DNA from: Mycolicibacterium anyangense
GTDB lineage: Bacteria > Actinomycetota > Actinomycetes > Mycobacteriales > Mycobacteriaceae
NCBI RefSeq assembly: GCF_010731855.1
Contig: NZ_AP022620.1
Span: forward strand, 5,146,001-5,210,000
Direction of reading: 5' to 3'
Length of the DNA: 64,000 bases
The first letter of the stretch is position 1; each line of letters starts with the position of its first letter. The notes under the pieces are model-generated. The model searched no databases. It was not told the origin of the DNA and saw only the letters and a program-made list of their open reading frames with translations. Shown here piece by piece: positions 1 to 64,000 of this stretch. The translations under genes and the position numbers were made by a program.

Positions 1-798
1 TTCCGGCTTCCAGTGGTTCTTCACGTCCACGGGTCCCGGTTTAACGAATTCGCCGACGGTGCATCAAGACCGGGACGTCTACTGATCCGCACTGCGCTCG
101 AGCACGCGGACGCAGTAATCGCGCTCGGGAGTCACTGGGCGGAAGAACTCCATCGGATCGCGCCCAATGCTCGTATCGAGGTAGTTCCCAACGCCGTACG
201 GCTGCAAAGCAAGGTTCAACAGGACTCCGTCAGCCCTGCACACGTCGTGTTCCTAGGCGAAGTAGGGGAACGCAAGGGCACTTTCGCGCTTCTAGAGGCT
301 TGGGCGAAATTAGTCGCACATACCGACTGCCCGCCGGTCAAACTGACAATTGCTGGTGACGGTGAGATCGATCGCCTTCGCAACAGGATCGCGGAACTCG
401 GGATCGACGCAAGCGTTGAGGTGCGCGGCTGGTTGTCGGAATATCAGGTTGCGGCACTGTTGAACGATGTTCAAGTGCTGGTTCTGCCTTCGATGAACGA
501 AGGGCAGCCCATGGCGATACTCGAGGCCATGTCCCGAGGCATATGCGTCGTCGCCAGTACGGTCGGTGGTATTCCCGAGATGCTGAGCGACTCCGCCGGC
601 ATTCTTGTCGAACCAGACGACACAGAGATGCTTGCGAGCGCGCTCCTTCAGGTCGTGAGTGATAGCGACGCACGGGCTCGTTATGGGGCATCGGCCTATC
701 GACGAATTGAAGAGGAATTCAATATCGAGATAGCTGCAGACCGGATCGACAAGATCTACCGGACCATCTTGCAACGTAGGAACATACCTCGTGACTAA
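1..798 (+). CDS. GT4 family glycosyltransferase (5' end outside window)
   Basis: The reading frame is open from base 1, so the gene begins upstream of the window and the first visible GTG at 13 is probably internal. What remains is about 265 residues of a GT-B fold enzyme. The last part of the acceptor domain (LHVHGSRFNEF) is followed by the Rossmann donor-sugar domain with the retaining GT4 signature E-x7-E in EGQPMAILEAMSRG, then VASTVGGIPEM. Family knowledge: such enzymes transfer a sugar from a nucleotide donor to a growing lipid- or polymer-linked glycan on the cytoplasmic side. It is convergent with the lyase-like gene at 885-1769, and GDP-fucose genes lie nearby. Donor and acceptor cannot be told from sequence. 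Confidence 0.85.
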   Translation, partial: FRLPVVLHVHGSRFNEFADGASRPGRLLIRTALEHADAVIALGSHWAEELHRIAPNARIEVVPNAVRLQSKVQQDSVSPAHVVFLGEVGERKGTFALLEAWAKLVAHTDCPPVKLTIAGDGEIDRLRNRIAELGIDASVEVRGWLSEYQVAALLNDVQVLVLPSMNEGQPMAILEAMSRGICVVASTVGGIPEMLSDSAGILVEPDDTEMLASALLQVVSDSDARARYGASAYRRIEEEFNIEIAADRIDKIYRTILQRRNIPRD

Positions 799-884
799 GG
801 CATGGCAACTTCTGTCAATCTCGAGTGTGTCGTTGGGACGTGCGCGTCAGTCAGAACATCCACTCGGAGTGAGTCCTCGCGCGG

Positions 885-1769
885 TCAGACGCGGGCCCTG
901 TAATTGCTGAAGGCATCGGGAACAGTCGCCCAACGGTAGGTGTCGCTGAACCAAAGCCGAGTGGTTTTGTCGTACGCGGAACGATAGAAGCCCTGCTTCC
1001 AGTACATGCCCGGATCACCGCAATATCCGATCTTGCGATCACGTGCGTCTACCACCTGTTGACCATCGAGCCAGAGCTGAACATACCCCGTGCCCGTGCA
1101 TCCAAAATGCACCGCCATGACGAAGTCGTGCCACTGATCTTTGGCTAGGGCGCCGAGATCAATCGTCTCAGCGACCGTGCCATCCGGCTGTCCCCAAGGA
1201 GTCCAGTCACCGCCACCAAATAGTCCGAGAACCAGATCGGCATCGTCACTACCGAGGCGAAGCGACAGTGGCGCTTGGTTCCCACCACCGGAGGCATGGA
1301 TCTGAACGAAGCCGTTCCAGGTGCCAGGCGGGCTCGCGAAGGCCGAGTCAATCAAGAGTCCCCAGGACATCACCAGTGTGTCCCCGTCCTGAAAGCCGCC
1401 CAGATCGGATGAATTGATCACTTCGGCGCGTTCCCCGCTATTCGACCCCGCAACTCCGTTGTCGCCGGGTTGGACTTCGACGCGCTGCACGATGCCCCGC
1501 TGATGCATCGGATCATCTACATACTGGACCCGATCGGGCGTCTTCACTTGGTCAGTCCAATAGGCATAGCTATCGACGCCCGCCAACAGAGTTTTGTAGG
1601 CGGTGTGGGTCAGGGGATCCGGCGCCACCGAAGGCGATATGGGTCCGCCAGCATTCGCGATCGCTGGGCTCACCTCGGAGCTACCAGAAAACAACGTCAA
1701 CGTAAGCGCAGCCACTGCAAGCAGCGGAAAACTCCGGCTCAGTCGGCCCGGACTGCGCGACGCTTCCAT
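885..1769 (-). CDS. Secreted heparin-lyase-I-like / polysaccharide lyase-fold protein
   Basis: A 294-residue protein with an N-terminal Sec signal: basic MEASRSPGRLSRS, a hydrophobic stretch LLAVAALTLTLF, and likely cleavage near residues 30-40. The mature part has the jelly-roll lectin-like pattern of bacterial heparin-lyase-I-like and polysaccharide-lyase families, with GERAEV about one third in, a WGLLIDSAF strand, the WNGFVQIH strand, and QWHDFVMAVHFG followed by GYVQLWLDGQQV. It lies inside a polysaccharide locus, so it probably trims or releases the polymer made by its neighbours, or binds glycan. Substrate and catalytic residues cannot be assigned by eye. It is read toward the convergent glycosyltransferase at 1-798. 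Confidence 0.7.
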   Translation of the reverse strand: MEASRSPGRLSRSFPLLAVAALTLTLFSGSSEVSPAIANAGGPISPSVAPDPLTHTAYKTLLAGVDSYAYWTDQVKTPDRVQYVDDPMHQRGIVQRVEVQPGDNGVAGSNSGERAEVINSSDLGGFQDGDTLVMSWGLLIDSAFASPPGTWNGFVQIHASGGGNQAPLSLRLGSDDADLVLGLFGGGDWTPWGQPDGTVAETIDLGALAKDQWHDFVMAVHFGCTGTGYVQLWLDGQQVVDARDRKIGYCGDPGMYWKQGFYRSAYDKTTRLWFSDTYRWATVPDAFSNYRARV

Positions 1770-2280
1770 CTAGCAAACTCTTCTCTCTCCCCGCCTGCGC
1801 CATCGCAACCCGACCATCGAGATGGCGACCATAACCAGAGTACGGGGGTCAGCGCGGACCGTCGAACTTCGAACCGTCCCCCTGGCCAGCTATCAACGGC
1901 GATAGGCGCCGATGCTTGGGGAATCTATGCAGGCCTATCAGGGTGCATCACAAGTTCGTTACGACTTGAGGACGGGCCCGACGCCTAAGGGTGTGATTGG
2001 TCTCAGCGAACAAATCTATGTGTCGGACGCGTCGGCCGCGCCTTCCCGGGCTGCTGAAGATCGGTCGCATTGCGGTCTGAACCGCGTGTGCTGAAGGTGA
2101 CGTGTGCTGGGGGTGAATTGAAACTCTGACCACGTTGTGAGGGCAGGGATGCCGGCAATTCGGCCGAGGCCAGCGGTGGCGAGCAGCCCCGTAGCGCACC
2201 CGCCACTTTGAGGTCATCCGCCGATGGCGCCTCTGCCCTCGATTGACACGTCATGGGGCGTACGGCTAAAAAGCGGGCCG
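1770..2280. other. Gene-free stretch in the polysaccharide locus
   Basis: About 510 bases lie between the start of the lyase-like gene and the end of the next glycosyltransferase. I see no ORF with family resemblance or a credible ribosome binding site. The segment must hold the promoter of the lyase-like gene near 1770-1850. The part around 2080-2200 reads like eroded mobile-element or intergenic debris, but I could not identify an insertion-sequence end. Confidence 0.4.
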
Positions 2281-3438
2281 CTACTCCCTCTCCATCAAGT
2301 TCCCATAGATATCTATGCACTTGTCTCGCATCATTGAAATATCGTATTTGGCTGATGTTGTTCTTCCATTGACGCGCAGCGTGTCGGCGAGATCGGGAGA
2401 TTGGATCAGGATCTCGATTTTATCGGCTAGCTGCTCTTCAGAGCACGACTTGAAAAGTAGCCCGTCGATTCCATCAGTCAGTATGTCGGCGGGACCCTCA
2501 ATGTCTGATGCGATGACCGGCAATCCCGCGGCCATAGCCTCTACTAGTGCTAAACCAAATCCTTCATGGCGTGACGGTAAGACAAATATGTCAGAATTGC
2601 CAAGCATTGTTGCTACATCGCTTCTGCCCAGAACAAAATTGATCCGGTCATCTAGCTGTAGGGTAGATGTCAAGGTTTGGAGCTGTGGGAGCGTCTCGAA
2701 ATCGCCAGTAGCTGGACTGCCCATCAAAGTGCATTCGACGTCCAAGCCTCGGTCAACGCAACGTTTTATCGCTCGCACGAGAATGTCTTGTCCCTTTTTC
2801 TCGAGAGACAATCTGCCCACCGATATAATTCTTGTTCGGGACCCAGAGGTCCGTAGCGCAATGGAGCCAAAATCCGCAGTGGGTATTCCGTTCTCGATCT
2901 GCTTTACCCGACGCAAACGAAGGGAACGTGCTTCTGCGGCGACTGACTGGGAGATTGCAATGGTGGCATCAATCATGGCGTTATGTAGGTACACCTCCCA
3001 GCGCGCCATGCTGATCTGTGTGTAATGGAAGGTGAAGACCAACTTGAGTTTCGTCATCGTGAGTCTACACAGCATCGCCCAATATTTTGAGCCGCGATTG
3101 TGTGAATGAATGACGGAAATTCCATGGTTCTGGATAATCTTCAACAGCGCGAGGAGGTATCTCGGATTCTTGCTAGCCTGCGGACGGTTGAGATAGTAGA
3201 CGGGCACTTCCGTCGAGTTTAGTTCTGAAGCCAAGTCTGAGTCGATACGGTCATTCATAACAACGACGACCTGCGAAAAATTCGGCACGTCTGCGCAACT
3301 CTTTACGAAATTCACCAACAAACGTTCCGTGCCACCAACCTGAAGAGACGAGATGAGCTGCAGCACTGCTGACTGATTTGATGAAGATCCTCGGCTCATC
3401 AATCTAGTGGCAGTCCCATTCTGGTGGCCTTTCGTCAT
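2281..3438 (-). CDS. GT4 family glycosyltransferase
   Basis: A 385-residue GT-B glycosyltransferase with an ATG start. The N-terminal acceptor domain begins after about 25 residues (LQLISSLQVGGTERLLVNF, typical of WcaL/Pel-type GT4 enzymes). The C-terminal donor domain holds ISVGRLSLEKKGQDILVRA and the E-x7-E signature in RHEGFGLALVEAMAAG followed by LPVIASDIEGPADIL. It should add a sugar during exopolysaccharide or glycolipid assembly at the inner membrane. Its base composition is clearly poorer in GC than the ribosomal and rpo genes in this window (many AT-rich codons, e.g. around 2580-2660 and 3050-3150). That fits lateral acquisition, as is common for surface-glycan transferases. Confidence 0.88.
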   Translation of the reverse strand: MTKGHQNGTATRLMSRGSSSNQSAVLQLISSLQVGGTERLLVNFVKSCADVPNFSQVVVVMNDRIDSDLASELNSTEVPVYYLNRPQASKNPRYLLALLKIIQNHGISVIHSHNRGSKYWAMLCRLTMTKLKLVFTFHYTQISMARWEVYLHNAMIDATIAISQSVAAEARSLRLRRVKQIENGIPTADFGSIALRTSGSRTRIISVGRLSLEKKGQDILVRAIKRCVDRGLDVECTLMGSPATGDFETLPQLQTLTSTLQLDDRINFVLGRSDVATMLGNSDIFVLPSRHEGFGLALVEAMAAGLPVIASDIEGPADILTDGIDGLLFKSCSEEQLADKIEILIQSPDLADTLRVNGRTTSAKYDISMMRDKCIDIYGNLMERE

Positions 3439-3522
3439 TCTATATGGCGGGTCAGCTTCGTATCGGGGGCGGGATAATTCCGCTAGCGGAACGGCGACTA
3501 TTCATCTCGTGCACGGCAGCGC

Positions 3523-4497
3523 TCATTCCCGAAGCGCGTGCACGTGCTCTCGATACCAATTGATTGTTCGTTCCAAGCCCTCCCGCAGATCGATCTTCGG
3601 TGTCCAACCTGTTTGGGATAATTTGGAAACATCGAGGAGCTTTTGGGGGGTCCCGTCTGGTTTGGTCGCGTCCCAGAGGGTTTCCCCTTCGTAGCCGACG
3701 ATTCCGGCAATCGTGTCGGCGATTTCCCTGATGGTCACATCCGTGCCGGTTCCGATGTTCACGTGTTGGTGTCCATCGTACTGTTCCAGGAGATGCAAGC
3801 AGGCACTCGCCATATCGTCGGCGTGCAGGAACTCCCGGCGTGGTGTGCCGGTTCCCCAGTTCGTCACCGACTCCCGGCCAGCTGCTTCGGCATCACAATA
3901 GCGTCGGATCAGTGCCGGTAAGACGTGTGAAGTGGTGGGCGAGAAGTTGTCTTGCGGCCCATACAGATTGGTGGGCATCACCGAGATCCACGGCAACCCG
4001 TACTGCCGGCGTACTGCCTGAATATGGATAATTCCGGCTATTTTGGCTATTGCGTAAGCATCATTGGTGGGCTCGAGGTAGCCGGTGAGGAGTGCCTCTT
4101 CACGTATGGGCTGCTCAGCGAATTTCGGATAGATGCATGAAGAGCCAAGGAAGAGTAGACGTTCAACTTCGGTTTCCCGCGCGGCATCAAGCACGTTGAG
4201 TTGGACCCGTAGGTTGTCGCTGAGGAAGTCTACGGGATAGGTGCTGTTTGCCAGGATTCCGCCCACTCTGGCCGCGGCGAGTACGACATATCGTGGCTTG
4301 ACGTCCGCGAAGAACGCGAACACTGCATCGCGGTCTCTAAGGTCGAGTTCGGAAGATGTCCTGCCTACTATGGCGCGGAACCCGCATGCTTCCAGATGTC
4401 GAACCATCGCCGAACCTGCCAGCCCGCGGTGGCCAGCGACGTAAAACGTTGCGCTGCGGTCGAGTTCGGATGGGGTGAAAGCGACGTCATCGGCCAT
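3523..4497 (-). CDS. fcl: GDP-L-fucose synthase
   Basis: An extended SDR enzyme of about 324 residues. It converts GDP-4-keto-6-deoxy-D-mannose to GDP-L-fucose by epimerisation and NADPH reduction. Visible features are the nucleotide-binding GHRGLAG (residues 22-28), the serine in FLGSSCIYP (about 120), the catalytic Tyr148-x3-Lys152 in YAIAK, and the family-specific PTNLYGPQDNF. I take ATG 4495-4497 as the start because it sits two bases after the gmd stop. An upstream in-frame start at 4533 would add 12 unconserved residues and overlap gmd. It is coupled to gmd, which makes its substrate. An alternative product such as GDP-colitose or GDP-6-deoxy-talose is unlikely given the gmd pairing. 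Confidence 0.93.
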   Translation of the reverse strand: MADDVAFTPSELDRSATFYVAGHRGLAGSAMVRHLEACGFRAIVGRTSSELDLRDRDAVFAFFADVKPRYVVLAAARVGGILANSTYPVDFLSDNLRVQLNVLDAARETEVERLLFLGSSCIYPKFAEQPIREEALLTGYLEPTNDAYAIAKIAGIIHIQAVRRQYGLPWISVMPTNLYGPQDNFSPTTSHVLPALIRRYCDAEAAGRESVTNWGTGTPRREFLHADDMASACLHLLEQYDGHQHVNIGTGTDVTIREIADTIAGIVGYEGETLWDATKPDGTPQKLLDVSKLSQTGWTPKIDLREGLERTINWYREHVHALRE

Positions 4498-4499
4498 GG

Positions 4500-5549
4500 T
4501 CAGATCGTGCTTCTGGCGACCGGAGTGTTCCAACCAGGCAGCAGTACCTTATCTATCCACGGCTGTCCGGCGTAATTGAGTGCTTCGATGTCAGCGTCAA
4601 CCATCAGGCGAGCGAGCTGGCGGCCGTTCACTGTGGGGACCCAACCGAGCTGGTCGCCCACCTTGCTCGGATCTCCGATCAGGGCGTCCACTTCGGTGGG
4701 GCGGATGTAACGCTCGTCGAAGCGGACGTGGTCCTCCCATGCGAGCCCAGCATGTCCAAATGCCTCTTCAAGGAAGTTCCGTACCGTAATGCCCGTCCCG
4801 GTTGCCAAAACATAATCGTCAGGATCGTCGGCTTGGAGCATTCGCCACATGCCCTCAACGTATTCGGGGGCATACCCCCAGTCGCGGATGGAGTCGAGGT
4901 TTCCCATGTAGACATGCTCTTGCAGTCCCGCCTTGATGGCAGCGACAGCCCTCGTGATCTTGCGCGTTACGAAAGTCTCTCCGCGACGGGGTGACTCATG
5001 ATTGAACAGGATCCCGTTCACCGCGAACATGCCGTAGGCCTCGCGGTAATTCTTTGTAATCCAGTAGCTGTACAGCTTGGCCGCCGCGTAGGGCGAGCGG
5101 GGATAGAACGGTGTGCTCTCGTTCTGCGGGGGCGGTGTGGCACCGTAGAGCTCCGAGGACGACGCCTGATAGAAACGCGTTTCGATGCCAGACAGACGCA
5201 CGGCCTCAAGCATGCGGATGGTGCCGGTGCCGGTGGTATCTGCAGTGTGCTCGGGCTCGTCGAAGGAAACTCGGACGTGCGATTGAGCCGCCAGGTTGTA
5301 GACCTCGTCAGGATCAATACGAGCCAGCAATGAGACCATGCGGGCGCCATCGCTGAGATCGCCATAGTGCAAGAACATTCGCGCGTCAGGCGCGTGCGGG
5401 TCGACGTACAGGTGGTCGATACGAGAGGTATTGAATGTCGACGCGCGACGTATCAAGCCATGGACTTCATACCCTTTACTCAACAGCAGTTCGGCAAGAT
5501 ATGAGCCGTCCTGTCCGGTGATGCCGGTGATCAGGGCACGTTTGGTCAT
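4500..5549 (-). CDS. gmd: GDP-mannose 4,6-dehydratase
   Basis: A 349-residue extended SDR. It dehydrates GDP-D-mannose to GDP-4-keto-6-deoxy-D-mannose, the first step to GDP-L-fucose. Motifs are [15 protein letters not shown] at the N-terminus (NADP binding), [11 protein letters not shown], and [15 protein letters not shown] with the Tyr-x3-Lys catalytic pair, followed by [24 protein letters not shown], which is characteristic of Gmd. The ATG overlaps the stop of the upstream autokinase gene by four bases (ATGA), so translation is coupled. Its order with fcl shows that the locus makes a fucose-containing polymer or a rhamnose-like 6-deoxyhexose glycan. Confidence 0.96.
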
Positions 5550-7069
5550 TGATTCCTTGAATCCCGTGTAGTCGCCTTAGGTGTCTGCTGAGGTTCCGCG
5601 TCAGCCGCATCGGCGGTCTCGCTACCGTTTGCCGACGTGCGGTCTGGGTCAGTCGCGGCGTGGTCTCGGACCATTAATTCGGTCACGCCCTCAGTGACGG
5701 AGGGCGAGCGGAGGGGCGCCTCCCCGTAATAGCTGTAGTTGTAGGTGTACTCGGTACCGCTTCGGGCCGATGTCATGGTGAACGCTGCACCAAGCACCTT
5801 CGCTCCAATGCTGGTGAGATTGCCAATGGCCTGCGTTAGGTGCTCGCGCTTCGTCTCTCCCTGTCGCACCACTATCAGTGCACCGTCAGAATTGGCGCAG
5901 AGTACTGCGCTATCGGTGACTGCCAGCAACGGCGGCGAATCGATGATTACGTAGTCGAATTTCTCCCTCAGTTGGCTGAGGATGTTTTTGGCAGCTTGTG
6001 ACCCGAGGAGCTCGCTGGGATTCGGGGGAGTGGTACCGGAGGTTAGAACAGTCAAGTTGGTGAATGTCGTCGTCTGCAGAACTTCAGACAGCGAGACTGA
6101 GCCGCTGAGCACGGTGCTGAACCCCACAGATCCGATGAGGTCGAGATACTTGTCGACTGAAGGTCGGCGAAGGTCGCCATCCACCAGCACCACATTGTGT
6201 TCGGCCTCGGCCAACGCCAGCGCGATGTTCACTGCGGTAGTGGACTTGCCTTCACCGGGGGATGCACTCGTCACGACGATTACGCGCGGCGGATCGTCCA
6301 CATTGAGAAATTGCAGATTGGTGCGCAGCTTACGAAAAGACTCCGCGACAGACGAGTTGTTCCCTTCGAACGAGATTGCAGCCCTTCGTCGTAGTTCCTT
6401 GTCGATCGGGATGCCGCCGACCAACCCAACACTGGTGATCGTCTCAAGGGTGCTCCGCTCCTTGACGGTGTTGTCGAGTCTGTCGCGAACGAGAGCTAGG
6501 CCCACGCCGAGCGCTAGCCCTCCTGCAAGACCAGCCAACAAATTGCGGAACTTCTTAGGTGAAACGGGGCTAGCGGGTAGAGACGCACGTTGTTCGACGA
6601 CAACCCGTGCATTTGGCGTTGTCCCCCCTACCGGCGTCTCCAATTCTCGTACCAGCTCCACGAATTCGTCCGACAAGGCGTTGGCAATGTCTCGTGCCCG
6701 GGCGGGTGACGGGTCAAGCACTGAGACGTCGATGAGCACGGTATTTGGCTTCGCAGCTGCACTGACTTTGGCTCGCAATGATGCTGCAGTCATATCCAGA
6801 TTGAGTCGGTCGATAGTGCGCTGCGCCAACGTTTCGCCCATGATCAACTGCGCGTAGGACAGCACCTTCTCCTGAGATAAGCGGTTCCCCTGATATAGGT
6901 CGCTCATTGATGATGCGGAAGATGCCGAAACATATAGCTGGGTCGAGGCTCGGTACTGTGGGGTGGCAGTCAGCGTGTAGGCAATCGCAGCCAGAACCGC
7001 GACGAGCGTTGTCGCGCAGACCGTAATCCACCGCGTCCGTAGTACTTTGACGTAGTCCTGAAGGTTCAC
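5546..7069 (-). CDS. Wzz-type chain-length determinant fused to BY-kinase (polysaccharide tyrosine autokinase)
   Basis: A 507-residue protein with a GTG start. The N-terminal Wzz domain has transmembrane helices at about residues 15-34 and 176-194 enclosing an extracytoplasmic loop. The C-terminal cytoplasmic BY-kinase has Walker [11 protein letters not shown] (268-277), Walker A' [11 protein letters not shown] and Walker [12 protein letters not shown] tyrosine cluster [12 protein letters not shown] near the C-terminus is the likely autophosphorylation tail. In this family, cycles of phosphorylation control polymer length and export. Gram-negative bacteria and many actinobacteria carry the two domains on one chain, as here. 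The last ~60 residues are Ala/Thr/Asp-rich and disordered. It overlaps gmd by four bases. Confidence 0.92.
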
Positions 7070-7115
7070 TGACGCTTGCTGCTCTCTATCGGGTTGCCAT
7101 CCACGCTGTAGTTCG

Positions 7116-8951
7116 TCATGAACATTGTGGCACCGTTGCTTTCGTGGTGACTGGCCCCACTAGCGGCTGTGTCGGAACTCGCGCGGCGCCTGGAACCGTT
7201 GGCTCGGATAGCTGAAAAACCAGGTCTTCTGTCTGCCCTGCCGGTATCACCGCTTGAGCTTCGAAGCTTGGATGGCCGCGCTCAGTATCGGTGTGCACGT
7301 CAATTGGAACGCCGTTCGACGTGACGCTGACGAGCGTAGCCCCCTTGGTCGCGAGCAAGCGAATGGAGGTAATCATGGTTCCCTTGGGAATGGCTTCTCT
7401 GCCGGCCTTTGGGAAAAACCCTAGTCGTCCGGCTACGTTGTCAGGCAGGGATTCTGGGTTGGTGACGGTGTTCTTCAGCCGAACGGTCACGGTCGACCTC
7501 CTAGTGTTGCCATAGCACCCGTCTGCGACGTACTCGATTTGCCGATCGAGGTAGTAATCCAGCTTATTGCCACCGAGATTGTTGAGGACGATTTCGGCAT
7601 AGGGAGCTGGATCGTCGGGAATTATGTGCGCCAACGGTGTCTGCTCGAGCAGTGCCTGTTCCTCAGGGTACGAGCTCCACACCGCGATCCGACCCTCGCT
7701 AACCGCACGTCCCATGGCGTCCAGCAGGGCGCGTGGCGACTTCACCTTGCCGGTGATCTTCTTGACGACTTCGGCGGCAATGCTTTGAAGGTACTTCTTG
7801 CGGGCGGGCTGATCCTTTTCATCGGGGTATCGGATGTAGGCAGTCGATTCCGTCAGCTCCACGGCGTTGTCTGCGGTCACCGTTTCCCCATCCGGCATGA
7901 CGATAGGTCCGGTAGCGCCGAGGATGTAGCTCAGTGCAACCGGGTCGATAGCAATTACTCCGTCGACCTTCAGGCCTGCTTGGTCTGCCATCGATTTCCA
8001 GATCTGCGCCGCGTAGGGAAAGTGCGAGCTCTGATTGGAATTGCGGTAGTCGGTAGTGGGGTTGGTGAAACCGTACTGATTGTCGAATTCGGGCCCAAGG
8101 CTGATGGGCGCGAACTTCCGGTTGAAGTCGGTGTTGGGCGCCAGGGCGTCGACGCCCGGCTTGCCGTCGTCGAAACGCACCACGCCGAAGCCGCCGAGCA
8201 GCCCACCGGTCCCGCGGGCCTCCGCGTTGGTTTGGAAGCCGATGAAGTAGCTTCGTGGACCGTCGGCGCCCAGCATCGACGGTGCCAAGCGAGCTGCGAG
8301 TGCGGTGTTACTCAGGAGTTTCGCCAAATCCTGTGTCTGCGTTTGCAATTGAGATCGTGCGGTGTTGATGGCGCCCAGGTAGCTGGACTCTGAGATCGCT
8401 TGAGCTTCGGTGTTGATCCGGCCCGCATCCGTCGCGATCTTGCGTAATGCAGGCTCTTCAGTGCGCAGCGCTACGACGTCCAGCCGGCCATCGTTCAGCA
8501 GATGACTAGGAGAGACCGAGGTGCCGGCGTCCGCGATCGGCTTGAGCACATCGGTCGACAGGTTCAGCACCACATCGGAGATCTGCTGACCCGTCTTGAA
8601 CGGGCTGCCCAGCCACGGCACACCTGCGGCGATGTCCCATGGCAGCGAATGAGCCGCATTGCGGGCAGCTTGGGCTTGCGACTGAGCGTCGGCGGCGAAA
8701 CGTGAAGCATCTGCGGTATTACCCTGCAACAGCGCAGTTTTGGCTTGCTGGGCGCTGGTGCGTGCTTGCTCGAGATTCGACTTCGTCGCGAACGCCTCGA
8801 TGCCCAGCCATACGCCAAATCCGATGAGCAGCACCACTATCGCGAGTGGCCACCGAACACCGCGGCGCTTGAACCACGGCGGCGCCCCATCCTCCTCAGC
8901 GGGTGATGGCGCACCGTCACCGTCGGTCACACGTCGCGAATGAGCTTCCAC
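7116..8951 (-). CDS. DUF4012 membrane-anchored protein of the exopolysaccharide locus
   Basis: A protein of about 611 residues with a short cytoplasmic N-terminus (basic WFKRRGVRW), one transmembrane helix (WPLAIVVLLIGFGVWLGI), an Ala/Gln-rich coiled-coil-like region, and a large extracytoplasmic domain. The domain contains YFIGFQTNAEARGTGGLLG, the hallmark of DUF4012 and reminiscent of LytR-CpsA-Psr-associated folds. DUF4012 genes are regular members of actinobacterial polysaccharide clusters, but their reaction is not known to me. The start is uncertain: GTG 8949-8951 has an AGGAG eleven bases upstream, while the frame stays open to a TTG at 9053. It sits between the autokinase gene and a secreted low-complexity protein, all on the same strand. 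Confidence 0.8.
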   Translation of the reverse strand: MEAHSRRVTDGDGAPSPAEEDGAPPWFKRRGVRWPLAIVVLLIGFGVWLGIEAFATKSNLEQARTSAQQAKTALLQGNTADASRFAADAQSQAQAARNAAHSLPWDIAAGVPWLGSPFKTGQQISDVVLNLSTDVLKPIADAGTSVSPSHLLNDGRLDVVALRTEEPALRKIATDAGRINTEAQAISESSYLGAINTARSQLQTQTQDLAKLLSNTALAARLAPSMLGADGPRSYFIGFQTNAEARGTGGLLGGFGVVRFDDGKPGVDALAPNTDFNRKFAPISLGPEFDNQYGFTNPTTDYRNSNQSSHFPYAAQIWKSMADQAGLKVDGVIAIDPVALSYILGATGPIVMPDGETVTADNAVELTESTAYIRYPDEKDQPARKKYLQSIAAEVVKKITGKVKSPRALLDAMGRAVSEGRIAVWSSYPEEQALLEQTPLAHIIPDDPAPYAEIVLNNLGGNKLDYYLDRQIEYVADGCYGNTRRSTVTVRLKNTVTNPESLPDNVAGRLGFFPKAGREAIPKGTMITSIRLLATKGATLVSVTSNGVPIDVHTDTERGHPSFEAQAVIPAGQTEDLVFQLSEPTVPGAARVPTQPLVGPVTTKATVPQCS

Positions 8952-9082
8952 GCAGCTAGCTTCTCCTACTTGAATGTGTTTGTCCGCGACAACGCGCGGC
9001 TTCACGTTTTGGCCCCAACCCAAAAACGGCCCGCCAGTTGGCACCGAGGCCAACGGCGAGCCGTTCTTGATTGCAGAGAACG

Positions 9083-9775
9083 CTATCCGGAGGTGCTGTA
9101 CGGGCCGACGTGGGTGGCTCGGGCCACCGCGTACGCGACGTTCTGCGTGGCGTCAGCCACGGCGATGAAGACGTTGCCGATCGGCGGACCGATGACGGGG
9201 ATGGTGCTGATGTACTGACCGACGAGCTTGATCACCCCAGCGGTGGTATCGAGAAGCCCGTAGGCAATCGTGCCGGCGATCTGCACCGTCACCTTCACCA
9301 GGTTTCCGATGGGGCCGAGGTCGTCGGTGCTAGAGGCTGCCGATCGAGAGCTGCCCGACGTCGTCGGAGGGGTGGGTGTGGGCGTTGGTGTTCCGCTCGG
9401 GGGCACTGAGGCGCCAGAGCCGGGTGTACCGGAACCGGAGTTCGAGCTGCCCGTGCGGCCGGAGTGGCCGGTGCCGGTTGAGGTGCCGGGCGCGCTCGGC
9501 GTGCTTGACGAGCCGCCGGTGCTGGGCGAGCTGCCCGCGCCGGGGGAGCTGCTTGAGCCCGACGAAGAGCCGGGGGAAGTGTTCGATCCGGAAGTAGTCC
9601 CGGACGAGTTGGACTTGTTGCTGGATCCAGAAGCTCCGGAACCGGGGCCTTCTTGTGCAATGGGCGCGAGGCCTGGCGCGGCGTGCGCGACCACCGCGGG
9701 AGAAATTGTGGCTGCGGCGCTCAGCGCGACGGTGGCTAAGCCTGCTTGAATCTTTTTGGACAATGCAGACGACAT
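9083..9775 (-). CDS. Secreted Ser/Gly/Pro-rich low-complexity protein
   Basis: A 230-residue protein with a clear Sec signal peptide (KKIQAGLATVALSAAATISPAVVAHA, cleavage after Ala-His-Ala near residue 32). A low-complexity linker of about 110 residues, built of Ser, Gly, Thr and Pro including a run of alternating Thr-Pro, is followed by a conserved-looking hydrophobic C-terminal domain (LGPIGNLVKVTVQIAGTIAYGLLDT to VGPYSTSG). The pattern suggests a cell-wall-spanning or mannosylated surface protein with a membrane- or lipid-associated tail. It is probably the first gene of the minus-strand run DUF4012, autokinase, gmd, fcl. No family could be named. The C-rich run just upstream of its ATG (9780-9787) reads as a G-rich stretch on the coding strand. 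Confidence 0.72.
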   Translation of the reverse strand: MSSALSKKIQAGLATVALSAAATISPAVVAHAAPGLAPIAQEGPGSGASGSSNKSNSSGTTSGSNTSPGSSSGSSSSPGAGSSPSTGGSSSTPSAPGTSTGTGHSGRTGSSNSGSGTPGSGASVPPSGTPTPTPTPPTTSGSSRSAASSTDDLGPIGNLVKVTVQIAGTIAYGLLDTTAGVIKLVGQYISTIPVIGPPIGNVFIAVADATQNVAYAVARATHVGPYSTSG

Positions 9776-10142
9776 AATCCAACCCCCCCTTATTGGCCCC
9801 TATTGCCCGACTCCGAAAGTTTAACGGCCAGCCCTAATGATCTGTCCGACGAGCTGATCGTACCGTACCTGAGCACTGGCTGAGACGTCAATAGAAACTC
9901 GCACTTCAACGGCCACTTTCAGCCGTCTGTGCACCCGTTCGGGACGCCCTGGAGAGCGGCTGGGCTCGAGCGGCTCGTGGGGTTGGACCCATTGCCGCTA
10001 TTACCGTTATCGCCGTGTGATTTGCTGATCGAGTAACCGATCCCAGCTGACGTCGAAGTGGGTCGACGGAATTCGGTGACACGGTAGGTGTTGGGCAGTC
10101 AGCCGAACCGCTTGATTGTTCAACTTAACAACGGCTGAATCG
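9776..10142. other. Intergenic region upstream of the exopolysaccharide run
   Basis: These 367 bases separate the start of the secreted Ser/Gly-rich protein from the end of the esterase gene. They should contain the minus-strand promoter for the polysaccharide genes, but no convincing -10/-35 pair stands out. An imperfect AT-rich inverted repeat lies near 10115-10135. No gene is visible. Confidence 0.4.
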
Positions 10143-11204
10143 CTAGATTCCCACCGACCACGCAAAGCCACTGATATCGCGCACCGTCGACCCGAATACG
10201 TCCGGCATGACAGCGGGAAACAGCAGGTCCCCGCCGTGGCAGGTGCCCACCACGATCCGCTCGACCGCAGGGACGCCGGCGGCGAGCAGCCGGCGGTAGT
10301 AGAGGAGTCCTTCGTCGCGCAGCGGATCGAGCTCGTTGACGGAGATGACGTGCGGCGGCAATCCCTCCAGCTCTTCAGCCGAGGCTTGTCCGGCCCAGCA
10401 GGTCACATCGTTCACATGTGTCCCAGACGGGTCATAGAGCGATCCCAGCAGCGCTGCTTGCTGGCAGCTGATGAAGTAACCGTCGTTCTCCCGCAGCGAC
10501 GGGAATTCCTCGGGGTAGTCCAGCCACCGGTTCGAGATATACGGGCACTGCGCATAGGCGCCGGCGATCTCACCGAGCCAGCCTTCCCGCTTGGCTTTGT
10601 GGACCACGGTCAGCGTCAGGTTCCCGCCACCGGACTCGCCCGCCACGATCAGATGGCTGACGCCCAATTCGGCGGCGTTGGCGTACACCCATCGGGTGGC
10701 CGCCGCGCAGTCGTTCAACCCCGCCGGATAGGGATGCACACCCAGGCGTCCGGCCGAGTTCCGGAATTCGACCCCGACCGCCACCAATCCGGTGGCTGCC
10801 AACGCCTCACGCAAGTGGCGATAGGCGGCATCGGCCGCACTGCCGATCGCCATGCCGCCGCCGTGGAAGTGCACGACCGCCGGCAGCGGGCCGGACACCT
10901 GCTCCGGCCGGCTGATGAACAAGGTCAGCTCGTTGCCGTCCCCGCCGGGAATCGTGACCGTGGTGGTGGTGACACCGGTCGGTGCTGGGGCTGCCAGGGC
11001 CAGCATGTCGAACACCGCGCCGATGGCCTCCTCGGCGGCGGCCGCGTAGCCGAGTCGGTGCTCGATAGGGGAGTCGACCGTCAGCGGGGCCTCAGGCAGC
11101 GCGTCGGCCAGCCCGAGTGGGGCGAACGCCGCCACCATCCGGGGATCGGATCGGGGATCGGTCCCCAGGGTGCACTTCGGATCAGCGAGTCGACCAGCCG
11201 TCAT
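10143..11204 (-). CDS. Alpha/beta hydrolase, hormone-sensitive-lipase family esterase
   Basis: About 353 residues. It has the HSL-family oxyanion motif HFHGGGMAIG and the nucleophile elbow GESGGGNL, with a later Asp (SVNELDPLRDEG) and a final His (GTCHGGD) completing the triad. Such enzymes hydrolyse short- to medium-chain carboxyl esters or amides, and mycobacteria carry many (the Lip series). I chose the ATG at 11202-11204. A TTG further up at 11225 would nearly touch the sigma-factor stop and has no ribosome binding site. It lies 21 bases downstream of the ECF sigma gene on the same strand, so it may be expressed with it. The specific Lip member cannot be named. Confidence 0.82.
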   Translation of the reverse strand: MTAGRLADPKCTLGTDPRSDPRMVAAFAPLGLADALPEAPLTVDSPIEHRLGYAAAAEEAIGAVFDMLALAAPAPTGVTTTTVTIPGGDGNELTLFISRPEQVSGPLPAVVHFHGGGMAIGSAADAAYRHLREALAATGLVAVGVEFRNSAGRLGVHPYPAGLNDCAAATRWVYANAAELGVSHLIVAGESGGGNLTLTVVHKAKREGWLGEIAGAYAQCPYISNRWLDYPEEFPSLRENDGYFISCQQAALLGSLYDPSGTHVNDVTCWAGQASAEELEGLPPHVISVNELDPLRDEGLLYYRRLLAAGVPAVERIVVGTCHGGDLLFPAVMPDVFGSTVRDISGFAWSVGI

Positions 11205-11225
11205 GAAGCGGAGCGTAGCCCGCAA

Positions 11226-12443
11226 TCAGCCCCCGCATTCGGCGATTCGCCGTCGGAGAAATGCCCGCCCGGGTTCAGAGCCGTTGCGTTCCAGCGCGTT
11301 CCGGTACCACTCGGCGGCGTCGCGGTGACGGCCCGCCCGGCGCAGGAGATCGGCGCGCACGGTGGCGGCCAGGTTCGATCGGGCCAGCCGCGGGTCATGG
11401 GCCGACGTGTCCAACGTGGCCAGGCCGGCCTCGGGTCCGTCCCGCAGCCCGACCGCCAGTGCCCGATTCACCCGGACGACGGGGGAGTCGGTGAGCTCCA
11501 GCAGCCGGTCATAGGCCAGGCAGATCGTTGCCCAGTCGGTCTGCTCCCAGTCCGGTGCGGTCGAATGCACCGCCGCGATCACGGCCTGCGGAAGATACGG
11601 TCCCGTCGAGCCCTCGGCCCGGCGCAGCGACGCCAAGCCGCGGGTGATCTTGCCGCGATCCCATCGCCGGCGATTCTGCTCGTCGAGCGGCACCAGCGCC
11701 CCGGTGCTGTCCACCCTGGTGTGTCGCCGTGAATCGTGCAGGAGCACAAGGCCATACAGCGCATGCGCTTCGCGCTCATCGGTCATCAATGCGCACAGTT
11801 CGCCAGCCAGCCGTACCCCCTCGTCGCACAGCTCGTCCCGGATTGCCGACGGCCCGGCCGTCGACCAATAGCCTTCGGTGAACACCGAGTAGATGCAGGA
11901 CAGCACATGCGGCGTGCGCTGTGGCAGCAGGTCGGCATCGGGAACCCGTAGCGGGATATTGGCGTGGCGAATCTTGTTCTTGGCCCGAGTGATTCGCTGA
12001 CCGACGGCGGCCTCGCTCTGCAGCAGCGCCCGGGCGATCTCGGGCACCGTCAAACCCGACACCAGTCGCAGCGTCAGCGCCAGTTGTGCGGCGCGGTCCA
12101 GAGCGGGGTGGGCGCAGGTGAACATCATCCGCAATTCGTCGTCGCGCACCGGGTGCACGTCCGACCGGTCGGTACGGGCCACAATATCGTCAAGCACGGC
12201 CGCCAATTCCTTTCCCGGCCGCAGTGATTCGCGTCGGAGCCGGTCGCGTGCCCGGTTGCGGGCGGCCGTCACCAGCCATGCCCCAGGGTTGTCCGGCAAT
12301 CCGTCCCGTGACCACGCGCGCACCGCGTCCGAGCAGGCCTCCTGGACGGCGTCCTCGGCGACCGACAGATCGCCCGACCAACGGGCCAGCGCGGCCACCG
12401 TCGGACCCCACTCGCGCCGGAAGACGCCATCCAGGGACTGCAT
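11226..12443 (-). CDS. ECF sigma factor, ECF42-like, with C-terminal DUF6596/TPR-like extension
   Basis: A 405-residue protein. The N-terminal ~170 residues hold sigma regions 2 (DLSVAEDAVQEACSDAVRAW, NPGAWLVTAARNRARDRLRR) and 4 (VSGLTVPEIARALLQSEAAVGQRITRAK). The remaining ~230 residues are the long helical extension seen in the ECF42 type (LYGLVLLHDSRRHTR, PYLPQAVIAAVHS, YDRLLELTDSPVVRVNRALAV). These factors act without a classical anti-sigma, and their extension is thought to control activity. The gene sits two bases after a DGPF-domain gene, the canonical ECF42 partner. Its target promoter is likely that of its own operon, but I could not recognise it. Confidence 0.92.
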   Translation of the reverse strand: MQSLDGVFRREWGPTVAALARWSGDLSVAEDAVQEACSDAVRAWSRDGLPDNPGAWLVTAARNRARDRLRRESLRPGKELAAVLDDIVARTDRSDVHPVRDDELRMMFTCAHPALDRAAQLALTLRLVSGLTVPEIARALLQSEAAVGQRITRAKNKIRHANIPLRVPDADLLPQRTPHVLSCIYSVFTEGYWSTAGPSAIRDELCDEGVRLAGELCALMTDEREAHALYGLVLLHDSRRHTRVDSTGALVPLDEQNRRRWDRGKITRGLASLRRAEGSTGPYLPQAVIAAVHSTAPDWEQTDWATICLAYDRLLELTDSPVVRVNRALAVGLRDGPEAGLATLDTSAHDPRLARSNLAATVRADLLRRAGRHRDAAEWYRNALERNGSEPGRAFLRRRIAECGG

Positions 12444-12445
12444 CG

Positions 12446-13144
12446 CTAGAGCTGGGCAACGCCCGCCAGACGGCGCAACTCGATCGCCGTCGCCGGGATC
12501 ATCGACGCCAGCTTGGCTGCCTCGTCACGATCCGCCGCCCGCAGCAGATAAAAGCCGTTTGCCACTTCGGCGCCCTCGGCGAACGGACCGTCGGTGAGAA
12601 GCACCTCGCCGTCGCGCACCCGGACGGTCGTCGCCGTGCTCGGCGGATGCAGCGGCGCGCCGCCCAGCACGTGGGCACCCGCCGCGGCACCAAATTCCAC
12701 ATGCCGGGCGGCCATCGCATTCCATTCGTCGCTGCCGGGTACCGCAACCTCGGCGGCCGGCTCCAGCAGCAGCGCCAGCCAGTCCGAACCGGTAATCGGC
12801 TGCTCGGGAGCATTGAAGTGCACGATCGGCCAGACCTCGACCGCGCCATAGCGCGCCGCCGGTACCTGCTTGGCCAGCTCGAGGGCATCGTCGAGATTGT
12901 CGGCCTCGAAGACGTAGAAGCCGCCCGCGACCTCGGCGCCCTCGGCGAACGGACCATCGGTGATGACCGGGTGGTCGGGGCCGCCGTCGATACGCACGCC
13001 CTCGGCCGCCGGGCCCAACGCGTCCCCGCCCCGGATGGCCGAGCGAGCTCGCGCATGGAAGTCGGTATAGGCCTGCATCTCGGCCTGGAAGTCCTCGGGC
13101 GCCAGGTCACGCGGCGGCGTCTGGAGAAGTGCGAAGTAGTACAT
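12446..13144 (-). CDS. Tandem YCII/DGPF-domain protein
   Basis: A 232-residue protein with two copies of the YCII-related (DGPF) domain. Each copy carries the signature TDGPFAEGAEVA, followed by GFYVFEADNLDDALELAKQVP in the first and GFYLLRAADRDEAAKLASMIP in the second. YCII folds are ferredoxin-like dimers with a conserved His-Asp pair. In ECF42 loci one or more DGPF genes precede the sigma gene and are its usual targets. Fusion of two units in one chain suggests an intramolecular dimer. It is the first gene of this small operon. The start has a GAGGGA-type ribosome binding site on the minus strand. The physiological signal is unknown. Confidence 0.9.
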   Translation of the reverse strand: MYYFALLQTPPRDLAPEDFQAEMQAYTDFHARARSAIRGGDALGPAAEGVRIDGGPDHPVITDGPFAEGAEVAGGFYVFEADNLDDALELAKQVPAARYGAVEVWPIVHFNAPEQPITGSDWLALLLEPAAEVAVPGSDEWNAMAARHVEFGAAAGAHVLGGAPLHPPSTATTVRVRDGEVLLTDGPFAEGAEVANGFYLLRAADRDEAAKLASMIPATAIELRRLAGVAQL

Positions 13145-13237
13145 CGTCTCGTCCCTCAGTCAGGAGCAGAACCCGTCGTCCCACTCTCTACCTGATCGAC
13201 GAATGGCGAATGCCGAATCCGACACCCGTGCCGAAAA

Positions 13238-14131
13238 TTACGCAGCAGCTCCCGGCTTGAGGTACGTCACCAGGCTCACGTCGAGCGCCTCATCGAGGTA
13301 GTAGTACTGGCAGCCGGTCAGATACCGCATGTAGTTGTCGTAGCTTTCGACGCCGGCCGCCGCGATGGCCTCGTCCTTGTGCTGCTCGAGGCGGGCCGCC
13401 CAGATGCCCAGCGTCTTGATGTAGTGGTTACGCAGCGACAAGGGCTCGGGGACGACGAACGCGGCCTTCTCGCCGTGTTCGACCAACATCTTGGTGCTCG
13501 GGATGCGGCCGCCCGGGAAGATCACCTCGGCCATGAACTTGGCGAAGCGCGCCAGCTCGAAGGTCAGCTTCTTGCCGCGGGCCTGCAGGTCATCGGGGTG
13601 GTAGCCGCAGCTGCTCTGAATGGTCATCCGGCCGTCGTCCGGCAGGATGTCGAAGCACTTCTTGTAGAAATCGTCGAAGCGCTCGAATCCGAAGTGTTCG
13701 ATGGCCTCGATCGACACGATCCGGTCCACCGGTGCGTCGAACTGCTCCCAGCCTTCCAACCGCACATCGAAAGTGCGGTCGCTGTCGGCCTTGGCCAGCA
13801 ACTGGTCGCAGTAGGCCTTCTGGTTCTTCGACAACGTCAGCCCGATGACGTTGACGTCATACTTCTCCATCGCGCGCTGCAGGGTCAGCCCCCAGCCGCA
13901 GCCCACCTCGAGCAGTGTCATACCGGGCTTGAGATCGAGCCGGTCGAGGTGCTGGTCGACATTGGCGATCTGGGCCTCGGAGAGGGTGGCGCTCGGTCCG
14001 GTGAAAAACGCGCAGCTGTACTTGCGAGTCGGATCCTGGAAAACCCCGAAGAAGTCATCCGACAGGTCGTAGTGCGCCTGAATTTCCTCGAAGTGGGGGC
14101 GCATGTCCTTGGTGTCAGTTGCCTCGGGCAT
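13238..14131 (-). CDS. Mycolic acid cyclopropane synthase/methyltransferase (MmaA/CmaA family)
   Basis: A protein of about 297 residues that uses S-adenosylmethionine to modify double bonds in meromycolate chains, giving cyclopropane, hydroxyl or related groups on ACP-bound intermediates. Visible motifs are [24 protein letters not shown] (SAM site), [10 protein letters not shown], the Glu of [16 protein letters not shown] that holds bicarbonate in CmaA enzymes, and the C-terminal [11 protein letters not shown]. The C-terminal half, notably [18 protein letters not shown], resembles MmaA4 (Hma) more than other paralogues by eye, but orthology needs a tree. ATG 14131 has AAGGAAGG upstream. A TTG three codons earlier is too close to that site. 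It is the first of two adjacent paralogues. Confidence 0.93.
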
Positions 14132-14259
14132 GGTTGTCAAAACCTTCCTTAATGTTCATCGCCACGGCCCCCGCATGTGGCGGTGTGTGGTGGTCAGTAT
14201 GCCCCATGTGACGCACACCATAGCGTTACGCCCCACCGGCGTCCTGCGAAAATGATGCT

Positions 14260-15144
14260 CTAGCTGTGTGTTTGCCGGGGCTCTTTCTCGAGCGTGAATT
14301 GGTCGACATCGATGTACCCAATCCGGAACGCTTGTGAACATCCGGTCAGGTAGCGCATGTAGCGGTCGTAGACCTCCTGCGACTGCACCGCGATGGCCTG
14401 GTCCCGGTTGCTCTCCAGGGCAGCCGCCCAGTGGTCCAGCGTGCGGGCGTAGTGCGGCTGCAGCGATTGCGTCCGGGTCAGGGTGAAGCCGGCCGCCGCC
14501 GAATGCTCCCCGACCTTCTCGATCGTCGGCAGCCGCCCACCCGGGAAGATCTCGGTCACGATGAACTTGACGAACTTGGCCACCTCGATGGTCAGCGGCA
14601 TACCGCGCTCGGTCATCTGCGGCAAGGTCAGCGCGGTGATGGTGTGCAGCAGCATCACTCCGTCATCGGGCAGCGCCTTGTAGGCCATGGTGAAGAAGTC
14701 GTCGTAGCGGTCGAAGCCGAAATGCTCGAAAGCGCCGATCGACACGATCCGGTCGACGGGTTCGTCGAACTCCTCCCAGCCCATCAGCTCGATCCGCTTC
14801 GTGCGGGGGCTCCCGGACTCGGCGAACAGCCGGGCGACGTGGTCGCGCTGGTTCTTCGACAACGTCAGCCCGATGACGTTGACGTCGTAGCGCTCCAAGG
14901 CGCGCAGCATGGTGGCACCCCAGCCGCAGCCGATGTCGAGCAAGGTCATCCCTGGTTGCAGACCGAGCTTGCCCAGGGCCAGATCGATCTTGGCCAGCTG
15001 CGCTTCTTCCAGCGTCATGTCGTCGCGCTCGAAGTAGGCGCAGCTGTAGGTCTGGGAGGGGTCGAGGAAGAGCCGGAAGAAATCGTCGGACAGGTCGTAG
15101 TGGGCCTGGACGTCGTCAAAATGGGGTGTGAGCCGTTTGGGCAT
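14260..15144 (-). CDS. Mycolic acid cyclopropane synthase/methyltransferase (second paralogue)
   Basis: A 294-residue SAM-dependent enzyme of the CmaA/MmaA/PcaA family. Motifs are [62 protein letters not shown] and the terminal IDVDQFTLEK. Note the Gly in SIGAFEHF. CmaA2 also has Gly here, while the neighbouring paralogue at 13238-14131 has Glu (SIEAIEHF), so the two may make different products. It lies about 130 bases upstream of the other copy on the same strand, with its own likely promoter in that gap. M. tuberculosis has four genes at the equivalent place (mmaA1-4). Only two are present here. Confidence 0.93.
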   Translation of the reverse strand: MPKRLTPHFDDVQAHYDLSDDFFRLFLDPSQTYSCAYFERDDMTLEEAQLAKIDLALGKLGLQPGMTLLDIGCGWGATMLRALERYDVNVIGLTLSKNQRDHVARLFAESGSPRTKRIELMGWEEFDEPVDRIVSIGAFEHFGFDRYDDFFTMAYKALPDDGVMLLHTITALTLPQMTERGMPLTIEVAKFVKFIVTEIFPGGRLPTIEKVGEHSAAAGFTLTRTQSLQPHYARTLDHWAAALESNRDQAIAVQSQEVYDRYMRYLTGCSQAFRIGYIDVDQFTLEKEPRQTHS

Positions 15145-15256
15145 TGTTTCGGTGCGCCTTTCGCAAGATGCTTAAGGCAGCAACCACGTATCGCCCCCGA
15201 CACGATCAGCGATCACCGCTGTATTGCAGAGCCGAGCTTAACCCAGCAATCTGAGA

Positions 15257-16165
15257 CTAGCTCGCCTCGGAGAAGGTGGTCTTCAGCTCGCCGACGATGT
15301 CATCCCACAATTCCTCGGGCAGATCGTGCGCCATTCCGTCGAACAGCACCAGGCGGGCGTTCGGAATCGCCGAGGCGATGGAGCGCCCACCTGACGGGCG
15401 CATCAATTTGTCTGCGCGGCCGTGAATGACGACGGTGGGAGCGCTGATCTGCCTGTCGTAGCGCTTGAGGCTGCCGCTACCCAGTACTGCCCCGAAATGC
15501 CGCGCGATGCCCTGCGGGTAGTAGGCCCGCTCGTAGGCCTCGATCGCCTCGGCGCGCAGCTTCTCCTCGCTTGCGGGGAAACCCGGCGATCCGATGATCC
15601 TGCTGACGCGGATCGAATTCTCGACGATCACCTCACGCGGGGAGTCCGGCGACGGGCCCTTGATCAACGACAACAATGCTTGTGGCGCCGGCGGCGGCAG
15701 GAACGCAGAGTTGTTGGAGGAGAAGATGATTCCCAGCGCATTGGTCCGCTGCGCGTAGCGGGCGGCGAAGATCTGCGCGATCATGCCGCCCATCGACGCG
15801 CCGACAACATGAGCTCGGTCGATGTCCAGATGGTCCAGCAGGCCGGCGGCGTCGTCGGCCAGATCCTCGAGGGTGTACACCGATTGGCTGGGCTTGCCGA
15901 CGAAGGAGCGCAGCAGGTTCGGCACCAGCGCGCCGCCCGCCCGCTGCCCGTGCAGCTTTGACGACAGGCCCACATCGCGGTTGTCGTACCGGATGACGCG
16001 GTGGCCCTGATCGACCAGTCGCTCACAAAAGCCGTTGCGCCACAACAGAAGCTGAGCGCCCAAGCCCATGACCAGCAGCACCGGCGGATCGCCGGGGTTA
16101 CCCATGTCCTCGTAGTAGATCTCGAGGTCGTCGCTGATGTGAGCCGTACCCGAGCGGATTTCCAC
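15257..16165 (-). CDS. lipG: Alpha/beta hydrolase LipG
   Basis: A 302-residue alpha/beta-hydrolase: oxyanion region LLVMGLGAQLLLW, nucleophile elbow GASMGG, acid residue in HGRADKLMRPSGG, and the final His in DGMAHDLPEELW. Family members act as lipases or phospholipases/thioesterases. Its position between mycolate methyltransferases and an ABC1 kinase matches Rv0646c (lipG), which supports the name. The GTG start lies five bases after the kinase stop, so the two are probably one transcript. There is no signal peptide, so it is cytoplasmic. Confidence 0.85.
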   Translation of the reverse strand: MEIRSGTAHISDDLEIYYEDMGNPGDPPVLLVMGLGAQLLLWRNGFCERLVDQGHRVIRYDNRDVGLSSKLHGQRAGGALVPNLLRSFVGKPSQSVYTLEDLADDAAGLLDHLDIDRAHVVGASMGGMIAQIFAARYAQRTNALGIIFSSNNSAFLPPPAPQALLSLIKGPSPDSPREVIVENSIRVSRIIGSPGFPASEEKLRAEAIEAYERAYYPQGIARHFGAVLGSGSLKRYDRQISAPTVVIHGRADKLMRPSGGRSIASAIPNARLVLFDGMAHDLPEELWDDIVGELKTTFSEAS

Positions 16166-16170
16166 GATGC

Positions 16171-17517
16171 TCAGACCTCGACGTCGCTCTGGTGTTCCCG
16201 GCTGACCTCGACCATGAAGTTGGCGAAGTATCCGGAGAATTGCGGATCATTCATCATCTGCCACTTCGGCGCCAGCAGCTTCATGTAGCGCTCGACGTAG
16301 AGGAACTGCTTGCCGATGAGCACCAGCTCACGCGGCAGCTTGACGTCGTAGGCATCGGCCAACGTGGACAGCTGCTTACCGATCTCCGCATAGGACATGT
16401 CGCCCAGGGATTTCAGCGTCAGCGGCTGGGCGAAGGCCTCGAGATCCTTGGCAGCCTGCGCCTCGGGCTTGACCGTGCCCACCGCGCCGAGCAGCACCAC
16501 GATCTTGCCCGCGGCCGCGTGGTCCTTCTTGACCAGCAACGCATAGACCAGTTCTCGCAAGAGCCAGCGGGTCCGCGGGTCGATGCGGCCCACGATGCCG
16601 AAATCCAGGAACACGATCTTGCCGTCGTCGTCGACCAGCAGGTTGCCCGCGTGCAGGTCGCCGTGGAACAGGCCGTGCCGCAGGCCGCCCTCGAACGTGG
16701 AGAACAGCAGCGCCTTGACCAGTTCGGTGCCGTCGAAGCCCTTCTTGCGGATCTCCTTGACGTCATCGATCCGCACCCCGTGCACGCGTTCCATCGTCAG
16801 CACCCGCTCGCTGGTGAACTCCCAATGCACCTGAGGGACGCGGATGTTGCGGCCCAGCGGCGATCCGTGCAGCCCGGACACCCAGGCCTCCATCGACTGA
16901 GCCTCGATGCGGAAGTCCAGCTCCTCGGCGAGGTTGTCGGAGAAATCGGCCACCACGTCCTGGGCCGACAACCGCCGGCCCAACTTGGCGAACTCCACGA
17001 GCTGGGCGAACCGCTTGAGGATCTGCAGATCGGCGGCAACCCGTCGCCGGATCCCGGGACGCTGGATCTTGACCACCACGTCCTCGCCACTGTGCAACGT
17101 CGCAAAGTGGACCTGCGCGATGGAGGCGGACGCGAACGGCTCCTCGTCGAAGTGTGCGAACAGCTCAGCCGGGTCGCCGCCCAGCTCCTGTTTCAACAGC
17201 GCGTGCACTTCGGCGGTATCGGCCGGCGGAACCGAATCCAGCAGACCACGGAACTCGCGGCTCAGCGGTTCGCCGAAGGCGCCCGGGCTGGAGGCGATGA
17301 TCTGGCCGAATTTTACGTAGGTCGGGCCGAGCTCGGCGAAGGTCTTCGGAATCTCCTTGATGACCTTGTCCTGCCAGGGGCCGCGACTGGGCAATTTGGT
17401 CAGAACGCGGGCCCCGGTGCGGGTGAGCTGCCAACCCGTCGCACCGATGCGCGCGGCCTCGATCGGCAGCGGAACCCGATCGAGCTTGGCGACTTCGCGG
17501 TGTTTGGTCGAACTCAT
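16171..17517 (-). CDS. ABC1/AarF/UbiB-type atypical kinase
   Basis: A 448-residue protein of the ABC1 (UbiB/ADCK) protein-kinase-like family, equivalent by position to Rv0647c. It has the family's N-terminal KxGQ motif (TYVKFGQIIASSPG), the Ala-rich nucleotide loop in EPFASASIAQVHFA, the catalytic-loop HGDLHAGNLLV, and the DFG-like LDFGIVGRID. UbiB-type proteins are ATPases or kinases that assist isoprenoid or lipid metabolism. In mycobacteria the substrate is not established to me. No obvious transmembrane segment is visible at the C-terminus. It is translationally close to lipG downstream (five-base gap), so a joint role in envelope-lipid handling is a reasonable inference only. Confidence 0.9.
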   Translation of the reverse strand: MSSTKHREVAKLDRVPLPIEAARIGATGWQLTRTGARVLTKLPSRGPWQDKVIKEIPKTFAELGPTYVKFGQIIASSPGAFGEPLSREFRGLLDSVPPADTAEVHALLKQELGGDPAELFAHFDEEPFASASIAQVHFATLHSGEDVVVKIQRPGIRRRVAADLQILKRFAQLVEFAKLGRRLSAQDVVADFSDNLAEELDFRIEAQSMEAWVSGLHGSPLGRNIRVPQVHWEFTSERVLTMERVHGVRIDDVKEIRKKGFDGTELVKALLFSTFEGGLRHGLFHGDLHAGNLLVDDDGKIVFLDFGIVGRIDPRTRWLLRELVYALLVKKDHAAAGKIVVLLGAVGTVKPEAQAAKDLEAFAQPLTLKSLGDMSYAEIGKQLSTLADAYDVKLPRELVLIGKQFLYVERYMKLLAPKWQMMNDPQFSGYFANFMVEVSREHQSDVEV

Positions 17518-17564
17518 TCTTGCCAGTGTGCCAAAAAGCTTCGCTACTCTTCCAACTTCAGCAG

Positions 17565-18674
17565 TTAGCTCTCGTGCTCCTCGGCGGCTCCGCCTCTGTC
17601 CGGATGGACCGAATAGTGCCGGGTCTGATTCCCGCCATTGCGCTTGGCCCGATACATCGCGCTGTCGGCGTCGATGATCAGCTCCTCAATACACGAGCGG
17701 GGATCCAGCGCTCCGATCTCGTCGAGGCGGGCGCTGGCCGACCCGACGCTGGCGGTCACCGGCACCGCGGCAGACGCCACGGCGTCGCACAGCCGCTGCG
17801 CCAGCGAGTGTGCGTCGTCGTTCGCGGTGACCGTGGCGACGACGAACTCCTCGCCACCGTTTCGGGAGACGATCGCTTCTTGCCCGGCGCTGGCAACCAA
17901 CACCTGTGCCACGTGCGCGAGCACGCGGTCACCGGCGTCGTGGCCGTGAGTGTCGTTGACCGCCTTGAAGGCGTCGAGGTCGATGAGCGCAATGGACAAC
18001 CACGCCGGACCGCGTTGCGGCGACCGAATCAGATTGAGCGTCTGGTTGCGGAATGCACGCCGGTTGAACAGTCCGGTCAACGGATCGCGATCGGCCTGCA
18101 CCAGATCCGTGCCGAGCCGGTAAACGAGGCTGTAGACACCAACCGGCACAAAGAGGTTGGACAGCAGTACCGCTATCACCGCGACGACGGACAGCGCGAG
18201 GTGGCCATCTCCAATCAGCCGCGTCACGTCGATCAGGACAACCGCGGTGACAAGGACGAAGTTGTAGAGCATCAGTTTCGGGCTCTGGAACAGCGCCAGG
18301 AGCGATCCCGCGATCATGAATGCGTACGTCGAGATCAACGATGACCGTGGGTCAGGCAGCAGAAGGCAGATCATCGCGATCGACGAACAACACCCGATGG
18401 AGAAAGCGATGAACTCGCGGTGCGTCGGCCACCGCACAGCCCAGAGCAGCACCGCGAAGACGCCGAAAAGGGTGGGCACCCAGGCGACTGCTCTGCCGAC
18501 CCCGACCGCCCCGTCCCGACTGTGCAGCAGCATCGACAACGAAAGCACCGGGCCCGCCACGACCACGCCCATCACCAGACGGGCCTGGCCCACGATGCCG
18601 CGGGCGCGCAGGTAGCCGGTCAGCCAGTCATAGCGGTCCGGATGTCGCCACCACTGCCGCACCACGTCTGACAC
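17565..18674 (-). CDS. Membrane-bound diguanylate cyclase (GGDEF domain)
   Basis: A 369-residue protein with about six transmembrane helices in the first ~190 residues (for example VVVAGPVLSLSMLL, FAVLLWAVRW, VLVTAVVLIDV, LALSVVAVIAVLLSNLF) and a C-terminal GGDEF domain. The domain begins DRDPLTGLFNRRAF and has the substrate-binding FKAVNDTHGHDAGD and the active-site loop SRNGGEEFVV. GGEEF is a functional variant, so cyclic di-GMP synthesis from two GTP is expected. I see no RxxD inhibitory site five residues before GGEEF. The membrane part resembles an unclassified MASE-like sensor. It starts at GTG 18674 and stands alone on the minus strand. Confidence 0.9.
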   Translation of the reverse strand: MSDVVRQWWRHPDRYDWLTGYLRARGIVGQARLVMGVVVAGPVLSLSMLLHSRDGAVGVGRAVAWVPTLFGVFAVLLWAVRWPTHREFIAFSIGCCSSIAMICLLLPDPRSSLISTYAFMIAGSLLALFQSPKLMLYNFVLVTAVVLIDVTRLIGDGHLALSVVAVIAVLLSNLFVPVGVYSLVYRLGTDLVQADRDPLTGLFNRRAFRNQTLNLIRSPQRGPAWLSIALIDLDAFKAVNDTHGHDAGDRVLAHVAQVLVASAGQEAIVSRNGGEEFVVATVTANDDAHSLAQRLCDAVASAAVPVTASVGSASARLDEIGALDPRSCIEELIIDADSAMYRAKRNGGNQTRHYSVHPDRGGAAEEHES

Positions 18675-18759
18675 CCAGTTCCCCCGCGACGTCGTTACCT
18701 CGATCGGTCATGAGGGTAAACGCTGGGTGACCCGACGGCACCGCAAAGCACCGAGTCTG

Positions 18760-19359
18760 TTACTCGTTCGCCGGCGTCCACGGCGTCAGCCACGGTTGTG
18801 GCTCCCATTTCTCCACCGCCGCCACGAGCTCGTACATGGTCGCGCCGTCAATGCTTTCTCGGATGATGTCGGCATGTCCGGCGTGCCGGGCCAGTTCGCT
18901 GACCACGTGGAGAAACACCCAGCGCACCGACCACGCCTCGACATCGGTTGGGAACCACGGGGCGTCCCGGGGGACCGGGACGGCGGCATCGAGATCTGCC
19001 GACTCGACCAGACGCAGCGTGTGCTCGTTCTGCCGGGCATACCCGTCGAGAACCTGCGCCAGGGTCTCGTCGGGACGCATGACGTACTCGTCGGTGTACT
19101 CCTGCTGGCGTTCCTCGAAGGTGCGGGTGTCGTCCGCCGGTTCGTGCGGGGCGGCCATGACGCGGCGCATCCAGCTGCGTTGCATACCGGTGGCGTGCTT
19201 GATCAGCCCGCCGATGGACAGGGCGCTGGCAGTCGGGGTGGCGCGGGCTTGATCGTCGGTCAAGCCGTAGGCGACCGCGACAAACGCGCCCTGCTGGTAC
19301 GACAGGAACTCGCCAAGGGCGTGGCGTTCGTCGCGGACAGGTCGGGCGAGTGCGGGCAT
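18760..19359 (-). CDS. DinB-fold protein (DUF664)
   Basis: A 199-residue predicted four-helix-bundle protein of the DinB/DUF664 superfamily. A helix-1 segment RDERHALGEFLSYQQGAF is followed by LSIGGLIKHATGMQRSWMRR, which contains the first metal-site His. The C-terminal RWVFLHVVSELARHAGHADIIRE holds the His-x3-His-like pair. Members of this fold include mycothiol- and bacillithiol-dependent S-transferases and maleylpyruvate isomerase, so a thiol-transferase or detoxification role is plausible. It begins one base after the stop of the upstream DinB gene and so forms a two-gene operon with it, apparently controlled by the WYL regulator across the divergent promoter. Confidence 0.82.
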   Translation of the reverse strand: MPALARPVRDERHALGEFLSYQQGAFVAVAYGLTDDQARATPTASALSIGGLIKHATGMQRSWMRRVMAAPHEPADDTRTFEERQQEYTDEYVMRPDETLAQVLDGYARQNEHTLRLVESADLDAAVPVPRDAPWFPTDVEAWSVRWVFLHVVSELARHAGHADIIRESIDGATMYELVAAVEKWEPQPWLTPWTPANE

Positions 19360-19360
19360 G

Positions 19361-19885
19361 TCAGATTCCTTCCCCGTGGGTGTGGCTGTAAAGGTCTCGC
19401 AGACAAGCTATTTCGGCGCCGTGATGGATCACCTCACGGTTGATGTGGAGGATCAGCGCGGACATCGGATGCTCGGAGTAACCGTGTTCGGCCGGGCCGC
19501 ACGGCCGGCCCAGATCGTCGTCACTCAATGCGCGGACCCCGGTGATCCAATTCCGGTAGGCGTCATCGAGCTGATGCAGCGCCGTCTGCGCATCGGCGGC
19601 ATAGTGCCAGCTTTGGTAGTCGGCGGGCGGGCCGGCGAAGTGGGCGTGATTGCGCATCGCGAGTACACCGACGATGACGTGTGCCAACCGCCAGGCGATG
19701 GTGGTGAACGGTTCCGGCCGTGGCGGTGGGTAGCTGAAATCGACGGCGCCGTCGGGATGCACCGTCCAGCAGTTCCCCACCGGCTGCCAGAAGTATTCGG
19801 CGTCGGTCAGACCGTCCAGGCGCGGGCGCAGTTGGTGGTGCCAATGCCAGTCGAGCTGATCGGCAAGGGATGTGGTCCAGGGCAT
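19361..19885 (-). CDS. DinB-fold protein
   Basis: A 174-residue DinB-superfamily protein. It opens with WTTSLADQLDWHWHHQLRPRLDGLTDAEYFWQP, then TTIAWRLAHVIVGVLAMRNHAHF (first metal His) and SALILHINREVIHHGAEIACLRDLY (paired His). These positions match the three-His metal site of DinB-type bundles. It is the first gene of the pair and starts 21 bases from a perfect palindrome shared with the divergent WYL gene. Such DinB-WYL pairs are common in actinobacteria. The reaction is unknown; thiol-dependent detoxification is the family-based guess. Confidence 0.85.
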   Translation of the reverse strand: MPWTTSLADQLDWHWHHQLRPRLDGLTDAEYFWQPVGNCWTVHPDGAVDFSYPPPRPEPFTTIAWRLAHVIVGVLAMRNHAHFAGPPADYQSWHYAADAQTALHQLDDAYRNWITGVRALSDDDLGRPCGPAEHGYSEHPMSALILHINREVIHHGAEIACLRDLYSHTHGEGI

Positions 19886-19906
19886 GACCCCACGCTGTCA
19901 CGGTAA

Positions 19907-19925
19907 GCGGACAGATTCTGTCCGC
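19907..19925. promoter_or_regulatory. Perfect 19-bp palindrome, candidate operator of the WYL regulator
   Basis: The sequence GCGGACAGATTCTGTCCGC has two perfect 9-base arms around a single central base. It lies in the 61-base divergent gap between the DinB gene (ATG at 19885) and the WYL regulator (ATG at 19947). Exactly 21 bases lie on each side, so it is centred between the two start codons. That placement would let one bound regulator control both promoters, including its own. Confidence 0.75.
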
Positions 19926-19946
19926 AGACTGCGCGACACTGGGGAC

Positions 19947-20909
19947 ATGTCCCAGACGACGAGCCGGGTGCTGCAGCTGCTGGGATTGCTGCAGTCGCGG
20001 CGGGTATGGACGGGTCCGGAGCTGGCCGAGCAACTCGGCGTGACGACGCGCAGTGTGCGCCGCGACGTGGAGCGGCTACGCGAACTGGGGTATCCCGTAC
20101 ATGCCAGCACCGGGCACGGCGGCGGCTACCAACTCGGCGCCGGCGCCGCACTGCCGCCGCTGCTCCTCGATTCCGACGAGGCGGTCGCCATGGCCGTCTG
20201 CCTGCGGCTGGCTGCCGGCGGCAGCGTGGCAGGCGTCGGGGAAGCGGCGCTGCGTGCGCTGAGCAAGCTCGACCAGGTGATGCCGGCCAGGCTGCGGGCT
20301 CAGGTGGCGGCCCTGCGCGGCGCGACGGTCACCCTGACACCCACCGCCGAGACCCCGGTGGACCCGGACACCCTCATGACGCTGGCCCGTGCCTGCCGCG
20401 ACCGCGAACACGTCGATACCGGCTACGTGGACCGGGCCGGGATGACCAGCAGCCGGCGTCTGGAGCCCTACCGGCTCGTCACCACCGGGCGACGGTGGTA
20501 CCTGCTGGCCTACGACCGCGACCGCGACGACTGGCGCAGCCTGCGCCTGGACCGGATGACCGACGTGCGCTCCCGGGGTACCACCTTCGCCGGCCGCGAG
20601 GCCCCTGACGCCGCCGACTACGTCGGCCGGGCGATCAGCGTCGCGCCCTACCGCTACCCGGCCAGGGTGCGTTACTTTGCTTCGAAAGATGTTCTTGTGC
20701 AGCATTTCTCGCCGTCGTCGGTGACCATCGTCGATGACGGTCCCCACAGCTGCGTCGTCCTCACCGGCGCGGACGACCCCCAGCGGCTGGCCCTGTACCT
20801 GGCGATGCCCGGCATCGCGTTCGAGGTTCTCGACCCGCCCGAAGTGGCGCAGGCGGCGGCAGCGGCGGGCGCATTGCTGGCAGGTGCGGCCGGGCGCGCC
20901 GGCCCCTGA
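19947..20909 (+). CDS. YafY-type transcriptional regulator (HTH-11 plus WYL domain)
   Basis: A 320-residue regulator. Residues 1-60 are a winged helix (SRVLQLLGLLQSRRVWTGPELAEQLGVTTRSVRRDVERLRELGY) followed by the beta-wing ASTGHGGGYQLG. A WYL domain follows (LEPYRLVTTGRRWYLLAYDRDRDDWRSLRLDRM), where the Trp-Tyr-Leu triplet is intact, and then the WCX C-terminal extension. WYL domains sense small ligands, often nucleotides. I chose ATG 19947 (MSQTTSRV). An earlier start would overlap the divergent gene and bury the palindrome in coding sequence. It lies 49 bases before the mannosidase gene on the same strand and could be co-transcribed with it. Confidence 0.92.
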   Translation: MSQTTSRVLQLLGLLQSRRVWTGPELAEQLGVTTRSVRRDVERLRELGYPVHASTGHGGGYQLGAGAALPPLLLDSDEAVAMAVCLRLAAGGSVAGVGEAALRALSKLDQVMPARLRAQVAALRGATVTLTPTAETPVDPDTLMTLARACRDREHVDTGYVDRAGMTSSRRLEPYRLVTTGRRWYLLAYDRDRDDWRSLRLDRMTDVRSRGTTFAGREAPDAADYVGRAISVAPYRYPARVRYFASKDVLVQHFSPSSVTIVDDGPHSCVVLTGADDPQRLALYLAMPGIAFEVLDPPEVAQAAAAAGALLAGAAGRAGP

Positions 20910-20958
20910 TCGTCGACGTCTCGCCGCGCTGACGGGTCTCGCCACGTAGATTGGCCGC

Positions 20959-23900
20959 GTGCGTGTGACCTCCGCGGAATCGACGGAGCTGTTCGTCGGG
21001 CCTCCTGACGCGCCGCTGCAGGTGGTGCGGGTGGGCTATGTGGGCGCCTCCGGGACGGAACCACTGACGATCTCCGGCGAGGGTGTGTCAGGGCAGGCCG
21101 CCATGGCGGCCGGCGACGGTGTCCTGGAAGTACCGGTAGCCGTCGAGCGGGCCATGGTGGGGGAGAAGCGCTCGGCGCGGGCCGGCGAGTTCGGCTTCGA
21201 GTTCACCGTCGCCGAGCCGGGCTGGACGATGTACATGATCAGCCACTTCCACTACGACCCGGTCTGGTGGAACACCCAGGCCGCCTACACGAGCGTCTGG
21301 CACGAGGACCCACCCGGGCGCGCCAAACAGAACAATGGCTTCGCCCTGGTGGCCGCGCACCTGGAGATGGCCCGCCGCGATCCCGACTACAAATTCGTGC
21401 TGGCCGAAGTCGACTACCTGAAGCCCTATTTCGACACCCACCCCGAAGACCGGGCCGACCTGCGACGGTTCGTCGACCAGGGGCGCGTCGAGGTGATGGG
21501 CGGCACCTACAACGAGCCGAACACCAATCTCACCGGTGCGGAGACATCGATCCGGAACTTCGTGCACGGCATCGGTTTTCAACGCGATGTGCTGGGCGCG
21601 CGACCCGCGACCGCATGGCAGCTCGACGTGTTCGGCCACGACCCACAGTTCCCGGGGATGGCCGCCGACGCCGGCCTGACATCGAGCTCCTGGGCCCGCG
21701 GACCGCACCATCAGTGGGGGCCGATGGCCGGTGACGGTGATCCGCGACGCATGCAGTTCAGCAGCGAGTTCGAATGGATCGCGCCGTCCGGGTTGGGCCT
21801 GCTGACCCACTACATGCCCGCGCACTACTCGGCGGGCTGGTGGATGGACTCCTCGGCCTCACTGGCGGAAGCCGAGCGCGCCACCTACGAGCTGTTCGCC
21901 GGGCTGAAGTCGGTGGCGTTGACGCGCAACGTGTTACTGCCGGTCGGCACCGACTACACCCCGCCTAATGCCTGGGTCACCGAGATCCACCGCGACTGGA
22001 ACGCCCGCTACACCTGGCCGCGGTTCATCTGCGCGGTGCCCAGTGAGTTCTTCGCGGCCGTCCGCGCCGAAGCCGACGAGCGTGGGATCGCGCCGTCACC
22101 GCAGACCCGGGACATGAACCCGATCTACACCGGCAAGGACGTCTCCTACATCGACACCAAGCAGGCCAACCGCGCCGCCGAAGATGCGGTGCTCGGTGCG
22201 GAGCGATTCGCGCTGTTCGCCGCGCTGCTGACCGGGGCCCGTTATCCGGAAGCCGCACTGGCCAAAGCCTGGGTGCAGCTGGCCTACGGCGCTCACCACG
22301 ATGCGATCACCGGTTCGGAGTCCGACCAGGTGTACCTCGACCTGCTGACCGGGTGGCGGGACGCCTGGGAGATCGGGCGGTCTGCCCGCGCCGGCGCGCT
22401 GGACCTGCTGTCGCGCGCGGTCGCCCCGTCAGCCGGCTCGCTGGTGGTGTGGAACCCGTTGGCGCACAACCGTACTGACATCGTCCACGCACAGCTCGAG
22501 AAGCCGGTGCGCACCGGGGTGACGGTGGTGGACAGCGACGGCCGGGAGCTGCCGGCCCTGGTGTCCGAGGATGGCCACCGGGTGAGCTGGCGAGCCGTCG
22601 ACGTGGGGTCGGTGGGCTGGCGGACCTATCGCCTCAAAGAGTCCGAGCAGGCGTCGGCCTGGGAGCCGCTGGCTGGTGTGGAGATCGCCAACGACTACCA
22701 CCGGCTGCGGGTCGACCCCGGCCGGGGCGGTGGGGTGTCGTCGCTGCTCGACCTGCGCTCGGGCGCCGAACTGATCGCGCCGGGGCGGGTCGGCAACGAA
22801 CTGGCCGTCTACGAGGAATACCCGGCACACCCGCAAGCCGGCGAAGGGCCGTGGCACCTGCTGCCGAAGGGTCCGGTCGTGTGCTCGTCGGCCTTCACCG
22901 CGGAATCGGTGCAGGCTTACCGAAGTCCGCTGGGCGAACGAATCATAGTGCGCGGCAAGGTCAGTGACGAACTGAGTTACCGACAGGTGCTGACCCTGTG
23001 GCACGGTATCGACCGGGTGGACTGCCGCACCACCATCGACGATTTCACCGGTGCCGACAAACTGCTGCGGCTGCGATGGCCATGCCCGGTGCCCGGCGCG
23101 CTACCCGTCAGCGAGGTCGGCGACGCCGTCGTGGGCCGCGGATTCGGGCTGCTGCACGACCACGCCTCCGGAGCGGACCGCGCCGTGGACACCGCGGAAC
23201 ATCCGTGGACTCTCGACAATCCGGCTCACGGCTGGTTCGGGCTGTCCTCGGCAGTCCGCATCCGAGTGGGTACCTACACCCGGGCCGTCTCGGTCGCCGA
23301 AGTCGTGGCGCCCTCGGAAGACTCGGCGGCCGAGGTGGCGCGCGACCTCATTGTTGCGCTGGTGCGGGCCGGGGTCACCGCCACCTGCAGCAGTGCGCCG
23401 CGTCCCCGCTACGGCCACCTGGAAGTGGACTCCAACCTGCCCGATGCCCGCATCGCGCTCGGTGGACCTGACGAGAACGCCTTCACCGCAGCGGTTCTCG
23501 CCGCAGCCGATCACGTCTATACCGCGGAACTGCATCGGCAACTCGCGGCAGGCGGCCAGGCCAGAGTGTTCGTCCCCGCCTCAGCACCGCTGGATCGGGT
23601 GTGGCAACCCGATGCCGATCTGCGTGACGTGCTGGCGCTGCCGGTCTTGATCGTGGCCGGTCACTGGGCGGGCGGACTGAGCGACGCGGTCGCTGCACTG
23701 GTCGACGACCTCGACGACGCCGAGATCACCGTCAGCCAGGATGTCCCCGGCGGCAGCGGCGATTTCGCCGCGCGCACCGTCGCCCTGATCAACCGCGGGG
23801 TCCCCGGATTCGCCGTCGAACCCGACCACACGTTGCACAGCTCGCTGATGCGGTCCTGCACCGGGTGGCCGTCGGGGGTGTGGATCGACCCGCCGCGGCG

Positions 23901-25134
23901 CACCGCGCCCGACGGCTCCAACTTCCAGCTGCAGCACTGGACGCACGAGTTCGACTTTGCCGTGATATCCGGGGAGGGGGATTGGCGCCGCAATGACATT
24001 CCCTCGCGCAGTGCGGAATTCAACCACCCGATGATGGTGGTCGCCGCCGGACAGGCAGCCGGTGTGCTGCCCGCCGACGGCTCTCTGCTGAGCGTCGAGC
24101 CCGCGGGTGTCGCCCAGCTCGGCACGCTCAAACCCGCGGGCAATCCGACAGCCGTCGGCAGCGTGGTTACCGTCGACCCGGCCGAGGTGACGATGCGCCT
24201 GGTCGAGACGCGCGGTGCAGCGGTCGATATCACCGTGGCGTCCGGCGTCGGATCGGTATCGGAGCTGGCGGCCGCCGACCTGCTGGAGGCTCCGCGCGGC
24301 GCGGCGCGCCAGGACCTGCACGGCTACCAGATCGCTACCCTGCGTGCCCGCCTTGACGTCACGCCGGTACTGGACTGTGCCGGTGCAACGTTGATCTCCG
24401 ATGCCGAAGCGGCCCAACCGCTCTATGCCCGCTACTGGCTGCACAACCGTGGCCCGGCGCCCCTGGGTGGCCTCCCGGCTGTTGCGCACCTGCACCCCGA
24501 AGCCGTCGCGGCCGGCCCGGGCCAGACGGTTCGGCTGCGCCTCACGATTGCCAGCGACTGCAGCGACGGGGCAGTGAAAGGTGTTGTGCAGCTACGGCTT
24601 CCGCGTAATTGGACAGCTGATTCCGCGGAGGTCGGGTTCACGCTGCCACCGCGCGGCCACGATGCGGACGACATCCTGGTCACCGTGCCCGCGGATGCCG
24701 AACCCGGTGACTACCCCGTTCGCGCGCAACTCACCCTGCGCGGCGACGTGCCACCCGCGTGGCAGCAGACCGTCGAGGACGTCTGCGTGGTGTCCGTCGG
24801 AGCGCCACCCGGCCCCGAACTGCTGCGGCTGGCCTCGGATCCCGAGGATGTCGTCGTCGCCCCCGGACAGCGCGCCCGAATCGTGGTGTCCGTCGAGTCC
24901 CTCGCCCGCGCCGACCTGGCACTGGAGGCCCATCTGATCAGCCCCTGGGGCACCTGGGAGTGGATCGGTCCCGCGGTGCGTGGCGAGGTGTTGCGGGCCG
25001 GGGCGACCGTCGACGTCGGATTCGACGTCGCACCGCCGCCGGGCCAGGAGCCCGGACAGTGGTGGTCGCTGATCCGGATCGGTTGCGCGGGACGGCTGCT
25101 CTACACACCGGCCGTGGCGGTGACGGTCCGATGA
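20959..25134 (+). CDS. GH38 alpha-mannosidase
   Basis: A 1391-residue GH38 enzyme, positionally equal to Rv0648. It is expected to cleave alpha-mannosyl linkages with retention. The metal-site motif is HFHYDPVWW (His98 and Asp100), and the nucleophile is Asp223 in WQLDVFGHDPQFPG. The middle region carries the GH38 helical domain (YGAHHDAITGSESDQVYLDLL with its zinc-ligand His). The C-terminal third is beta-rich, including PGDYPVRAQLTLRG-type segments that look like NPCBM or Ig-like folds. There is no signal peptide, so it is cytoplasmic, perhaps recycling mannosylated glycans or glycolipids. A GTG start is assumed, with a second GTG two codons on. It overlaps the next gene by four bases. Confidence 0.9.
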   Translation: MRVTSAESTELFVGPPDAPLQVVRVGYVGASGTEPLTISGEGVSGQAAMAAGDGVLEVPVAVERAMVGEKRSARAGEFGFEFTVAEPGWTMYMISHFHYDPVWWNTQAAYTSVWHEDPPGRAKQNNGFALVAAHLEMARRDPDYKFVLAEVDYLKPYFDTHPEDRADLRRFVDQGRVEVMGGTYNEPNTNLTGAETSIRNFVHGIGFQRDVLGARPATAWQLDVFGHDPQFPGMAADAGLTSSSWARGPHHQWGPMAGDGDPRRMQFSSEFEWIAPSGLGLLTHYMPAHYSAGWWMDSSASLAEAERATYELFAGLKSVALTRNVLLPVGTDYTPPNAWVTEIHRDWNARYTWPRFICAVPSEFFAAVRAEADERGIAPSPQTRDMNPIYTGKDVSYIDTKQANRAAEDAVLGAERFALFAALLTGARYPEAALAKAWVQLAYGAHHDAITGSESDQVYLDLLTGWRDAWEIGRSARAGALDLLSRAVAPSAGSLVVWNPLAHNRTDIVHAQLEKPVRTGVTVVDSDGRELPALVSEDGHRVSWRAVDVGSVGWRTYRLKESEQASAWEPLAGVEIANDYHRLRVDPGRGGGVSSLLDLRSGAELIAPGRVGNELAVYEEYPAHPQAGEGPWHLLPKGPVVCSSAFTAESVQAYRSPLGERIIVRGKVSDELSYRQVLTLWHGIDRVDCRTTIDDFTGADKLLRLRWPCPVPGALPVSEVGDAVVGRGFGLLHDHASGADRAVDTAEHPWTLDNPAHGWFGLSSAVRIRVGTYTRAVSVAEVVAPSEDSAAEVARDLIVALVRAGVTATCSSAPRPRYGHLEVDSNLPDARIALGGPDENAFTAAVLAAADHVYTAELHRQLAAGGQARVFVPASAPLDRVWQPDADLRDVLALPVLIVAGHWAGGLSDAVAALVDDLDDAEITVSQDVPGGSGDFAARTVALINRGVPGFAVEPDHTLHSSLMRSCTGWPSGVWIDPPRRTAPDGSNFQLQHWTHEFDFAVISGEGDWRRNDIPSRSAEFNHPMMVVAAGQAAGVLPADGSLLSVEPAGVAQLGTLKPAGNPTAVGSVVTVDPAEVTMRLVETRGAAVDITVASGVGSVSELAAADLLEAPRGAARQDLHGYQIATLRARLDVTPVLDCAGATLISDAEAAQPLYARYWLHNRGPAPLGGLPAVAHLHPEAVAAGPGQTVRLRLTIASDCSDGAVKGVVQLRLPRNWTADSAEVGFTLPPRGHDADDILVTVPADAEPGDYPVRAQLTLRGDVPPAWQQTVEDVCVVSVGAPPGPELLRLASDPEDVVVAPGQRARIVVSVESLARADLALEAHLISPWGTWEWIGPAVRGEVLRAGATVDVGFDVAPPPGQEPGQWWSLIRIGCAGRLLYTPAVAVTVR

Positions 25135-25682
25135 CCATTGCGGCCACCGTCGCCGGAGACCCCATCGACGTCCGCGATATCGATGCGCGCGAAGCGCTGT
25201 TGCGCACCACACCCCAGGTCGCCGCACTGCCGCGCCCCGGCACCAGCGAGGGTCGCCAACTGCGTCGCTGGCTCACCCAACTGGTGGTGACCGAACGGGT
25301 CATCGCGCGGGAGGCACAGGTGCTGGCAGTGACCGTCGACGCGTCCACCCCGACCGAAGACCACCTCCTCCCTGACCTCACCGCTCGCCTGGAGATCGGC
25401 AGCATCGCAGCCGCGGTGCTCGCCGAACCGCTGGGCCGCGCCGTGTTCGCCCGCGTCACCGCAGACGTCGATGTCGCCGAGTCCGACATCGACGACTACG
25501 CGCAACGCAACCCCGGTCGCTTCCCGGTGCGTCGAGAGCTCGCCGCACATCTGCGCGGCGCCGCCCGTCGTCGCGCCTTCCGGATGTGGCTCGTCTCCCG
25601 CAGCGCCGAACTGGTGTGGCTGGCGCCCGGCTACGAACACCCCGGCGACCCCCGCCAACCCGATAACACCCACAAACACTGA
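25131..25682 (+). CDS. Small SurA/PpiC-N-like protein (DUF7158-like; labelled FabD2 in M. tuberculosis)
   Basis: A 183-residue protein that starts inside the mannosidase stop (ATGA) and whose TGA shares a base with the next ATG, so it is tightly coupled on both sides. In M. tuberculosis the gene at this place (Rv0649) has been called fabD2. Here there is no GHSxG acyltransferase motif and the protein is far too short for FabD. The visible pattern is instead helical: RQLRRWLTQLVVTERVIAREAQ, then DVAESDIDDYAQRNPGRFPVRRELAAHL, then RRRAFRMWLVSRSAELV. This is reminiscent of the N-terminal region of SurA/parvulin-type chaperones. No signal peptide is present. A chaperone or assembly partner for the mannosidase is a guess from context. 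Confidence 0.75.
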   Translation: MTIAATVAGDPIDVRDIDAREALLRTTPQVAALPRPGTSEGRQLRRWLTQLVVTERVIAREAQVLAVTVDASTPTEDHLLPDLTARLEIGSIAAAVLAEPLGRAVFARVTADVDVAESDIDDYAQRNPGRFPVRRELAAHLRGAARRRAFRMWLVSRSAELVWLAPGYEHPGDPRQPDNTHKH

Positions 25683-26587
25683 TGGCCGACACCCTGGTTC
25701 TCGACATCGGTGGCACCAAGATCGCCGCCGGCTTGGTCGACCCCGACGGTCGGCTGACGTTCCAGACCCGCGAACCCACACCGCACTCGCCCGACCCCGA
25801 CGTGGTGTGGGCGGCCGCCCAGCGCACCATCGCCGCGGCGCTCGCCGAAGCGGGGGCAGCGGTGGCCGGTGTGGGGATCTCGTCGGCGGGACCGATCCAC
25901 CTGCCGGACGGAACCATCAGCCCCATCAACATTCCGGCCTGGCGGGGCTTTCCGGTCCGCGACCGGGTGAGCGACGCGGTGCCCGGGGTTCCGGTGCGCC
26001 TCGGCGGCGACGGGGTGTGCATGGCCCTCGGCGAGCATTGGCGCGGCGCCGGCCGCGGCGTGGGGTTCATGCTGGGCATGGTGGTGTCGACCGGCATCGG
26101 GGGTGGTCTGGTCCTGGGCGGCGCGCCCTACAACGGGCGCACCGGCAATGCCGGCCACGTCGGGCACGTCATCGTCGATCCCCAGGGGCCCCCCTGCAGT
26201 TGTGGGGCGCGGGGATGTGTCGAGGCGATCGCCAGCGGACCGCATCTGGCGGCCTGGGCACAGGAACAGGGTTGGGCCGGTGCCGACGCCAAAGAACTGG
26301 CCGAGGCTGCCGCAGCCGGGGATGACATTGCGCGACGCGCGTTCCAGCGGGGGGCCAGCGCCATCGCCGCGATGATCGCCTCGGTCGGGGCGACGTGCGA
26401 CCTGGATCTGGTGGTCGTCGGCGGGGGAGTGGCCAAGGCCGGGCCGGTGCTGTTCGATCCGCTGACCGCTGCGCTGCGCACCTATGCCCGACTGGACTTC
26501 ATCGCCGACCTGCGGGTGGTTCCGGCGGCGCTGGGCGGGGATGCCGGGCTGGTCGGGGCCGCCGCTCTGCTGCGTGGGGCCAGCTGA
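25682..26587 (+). CDS. ROK family sugar kinase / glucokinase-like
   Basis: A 301-residue ROK protein, positionally Rv0650. The ATP-binding LDIGGTKIAAGLVD is at the N-terminus. The catalytic Asp is in VRLGGDGVCMALGE, where typical ROK kinases have DNDANAAA or a variant, so the loop is unusual. GMVVSTGIGGGLVLGG and the ROK signature GNAGHVGHVIVDPQGPPCSCGARGCVEAIASG follow, the last with the zinc-binding His-x-Cys-x-Cys-x4-Cys pattern. It would phosphorylate a hexose released by the upstream mannosidase, for example mannose or glucose. No helix-turn-helix is present, so it is a kinase rather than a repressor. A one-base overlap with the upstream gene shows operon membership. Confidence 0.9.
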   Translation: MADTLVLDIGGTKIAAGLVDPDGRLTFQTREPTPHSPDPDVVWAAAQRTIAAALAEAGAAVAGVGISSAGPIHLPDGTISPINIPAWRGFPVRDRVSDAVPGVPVRLGGDGVCMALGEHWRGAGRGVGFMLGMVVSTGIGGGLVLGGAPYNGRTGNAGHVGHVIVDPQGPPCSCGARGCVEAIASGPHLAAWAQEQGWAGADAKELAEAAAAGDDIARRAFQRGASAIAAMIASVGATCDLDLVVVGGGVAKAGPVLFDPLTAALRTYARLDFIADLRVVPAALGGDAGLVGAAALLRGAS

Positions 26588-26590
26588 GCG

Positions 26591-26648
26591 CGAGCAGCCG
26601 CAAAATCGCACGTTTCGGGCCGTGCTGGTGCGAATTTGCGTCTGCTCG
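26591..26648. repeat. 58-bp intergenic palindrome, copy 1
   Basis: A 20-base arm beginning CGAGCAGCCGCAAAATCGCA, an 18-base loop and the reverse-complement arm ending GCGTCTGCTCG, with two mismatches between the arms. It lies between the convergent ends of the ROK kinase and the DUF559 gene. The loop (26611-26628) is nearly the same as in copy 2. No T-run follows, so it is not a standard intrinsic terminator. Confidence 0.92.
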
Positions 26649-26655
26649 GCGGGGG

Positions 26656-27561
26656 TTACGGCCGTCGAAGATGACGGTCAATGCGTTGAACCAGACGCTG
26701 CGGGTGGCGCCGGATGTCGTCGACCACGATGGGAACGACCGTCCACCCCATTTCTTGCACACCGGCGAACCGTGACTTGTCGCGGATCATCTCCATGCGG
26801 CCGGCGTGCCACTCCACGCTGTCGTATTCAGCTGCGACCCGTGCCTCGGGCCACGCGAAATCGACCCGCCACCGCTCGCCGTCGATCCCGTGGATTGTGT
26901 ACTGCAACTCGGGTCGCGGCAGACCGTGGTCGACCATGATCAGCCGGGCCTCACTCTCCATCGCCGACTCCGCGCGGGCATCTGCGAGCGGCAGCAGGGT
27001 GCGGACCGCTGCTATCCCACGACGGCCGCGCTGGTCGCGGACGGCCTGCTCGAGATCGGCCCTGCCACACCACCCCGAGCGCAGCGCTGCATCGAGAGTG
27101 GCCAGCGCTCGAGGTCTCCTCAGCTGCCGGGCCACCTCCACCGCCGTCCAGGCCGGGGCCGTCGCTCGTCGGCTCGCCACGACGTGCACGGGGGCGCCGG
27201 CACGTTGGTGAACCACCAGTCCGGTGGTCGATCGCGTCCGTGCTCCGCCGTCCAGGATGTGGACCGCCGTCGTGTTTTCGGTGTCGAAGCCATAGAGGGC
27301 CGCTGCGGTTCCCATCGCTGCGACGGTGTCGCGGCCGGTGAGCAGGTCCAGGGCGGCAAGCCGGTGCAGCAGATCGGGCTCGGTCCGGGCGTACACCCCA
27401 TGCCATACCCGGACCAACTTGCCCTTGGCGACCTGAACGTCGAGCTGCTGTCGGGTCATCACAGTGCAGAGTTGGGCTGTGGTGGCCACGCCGCCGGTCT
27501 GCTTGAGCAGAGCGACGGCGTCGGAGAACACGGGAGAAGGATGTGCGATACCGGCCCGCAT
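26656..27561 (-). CDS. DUF559 (Vsr-like nuclease fold) protein with AbiEi-type N-terminus
   Basis: A protein of about 301 residues. The N-terminal half resembles AbiEi antitoxin-type proteins: a winged-helix-like segment (LLKQTGGVATTAQLCTVMTRQQLDVQVAKGKLVRVWHGVYAR) and LGTAAALYGFDT-like repeats. The C-terminal ~100 residues are a DUF559 domain related to Vsr/PD-(D/E)xK nucleases, with RVDFAWPEARVAAEYDSVEWH holding the acidic residues and a following DKSRFAGVQEMGWTVVPI. Many mycobacteria carry several such genes. I take ATG 27561 as the start; extending to 27804 would translate the palindromic repeat copy 2 and is artefactual. It is flanked on both sides by copies of the 58-bp palindrome. No partner toxin gene is visible. 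Confidence 0.82.
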   Translation of the reverse strand: MRAGIAHPSPVFSDAVALLKQTGGVATTAQLCTVMTRQQLDVQVAKGKLVRVWHGVYARTEPDLLHRLAALDLLTGRDTVAAMGTAAALYGFDTENTTAVHILDGGARTRSTTGLVVHQRAGAPVHVVASRRATAPAWTAVEVARQLRRPRALATLDAALRSGWCGRADLEQAVRDQRGRRGIAAVRTLLPLADARAESAMESEARLIMVDHGLPRPELQYTIHGIDGERWRVDFAWPEARVAAEYDSVEWHAGRMEMIRDKSRFAGVQEMGWTVVPIVVDDIRRHPQRLVQRIDRHLRRP

Positions 27562-27598
27562 CCGTGTGCAGCGCGGCTTCACCCTGTGGATAGGGGCG

Positions 27599-27656
27599 CG
27601 AGCAGCCGCAAAATCGCACGTTTCGGGCTGTTCTGGTGCGATTTTGCGTCTGCTCG
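27599..27656. repeat. 58-bp intergenic palindrome, copy 2
   Basis: It has the same architecture as copy 1, with 20-base arms and an 18-base loop, and one arm mismatch (CAGCCGC against GCGTCTG). Its loop (27619-27636) differs from copy 1 at only two positions. It sits just upstream of the DUF559 start and upstream of the rplJ promoter. Confidence 0.92.
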
Positions 27657-27677
27657 CGGGAAGAAGGGGGGAGCGTT

Positions 27678-27707
27678 TTGGCTGATCGCGGGGGATCAGG
27701 CTATTCT
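27678..27707 (+). promoter_or_regulatory. Candidate sigma-A-type promoter of rplJ-rplL
   Basis: TTGGCT at 27678-27683 and TATTCT at 27702-27707 are separated by 18 bases. Together they resemble a housekeeping mycobacterial promoter. Initiation shortly after would give a leader of about 185 bases before rplJ, consistent with a ribosomal-protein leader. Confidence 0.6.
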
Positions 27708-27713
27708 TGTCCA

Positions 27714-27899
27714 GTTCCACCGAAGACCGTCGGTCACCGAGCAATCGGTTGAAGGTCCTGGACATCCAGGCGGCCCACGCAGGAGGACGAGGCTCGACCG
27801 TCATTTTCGTGCGGTTCCTTCACGCCCCGGCCCATCTGCGTCCGGGGCGTTCTTGTATTCCAGGCTCTCCGGCGGTGAAACCATCACGAGGAGGCAAGC
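27714..27899 (+). promoter_or_regulatory. L10 leader with attenuator-like hairpin
   Basis: The untranslated region upstream of rplJ is rich in possible pairings. It should bind L10-(L7/L12)4 for autogenous control, as in other bacteria. At 27823-27849 an 8-base stem (CGCCCCGG with CCGGGGCG, 11-base loop) is followed by TTCTTGT, a terminator-like shape inside the leader. The rplJ ribosome binding site GAGGAGGC lies right before the ATG. Confidence 0.6.
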
Positions 27900-28439
27900 A
27901 TGGCCACAGCTGACAAGGCCACCGCGGTCGCCGACATCGCCGAGAAGTTCAAGGAGGCGACGGCCACCGTCGTCACCGAGTACCGCGGCCTGACGGTGTC
28001 CAACCTTGCCGAGCTGCGCAGGTCGCTGGGTGCTGGTGCGTCGTACACCGTCGCCAAGAACACCCTGGTGAAGCGCGCCGCGTCCGAGGCCGGCATCGAG
28101 GGTCTCGACGACCTGTTCGCCGGACCGACCGCCATCGCGTTCATCAACGGCGAGCCCGTCGACGCTGCCAAGGCGATCAAGAAGTTCGCCAAGGACAACA
28201 AGGCGCTCATCATCAAGGGCGGATACATGGACGGCAAAGCGCTGTCCGTGTCCGAGGTCGAGCGGATCGCCGACCTGGAGTCGCGCGAGGTGCTGTTGTC
28301 GCGCGTCGCCGGCGCCCTGAAGGCGAAGCAGTCCCAGGCCGCGGCGCTGTTCGTGGCGCCCGCGTCCCAGGTCGCGCGCCTGGCCGCAGCTCTGCAAGAC
28401 AAGAAGGCTGCCGACGGTTCAGCAGAACCCGCAGCCTGA
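27900..28439 (+). CDS. rplJ: 50S ribosomal protein L10
   Basis: A 179-residue L10 protein. It forms the base of the L7/L12 stalk on 23S rRNA near the factor-binding centre. The N-terminal rRNA-binding globular domain is evident ([34 protein letters not shown], then [13 protein letters not shown], then [10 protein letters not shown]). The C-terminal helix that carries L7/L12 dimers ([20 protein letters not shown], then [13 protein letters not shown]) ends in a short Ala/Gly-rich tail. Start ATG 27900 follows a strong GAGGAGGC site. It is followed by rplL after 37 bases. Confidence 0.98.
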
Positions 28440-28476
28440 TCAATCCACCCCCAACCCATCAAGAAAAGGAACCACC

Positions 28477-28866
28477 ATGGCAAAGCTGTCCACCGAAGAG
28501 CTCATCGACGCCTTCAAGGAACTGACCCTGCTCGAGCTCTCTGAGTTCGTGAAGGTGTTCGAGGAGACCTTCGACGTCACCGCGGCCGCTCCGGTCGCCG
28601 TTGCTGCCGCCCCGGGTGCCGCTGGCGCTCCGGCCGAGGCCGCCGAAGAGCAGTCCGAGTTCGACGTCATCCTCGAGGGTGCCGGCGACAAGAAGATCGG
28701 CGTCATCAAGGTCGTCCGCGAGATCGTCTCCGGCCTGGGCCTGAAGGAAGCCAAGGATCTGGTCGACGGCGCTCCCAAGCCGCTGCTCGAGAAGGTCACC
28801 AAGGAAGCCGCCGAGGATGCCAAGGGCAAGCTCGAGGCCGCTGGCGCGACGGTCACCGTCAAGTAA
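28477..28866 (+). CDS. rplL: 50S ribosomal protein L7/L12
   Basis: A 129-residue L12. The N-terminal dimerisation domain is [32 protein letters not shown], followed by an Ala/Pro-rich hinge ([20 protein letters not shown]). The C-terminal factor-binding domain is [47 protein letters not shown], with the conserved Lys/Val surface contacting EF-Tu and EF-G. It recruits translational GTPases. Start ATG 28477 is preceded by AAAAGGA. A strong terminator follows 14 bases after the stop, so mkl needs its own promoter. Confidence 0.98.
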
Positions 28867-28880
28867 TTCCAGCTTCCACG

Positions 28881-28923
28881 AATCCCCCGCGGGCCATTGC
28901 GCCCGCGGGGGATTTCGTTTTTT
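28881..28923 (+). terminator. Intrinsic terminator after rplL
   Basis: A perfect 14-base stem (arms 28881-28894 and 28901-28914, core CCCCCGCGGGC) with a 6-base loop is followed by TCG and six T. It lies 14 bases after the rplL stop. Confidence 0.93.
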
Positions 28924-29053
28924 GGGCAGAGAGTTCACTGATCGATCACGGGTAGGCACACAAAGTGAGTGGCTGCCAATCTCGTGCGCTACAGTGACTC
29001 AAACCACAGGTCGTCGAGCCAGTGGTACTTGGGTGTGGGCGGAAGGATCTCGC

Positions 29054-30103
29054 GTGGGCATTGGTATTCAGGTCGAGGGATTGACCAAGTCGTTCGGTTC
29101 TCAGCGCATCTGGGAAGACGTGACGTTGGACATCCCGGCGGGCGAGGTCAGCGTGCTGCTCGGTCCGTCCGGTACCGGTAAGTCGGTGTTCCTCAAGTCG
29201 CTGATCGGTCTGCTGCGCCCCGAGCGCGGCAAGATCATCGTCGACGGCACCGATATCATCCAGTGCTCGGCCAAGGAGCTCTACGAGATCCGCACCCTGT
29301 TCGGCGTCATGTTCCAGGACGGTGCGCTGTTCGGCTCGATGAACATCTACGACAACACCGCCTTCCCGCTTCGTGAGCACACGAAGAAGAAGGAGAGCGA
29401 GATCCGTCAGATCGTCATGGAGAAGCTCGACATGGTGGGCCTCGGTGGCGACGAGAACAAGTTCCCCGGCGAGATCTCCGGCGGTATGAAGAAGCGCGCC
29501 GGTCTGGCCCGCTCGCTGGTGCTCGACCCGAAGATCATCCTCTGCGACGAGCCCGACTCCGGTCTGGACCCGGTGCGTACCGCCTACCTGAGCCAGCTGC
29601 TCATCGACATCAACGCCCAGATCGACGCCACGATCCTGATCGTGACGCACAACATCAACATCGCTCGCACCGTGCCGGACAACATGGGCATGCTGTTCCG
29701 CAAGCACCTGGTGATGTTCGGCCCGCGTGAGGTGCTGCTGACCAGCGAGGAACCCGTGGTCAAGCAGTTCCTCAACGGCCGCCGCATCGGCCCCATCGGC
29801 ATGTCCGAGGAGAAGGACGAGTCGACGATGGCCGAGGAGCAGGCGTTGGCCGACGCCGGTCACCACGACGGCGGTGTGGAAGAGATCGAAGGTGTGCCGC
29901 CGCAGATCCAGGCCACCCCGGGTCTCCCCGAGCGCAAGGCCGTCGCCCGCCGCCAGGAGCGGGTGCGCCAGATCCTGCACACGTTGCCGCCGGCGGCCCA
30001 GGAAGCGATCCGCGACGACCTGGACGGCACCCACAAGCTGCCGACCCACACGTTCGCCGGCGAGCCCGCGCACGCCGCGCACGCCGAGGACGCCACCAGC
30101 TGA
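29054..30103 (+). CDS. mkl: Mkl ABC-transporter ATPase (Mce lipid import)
   Basis: A 349-residue ATP-binding subunit homologous to MlaF/Mkl. It powers Mce transporters that import lipids such as cholesterol and fatty acids. Walker A is GPSGTGKSVFLKS, the signature is EISGGMKKRAGLARSLV, Walker B is IILCDEPDSGLDP and the switch His is in VTHNINIA. The C-terminal ~90 residues are an Mkl-specific extension. GTG 29054 has GGAAGGA six bases upstream, so I choose it; the frame is open further 5' but would run into the rplL terminator. A candidate -10 TACAGT lies at 28990-28995. The gene is followed by a strong terminator. Confidence 0.94.
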   Translation: MGIGIQVEGLTKSFGSQRIWEDVTLDIPAGEVSVLLGPSGTGKSVFLKSLIGLLRPERGKIIVDGTDIIQCSAKELYEIRTLFGVMFQDGALFGSMNIYDNTAFPLREHTKKKESEIRQIVMEKLDMVGLGGDENKFPGEISGGMKKRAGLARSLVLDPKIILCDEPDSGLDPVRTAYLSQLLIDINAQIDATILIVTHNINIARTVPDNMGMLFRKHLVMFGPREVLLTSEEPVVKQFLNGRRIGPIGMSEEKDESTMAEEQALADAGHHDGGVEEIEGVPPQIQATPGLPERKAVARRQERVRQILHTLPPAAQEAIRDDLDGTHKLPTHTFAGEPAHAAHAEDATS

Positions 30104-30141
30104 GGCTCGGCGACCGTCCTGGTTGCCGTTCACCCCGCTCG

Positions 30142-30180
30142 AGCCGGGACGACGCGCTTGCGTCGTCCCGGCTATTTTTT
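30142..30180 (+). terminator. Intrinsic terminator after mkl
   Basis: A perfect 14-base stem (30142-30155 with 30160-30173, core GCCGGGACGACGC) and a four-base loop are followed by ATTTTTT. It starts 39 bases after the mkl stop. Confidence 0.94.
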
Positions 30181-30296
30181 GGCCTCCGCCGGTCTGACCA
30201 ACTTATGACGTGTCCGCTCGGCACAACGGATTCCGTGTACCGAATGCCGTTGTTGTGAGTACGTTTCCGACATCGTCAATAGAGAGGCTGAGGTGG

Positions 30297-33200
30297 ATGG
30301 CGGAGCGACGCGTCTTGCTGGGCACGGGTGCAGTGGTCGTCGGATTGGGTGCGGCCCTGCTGGCCGGGTCGGGGGCGGCGCACGCCGACGGCACCGACGA
30401 CGGCTCGGGCAATCAGCAATCGTCGAGCGGCTCGTCGGCCTCGAGCGGTAAAGCCACCGGCGGCAGCAAGCGCGCGTCGAAGAGCGCTACCGGGCCCAAG
30501 TCGGCAGCTGCCAATTCCGACCGCAAGTCCCCGCGGACCTCCCTCGACAGCCAGACGACCAAGGCCACCACCCCGTCCACCACAACGCCATCGACGCCAT
30601 CGACCACCAAGACCGGCACCGCCACTGAGCAGGACACCGAGCAGTCCGCGACCCCGGCTGCCGGCGTCACCACCACCTCGTCGACCAGCGCTGCGGTGGA
30701 CACCGGCGCGAGCGCCGCGCCTCAGACCGTCCCGGTATCGGTGGCCGTCGGCACGTCGCGGCGAGCCGCCGAGGCCGCTGCCCGCCAGGCCCAGATCAAC
30801 CAGATCCTCGCCTCGGCCGGCACCATCACCGCCAGTGCGAGCTCCACCGCCGCGCCCACCTCGGGCCTGCTGGCCACCGCGATGCTCAACCTGCTCTCCG
30901 GTCTGGGCGTCGCACCCAGGAGCGCCGCCCCCACCGAGCCGTCGGCGCCGGTGACGAGTTCGGCGCCCCTGCTGCCCACCGACAGCAACGGGGTCACCGG
31001 CGTACTTGTCGGCCATTCCCGGCTGGAGCTCCCGGGTGCCTTCATCGGACAGACCGTCGCCGCCGACTGGTACTTCCCGACCCAGGCCGACGGCAGCGTC
31101 GACGCCCAGGGCGTGATCTGGCTGCAGCACGGCTTCGCCGCGACGAACACCTTCTACTCTGCGCTGGCCCAGAACCTGGCCCAGCAGACCAACAGCATCG
31201 TGGTCGCCCCCACCTTGTCGTCCATCCCGATCACCTTCTCCGGCGGCTGCCTCACCTGTGAGGTCACCCAGCAGGACGCCGCGGCACTGCTGGGCCCGGA
31301 CCGCGCGACATTGTTGGCCAGTGCGACCGCGGCCGGATTCACCGGCACCGCCCTGCCGGAGCGCTTCGTGCTGGCCGGCCACTCGGCGGGCGGCGGCTTC
31401 GCCACCGCGGTGGCCGACGACTACCTGGAAGGCAACGACAGCCAGTACGACCCCAATGACCTGGTCGGCGTGGTGATGTTCGACGGCGTCTCCAACGGAT
31501 CCCTGGACGGGGCGTTCGCCACCCAGGTGTCGACGCTGGCCGCCGCGGGCAAGCCGATCTACCAGATCGCCGCCCCGGCGCAGAGCTGGAATCTGTTCGG
31601 CGCCACCACCAATGTGCTGGCCGCGACCCTGCCCGGACAGTTCATCGGCGTCGTGCTCCAAGGTGGCTCGCACGTGGACTCCATGCTCGGGGTCAACCCG
31701 CTCTTCGACTTCGTCCTGCAGCTGGTGACCAAGGCCGTACCCGCGGGCAACACCCAGGCCGTCTACACGCTGTCCGACGGCTGGATCAACGACATGTACT
31801 CCGGGGCGACCCCGCAGACCCCCAAGTACGGGCTCTACGCCGCCTCGAATCAGCAGATCATCATGGGACCGACCGCGGCCGTCGGGCTGCCCGCGGCCGA
31901 GGCCAATCAGCTGTCGTTCGGTGATTACCTCGTCAAGGCACTGATCGACACCGTCGGCGGAATCTTCGGATTCCACCTTCCGGCCCCGGTCAACGGCGGC
32001 AACAACGGGCTGAACCCCAACACCCCGGTCGCCACCGTCGGCAACGGTGTCACCGGCGTGCGCACCGGATCGTCGGTGCTCGACATCCCCGCGGGGCAGA
32101 ACGGCTACGCCGCCCCGGCCGACTGGTACTTCCCGACCCAGGCCGACGGCACCGTGCAGGCCAACGGCGTGATCTGGCTGCAGCACGGCTTCCTCGGCTT
32201 CAAGGACTGGTACGCCAGCATGGCCCAGGAACTGGCCCAGCAGACCAACAGCATCGTCGTGGTGCCGAACATCTTCTGGTTCGACAACCCGCTGTGCCCC
32301 GGCTGCTACCTCGGCGGTGCGGTGATGCGCCAAGCCGTCGCCTCGATGTTCCAGGACAGTCGCTCGGCGCTGAACATCAGCGCCAACGCCGCCGGCTTCC
32401 AAGGCACGCTGCCGGCGAAGTTCCTGCTCACCGGGCACTCGGCGGGCGGCAACTTCGCCACCGCCGTCGGCGCGCTGATCACCGACACCCCCCAGAAGGA
32501 CAACCTGATGGGCGTGGTGATGTTCGACGGAGTGTCGCGCAACCCGCTGTTCACCGACTCATTGCAGGCGCTGTACAACGCCGGCATCCCGGACTATCAG
32601 ATCGCCGCACCGCCGCAGTCGTGGAACGCCTACGGCGTGGCCACCGAACTGATGCAGTTGTTCTACGGGCCGAAGGGTCTGTTCTACGGGGTGCAGATCG
32701 ACAACGGTTCGCACACCGACGTCATCGCAGGCAACAACCTGTTTGCCTGGCTCGGTGAGATTGCCAGCTCGATCATCGTGCGGCCGTCACCGCCGGGCGG
32801 CAAGGACGCGGTGCGCACCTTCGCCTCGGGCTGGATCAACGACATCTATGCAGGTAAAGGCCCCACCGACCCGGTCTACGGGATCTACGGCAACCCCAAC
32901 GACGGCACCTATGTCCAGAACCAGCCGATCGTGATGGGTCAGGCCGGGGCCACCACGCTGCCCGCCCCGCCGCCGGTGAACGTCACCGAGTACGCCAACG
33001 GCCAACCCTGGTATGAGCAGGGCAGTGTCAAGCTGCCGTTCGCCTGGGGGCTGGTGAACACCACCGCGGTCTACACGCTGAACTCCGACGGCACGGTCAA
33101 GGTGCAGAACTCGGGCAACTACTTCGGTCCCAACGGCCCACTGTCCCAGATCACCGGGACCGCGGTGTCGGTCAACCCGGCCTTCAACACCCGCTTGGAC

Positions 33201-33437
33201 GTGGGCTTCTTCGGCAGCACGCCGAGCAGCGCCGAACCCGGCAACTATTGGATTCTCGATTACGACCCGAACTACCAGTGGGTGATCGTCAGTGACCCGA
33301 CGAGCTTCTCCGGCTACATCCTGACCCGGGACAAGACCATCTCCGACACGCAGTACGACACCCTTGTCACGCGGGCTCGCCAGCTCGGCGTCTGGGGGCC
33401 GATCACCCGGACCCAGCAATACCCGACCACGCTCTAG
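30297..33437 (+). CDS. Secreted tandem alpha/beta-hydrolase protein with C-terminal lipocalin domain
   Basis: A protein of about 1046 residues. A signal peptide ends near Ala30 (GLGAALLAGSGAAHA). Next comes a Ser/Thr/Lys/Pro-rich linker to about 230. Two homologous hydrolase units follow, both beginning NGVTGV (Gly232 and Gly584) and sharing ADWYFPTQADG, GVIWLQHGF and LAQQTNSIVV. Their nucleophile elbows are GHSAGGG (Ser363) and GHSAGGN (Ser715), and the matching His residues lie in GGSHVDS and NGSHTDV. From about 894 to the end is a Blc-like lipocalin (PWYEQGSVKLPFAWG at its N-terminal strand, WILDYDPNYQWVIVSDP, GYILTRDKTISDTQYDTL). The likely role is extracytoplasmic ester or lipid hydrolysis with lipid binding. 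ATG 30297 is preceded by a GAGG site; a start at 30210 would put 29 extra residues before the signal peptide. Confidence 0.85.
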   Translation: MAERRVLLGTGAVVVGLGAALLAGSGAAHADGTDDGSGNQQSSSGSSASSGKATGGSKRASKSATGPKSAAANSDRKSPRTSLDSQTTKATTPSTTTPSTPSTTKTGTATEQDTEQSATPAAGVTTTSSTSAAVDTGASAAPQTVPVSVAVGTSRRAAEAAARQAQINQILASAGTITASASSTAAPTSGLLATAMLNLLSGLGVAPRSAAPTEPSAPVTSSAPLLPTDSNGVTGVLVGHSRLELPGAFIGQTVAADWYFPTQADGSVDAQGVIWLQHGFAATNTFYSALAQNLAQQTNSIVVAPTLSSIPITFSGGCLTCEVTQQDAAALLGPDRATLLASATAAGFTGTALPERFVLAGHSAGGGFATAVADDYLEGNDSQYDPNDLVGVVMFDGVSNGSLDGAFATQVSTLAAAGKPIYQIAAPAQSWNLFGATTNVLAATLPGQFIGVVLQGGSHVDSMLGVNPLFDFVLQLVTKAVPAGNTQAVYTLSDGWINDMYSGATPQTPKYGLYAASNQQIIMGPTAAVGLPAAEANQLSFGDYLVKALIDTVGGIFGFHLPAPVNGGNNGLNPNTPVATVGNGVTGVRTGSSVLDIPAGQNGYAAPADWYFPTQADGTVQANGVIWLQHGFLGFKDWYASMAQELAQQTNSIVVVPNIFWFDNPLCPGCYLGGAVMRQAVASMFQDSRSALNISANAAGFQGTLPAKFLLTGHSAGGNFATAVGALITDTPQKDNLMGVVMFDGVSRNPLFTDSLQALYNAGIPDYQIAAPPQSWNAYGVATELMQLFYGPKGLFYGVQIDNGSHTDVIAGNNLFAWLGEIASSIIVRPSPPGGKDAVRTFASGWINDIYAGKGPTDPVYGIYGNPNDGTYVQNQPIVMGQAGATTLPAPPPVNVTEYANGQPWYEQGSVKLPFAWGLVNTTAVYTLNSDGTVKVQNSGNYFGPNGPLSQITGTAVSVNPAFNTRLDVGFFGSTPSSAEPGNYWILDYDPNYQWVIVSDPTSFSGYILTRDKTISDTQYDTLVTRARQLGVWGPITRTQQYPTTL

Positions 33438-33516
33438 GCCCGAATGACGCGGTCGAAGTTTTCCACACCAAACACCGCGTTATCCCTTGACGGAAAGGCG
33501 CAAACGGTCCAGTCTG

Positions 33517-33611
33517 TTGACCAGCATGTGTGCGTGGGTAGCTAGTTCGCCAGCCAGCGCCAGCAGACCCAGCATGCGGTTGTTGAGGAATGCGCCGTTC
33601 TGCGCTATTGT
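33517..33611 (+). promoter_or_regulatory. Candidate promoters of rpoB-rpoC in a 388-base leader region
   Basis: The gene-free stretch from 33438 to 33825 contains two promoter-like pairs. The stronger is TTGAGG (33583-33588), a 17-base spacer and TATTGT (33606-33611). A weaker one is TTGACC (33517-33522) with TAGCTA (33539-33544) after 16 bases. The stronger pair predicts an untranslated leader of about 210 bases. No gene is seen in the stretch. Confidence 0.65.
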
Positions 33612-33807
33612 TGGACGTTGCGCTGGCTGCCTCCTGCCCACCTCAACCCGCACCTGACACCGTGGTCCACGTCTGAGCCAAGACTTCCAGCTCAGAGACC
33701 TATTTGCGTGCCGTGTGCGTCGGGGACAGGCCCGGTCCTTGAGGACGCCAGCCTGAACCGACGCAGATCTCGCGGCGTACCGGAGGTTCTCCGGGTAGTC
33801 GCATTAG

Positions 33808-37305
<3,498 letters not shown>

Positions 37306-37318
37306 TTAGTGTTTCTAG

Positions 37319-41299
<3,981 letters not shown>

Positions 41300-41312
41300 T
41301 CACGAACGAAAT

Positions 41313-41340
41313 AGCCCCCGGGTTCGCCCGGGGGCTTTTT
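41313..41340 (+). terminator. Intrinsic terminator after rpoC
   Basis: A 10-base perfect stem (AGCCCCCGGG with CCCGGGGGCT) closed by a TTCG tetraloop is followed by TTTTT. It lies 13 bases after the rpoC stop. Confidence 0.95.
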
Positions 41341-41381
41341 CGTTGCGATGAATTCGGCAACCGGCCGCGGTCTACTTACCT

Positions 41382-42026
41382 GTGACCCAACTGCTCAGAG
41401 TTCAGAACTTCATGCTGTCGCGCGACGGGTTCGGCGCCGGGCTCAACCAGTGCTTGCAACGTCCGTTCGGCGATGCCGACCAGCCGGCCCTGTTCGCGTG
41501 GGTGGGCGCGACGGCGAGTTGGGTGGGACGCCGCGAGCCCGGCGGTGACCGCGGCCTCGACGACTACTTCACCCGTGACTACTTCAACAACATCGGCGCG
41601 GAGATCATGGGCCGCAACAAGTTCAGTCCCTACCGCGGCCCGTGGGACGACCACCCCGACTGGCAGGGGTGGTGGGGCGAGGAGCCGCCGTTCCACACCC
41701 CGGTGTTCGTGATGTCCCACCACGCGCGGCCAGCGTTGACCTTGTCCGATACCACCTTCCATTTCGTTTCCGGTGATCCGGCGAGTGTCCTGGAACAGGC
41801 CAAGGATGCGGCCGACGGCAAGGACGTCCGGCTCGGCGGCGGGGCGAGCACCGTCCGGCAATTCCTCGACGCCGGCCTGGTCGACACGCTGCACGTGGCG
41901 GTCGCCGACGTGGAGATCGGAGCCGGCTCGCGGCTGTGGGAATCGCCGGACGAACTCGATGATCGCTACCGCCACGAGGTGGTGCCCAGCCCCAGCGGTG
42001 TGATCCATCACCTTTTCTGGCGCTGA
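41382..42026 (+). CDS. Dihydrofolate-reductase-fold / RibD C-terminal-like protein
   Basis: A 214-residue protein of the RibD-C/DHFR-like superfamily, common as small flavin- or NADPH-linked reductases. It has the opening [60 protein letters not shown], and the NADPH-binding [30 protein letters not shown]. It is not a canonical folate enzyme and the substrate is unknown. The start could be GTG 41382 or the ATG at 41412. It has no operon partner: the rpoC terminator lies upstream and palindrome copy 3 downstream. Confidence 0.88.
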
Positions 42027-42031
42027 CGTTT

Positions 42032-42089
42032 CGAGCAGACGCAAAATCGCACTGGCAGAGTCATTTTCGTGCGATTTTGCGTCTGCTCG
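42032..42089. repeat. 58-bp intergenic palindrome, copy 3
   Basis: Perfect 20-base arms (CGAGCAGACGCAAAATCGCA and its reverse complement) surround an 18-base loop (42052-42069) unlike those of copies 1 and 2. It lies between the reductase-like gene and end, five bases after the former's stop. Confidence 0.95.
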
Positions 42090-42148
42090 CCGATGGCGGC
42101 GGTCGGCCGGGGAGGCGCAGCCTGGCGGCCCCGCCTAGACTGGCCGAC

Positions 42149-42904
42149 GTGCTGATCGGCTCCCATGTTCGCTCCGACAACCCGCTGGCCGGGGCATTGG
42201 ACGACGAGGCCGACGCGGTGCAGTTCTTCCTCGGTGACCCGCAGAGCTGGAAGAAACCGAAGCCCCGCGAGGACGCCGACATGCTGCGCCGCTCGCCGAT
42301 CCCGCTCTATGTCCACGCCCCGTACCTGATCAACGTGGCCTCGGCCAACAACCGGGTGCGCATTCCGTCGCGCAAGATCCTGCAGGACACCTGCGACGCC
42401 GCCGCCGAGGTCGGTGCGACCGCGGTGATCGTGCACGGCGGCCACGCCGACGACAACGACATGGAGGCCGGCTTCGAGCGCTGGGTCAAGGCGCTGGCTC
42501 AACTGCAGACCGACGTGCCGGTGTACCTGGAGAACACCGCGGGCGGCGACCACGCCATGGCGCGCCATTTCGACACCATCGGCCGGTTGTGGGACCGCAT
42601 CGGCGACACCGGCATCGGGTTCTGTCTGGACACCTGCCACGCCTGGGCGGCCGGCGAGGAGCTGATCGACGCCGTCGAGCGGATCAAGGCGATCACCGGC
42701 CGCATCGACCTGGTGCACTGTAACGACTCCCGCGACGCCAAAGGTTCCGGCGCCGACCGGCACGCCAATTTCGGCGCCGGACAGATCGATCCGCAGCTGC
42801 TGGTGGCCGTGGTCACCGCGGCGGGTGCACCGGTGATCTGCGAGACGGCCGACGACGGCCGCAAGAACGACATCGCCTTCCTCCGCGACAACGTGCCGGG
42901 TTGA
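42149..42904 (+). CDS. end: Endonuclease IV (AP endonuclease)
   Basis: A 251-residue TIM-barrel AP endonuclease of the Nfo family, equal in place to Rv0670 (end). It cuts the backbone 5' of abasic sites and removes 3'-blocking groups in base-excision repair. Zinc-site motifs are visible: [81 protein letters not shown] and [11 protein letters not shown]. The start is GTG 42149 (MLIGSH), matching the conserved N-terminus. An earlier start would overlap the tail of the palindrome. Its stop overlaps the region of the lpqP start, so the two are probably one transcript. Confidence 0.95.
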
Positions 42905-42906
42905 GG

Positions 42907-43749
42907 ATGCGGAGCCGAGTCGTCGCGCTGCTGGGGATCCTGTTCCTCGTCTCCGCCTGCGCCGCGTCCGGATTGGCCGCCCCGGCTCCGTTCACGCCCG
43001 GGGCCACCGCACACACCATCTCGGTCGGCGGCCTCGATCGCACCTATCGGCTCTACCTGCCCGCCGGCCTGCCCCCGGCAGCGCCGCTGGTGGTCATGCT
43101 GCACGGCGGCTTCGGCAGCGCCGATCAAGCCGAACGGTCCTACGGCTGGAATCAACTGGCCGAGCAGGCCAAGTTCGTCGTCGCCTATCCCGACGGACTG
43201 AATCGAGCGTGGAACTCCGGGGGAGGATGCTGCGGGCGCCCCGGCCGCGACAACGTCGACGACGTCGCCTTCATCACCGCCGCGGTGCGCGACATCGCGG
43301 GCAACATCGGCATCGACCCCACCAGGATCTACGCCACCGGCATCAGCAACGGCGGCATGATGGCTTACCGACTCGCCTGCACCACAGCGGTTTTCGCGGC
43401 GATCGGGCCCGACTCGGCTACCCAGCTCGACAGCTGCTCAGCGCCGTCGCCGACCTCGGTCATCCATGTCCACGGCACCGGCGATCGGATGATCCGCTAC
43501 GACGGCGGACCCGGTGCCGGCATCGCCAACATCGACGGTCCACCGGTGCCTGATGTCAACGCCTTCTGGCGTGGTGTCGACCAGTGCGCGCCGCCGGCGG
43601 TGACGGTCAACGGTGCACTGACCACATCGACGGCGAACTGCCCGAGCGGGCGAAGCGTCGAGTTGATCACCGTCGCCGGCGGCGGTCACGAGTGGCCGCC
43701 GTTCGCGACACAGACGATCTGGGATTTCTTCGCCGCGCATCCGCGCTGA
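42907..43749 (+). CDS. lpqP: Lipoprotein LpqP, PHB-depolymerase/feruloyl-esterase-like hydrolase
   Basis: About 280 residues. The N-terminus MRSRVVALLGILFLVSAC is a lipoprotein signal with lipobox Val-Ser-Ala-Cys, so it is exported and lipid-anchored. The mature part is an esterase of the LpqC/poly-hydroxybutyrate depolymerase type. It has LVVMLHGGFGSADQAE (oxyanion), the nucleophile motif TGISNGGMMAYRLAC, HVHGTGDRMIRYDGG (acid) and the final His in GGGHEWPP. It matches Rv0671 by position. A TTG six bases upstream could also start translation and overlaps the end stop codon. It is convergent with the FUSC gene with only a one-base gap. Confidence 0.88.
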   Translation: MRSRVVALLGILFLVSACAASGLAAPAPFTPGATAHTISVGGLDRTYRLYLPAGLPPAAPLVVMLHGGFGSADQAERSYGWNQLAEQAKFVVAYPDGLNRAWNSGGGCCGRPGRDNVDDVAFITAAVRDIAGNIGIDPTRIYATGISNGGMMAYRLACTTAVFAAIGPDSATQLDSCSAPSPTSVIHVHGTGDRMIRYDGGPGAGIANIDGPPVPDVNAFWRGVDQCAPPAVTVNGALTTSTANCPSGRSVELITVAGGGHEWPPFATQTIWDFFAAHPR

Positions 43750-43750
43750 G

Positions 43751-44893
43751 TCAGGGCTGGTCACCGGCGGTGCGCAGGTGCTCGCTGTCGGTACCACTGA
43801 TGGTGAGAGCGCCTACGACGATGCCGACGACGACGCCCACCAGCGTGTCGAGAACCCGGTCGACGGCCGCTGCGGGTGTCAAGCCTGCGCCAATGCCGGT
43901 GAGCAGCAACGCCATCGGAGTCACGGCCAGTGAGGTCAAGGCATAGTTGACGGTCGAGGCGATCTCGGCGCAGACCTGGAAGACGACGATGGCAGCGGCA
44001 GTGCCCCAGTACCCGAGCGGCAGGGCCAGTAGACCAGCGGCCAGCAACGCACCACCGATATTGCCCAGCAGACGTTGCACACCGCGGTGGACCGCGACGT
44101 GATAGGCCACGCCCTGCATGGTGGCCACCGCGCCCATCGCCGCCCACATGTAGTGGGGCAGGCCGAAGGCGAGCGCGACGGCCGCGCCGAGGGCGCCCGC
44201 GATGGTGATCCGAGCGCTGCTCGTGACCAGCGTGGAATGCGGCGCGCGCAGCAGCGTGACCGCGATCGATTCGCGGCGGGCAGGGTGAGAGCCGGTGGTC
44301 GCGGCGGGCCGCCCGGTCGCTGCGCGCCACGTCAGGTTCAGCAGCCAGGGCGCCAGTGCGGCGATCATCCCAGTCACGGTGCCGATGGCGCACGCCAGTA
44401 CTGCGTGCGCGACATCGCCGGTGGTGCGGGCGAAGGCCTCGGCACCGACCGCGCCGAAGACGAACACCACCGCACCGGGGCCGACGATGTGCAGGGCAGA
44501 GACGAAAAATGCTGCGGCTCCAGCGATCAGGGCGATCACCACGACGCTGACGGCCGCCGAAGCGCTGCTCGCGCCCAACGCTGCGCCGGCCGCGATCGAC
44601 GAGATGATCATGATGCTGAGGACGACGAGCCGGCCGACGCGAACCGGATAGGGATCGGGCCGGCAGAACGCTGCGACCAGAGCACCGAGGGCGGCGAACC
44701 CGGCCACGTCGTGGTGACCGGTCAATCCGCCAAGCACGAACATCAGGGCCACCGCGGCACCGACCCGCAGGGGTACGGCCACTCCGGCTTTGCGCAGGTC
44801 GCCGTTGAGGGCGCCGCGCCAGGTCGTCGGCCGGACCGCGTGGCGCAGCGCGCGGTACGTGGGGCCGAGCTGCTGAGCGAGCGAAGCGGGCAT
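43751..44893 (-). CDS. FUSC-family membrane transporter
   Basis: A 380-residue integral membrane protein with about 8-10 helices in two clusters of hydrophobic segments (for example AAVALMFVLGGL, LVVLSIMIISSIAAGAALGA, ALIAGAAAFFVSALHIVGPGAVVFVFGAV and VNYALTSLAVTPMALLLTG). The ending GVVVGIVVGALTI is typical of the FUSC/aromatic-acid-exporter-like families (YccS, AaeB, FusC type). Such proteins export small aromatic or organic compounds. It is divergent from a MarR regulator across a 58-base gap containing a near-palindrome, strongly suggesting MarR-controlled efflux. The start ATG is 44893. The substrate is unknown. Confidence 0.87.
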   Translation of the reverse strand: MPASLAQQLGPTYRALRHAVRPTTWRGALNGDLRKAGVAVPLRVGAAVALMFVLGGLTGHHDVAGFAALGALVAAFCRPDPYPVRVGRLVVLSIMIISSIAAGAALGASSASAAVSVVVIALIAGAAAFFVSALHIVGPGAVVFVFGAVGAEAFARTTGDVAHAVLACAIGTVTGMIAALAPWLLNLTWRAATGRPAATTGSHPARRESIAVTLLRAPHSTLVTSSARITIAGALGAAVALAFGLPHYMWAAMGAVATMQGVAYHVAVHRGVQRLLGNIGGALLAAGLLALPLGYWGTAAAIVVFQVCAEIASTVNYALTSLAVTPMALLLTGIGAGLTPAAAVDRVLDTLVGVVVGIVVGALTISGTDSEHLRTAGDQP

Positions 44894-44910
44894 CGAGATA
44901 ATTTATCACT

Positions 44911-44926
44911 ATTTTACTAGTGAAAT
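44911..44926. promoter_or_regulatory. Candidate MarR operator between FUSC and MarR genes
   Basis: ATTTTACTAGTGAAAT is a 16-base near-palindrome (14 of 16 positions symmetric, ACTAGT core) in an AT-rich 58-base divergent gap within a GC-rich genome. Size and symmetry fit MarR-family operators. On the minus strand the same bases give TAAAAT, a possible -10 for the transporter gene. Confidence 0.65.
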
Positions 44927-44951
44927 GATTCGTCGTGCTTAGGATGGCCGG

Positions 44952-45461
44952 GTGTCCAGACGTGTCGAAGCCAGTGCGCTCAGCGACACCGTGGATCGGA
45001 TTCGCTCGGAATGGGCGGCGGCCTACCCGCACCTCGATACGGCGCCCATCGACATCCTGGGGCGGATCCAGCGCATCGCCTCGATCTGCAGCCAACGGCT
45101 CGATTCGAACCTGGAACGGCACGGCGTGACGCGCTCCGAGTTCGCCGTGCTCGGCGCGCTGGCCCGGGTCGATCGCCCGCTTCGGGCCAGCGAAGTCGTC
45201 TCCACAACGTTGCTCAGCGGGGCATCGGTGACCAAGATCGCCGACAGCCTCGCCGGCCGGGGACTACTGGAACGGCAGAAGTCCGAGCGGGACGGACGGG
45301 TGGTCCTGCTCGCGCTCACTGATGCCGGACGGGCGGTGGTCGACACCGAGATGCCTCGCCGCCTTGCCGACGACGAGGCGATGATCGCCGGTCTCACCGA
45401 TGCAGAGCGAGCCACCCTCGCCGGTCTACTCCGGAGGATCTGCGCGACGCTCGGCGACTGA
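44952..45461 (+). CDS. MarR-family transcriptional regulator
   Basis: A 169-residue winged-helix regulator. Helices around the DNA-binding domain read RHGVTRSEFAVLGALARVDRPLRASEVVSTTLLSGASVTKIADSLAGRGLLERQ, with the wing KSERDGRVVLLALTDAGRAVV. A C-terminal dimerisation helix closes it. GTG 44952 follows an AGGA seven bases upstream. It is divergent from the FUSC transporter and should repress it until a phenolic or similar ligand binds. Its 3' end meets the cupin gene convergently. Confidence 0.93.
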   Translation: MSRRVEASALSDTVDRIRSEWAAAYPHLDTAPIDILGRIQRIASICSQRLDSNLERHGVTRSEFAVLGALARVDRPLRASEVVSTTLLSGASVTKIADSLAGRGLLERQKSERDGRVVLLALTDAGRAVVDTEMPRRLADDEAMIAGLTDAERATLAGLLRRICATLGD

Positions 45462-45478
45462 ACCCGCACGTGTCGGAG

Positions 45479-45826
45479 TCAGGTCAGATACACCTTGCGC
45501 AGCGTCTCGGTGACTGTCCATACCGTGCGCGCTCCCTCGGCCAGTCGCACCACGTCACCTGGGCCCAGTGTCATGGTGGGGGTGTCGTCGTCGAACTCGA
45601 CGGTCGCCGCACCGGTCAGCACGACGAACAGTTCGTCGGCCTCGACATCACTCATCACTCCGGGCGTCATCTCCCAGACCCCGACCTCGAGTCCGCCGAA
45701 CCGGCCGAGTTCGGCGACACCGGTGTGCGGGCTGCCGCCGTGTGACTGCTCGGCGGGCACCGGCTCGTGCTCGAGCCACTGGCTGGACGCGTGGACCACG
45801 GAGTTCAGCTTCACGGCAATCAGCAT
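45479..45826 (-). CDS. Cupin-fold protein (DUF861-type)
   Basis: A 115-residue single-domain cupin. Beta-strand motifs are GVWEMTPGVMSDVEADELFVVLTGAATVEFDD and TMTLGPGDVVRLAEGARTVWTVTETLRKVYL. This is the pattern of the (S)-ureidoglycine-aminohydrolase-like Cupin_3 family, with the metal-site positions in the first motif partly replaced by acidic residues. The function cannot be assigned. It is divergent from the acyl-CoA dehydrogenase gene with about 50 bases between them. Confidence 0.85.
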   Translation of the reverse strand: MLIAVKLNSVVHASSQWLEHEPVPAEQSHGGSPHTGVAELGRFGGLEVGVWEMTPGVMSDVEADELFVVLTGAATVEFDDDTPTMTLGPGDVVRLAEGARTVWTVTETLRKVYLT

Positions 45827-45876
45827 GCCATATTACGGTTCTTGTGCGACTGTCCGAAAAATGTAACAGTGGTGGA

Positions 45877-47505
45877 ATGTCGGACACGCATGTCGTCACC
45901 AACCAGGTCCCCCCGCTGGTGGACCACAATCCGGCTAACTCGCCGGTCCTCATCGAGGCACTGATCCGCGAAGGCGGGCAGTGGGGGCTCGAGGAGGTCA
46001 CCGAGCTCGGGGCCCTGGCCGGCAGCGCCCAGGCCCAGCGCTGGGGTGATCTGGCCGATCGCAATCAGCCGATCCTGCATACCCATGACCGCTACGGGTA
46101 CCGGGTCGACGAGATCGAATACGACCCCGCCTATCACGAGCTGATGCGCACGGCGATCGCCCACGGTGTGCACGCCGCCCCGTGGGCCGACGAGCGTCCG
46201 GGCGCCCACGTGGTCCGGGCGGCGAAGATGGGGGTGTGGACGCCCGAGCCCGGGCACGTCTGCCCGATCTCGATGACCTACGCCGTCGTCCCCGCGCTGC
46301 GGCACAACCCGGAGCTGGCCGCCGTCTACGAGCCGCTGCTGACCAGTCGCGAGTACGACCCGGAGCTGAAAGTGCCTGCCACCAAGGCGGGCATCACCGC
46401 CGGGATGTCGATGACCGAGAAGCAGGGCGGCTCCGACGTTCGCGCCGGCACCACCCAGGCCGTACCCAACGGCGACGGCAGCTACTCGCTGACCGGCCAC
46501 AAGTGGTTCACCTCGGCGGCAATGAGCGACATCTTCCTGGTGCTCGCCCAGGCGCCCGGCGGATTGAGCTGTTTCATGCTGCCGCGGGTGCTGCCCGACG
46601 GCAGCCGCAACCGGATGTTCATCCAGCGGCTCAAGGACAAGCTGGGTAATCACGCCAACGCCTCCAGTGAGATCGAATACGACGGCGCGGTGGCGTGGCT
46701 GGTCGGCGAGGAGGGCCGCGGTGTGCCGACCATCATCGAGATGGTCAACCTGACCCGGCTGGACTGCACACTGGGCAGTGCCACCAGCATGCGCAACGGC
46801 CTGACGCGGGCGGTTCATCACGCCCAGCATCGAAAGGCGTTCGGCGCCTACCTGATTGATCAACCGTTGATGCGCAACGTGCTGGCCGACCTCGCGGTCG
46901 AGGCGGAGGCCGCCACGATCGTCGCGATGCGGATGGCCGGCGCCACCGACGCGGCCGTTCGTGGCGACGAGCGGGAGACACTACTGCGGCGGATCGGCCT
47001 GGCAGCGTCCAAGTACTGGGTGTGCAAGCGGGCCACCCCGCACGCCGGTGAGGCGATGGAGTGCCTGGGCGGCAACGGCTACGCCGAGGAATCCGGCATG
47101 CCGCGGCTCTATCGCGAGGCGCCGCTGATGGGGATCTGGGAGGGCTCGGGCAACGTCAGCGCGCTGGACACGTTGCGCGCCATGGCAACTCGGCCCGAAT
47201 GCATCGCCGTGCTGTTCGACGAACTGGCGACCACCGCCGGTCAAGACGCCAGGCTCGACGTCCATGTCGCCACGCTTCGGGCCGAACTGGGGGATACCGA
47301 CGCCGTCGAGTACCGGGCCCGCAAGGTCGCCGAGGACATCTGCCTGGCATTGCAGGGCTCGCTGCTGGTGCGTCATGGCCATCCCGCAGTGGCCGAGGCG
47401 TTCCTGGCGACCCGGATGGGCGGCAACTGGGGCGGCGCGTTCGGCACCCTGCCCACCGGATTGGACCTCGCACCGATCCTGGAGCGCTGCCTGGTGAAGG
47501 GATGA
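45877..47505 (+). CDS. fadE8: AidB-like acyl-CoA dehydrogenase FadE8
   Basis: A 542-residue flavoprotein. The first residues, MSDTHVVTNQVPPL, are what I recall of Rv0672 (FadE8), and the synteny agrees. AidB-subfamily features are GAHVVRAAKMGVWTPEPGHVCPISMTYAVVPALR, MSMTEKQGGSDVRAGTT (FAD binding), GHKWFTSAAMSDIFLVLAQ, RLKDKLGNHANASSEIEYDGAVAWLVGEEGRG and the C-terminal APLMGIWEGSGNVSALDTLRAM. AidB proteins respond to alkylation in other bacteria. In this operon a CoA-linked substrate oxidation with the following crotonases is equally likely. I choose ATG 45877; the frame is open upstream but crosses the divergent promoter. Confidence 0.93.
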   Translation: MSDTHVVTNQVPPLVDHNPANSPVLIEALIREGGQWGLEEVTELGALAGSAQAQRWGDLADRNQPILHTHDRYGYRVDEIEYDPAYHELMRTAIAHGVHAAPWADERPGAHVVRAAKMGVWTPEPGHVCPISMTYAVVPALRHNPELAAVYEPLLTSREYDPELKVPATKAGITAGMSMTEKQGGSDVRAGTTQAVPNGDGSYSLTGHKWFTSAAMSDIFLVLAQAPGGLSCFMLPRVLPDGSRNRMFIQRLKDKLGNHANASSEIEYDGAVAWLVGEEGRGVPTIIEMVNLTRLDCTLGSATSMRNGLTRAVHHAQHRKAFGAYLIDQPLMRNVLADLAVEAEAATIVAMRMAGATDAAVRGDERETLLRRIGLAASKYWVCKRATPHAGEAMECLGGNGYAEESGMPRLYREAPLMGIWEGSGNVSALDTLRAMATRPECIAVLFDELATTAGQDARLDVHVATLRAELGDTDAVEYRARKVAEDICLALQGSLLVRHGHPAVAEAFLATRMGGNWGGAFGTLPTGLDLAPILERCLVKG

Positions 47506-47523
47506 TCGCGGTGGTCGTGACGC

Positions 47524-47581
47524 CGAGCAGACGCAAAATCGCATGAATTCGGCTCCGATGATGCGATTTTGCGTCTGCTCG
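47524..47581. repeat. 58-bp intergenic palindrome, copy 4
   Basis: Perfect 20-base arms identical to copy 3 surround a different 18-base loop (47544-47561). It sits between fadE8 and echA4, ending 14 bases before the echA4 start. Confidence 0.95.
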
Positions 47582-47595
47582 CAGGAAGGGTGACC

Positions 47596-48504
47596 GTGGA
47601 AACTCTCAACACGATGACCTATGAGGTCACCGACCGCGTCGCGCGGATCACCTTCAACCGCCCGGAGAAGGGCAATGCGATTGTCGCGGACACCCCGCTG
47701 GAGCTGGCGGCGCTGGTGGAACGGGCAGACCTCGATCAAGACGTCCACGTGATCCTGGTGTCGGGGCGCGGCGAAGGCTTCTGCGCCGGGTTCGACCTGT
47801 CCGCCTATGCCGACGGCACCGGGTCGGCCGGGGGATCCGAGCGGGCGGGCACGGTGCTCGACGGTAAGACCCAAGCCGTCAACCACCTGCCCAACCAACC
47901 CTGGGACCCGATGATCGACTACCAGATGATGAGCCGGTTCGTCCGGGGCTTCGCCAGCCTGATGCACGCCGACAAGCCCACGGTGGTCAAGATCCATGGC
48001 TACTGCGTGGCAGGCGGTACCGACATCGCGCTGCACGCCGATCAGGTGATCGCGGCCGCCGACGCCAAGATCGGCTACCCGCCGACCCGGGTATGGGGCG
48101 TGCCGGCGGCCGGCCTGTGGGCGCACCGCCTGGGCGACCAGCGCGCCAAACGCCTTCTGCTGACCGGGGATTGCATCACCGGCGCGCAGGCCGCGGAGTG
48201 GGGCCTGGCCGTCGAGGCGCCTGAGGCCAAGGACCTCGACGAGCGCACCGAGCGGCTGGTCGAGCGGATCGCCGCGGTGCCGGTCAACCAGCTCATCATG
48301 GTCAAGCTCGCCATGAACAGCGCGCTCTACCAACAGGGTGTGGCGACCAGCCGGATGGTCAGCACCGTCTTCGACGGCATCGCCCGGCACACCCCCGAAG
48401 GGCACGCCTTCGTCGCCGACGCCCGCGAGCACGGATTCCGGTCGGCGGTCCGGCATCGCGACGAACCCTTCGGTGACCACGGCCGCAGCACCTCCGGGGT
48501 GTGA
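47596..48504 (+). CDS. echA4: Enoyl-CoA hydratase/isomerase family protein EchA4
   Basis: A protein of about 302 residues of the crotonase superfamily, positionally Rv0673. The oxyanion-hole motifs are clear (GRGEGFCAGFDLSAYADG, and IHGYCVAGGTDIALHADQVIAA). The segment that normally carries the second catalytic Glu reads GYPPTRVWGVPAAGLWAHRLG, without that Glu, so it may not be a simple hydratase. An insertion of about 30 residues after the first motif is typical of this long subgroup. GTG 47596 has AGGAAGG six bases upstream. It is followed by the PaaX gene with a four-base overlap and so belongs to a run with the next two genes. Confidence 0.9.
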   Translation: METLNTMTYEVTDRVARITFNRPEKGNAIVADTPLELAALVERADLDQDVHVILVSGRGEGFCAGFDLSAYADGTGSAGGSERAGTVLDGKTQAVNHLPNQPWDPMIDYQMMSRFVRGFASLMHADKPTVVKIHGYCVAGGTDIALHADQVIAAADAKIGYPPTRVWGVPAAGLWAHRLGDQRAKRLLLTGDCITGAQAAEWGLAVEAPEAKDLDERTERLVERIAAVPVNQLIMVKLAMNSALYQQGVATSRMVSTVFDGIARHTPEGHAFVADAREHGFRSAVRHRDEPFGDHGRSTSGV

Positions 48505-49247
48505 GGACGGTGGCGCCGTCGCTGTCCCGGATGACCGCCCGGTCGGTGGTGCTCTCGGTGCTGCTGGGTGCCCACCCGGCGTGGGCCACGCCGGCCGAGT
48601 TGCTGCGACTGACATCGGATTTCGGGATCCGTGAGCAGACGCTCCGGGTTGCGCTGACGCGGATGGTCGGGGCCGGTGACCTGGTGCGGTCCGAGGATGG
48701 ATACCGGCTCGCCGACCGGCTGCTGGCCCGCCAGCGCCGACAGGACGACGCACTGGACCCGCGGACCCGGGACTGGGACGGCACCTGGACCACGCTGGTC
48801 ATCACCGCCGTGGGGATGGATCCGCGGGCCCGTGCGTCCTTGCGGAACTGCTTGCAGAACAACCGGTTCGGTGAACTGCGCGAGGGAGTATGGCTGCGGC
48901 CGGACAATCTCTCCGGTCAGCTACCCGCCGAAATCGTGGAACGGGTGCGGGTGCTGCAGGCCCGTGACGACGCCCCTGCGCAGTTGGCATCGCGGTTGTG
49001 GGACCTCGACTCATGGTCGTCCACCGGGCATCGGCTGCTGGCCGAGATGGCCTCGGCTGCAGACATTCCCGGCCGATTCACCGCCGCCGCCGGCATCGTG
49101 CGCCACCTACTCGCTGACCCCGTCCTGCCTGCGGAACTGCTGCCCTCCGGTTGGCCCGGTGCGCAGTTGCGGCAGGCCTACCTGGACTTCGCGGCCGAAC
49201 TGGTGGCGCGACGTGATGACGCACGACAGCTGGAGGCGACGAGATGA
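48501..49247 (+). CDS. PaaX-like transcriptional regulator
   Basis: A 248-residue protein resembling PaaX, positionally Rv0674. The N-terminal winged helix reads ARSVVLSVLLGAHPAWATPAELLRLTSDFGIREQTLRVALTRMVGAGDLVRSEDGYRLADRLLARQRR. The PaaX middle and C-terminal domains follow (WDGTWTTLVITAVG, RLWDLDSW). PaaX senses phenylacetyl-CoA in E. coli. Here, sandwiched between two crotonase genes with four-base overlaps on both sides, it probably controls a CoA-thioester degradation pathway and its own operon. A GTG start is assumed at the overlap. Confidence 0.9.
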   Translation: MRTVAPSLSRMTARSVVLSVLLGAHPAWATPAELLRLTSDFGIREQTLRVALTRMVGAGDLVRSEDGYRLADRLLARQRRQDDALDPRTRDWDGTWTTLVITAVGMDPRARASLRNCLQNNRFGELREGVWLRPDNLSGQLPAEIVERVRVLQARDDAPAQLASRLWDLDSWSSTGHRLLAEMASAADIPGRFTAAAGIVRHLLADPVLPAELLPSGWPGAQLRQAYLDFAAELVARRDDARQLEATR

Positions 49248-50077
49248 GTGGTGTTCCGGAGGGCAGGAGCGCAGCGGCCGGGGAATCGGTTCCGGAGGGC
49301 AGGAGCGCAGCGACCGGGGAATCGGTCCGCGTTGAGCGCAACGGTGCGGTCACCACGGTGATCCTGGACCGACCGCACGCCCGCAACGCGGTCGACGGTC
49401 CGACGGCCATCGCCCTGCATGAGGCGTTCGACGAATTCGACCGCGATGACTCGGCATTGGTGGCGGTGCTCTGGGGTGACCACGGAACCTTTTGCGCCGG
49501 AGCTGATCTCAAGGCCATTGGCACCACGAACAGCAACCCGACGCACCGTGATGGACCCGCACCGATGGGCCCGAGCCGGATGGTCTTGTCCAAACCCGTG
49601 ATCGCCGCCGTGAGTGGGTACGCGGTGGCCGGCGGCCTCGAGTTGGCGCTGTGGTGTGACCTGCGGGTGGTCGAAGAAGACGCCGTGTTCGGGGTGTTCT
49701 GCCGGCGCTGGGGAGTGCCGCTCATCGACGGCGGCACGGTGCGGTTGCCCCGGCTGATCGGACACGGCCGGGCGATGGACCTGATCCTGACCGGGCGCGC
49801 CGTCGACGCCCAGGAGGCTTTCGCGATCGGGCTGGCCAACAGGGTCGTCGGAAAAGGGGAGGCCAGGCAGGCCGCCGAGGAACTGGCCGCCGACCTGGCC
49901 GCTCTGCCGCAGGGATGCCTCAGGGCGGACCGCCTATCGGCCATCCAGCAGTGGGGCCACTCCGAAGCCGAGGCGATGGATGTCGAGTTCGGCAGTCTGT
50001 CCCGGGTGGCCGCTGAATCCCTGGCCGGTGCTCAGCGCTTCGCCGGTGGTGCCGGCCGACACGGGGCCAGAGCCTGA
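49244..50077 (+). CDS. echA5: Crotonase-family protein EchA5 with an extra repeat-encoded N-terminus
   Basis: A 277-residue crotonase-superfamily protein equal to Rv0675. Motifs are GTFCAGADLKAIG and SGYAVAGGLELALWCDLRV for the oxyanion hole, then DAVFGVFCRRWGVPLIDGGTVRLPRLIG. The expected catalytic Glu pair is not evident, so the exact reaction (hydratase, isomerase or other) is open. Residues 1-28 are unusual: MSGVPEGRSAAAGESVPEGR... is a tandem 12-residue repeat from a 36-base duplication, and the conserved domain starts only at VRVERNGAVTTVIL. The ATG at 49244 overlaps the PaaX stop by four bases; a true start after the repeat (near 49328) cannot be excluded. Confidence 0.9.
   Translation: MSGVPEGRSAAAGESVPEGRSAATGESVRVERNGAVTTVILDRPHARNAVDGPTAIALHEAFDEFDRDDSALVAVLWGDHGTFCAGADLKAIGTTNSNPTHRDGPAPMGPSRMVLSKPVIAAVSGYAVAGGLELALWCDLRVVEEDAVFGVFCRRWGVPLIDGGTVRLPRLIGHGRAMDLILTGRAVDAQEAFAIGLANRVVGKGEARQAAEELAADLAALPQGCLRADRLSAIQQWGHSEAEAMDVEFGSLSRVAAESLAGAQRFAGGAGRHGARA
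49253..49324. repeat. Two tandem copies of a 36-bp unit at the 5' end of echA5
   Basis: The units 49253-49288 and 49289-49324 differ at one base (GCGGCCG against GCGACCG). Being a multiple of three, the duplication keeps the frame open and encodes VPEGRSAA(A/T)GES twice. The core GGCAGGAGCGCAGCG looks like a short interspersed GC-rich element. Confidence 0.95.
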
Positions 50078-50086
50078 GCGGCGGCC

Positions 50087-50500
50087 TCAGCCCTTGTTGA
50101 TGGTGTTCCCGGTGCCGAGGTTGTTGACCTTGGGATCGCCGCCCTTGTAGGTGACGGTGTTGTTGAGGCCCACCACCGACAGCTCCTTGTCGACCTTCTC
50201 GAACACGATCTTGTTGTCCGCGCCGCCGATGTTCACCGACGCGCAAGACCCCTTGACCGTCAGGGTGTTGTTCGACCCGCCGACGTTGAGGGACTTGCCG
50301 TCGGCGCAGTCGATCTCGGTGGTAGTGCCGAACGAGCCGTAGTTGATGGTGTTGCCCACCTCGACCTGAGCGCCCGACTTGCCCGCCGTGGCCGTCGGCG
50401 AATTCGTGTCAGTGCTGTTGGAGCCGCAGCCGGCTACGGTCACGGCCACGATCCCGGCGGCGAGCGCTCCGATTCCAGCGGCCAAGGTGGGGGTATACAT
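50087..50500 (-). CDS. DUF3060 lipoprotein with beta-helix-like repeats
   Basis: A 137-residue putative lipoprotein: hydrophobic N-terminus IGALAAGIVAVTVAGC with lipobox Val-Ala-Gly-Cys, then a Ser/Thr-rich linker. DUF3060 follows as about five repeats of roughly 20 residues, each with a Gly-x-x-Asn-(Thr/Lys)-hydrophobic turn (VGNTINYG, GGSNNTLTVKG, GGADNKIVFEK, GLNNTVTYKG, LGTGNTINKG). Two Cys residues (DCADG and GSCAS) could form a disulphide. The pattern suggests a short right-handed beta-helix exposed at the cell wall. The function is unknown. It is convergent with echA5 and divergent from a TetR gene, at the place where M. tuberculosis has Rv0679c-Rv0680c. Confidence 0.82.
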   Translation of the reverse strand: MYTPTLAAGIGALAAGIVAVTVAGCGSNSTDTNSPTATAGKSGAQVEVGNTINYGSFGTTTEIDCADGKSLNVGGSNNTLTVKGSCASVNIGGADNKIVFEKVDKELSVVGLNNTVTYKGGDPKVNNLGTGNTINKG

Positions 50501-50583
50501 CGGCGCTATTCCTTACTGACTTGGTGGGGTCACGAGCTCGGCTCGACGGTTGGAGCCTACGTGTCGGTGCTGACGTCAACTAG

Positions 50584-50606
50584 AGTTCTTCGCTGATCGC
50601 AGAACT
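50584..50606. promoter_or_regulatory. Inverted repeat upstream of the TetR gene, candidate operator
   Basis: AGTTCT and AGAACT are six-base perfect arms 11 bases apart; with two more paired bases the match is 8 of 10 per arm. The element ends 13 bases before the TetR ATG in the 119-base gap shared with the divergent DUF3060 gene. Spacing is compatible with a TetR dimer. Confidence 0.45.
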
Positions 50607-50619
50607 GAAGGGCCAGGGC

Positions 50620-51252
50620 ATGACATCACAACCGGCATCCGCGGGCGGGCGGTCGCGCGCCGGGACCCGGTCGTCGGCGCGCTCGGCCAAACTCAGCCGC
50701 GAGGTCATCGTCAACGCGGCGCTGACGTTCCTGGACCGGGAAGGCTGGGATGCGCTGACCATCAACGCGCTGGCCACCCAGCTCGGGACCAAGGGTCCCT
50801 CGCTGTACAACCACGTCCACAGTCTCGAAGACCTGCGCCGGACCGTCCGTATGCACGTCATCGACGACATCCTGCAGATGCTGAGCACGGTGGGGCAGGG
50901 GCGCACCCGCGACGACGCGGTGATGGCGATGGCCAGTGCCTATCGCAGCTACGCCCATCACCACCCGGGCCGCTACTCGGCGTTCACCCGGATGCCGTTG
51001 GAGGGTGACGACCCGGAGTTCACCGCGGCTTCCCACGCGGCGGCGGCGCCGGTCATCGAGGTCCTGGCCTCCTACGGCCTGGACGGCGAGGACGCCTACT
51101 ACGCGTCCCTGGAGTTCTGGGCAGCCCTGCACGGTTTCGTCCTGCTGGAGATGACCGGGGTCATGAACGAGGTGGACACCGACGCCGTGTTCACCGATAT
51201 GGTGCTGCGGTTGGCGGTCGGGATGGCCCACCGCAACGGTGCCGGCGGCTGA
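50620..51252 (+). CDS. TetR/AcrR-family regulator
   Basis: A 210-residue TetR protein, positionally Rv0681. A basic, disordered N-tail (SAGGRSRAGTRSSARSAKLS) precedes the helix-turn-helix REVIVNAALTFLDREGWDALTINALATQLGTKGPSLYNHVHSLEDL. The C-terminal ligand domain contains SYAHHHPGRYSAFTRMP and YYASLEFWAALHGFVLLEMTG, as in TetR_C_33/WHG-type members. It stands alone just before the rpsL promoter region and may regulate itself and the divergent lipoprotein. The ligand is unknown. Confidence 0.92.
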   Translation: MTSQPASAGGRSRAGTRSSARSAKLSREVIVNAALTFLDREGWDALTINALATQLGTKGPSLYNHVHSLEDLRRTVRMHVIDDILQMLSTVGQGRTRDDAVMAMASAYRSYAHHHPGRYSAFTRMPLEGDDPEFTAASHAAAAPVIEVLASYGLDGEDAYYASLEFWAALHGFVLLEMTGVMNEVDTDAVFTDMVLRLAVGMAHRNGAGG

Positions 51253-51337
51253 CGCAGTTCAGGGGGTTGCGGGAACCAACGCCGACATTCCTGCGTTGAC
51301 CTGCGGTAAGGCCCTCGAAAAGCCCCGTACACCGAGT

Positions 51338-51366
51338 TTGGAGGGGCGTGCGGAGCCTGGTATTGT
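51338..51366 (+). promoter_or_regulatory. Candidate strong promoter of the str operon (rpsL)
   Basis: TTGGAG (51338-51343), a 17-base spacer and TATTGT (51361-51366), with TG one base before the -10 hexamer (extended -10). The -10 is the same hexamer as the best rpoB candidate. It predicts a leader of about 195 bases (51374-51568), which has GC-rich pairing potential around 51395-51420 but no gene. The gene-free stretch 51253-51568 holds nothing else I can name. Confidence 0.7.
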
Positions 51367-51568
51367 GGGAGCTCGTGCCTGGCCAATAGGGGCGCTCGCG
51401 GGGACGCGTGCGCGCACGCCGGGCAAATTCGCATGTCCAGTATGCATCGGATTCGACCGGTGCTCAGCGCGTGCGACACGCCCGGACGCGGGGTACGCGG
51501 CAGGGCGAAAAGTGCAGTACAGAGACTTGAAGACCGCCGAAAGACGACGAGAGACAGAAAGCCGGTAG

Positions 51569-51943
51569 ATGCCAACCATTCAGCAGCTGGTCCGCAAGGG
51601 TCGCCGCGACAAGATCGCCAAGGTGAAGACCGCGGCCCTCAAGGGCAGCCCGCAGCGCCGTGGTGTGTGCACCCGCGTGTACACCACCACCCCGAAGAAG
51701 CCGAACTCGGCGCTTCGCAAGGTTGCGCGCGTGAAGCTGACCAGCCAGGTCGAGGTCACCGCCTACATCCCCGGTGAGGGTCACAACCTGCAGGAGCACT
51801 CGATGGTGCTCGTGCGTGGTGGTCGTGTGAAGGACCTCCCCGGTGTCCGCTACAAGATCATCCGCGGCTCGCTGGACACCCAGGGTGTCAAGAACCGCAA
51901 GCAGGCCCGCAGCCGTTACGGCGCCAAGAAGGAGAAGAGCTAA
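51569..51943 (+). CDS. rpsL: 30S ribosomal protein S12
   Basis: A 124-residue S12 at the decoding centre, where it monitors codon-anticodon pairing. It carries [18 protein letters not shown] and [19 protein letters not shown]. Both lysines associated with streptomycin resistance (Lys43 and Lys88 in mycobacterial numbering) are present as wild type. It starts the str operon at ATG 51569. Its stop shares one base with the rpsG ATG (TAATG), so the pair are translationally coupled. Confidence 0.98.
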
Positions 51944-52413
51944 TGCCGCGCAAGGGCCCCGCTCCCAAGCGTCCCCTCGTCAACGACCCGGTCTACGGGT
52001 CGCAGCTGGTGACCCAGCTGGTCAACAAGGTGCTCCTGGATGGGAAGAAGTCCCTCGCCGAGCGCATCGTCTACGGTGCCCTCGAGCAGGCGCGCGAGAA
52101 GACCGGCACCGATCCGGTCGTGACCCTCAAGCGGGCCATGGACAACGTCAAGCCGGCCCTCGAGGTCCGCAGCCGCCGTGTCGGTGGCGCCACCTACCAG
52201 GTGCCCGTCGAGGTTCGTCCCGACCGCTCGACCACGCTGGCTCTGCGCTGGCTGGTCAGCTTCTCCAAGCAGCGCCGTGAGAAGACCATGATCGAGCGGC
52301 TCGCCAACGAGATCCTGGACGCCAGCAATGGCCTGGGTGCCGCCGTCAAGCGACGCGAGGACACCCACAAGATGGCCGAGGCGAACCGGGCCTTCGCGCA
52401 CTACCGCTGGTGA
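51943..52413 (+). CDS. rpsG: 30S ribosomal protein S7
   Basis: A 156-residue S7, the primary assembly protein of the 30S head that binds 16S rRNA and contacts the E-site tRNA. The N-terminus [46 protein letters not shown] and the arm [28 protein letters not shown] are characteristic. It ends [14 protein letters not shown], the normal actinobacterial terminus. It overlaps rpsL by one base; a stable hairpin follows before fusA. Confidence 0.98.
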
Positions 52414-52417
52414 CACC

Positions 52418-52441
52418 GACCCGCGCACCGTTGCGCGGGTC
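52418..52441 (+). promoter_or_regulatory. Stable hairpin between rpsG and fusA
   Basis: A perfect 10-base stem (GACCCGCGCA with TGCGCGGGTC) with a four-base loop starts five bases after the rpsG stop. It has no T-run, so it is more likely an mRNA processing or 3'-stabilising element, or a weak attenuator, than a terminator. Confidence 0.7.
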
Positions 52442-52486
52442 CACCACCACAAGCATTAACTCAAGCGAAAGAGTGGGAATTTAGCC

Positions 52487-54589
52487 GTGGCACAGGACGT
52501 GTTGACCGACCTCACGAAGGTCCGCAACATCGGCATCATGGCGCACATCGACGCCGGCAAGACGACGACGACTGAGCGCATCCTCTTCTACACCGGTATC
52601 AGCTACAAGATCGGTGAGGTGCACGACGGCGCCGCCACGATGGACTGGATGGAGCAGGAGCAGGAGCGGGGTATCACCATCACCTCGGCTGCGACCACCT
52701 GCTTCTGGAACGACAACCAGATCAACATCATCGATACGCCGGGCCACGTCGACTTCACCGTCGAGGTGGAGCGCTCGCTGCGTGTGCTCGATGGCGCCGT
52801 GGCCGTCTTCGACGGCAAGGAGGGCGTCGAGCCGCAGTCCGAGCAGGTGTGGCGTCAGGCCGACAAGTACGACGTCCCGCGCATCTGCTTCGTCAACAAG
52901 ATGGACAAGCTGGGCGCGGACTTCTACTTCTCCGTGCAGACGATGAAGGATCGCCTCGGCGCCAACGTCATCCCGATCCAGCTGCCGATCGGCTCCGAAG
53001 GTGACTTCGAGGGTGTCGTCGACCTGGTCGAGATGACCGCCAAGGTATGGACCGGTGAGACCAAGCTCGGCGAGAAGTACGACGTCGTCGAGATCCCCGC
53101 GGACCTTCAGGAGAAGGCCGAGGAGTACCGCACCGCGATGATCGAGGCTGTCGCCGAGACCGACGAGGCGCTGCTGGAGAAGTACCTGGGCGGCGAGGAA
53201 CTCACCGTCGAGGAGATCAAGGGCGGCCTGCGCAAGCTGACGATCAGCAGCGAGGCCTACCCGGTGCTGTGCGGCTCGGCGTTCAAGAACAAGGGCGTGC
53301 AGCCCATGCTGGACGCGGTGATCGACTACCTGCCGAACCCGCTCGACGTTCCGGCCGCCGAGGGACACGTCCCCGGCAAGGAAGACGAGATCATCTCGCG
53401 CAAGCCGTCGGCCGACGAGCCGTTCTCGGGCCTGGCCTTCAAGGTCGCCACGCACCCGTTCTTCGGCAAGCTGACCTACGTCCGCGTCTACTCGGGCAAG
53501 GTCGACTCCGGCGCCCAGGTCGTCAACTCGACCAAGGGCAAGAAGGAGCGCCTGGGCAAGCTGTTCCAGATGCACTCCAACAAGGAGAACCCGGTCGACA
53601 CGGCGTCCGCCGGCCACATCTACGCGGTCATCGGCCTCAAGGACACCACCACCGGTGACACCTTGTGCGATCCGAACCACCAGATCGTGCTGGAGTCGAT
53701 GACCTTCCCCGATCCGGTCATCGAGGTCGCCATCGAGCCCAAGACCAAGAGCGACCAGGAGAAGCTGGGCACGGCCATCCAGAAGCTGGCCGAAGAGGAC
53801 CCGACCTTCAAGGTGCACCTGGACCAGGACACCGGCCAGACCGTCATCGGCGGTATGGGCGAGCTGCACCTGGACATCCTGGTGGACCGCATGCGCCGAG
53901 AGTTCAAGGTCGAGGCCAACGTCGGCAAGCCGCAGGTGGCCTACCGCGAGACGATTCGCCGCCCGGCCAAGAACGTCGAGTACACCCACAAGAAGCAGAC
54001 CGGTGGTTCCGGCCAGTTCGCGAAGGTGATCATCGACCTCGAGCCGTTCACCGGCGAGGACGGTGCGACCTACGAGTTCGAGAACAAGGTCACCGGTGGC
54101 CGCATCCCGCGTGAGTACATCCCGTCGGTGGACGCCGGCGCGCAGGACGCCATGCAGTACGGCGTGCTGGCCGGCTACCCGCTGGTGAACGTCAAGGTCA
54201 CCCTGCTCGACGGTGCCTACCACGACGTCGACTCGTCGGAAATGGCCTTCAAGGTGGCCGGTTCGCAGGCGTTGAAGAAGGCCGCCGCAGCGGCTCAGCC
54301 GGTCATCCTGGAGCCGATCATGGCCGTGGAAGTCACCACCCCTGAGGACTACATGGGTGATGTGATCGGCGACCTGAACTCCCGCCGTGGTCAGATCCAG
54401 GCCATGGAGGAGCGCAGCGGTGCGCGCGTCGTCAAGGCGCAGGTTCCGCTGTCGGAGATGTTCGGCTACGTCGGCGACCTTCGGTCGAAGACCCAGGGCC
54501 GGGCTAACTACTCCATGGTGTTCGACTCGTACGCCGAAGTTCCGGCGAACGTGTCGAAGGAGATCATCGCGAAGGCGACGGGTCAGTAA
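52487..54589 (+). CDS. fusA: Elongation factor G
   Basis: A 700-residue EF-G, the GTPase that drives translocation on the ribosome. G motifs are [16 protein letters not shown] (G1), [11 protein letters not shown] (G2), [17 protein letters not shown] (G3) and [10 protein letters not shown] (G4). Domain IV begins near [19 protein letters not shown] and domain V ends in [30 protein letters not shown]. It starts at GTG 52487, with GAGTGGGA about ten bases upstream. It is the third gene of the str operon. No alteration suggestive of fusidic-acid resistance was sought in detail. Confidence 0.98.
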
Positions 54590-54714
54590 GCGGAGCGGAC
54601 GGCCCAATAGGGTAGAGCTCAGTAGTAAGACTGGCCTGTCGGCTTGGCAGACCACACAACTGAAAAACAACAACCTGCTTTAAAAGCACCAACACAGTCC
54701 AGGAGGACACAGAA

Positions 54715-55905
54715 GTGGCGAAGGCGAAGTTCGAGCGGACGAAGCCGCACGTCAACATCGGGACCATCGGTCACGTTGACCACGGCAAGACCACGCTGAC
54801 TGCAGCAATCACCAAGGTTCTGCACGACAAGTACCCCGATTTGAACGAGTCGCGCGCATTCGACCAGATCGACAATGCGCCCGAAGAGCGTCAGCGTGGT
54901 ATCACCATCAACATCTCGCATGTTGAGTACCAGACCGACAAGCGCCACTACGCCCACGTGGACGCCCCCGGTCACGCTGACTACATCAAGAACATGATCA
55001 CCGGTGCCGCCCAGATGGACGGCGCGATCCTGGTGGTTGCCGCCACCGACGGCCCGATGCCCCAGACTCGTGAGCACGTGCTGCTCGCCCGTCAGGTCGG
55101 CGTGCCCTACATCCTGGTTGCGCTGAACAAGTCGGACATGGTGGACGACGAGGAGCTCCTCGAGCTCGTCGAGATGGAGGTCCGCGAACTGCTGGCCGCC
55201 CAGGAGTTCGACGAGGACGCCCCGGTGGTCCGCGTCTCGGCGCTCAAGGCGCTCGAAGGCGACGAGAAGTGGGTCAAGTCCGTCGAAGAGCTGATGGACG
55301 CCGTCGACGCCTCGATCCCGGATCCGGTTCGTGAGACCGACAAGCCGTTCCTGATGCCCGTCGAGGACGTCTTCACCATCACCGGCCGCGGCACCGTGGT
55401 CACTGGTCGCGTCGAGCGTGGCGTGATCAACGTGAACGAAGAGGTCGAGATCGTCGGCATCCGCCCGGGTGTCACCAAGACCACCGTCACCGGTGTCGAG
55501 ATGTTCCGCAAGCTGCTCGACCAGGGCCAGGCCGGCGACAACGTCGGTCTGCTGGTTCGTGGTGTCAAGCGTGAGGACGTCGAGCGCGGCCAGGTCATCG
55601 TGAAGCCCGGCACCACCACCCCGCACACCGAGTTCGAGGGCAGCGTCTACATCCTGTCCAAGGACGAGGGCGGCCGGCACACGCCGTTCTTCAACAACTA
55701 CCGTCCGCAGTTCTACTTCCGTACCACGGACGTGACCGGCGTGGTGACCCTGCCCGAGGGCACCGAGATGGTGATGCCCGGTGACAACACCGACATCTCC
55801 GTCAAGCTGATCCAGCCCGTCGCCATGGACGAGGGCCTGCGCTTCGCGATCCGCGAGGGCGGCCGTACCGTCGGCGCCGGCCGGGTTACCAAGATCCTCA
55901 AGTGA
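54715..55905 (+). CDS. tuf: Elongation factor Tu
   Basis: A 396-residue EF-Tu, which delivers aminoacyl-tRNA to the ribosome. G motifs are [51 protein letters not shown] and [12 protein letters not shown]. Domain II and III signatures ([53 protein letters not shown]) are intact, and the protein ends [12 protein letters not shown] 54715 follows AGGAGG eight bases upstream. A 125-base gap after fusA may carry a second promoter. A terminator closes the operon. Confidence 0.98.
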
Positions 55906-55931
55906 TCTGAGTACCTAGCTCTGCTGCGAAG

Positions 55932-55968
55932 CGGCGCTCACCTTCGGGTGGGCGCCGTTTTCGTTTTT
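55932..55968 (+). terminator. Intrinsic terminator after tuf
   Basis: An 11-base stem with one G-T pair (CGGCGCTCACC with GGTGGGCGCCG) and a TTCG tetraloop is followed by TTTTCGTTTTT. It starts 27 bases after the tuf stop. Confidence 0.93.
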
Positions 55969-56022
55969 CGGCCGGCGCTGCGGTGCTACGCTGCGGCATC
56001 TTCTGGAGTCGGGAATGGGGAC

Positions 56023-56301
56023 GTGGAGTACGACGACGTCGCGCAGCGGACATATTCGGTGCCGACCGTGATCGGCGGTGCCGGTCTGGTCGCGGTGTTG
56101 GCCGCCATCGTCGTCGCGGTGATCATGGTCGGCGAAACCAGCATGAACGCCGTTCCCCGCCGTGTCCCCGCTGTCATGCCCACGGCCACAACCGCATTCG
56201 CCCATCCCGCGACACCGGCGCCGGCAACGCCCGCCGGTGATACCGCCTTCTTCGGACAACTGCCGCACGTGCCGACGGTAGGCCAGGTCCTGGCGCCGTA
56301 A
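56023..56301 (+). CDS. Small single-pass membrane protein of unknown function
   Basis: A possible 92-residue protein starting at GTG 56023: VEYDDVAQRTYSVPTVIGG, then one hydrophobic segment VAVLAAIVVAVIMVG, then an Ala/Pro/Thr-rich exported tail ending LPHVPTVGQVLAP. A GGGG stretch lies just upstream as a weak ribosome binding site. The layout (short cytoplasmic head, one helix, Pro/Ala tail) is common for small mycobacterial envelope proteins. I do not recognise the family and coding status is moderately supported only. Confidence 0.5.
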   Translation: MEYDDVAQRTYSVPTVIGGAGLVAVLAAIVVAVIMVGETSMNAVPRRVPAVMPTATTAFAHPATPAPATPAGDTAFFGQLPHVPTVGQVLAP

Positions 56302-56388
56302 TTGCCAGCATTCTCCCAGCTCCAGCAAGCCCATCCTCGCCGGTCAGATGGCGCTAGTCTGTCTCCGACACAGGAAGGGCACAGCAAC

Positions 56389-57237
56389 ATGTTGGTGCGG
56401 TATCTGAAGGCACAGCTCACAGTTCTGCTGTTCGGCGGTCTGGTGGGGCCGATCTTCCTGATCGTCTACTTCGCTCTGGGACCGATGGCCCAGCCCTACA
56501 TCAACTGGATGTTCTGGGTCGGGTTGCTCATCACCGCCGCCGACGTGCTGATCGCGCTGTGGCTGACCAACGCCGGCGTCAAAGCCGCGGCACGCCATCA
56601 ACAGCTGACCCAGACCGGTGTACTGACCCTCGTATCCATCAACGGGATCAGCGACACGTCCTGGTTCGTCAACGATCAGCAGATGATCAAGGTCAACCTG
56701 CACTTCGAAGGGCCTGGTTTCGCGCCGTTCGACGCACAGGAAACGATGGCGTCCAGCCCGGCGCGGATGCAGATCATCAATAGCCACCATCTGGTCGCTC
56801 TGGTTGACCCGGCCACCCAGAAGTACGAGATCGACTGGGGCGCCAGTGCTCTGATCGCCGGCACAGTTCCGGCGCAGTTCACCTCGACCAGTGACAACCG
56901 GACCTACGATCTGCGCGGCCAGATCGGTCCGCTGATGCAGATTCTGCAGATCCTGCGGGCCAACGGCATCGCGGCCGATCACGTTGTCGACCTCCGGTCC
57001 AACCCGGTGGCGCGGGAGCAGGTGATGGCCGTCGTCCGGCAGGCCGCGGGCGCCCAGCCGACCGCAGCGCCTCCCGCCGCCCCGGTGGCACCCCCGATGC
57101 CGGCACCATTCCTGGGTGCGCCGCCGGAGCCGACGACGGCCCAGCGGCTGCAGGAGCTCGAGACCTTGCGCGCCACCGGCACCATCACCGAAGCCGAGTA
57201 CGCGACCAAGCGTCAGCAGATCCTGTCCGAACTCTGA
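56389..57237 (+). CDS. Membrane protein with C-terminal SHOCT domain
   Basis: A 282-residue protein. Two transmembrane helices at the N-terminus ([21 protein letters not shown] and [18 protein letters not shown]) are followed by a cytoplasmic beta-rich middle region ([30 protein letters not shown]). A Pro/Ala linker leads to a short SHOCT domain ([34 protein letters not shown]), an oligomerisation helix pair. ATG 56389 follows AGGAAGGG. It lies 17 bases before arcA and may be co-transcribed with it. The function is unknown. Confidence 0.8.
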
Positions 57238-57254
57238 GGGACGGGGGCAGCGCG

Positions 57255-58502
57255 ATGACCCGTCCGTCCGCCGCCTACGGTGTGCATTCCGAGGTGGGGC
57301 CACTGCGCAAGGTGTTGGTGTGTTCACCAGGGCTGGCCCATGAACGGCTCACCCCGTCCAACTGTGACGACCTGTTGTTCGATGATGTGCTGTGGGTGCA
57401 AAACGCCCGCCGCGACCACCTCGACTTCGTCGCGAAGATGCGCGACCACGGAGTCGACGTCGTCGAACTCCACGACATCCTGGCCGAGACGATGAGCAAC
57501 CCCGTTGCCAGGGCGTGGTTACTCGACCGCGAGATCGTGCCCAACGAGGTCGGACTCGGTCTCGTCGACGAAACGCGTTCGTATCTGGACTCATTGGAGC
57601 CCCGGCAGCTGGCCGCATTCCTGATCGGCGGGATGTCGACCCGCGACCTGCCCACCGAATTGGGTGCGGGTTTCCGCGCCCTGGCCGGTGAGGCCACCGG
57701 TGTCACCGAGTACCTGCTGCCGCCGCTGCCGAACACCCTCTACACCCGCGACACCACCTGCTGGATCTATGGCGGCCTGACGCTCAACCCGTTGTTCTGG
57801 CCAGCCCGGCATGACGAGACCATGCTGATGAAGGCGATCTACGAGTTCCACCCCGACTTCGTGGGCTCCAAGGTGTGGTGGGGCGATCCCGAGAAGGCTT
57901 GGGGGATGGCCACTATCGAGGGTGGCGACGTCCTGGTGCCGGGCAACGGCGTGGTGCTGATCGGGATGAGTGAGCGCAGCTCACGTCAAGCCATCACCCA
58001 GGTTGCCGCCACGCTGTTCGCCCAGGGTGGTGCCGAGAAGGTGATCGTCGCCGGAATGCCGAAACTACGCGCCGCAATGCATCTCGATACGGTGTTCACC
58101 TTCGCCGATCATGACGTGGTGACGATCTATCCCGACATCGTCGACAACATCCAGACCTTCACCCTGACTCCCAGCGACACCGCGCCCGGCCTCGAGGTCG
58201 TCCAGGCCACCAAACCCTTCGTCGAAGTGGTGGCCGAATCGCTTGGCCTGCCCGAGTTGCGGGTGGTCGAGACGGGCGGTTCTGCCTATGACTCCGAACG
58301 TCAACAGTGGGACAGCGGCAACAACCTGGTCGCGGTGTCACCCGGTGTCGTGTTCGCCTATGACCGCAACACCCACACCAACTCGCTGTTGCGCAAGGCC
58401 GGTATCGAGGTCATCACGATCGTGGGTGCCGAATTGGGGCGCGGCCGCGGTGGCGGTCACTGCATGACCTGCCCGATAATCCGCGACTCCATCACGTACT
58501 GA
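57255..58502 (+). CDS. arcA: Arginine deiminase
   Basis: A 415-residue arginine deiminase, converting L-arginine to L-citrulline and ammonia. It has the whole guanidino-modifying fold: [28 protein letters not shown] at the start, [30 protein letters not shown], the Glu-rich [35 protein letters not shown] (catalytic His), and the nucleophile Cys403 in [10 protein letters not shown]. The length is normal. It ends close to the SDR gene. Here it lies next to the ornithine-aminotransferase locus, but no arcB or arcC is present in the window. In M. tuberculosis arcA is elsewhere (Rv1001). Confidence 0.96.
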
Positions 58503-58645
58503 GCCAATCCGGCCGCGAGTGTGCGGTGTCGTCCGCGACATGCCGCGCCACGCGGATGAGAGCGCACGGTCGCGGCTCCGCCCTCCAGCCGGCTGCTGTT
58601 GCAAGGAGCGGGACGATCAAGAACACGTTTCAGTTGTCTTGCTAG

Positions 58646-59530
<885 letters not shown>

Positions 59531-59543
59531 CCGGCTGATCGGC

Positions 59544-60425
59544 TCAGCCCGGAAGCACCAGCACCGGAACGGGGCTGTGCCGCAGGATCTTTGTGCCGCG
59601 GGACCCGAGGAACACCCGGGCCATGTCACCGCGCGGTGAGGTGCCCAGCGCAAGGATGTCGCCGTCCTGCCATTCGGCGGCGTCCAGCGCCTGATCCCAG
59701 CCGTTGCCGCTGACCACCTGCAGCACCACGTCGTCACCCACCACGCCGTCGGTACGCAGCTTGGCCAGCAGCTCGCGGGCACTCGCCTCCCACGCGGCGA
59801 GGATCGAATCCTCGGCATGCAGACCGACTTCCGGTGGGTACATGGTGCGCCCGCGCACCGCGAAGGTGATCACCCGCAGCGGAACCTCGAGCCGAATCGC
59901 CAAGTCGGCGATGCGCTTGACCACTCCCACAGATTCGGGAGTTCCCGGGTAGCCACAGGTGATGCGGGTCAACGCTCCGGACCGGGCGATGCGGTAACCC
60001 CGCGGTGCGATCGCCAGCGGAACCGGCGAGGAATGCAGCAGCCGGTCGGCGGTCGACCCGACCACCACCTGCCCGAACTGGCCGTTGGATGACGATCCCA
60101 GCACCAGCAGGTCGGCGCCGAGTTCGTCGACCACCTCGGTCAGCCCGCGGGACACCGAGCGGTGGGAATGGCTGTGGTAGGTCACTGCCATCCCGTCGCA
60201 GACCGAATCGAGATAGCGCTGTGCCTCTTGTGCCGAGTCGGCACCGAGTTGTCCTGCCCACGAGGCATATTCGGCGTCGATCCGCGCCGGCGACGGGGTG
60301 GTCCACGGCTTGGGGACGATGGTCGCCACCGTCAGCGACGTGCGCAGTGTCCTGGCCGCACCCACCGCCAGATTCAGCGGGGCGGTACCACTCTTTCCGG
60401 CCAGGTAGCCGACGACGACCGTCAC
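59544..60425 (-). CDS. Tandem universal stress protein
   Basis: A 293-residue protein of two UspA domains. Each ends with an ATP-binding Gly-rich loop (VLGSSSNGQFGQVVVGSTADRLLHSSPVPLAIAP and ALGTSPRGDMARVFLGSRGTKILRHSPVPVLVLP). The first strand TVVVGYLAGKSGTAPLNLAVG is typical. Rv2319c is the corresponding gene in M. tuberculosis, at the end of its roc locus. The GTG start overlaps the permease stop by four bases, so it is the last member of the arginine-catabolism operon. It may sense ATP or coordinate metabolism under stress, but this is inference. Confidence 0.92.
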   Translation of the reverse strand: MTVVVGYLAGKSGTAPLNLAVGAARTLRTSLTVATIVPKPWTTPSPARIDAEYASWAGQLGADSAQEAQRYLDSVCDGMAVTYHSHSHRSVSRGLTEVVDELGADLLVLGSSSNGQFGQVVVGSTADRLLHSSPVPLAIAPRGYRIARSGALTRITCGYPGTPESVGVVKRIADLAIRLEVPLRVITFAVRGRTMYPPEVGLHAEDSILAAWEASARELLAKLRTDGVVGDDVVLQVVSGNGWDQALDAAEWQDGDILALGTSPRGDMARVFLGSRGTKILRHSPVPVLVLPG

Positions 60426-61921
60426 GACGCATCCCGGGGCGGGTTGACCACTTCGACGGCGTCCACACCCGGCGCAGCGCTGGCGATCACGCCGTCACCA
60501 CCATCGTTGAGCGCACTGTGGTGCCGGCTCCACAGCAGGTAGTAGACCAAGGCCACGGCCACCCAGGCGCTGAACGCGATCCAGGTGTACCAGTGCAGGC
60601 TGAACAGGATGTAGCCGCAGGCCAGGATCGACAGCACCGGGGTCACCGGGTAGCCGGGCACTTTGAAGCCGCGAGGCAGGTCCGGTTCACGCACTCGCAG
60701 GATGATGACGCCGAGCGAGACGATCATGAACGCCACCAGCGTGCCGATCGATACCATGTCTGCCAGTTTGTCCAGCGGCACGAAGCCGGCCAGGATCGAC
60801 ACCACCACCGCGACGATGATCGTGTTGCCCACGGGCGTCATGGTTTTCGGGTTCACCTTGGCGAACCGTGCGGGCAACAGACCGTCGCGCCCCATGGCGA
60901 ACAGGATGCGGGTCTGGCCGTACATCACCACCAGGGTGACCGAGAATATGGAGATCACCGCGCCGGCCGCCAGAACCGTACTGGCCCAGGTGCTTCCGGT
61001 GACCTTGTCCAGAATGGTGGCCAGCCCAGCCTCCTGCTGGTTCTCGAACTCCTGCCAGGGTTGGGTGCCCAGGGCGGCCACGGTGACGAGCACGTAGACG
61101 CAGGTGACGACGACGAGCGCGGCGATGATCGCCCGGGGCATCGTGCGCTGTGGGTCCTTGACTTCGTCACCGGCAGTGGAGACGGCGTCCAGGCCGATAT
61201 AGGAGAAGAAGATCGTGCCCGCGGCCGAGCCGATGCCCGCGACGCCGAACGGCGCGAAATCGGCGAACCGGTCGGCCTGGAAGGCGGTGAAGGCGATGAT
61301 CGCGAACAACGCCAGGACACCGAGTTTGATGACGACCATGATCGTGTTGACGGCTGCAGACTCGCTGGCGCCGCGGATGAGCAGCAGTGCGCACATCACG
61401 ATCAGCACGATGGCCGGCAGGTTGAACCAGCCCGGATCCGAATCCCACGGCGCCGCGGTCAGCGCGTGCGGGATCTGTATGCCGAACAGGTTGTCCAGCA
61501 ACTTGTTCAGGTAGCCGCTCCACCCGACGGCGACCGCGGCGATCGACACCCCGTATTCCAGCAGGAGGCACGCGGCCACACCCATGGCGACGAACTCGCC
61601 AAGCGTGGTGTAGGCGTAGGAGTAGGTCGAGCCGGAAACAGGCACGGCCGAGGCGAGTTCGGCATAACAGATCGCGGCCAGCCCGGCGGCGATACCGGCG
61701 ACGACGAACGAGATGACCACGGCAGGGCCGGCACTTGGCACCGCGACGGACAGGACGAAGAAGATACCGGTGCCCACGGTGGCCCCCACGCCGAACATGG
61801 TCAGCTGGAAGGTGCCGATGGTGCGTTTCAGATGATCAGAGGCGCCGTGGGCGATGGGGGCGCCGATGACGGGCCGTCGGCGCAGCATCTGTTCGGTGAG
61901 CGAGATCGACGGGGCCGTCAT
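60422..61921 (-). CDS. rocE: APC-family amino-acid permease (RocE-like)
   Basis: A 499-residue transporter with 12 hydrophobic helices of the APC superfamily (cationic amino-acid type). TFQLTMFGVGATVGTGIFFVLSVAVPSAGPAVVISFVVAG is the first half-helix with its Gly-rich unwound segment, and FFSYIGLDAVSTAGDEVKDPQRTMPRAIIAAL and ILRVREPDLPRGFKVPGYP follow. It lies between ornithine aminotransferase and a stress protein, as rocE (Rv2320c) does in M. tuberculosis. It should import arginine or ornithine. The ATG is 61921. A four-base overlap links it to the stress-protein gene downstream. Confidence 0.9.
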   Translation of the reverse strand: MTAPSISLTEQMLRRRPVIGAPIAHGASDHLKRTIGTFQLTMFGVGATVGTGIFFVLSVAVPSAGPAVVISFVVAGIAAGLAAICYAELASAVPVSGSTYSYAYTTLGEFVAMGVAACLLLEYGVSIAAVAVGWSGYLNKLLDNLFGIQIPHALTAAPWDSDPGWFNLPAIVLIVMCALLLIRGASESAAVNTIMVVIKLGVLALFAIIAFTAFQADRFADFAPFGVAGIGSAAGTIFFSYIGLDAVSTAGDEVKDPQRTMPRAIIAALVVVTCVYVLVTVAALGTQPWQEFENQQEAGLATILDKVTGSTWASTVLAAGAVISIFSVTLVVMYGQTRILFAMGRDGLLPARFAKVNPKTMTPVGNTIIVAVVVSILAGFVPLDKLADMVSIGTLVAFMIVSLGVIILRVREPDLPRGFKVPGYPVTPVLSILACGYILFSLHWYTWIAFSAWVAVALVYYLLWSRHHSALNDGGDGVIASAAPGVDAVEVVNPPRDAS

Positions 61922-61953
61922 GGGCGCCTCCTGAGTTGGGCCGATTCAGCCGA

Positions 61954-63192
61954 TTATCGGCCTGCCTCATCCAATGCGCTCGCGAACTGCTCAATCGCCC
62001 AATCGATCTCCTCGGCGGTGATCACCAGTGGCGGGGCGAACCGCAACGTCGAGCCGTGGGTGTCCTTGACCAAGACGCCCCGCTTGGCGAGGGCGAGGCT
62101 GAGCTGTTTTCCGGTACCCAGGCGGGTGTCGACATCCACCCCGGCCCACAGACCCATTCCGCGCACGGCAAGCACCCCGTGGCCGATCAGTGCGCGCAGC
62201 CGGGCATGCAGGTGCAGGCCCAGTTCGGCTGAGCGGGACTGGAATTCACCGCGCTGCAGAATCTCCACCACGGTGGTGCCGATGGCTGCCGCCAGTGGGT
62301 TGCCCCCGAAGGTGGAGCCGTGCTCGCCGGGGTTGAGGACACCCAGCACGCTGCGGTCGGCGACCACTGCCGACAGCGGGACCACCCCGCCGCCGAGCGC
62401 CTTGCCGAGCAGATAGATGTCGGGAACCACGCCCCAGTGATCGCAGGCGAAGGTCTGACCGGTGCGGGCCAGCCCGGACTGGATCTCGTCGGCGATCAGC
62501 AGCACGTTGTTCTCGGTGCACAGTGCGCGCAGCCGGGGCAGGTAGTCGTCGGGCGGCACGATGATGCCGGCCTCGCCCTGGATCGGCTCGACGAGGACGG
62601 CGACGGTGTGCTCGTCGATGGCCGCGGCGACGGCGTCGGAATCCCCGAACGGGACCGAGCGGAATCCGGGTGTGAAGGGCCCGAATCCACCGCGGGCGCT
62701 CTCGTCGCTGGAGAAGCTGACGATGCTGATCGTCCGGCCGTGAAAGTTCTTGTCGGCCACAATGATATTGGCCATGCCCGCCGGGACGCTCTTGACGTCG
62801 GCACCCCACTTGCGGGCTACTTTGATGCCGCTCTCGACCGCTTCGGCGCCGCTGTTCATCGGCAGCACCATGTCCTTGCCGCACAATTGGGCCAGCGCCG
62901 CGCAGAACGGGCCGAGCCGGTCGGAGTGGAACGCGCGGCTCACCAGGGTCACCGCGTCGAGCTGGCGGTGCGCGGTGGCGATGATCTCCTCGTTGTGATG
63001 GCCGAAGTTGACCGCCGAATAGGCGGCCAGGCAGTCCAGATACCGGCGGCCCTCGACGTCGGTGATCCAGGCGCCACGCGCACTGGCCGCCACCACTGGC
63101 AGCGGAGCGTAATTGTGCGCGGCGTAGGCGTCGTCGAGTGCGATCGCAGCGGCGGTCGACGACGGCGGTGCGACGGTCTCGGCCATGGTCAC
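61954..63192 (-). CDS. rocD: Ornithine aminotransferase
   Basis: A 412-residue class-III PLP aminotransferase. It converts L-ornithine and 2-oxoglutarate to glutamate-5-semialdehyde and glutamate. Motifs are LDCLAAYSAVNFGHHNEEI, VLPMNSGAEAVESGIKVARKWG, FHGRTISIVSFSSDESARGGFGPF, LVEPIQGEAGIIVPPDDYL, LIADEIQSGLARTG and the PLP-lysine LLGKALGGG. GTG 63192 overlaps the upstream stop by four bases and has GGAGG seven bases before it; an ATG two codons later is the alternative. In M. tuberculosis the gene is split (rocD1, rocD2), whereas here it is one intact frame. It is the second gene of the roc operon. Confidence 0.95.
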   Translation of the reverse strand: MTMAETVAPPSSTAAAIALDDAYAAHNYAPLPVVAASARGAWITDVEGRRYLDCLAAYSAVNFGHHNEEIIATAHRQLDAVTLVSRAFHSDRLGPFCAALAQLCGKDMVLPMNSGAEAVESGIKVARKWGADVKSVPAGMANIIVADKNFHGRTISIVSFSSDESARGGFGPFTPGFRSVPFGDSDAVAAAIDEHTVAVLVEPIQGEAGIIVPPDDYLPRLRALCTENNVLLIADEIQSGLARTGQTFACDHWGVVPDIYLLGKALGGGVVPLSAVVADRSVLGVLNPGEHGSTFGGNPLAAAIGTTVVEILQRGEFQSRSAELGLHLHARLRALIGHGVLAVRGMGLWAGVDVDTRLGTGKQLSLALAKRGVLVKDTHGSTLRFAPPLVITAEEIDWAIEQFASALDEAGR

Positions 63193-63998
63193 GAAAAGAC
63201 CTCCAGGGTGCAGCATTTGACCGAGCCGCCGCCTTTGAGCAACTCGGACAGGTCGACGCCGATCGGGTGGAATCCGGCCTGGTAGAGCTGCTCGGCGAAA
63301 CCGGTGGCCTGTGCCGGATGCACCACGTGTTTGCCGTCGGATACCGCATTGAGCCCAAGGACGTAGGCGTCGGTACTGGACACCTCGATGGCGGTGGGGA
63401 ACAGCTGCACGAGCTGGGTGCGCGCGGCATCGGTGAATGCCGGCGGGTAGTAGGCGATGGTGGTGTCGTCGAGCACCGTCAGTGCGGTGTCGAGGTGGTA
63501 GAACCGCGGATCGACCAGTTCCAGGGTCACTACCGGCATACCGGTGAGGTCAGCCACCTCGCTGTGCGCCTGCGGGTCGGTGCGAAAGCCGGTGCCGGCC
63601 AGGATCATCGATCCGACAACAAGCAGATCGCCCTGGCCCTCGTTGACGTGGCGGGTGCTGACGGGGGAGTGTCCGCGCTGATCCATCCAGTCGGCGTAGG
63701 CGACGGACTCGCCGTCACGCTCGGCATGCCTGAATCGCGCGACGATGGCGGCGCCGTTGACGATCAGACCCGCGTTGGCGGTGTAGACCATGTCCGGCAG
63801 GCCGGGGACCGGGTCGACGAGATCTACCGTGTGCCCCAGCCCGCGGTAGGTGTCGCGCAGGGTTTCCCACTGGTCGACGGCGCGGTCGACGTCGACCGGG
63901 TTGGTGGTGTCCATCCAGGGGTTGATGGCGTACTCGACGGTGAAGTACGTCGGCCTGGTCATGACGTAGTGGCGGAGGCGTTGGGTGCGCGGCGCCAT
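63189..63998 (-). CDS. Guanidino-group hydrolase: DDAH-annotated, possibly arginine dihydrolase
   Basis: A 269-residue protein of the guanidino-modifying superfamily, with the start at the window edge (ATG 63996-63998; it could extend further). Such genes are usually called dimethylargininase (ddaH; Rv2323c in M. tuberculosis). Visible features are TYFTVEYAINPWMD, PDMVYTANAGLIVNG, RFYHLDTALTVL (His) and the final SVKCCTLEVF with the nucleophile Cys at 262 or 263. Asn appears where classical DDAH has acidic residues, which recalls the arginine-dihydrolase (ArgZ/AgrE) type that yields ornithine directly. Its coupling by a GTGA overlap to ornithine aminotransferase fits that reaction. Either activity remains possible. 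Confidence 0.82.
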   Translation of the reverse strand: MAPRTQRLRHYVMTRPTYFTVEYAINPWMDTTNPVDVDRAVDQWETLRDTYRGLGHTVDLVDPVPGLPDMVYTANAGLIVNGAAIVARFRHAERDGESVAYADWMDQRGHSPVSTRHVNEGQGDLLVVGSMILAGTGFRTDPQAHSEVADLTGMPVVTLELVDPRFYHLDTALTVLDDTTIAYYPPAFTDAARTQLVQLFPTAIEVSSTDAYVLGLNAVSDGKHVVHPAQATGFAEQLYQAGFHPIGVDLSELLKGGGSVKCCTLEVFS

Positions 63999-64000
63999 GG

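What the first reader, a model, noticed from the sequence alone, without database searches (positions are those of the whole stretch)
26591..47581. Family of four intergenic palindromes of identical 58-bp architecture
At 26591-26648, 27599-27656, 42032-42089 and 47524-47581 the same element occurs: a 20-base arm (CGAGCAGMCGCAAAATCGCA), an 18-base loop and the inverted arm. The arms are conserved (copies 3 and 4 perfect and identical), while the loops differ except between copies 1 and 2. Total length is always 58. All lie between genes and none has a terminator T-run. Fixed length with variable loop suggests selection on the paired arms, as in REP or MITE-like elements spread by a transposase, or a protein or RNA-structure target. 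I do not know a described mycobacterial family with this sequence.
Basis: seen in the sequence. Interest (0 to 1): 0.72.

Follow-up and report, generated by a model that had tools for sequence, protein, structure and literature searches.

The report
Nuclease genes with matching scattered palindromes
The four DNA palindromes belong to a large family of fixed-length repeats that sit just behind genes in mycobacteria and also flank, on both sides, a gene for a DNA-cutting enzyme that appears to be their partner, an arrangement that recurs in other actinobacteria with different enzyme-palindrome pairs.

Summary
In detail: four 58-bp palindromes at the stated places. The window's genome holds 15 paired copies of equal length, and 129 of 396 genomes of the genus have an exact-arm pair. 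Copies sit right behind stop codons (median 12 bp), most often between convergent genes.

Two relatives lack the whole block. Of the 29 close homologues fetched from other genomes, all have a family palindrome beside the gene and 24 have two. Of 12 paralogues in this genome 8, and of 19 distant relatives in other genera 11, are flanked by repeat pairs of their own, often palindromes. Palindrome sequence tracks enzyme sequence.

Best reading: palindrome and nuclease are a cognate pair, REPtron-like but with an unrelated enzyme. The fixed length fits two AbiEi-type domains on double-stranded DNA. Solos look like dispersed, non-autonomous copies that may also end transcription. Binding, cutting and mobility by the enzyme are inferred, not shown.

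The parts
26591..26648 (.). Palindrome copy 1 (58 bp); downstream end of the nuclease cassette, 7 bp after the nuclease stop codon; also 3 bp after the stop of the ROK gene
27599..27656 (.). Palindrome copy 2 (58 bp); upstream end of the nuclease cassette, 67 bp before the called nuclease start
26656..27531 (-). Cognate nuclease gene, 291 aa: N-terminal AbiEi-like DNA-binding region, C-terminal Vsr/MTES_1575-type PD-(D/E)XK nuclease
26591..27656 (.). Whole cassette palindrome-nuclease-palindrome, 1066 bp; absent as a block from two close relatives (G283, G294), present in G240
42032..42089 (.). Palindrome copy 3, solo, 5 bp after the RibD_C-domain gene (41382-42026) and before the AP_endonuc_2 gene (42149-42904); orthologous solos in G283 and G294, none in G240; full cassette at the rpoC-AP_endonuc_2 junction in G166
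47524..47581 (.). Palindrome copy 4, solo, 18 bp after an acyl-CoA dehydrogenase (AidB_N-domain) gene and 8 bp before the enoyl-CoA hydratase start; in three relatives the site has a different palindrome-like sequence
25682..26587 (+). ROK-family gene, left neighbour of the cassette
27900..28439 (+). Ribosomal protein L10 gene (rplJ), right neighbour of the cassette

Best explanation
The 58-bp palindromes are the cognate sites of a nuclease made of an AbiEi-like DNA-binding region fused to a Vsr-type PD-(D/E)XK domain. The gene sits between two palindromes as a unit of about 1.07 kb that is gained or lost whole; single palindromes are copied elsewhere and survive immediately downstream of stop codons. 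SHOWN: the palindrome-gene-palindrome architecture; its recurrence, with different repeats, in many distant relatives; palindrome similarity that follows nuclease similarity; fixed length; placement at gene 3' ends; presence or absence of the block between related species. INFERRED: each arm is read by one AbiEi-type domain on double-stranded DNA, so that the distance between arms is fixed while the sequence between them is free; the nuclease nicks or cuts at the palindrome and this disperses solo palindromes and, more rarely, the whole unit; solos are kept because an A-tract/hairpin/T-tract palindrome between convergent genes is a usable bidirectional terminator.
Confidence: 0.62

Rival explanations
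1. The palindromes are only bidirectional intrinsic terminators (TRIT-like). Genes that arrive horizontally, such as the nuclease, happen to be bracketed by terminators.
For: 72 of 121 classified copies lie between convergent genes against 12 of 210 control gaps, and 5 of 121 against 82 of 210 are divergent; median 12 bp behind the stop codon; strong hairpins; similar placement for three other palindrome families in small samples.
Against: Terminators need no fixed total length and no invariant stem sequence; here both are kept while the middle drifts. The palindrome sequence changes with the nuclease family. Control genes are rarely bracketed by matching repeats (6 of 369). No T-tract follows the hairpin.
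Confidence: 0.2
2. Homing: the nuclease cuts a solo palindrome and the cassette is copied in by repair, so that a solo is an empty target and palindrome-nuclease-palindrome an occupied one.
For: Closest solved fold is a homing endonuclease catalytic domain; weak PADLOC homing-endonuclease match at 211-274 (E 0.0013). At the rpoC-AP_endonuc_2 junction G000, G283 and G294 have a solo while G166 has a full cassette whose right palindrome lies at the corresponding place before the downstream gene.
Against: Both palindromes of a cassette are intact, so insertion would not protect the site from the enzyme. At the ROK-rplJ site two relatives have neither cassette nor solo. The upstream gene at the rpoC junction also differs (RibD_C present or absent), so the sites are not strictly the same.
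Confidence: 0.12
3. The palindromes are operators: the nuclease gene represses itself through the upstream palindrome, as AbiEi does, and the scattered copies are a regulon or titration sites, without mobility.
For: Upstream palindrome 48-89 bp before the start codon in the 10 loci measured; AbiEi and Rv2827c autoregulate through paired inverted repeats of comparable total length.
Against: The second palindrome lies behind the gene; solos lie behind stop codons, rarely in divergent promoter gaps; the block is present or absent whole.
Confidence: 0.06

Closest known systems
REPtrons (TnpA-REP/RAYT gene with REP palindromes; PMC8266576, abstract and sections 3 and 29 read)
   Same: A nuclease gene bordered by palindromes, single palindromes of the same sequence scattered between genes and outnumbering the gene, palindromes and enzyme change together
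   Different: Enzyme is a PD-(D/E)XK nuclease with an AbiEi-like region, not a HUH tyrosine enzyme; no GTAG next to the palindrome; elements of 55-92 bp with family-specific fixed length, REPs 20-50 nt; here the gene block itself is present or absent between relatives
TRIT, terminator-like hairpin motif of M. tuberculosis (Gardner et al. 2011, RNIE; recalled, paper not held; cited in PMC3526491, passages seen)
   Same: As recalled, a conserved hairpin at gene 3' ends; an H37Rv primer upstream of pks3 contains CTTTTGCGTCTGCT, part of one arm of this family
   Different: As recalled, described as a terminator only, without a partner gene; sequence identity not checked
Vsr-fold homing endonuclease I-Bth0305I
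   Different: 18% identity; here not in an intron or intein, joined to an AbiEi-like region and flanked by two intact palindromes
AbiEi antitoxins (type IV toxin-antitoxin)
   Different: No AbiEii toxin gene next to it (neighbours are ROK and L10); nuclease domain instead

Membership tests
REPtron / REP | Gene bordered by palindromes with further solo copies scattered between genes | tested here: met
REPtron / REP | Enzyme of the HUH (TnpA-REP) family | tested here: not met
   PD-(D/E)XK topology in the model and I-Bth0305I/Vsr as nearest folds; MTES_1575 at E <= 0.01 in 33 of 44 aligned proteins
REPtron / REP | GTAG tetranucleotide next to the palindrome | tested here: not met
   First flanking position is G in 191 of 202, second C in 155 of 202, no GTAG
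MITE of a classical DNA transposon | Target-site duplication | tested here: inconclusive
   Empty sites only from relatives with about 80-89% identical flanks; no duplication recognisable
Intrinsic terminator / TRIT | Hairpin directly behind genes | tested here: met
Intrinsic terminator / TRIT | T-tract directly after the hairpin | tested here: not met
   TTTT lies inside the 3' arm; nothing T-rich follows
Intrinsic terminator / TRIT | Match to the published TRIT consensus; RNA 3' ends | not testable with these tools
   Paper not held; no Rfam 15 family at gathering score in the window
Homing endonuclease | Homing-endonuclease-like catalytic fold | tested here: met
Homing endonuclease | Insertion interrupts the recognition site | tested here: inconclusive
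   If the palindrome is the site, both copies are intact; the true cleavage site is unknown
AbiE toxin-antitoxin | AbiEii nucleotidyltransferase gene adjacent | tested here: not met
   Neighbours are ROK and ribosomal L10

The most novel reading that the evidence does not exclude
A widespread, so far unnamed kind of actinobacterial mobile element: an AbiEi-Vsr nuclease that moves its own palindromic site through double-stranded DNA recognition, with many enzyme-palindrome pairs, and from which a good part of the hairpins now read as terminators at mycobacterial gene ends descends.
Probability: 0.45. Interest if true: 0.93.

Novelty: categorically new. Interest (0 to 1): 0.84.

Why it matters
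If right, it gives a partner enzyme, and so a handle, to a large class of repeats in mycobacteria and other actinobacteria. It would be a second, unrelated answer to the problem that REPtrons solve with HUH enzymes. It gives a role to nucleases that databases list as hypothetical, DUF559 or very-short-patch-repair proteins (names). It also makes testable predictions at once: which protein binds which palindrome, and at what spacing.

Tried and rejected
Rfam: no family at gathering score in the window; the weak matches to microRNA precursors are only long hairpins. Plasmids: 93 records match the 301-bp stretch in part, none over 80% of it; of the 20 rows shown most lie on the flanking gene and one, a Mycobacterium ulcerans plasmid, has a palindrome between convergent genes. 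Phages: 200 partial matches at E up to 10, of which 20 rows were shown and 169 records are of mycobacteriophages that I did not look at; the 58-bp element alone finds one weak match at E up to 1, in a faecal phage. Viral contigs: 24 stretches hold one exact arm each; in one, L133, that arm is part of a loose 57-bp palindrome; not followed. The idea that arms are kept only by recent copying was rejected: middles have decayed to 45% identity while arms stay at 92%. Chance similarity between flanks was tested with mismatched loci and control genes. Of the 6 control genes at 19 or more, 4 look like kasA/kasB tandem paralogues (judged from sequence, names recalled), one (L063) lies between two family palindromes, and one (L110) is unexplained. 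NCBIfam: no useful family. Copy-by-copy comparison with relatives: 4 of 11 solos outside the window could be compared; for the other 7 no single fetched stretch of G283 or G294 held both flanks. One second-family element found with a mismatch allowed is 51 bp, not 56.

Literature: DUF559 with palindrome and mycobacteria, 0 papers; DUF559/Vsr/mobile/inverted repeat, listing only; arm sequences, 0 papers for 16-mers, 10 for 11-mers of which one is mycobacterial by its title (passage seen); terminator searches (listings) with passages of PMC3526491 and PMC5379054. PMC8266576: abstract and sections 3 and 29; PMC7319586: passages. No paper was read whole. That the nuclease-palindrome link is not in print rests, in an open-licence library that lacks most subscription journals.

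Limits: genes were called by my own codon-usage script, not by annotation. Control gaps are gaps without an element in the same loci, so they are short of convergent gaps in part because elements occupy them. Most elements were fetched by exact arms, so arm conservation is biased upwards; length is not. Only the best 30 loci of each genome search were fetched. Counts of palindrome-rich genomes were read by eye.
Full report
THE OBSERVATION. The four palindromes are real and lie where stated; the arm motif gives 8 matches in the window against 0.01 expected. Allowing 3 mismatches in one arm, the window's genome (5.70 Mb, one contig) has 36 arm matches: 15 inverted pairs, every one 56 bp measured without the outermost C/G, i.e. 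58 bp, and 6 unpaired matches, 5 of them at the limit of 3 mismatches. Since that search did not ask for a partner arm, the constant spacing is not an effect of the search.

SPREAD. A scan of one genome per species with a gap of 10-40 found 78 stretches, all titled Mycobacterium or Mycolicibacterium; 74 of 78 have the 52-bp form of the pattern, 3 have 51 and 1 has 53. In the genus 129 of 396 genomes have an exact-arm pair, up to 54 in one genome, and the reversed control pattern gives none. Among 102 distinct elements 97 have the standard length, 3 are one shorter and 2 one longer; in a later set of 130, 119 are standard, 7 one shorter, and 2, 1 and 1 are one, two and three longer. The outer part GAGCAGACGCAAAA is shared across the genus; the inner part differs by lineage (TCGCA, GCCCCC, CTGCCC) and usually still pairs.

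WHERE THEY SIT. With a gene finder trained on the window, 130 elements split into 72 between convergent genes, 44 tandem, 5 divergent, 3 overlapping a gene call and 6 too near an end. Gaps of 70 bp or more without an element in the same loci: 12 convergent, 116 tandem, 82 divergent. The excess of convergent and the lack of divergent places are far beyond chance (p 2e-27 and 5e-14). The distance from stop codon to element has a median of 12 bp (middle half 7-19, 188 gene ends).

PRESENCE AND ABSENCE. In relative G240 the same block lies at the same place. In G283 and G294 the ROK gene is followed directly by the stretch upstream of L10, with no nuclease and no palindrome. Copy 3 has orthologous solos in G283 and G294 with inherited middles of equal length, and no palindrome in G240 or in the 11 more distant loci whose spacer could be read. 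Copy 4 is found only in G000; G283, G294 and G240 have another palindrome-like sequence there, beginning CGAGTGTGCG. Of 11 solos elsewhere in the genome 4 could be compared: one site is empty in G294, and three have an element in G283 or G294, one of these degenerate. At the rpoC-AP_endonuc_2 junction G166 has a full cassette.

HOW GENERAL. The 29 best homologues in other genomes (69-80% identity) all have a family palindrome next to the gene, 24 on both sides; those 24 cassettes measure 1066-1102 bp. The window's genome has 13 homologues, the window's gene included. A left-against-right flank alignment, both orientations, reaches 19 in 9 of the 13, in 33 of 36 other loci of the genus, in 11 of 19 usable loci of other genera, and in 6 of 369 control genes. 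One further locus outside the genus had too little right flank and was dropped. The repeats are often palindromes of about 45-90 bp whose sequence is peculiar to the family, but in L259, L267 and L272 they are not clearly palindromic. When cassettes are compared pairwise, left side of one against right side of the other, similarity rises with nuclease identity from almost none below 50% to all pairs above 80%.

WHY THE LENGTH IS FIXED. Other families are dispersed too and keep lengths of their own: CGAGCGTCAC 56 bp in 32 of 32 sites (46-66 allowed); CGAGCGTGCGTG 58 in 40 and 59 in 13 of 53 (46-70 allowed); CGAAGTAGCACACAA, outside mycobacteria, 81 in 22 and 82 in 8 of 30 in G500, and 82 in 9, 91 in 4, 92 in 2 of 15 in G511 (68-98 allowed). 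The step of 9-10 bp is close to one helical turn. Not every family is abundant: one has three exact copies of 55 bp in G435, two of them the cassette pair, and none in G452. Passages of PMC7319586 state that two AbiEi monomers bind two 23-bp inverted repeats 3 bp apart and bend the DNA, and that Rv2827c binds pairs 13 bp apart, 59 bp in all. A 58-bp palindrome with a free middle is what such a pair of domains would need. This is the best explanation I have for constant length with drifting middle, and it favours recognition of double-stranded DNA over recognition of RNA.

COPYING. In G000 a solo at 5037639 has 19 of 20 middle bases of copy 2, while its G283 orthologue shares 15 of 20 with it. 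In G087 two copies of the third family, 4.6 Mb apart on one contig, are identical over all 59 bases. These show copying between places, not the enzyme that does it. Over genomes, 37 of 39 with five or more palindromes have a nuclease at E <= 1e-60, against 228 of the other 353; G051 and G258 are exceptions.

READING. The arrangement is that of a REPtron: gene bordered by palindromes, solos scattered, enzyme and palindrome changing together (PMC8266576, abstract and sections 3 and 29). The enzyme is unrelated, the GTAG motif is absent, and the palindromes are longer and of fixed length, so it is not filed as a REPtron. Placement behind stop codons holds for three more families in samples of 12, 22 and 16 (medians 21.5, 15 and 11.5 bp), which suits both a tolerated site and a use as bidirectional terminator. 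That solos end transcription, and that the nuclease moves them, remain to be tested.

Noticed in passing
window 47506-47589, and the orthologous spacers in L200, L202, L203: At the copy-4 site three relatives have a different palindrome-like sequence, as if one family had replaced another at the same gene end.
   Followed up: partly
L206-L217 (12 nuclease paralogues of the window's genome): Several paralogues have flanking palindromes of their own (CGAGCGTCAC, TTGATCCAGAAC, TTTCACGTTT and others); each could be a separate enzyme-palindrome pair.
   Followed up: partly
G511 sites (L329 and following): Two length classes of one palindrome family, 82 and 91-92 bp, about one helical turn apart.
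   Followed up: partly
L199 19802-19857 (G283): G283 has no close nuclease at E <= 1e-60, and its copy-3 orthologue has several arm mismatches; arms may decay without the enzyme. One case only.
   Followed up: no
L168 3001-3059 (Mycobacterium ulcerans plasmid NZ_CP083743.1): A palindrome of this type lies between convergent genes on a plasmid.
   Followed up: partly
PMC10245118, pks3 promoter probe: The forward primer of a published WhiB3 binding probe in M. tuberculosis H37Rv contains part of one arm (CTTTTGCGTCTGCT), so the probe may start inside a copy of this family.
   Followed up: no
L041, L055, L081: The cassette lies at the 3' end of the same gene (AccD6-like, next to kasA/kasB-like genes; names recalled) in three species, so some insertions are old and stable.
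   Followed up: partly
G051 and G258: Genomes with 12 and 5 exact-arm palindromes but no nuclease at E <= 1e-60: possible orphan palindromes.
   Followed up: no
L133 4012-4068 (viral contig): One viral contig carries an exact arm inside a loose 57-bp palindrome of this type.
   Followed up: no
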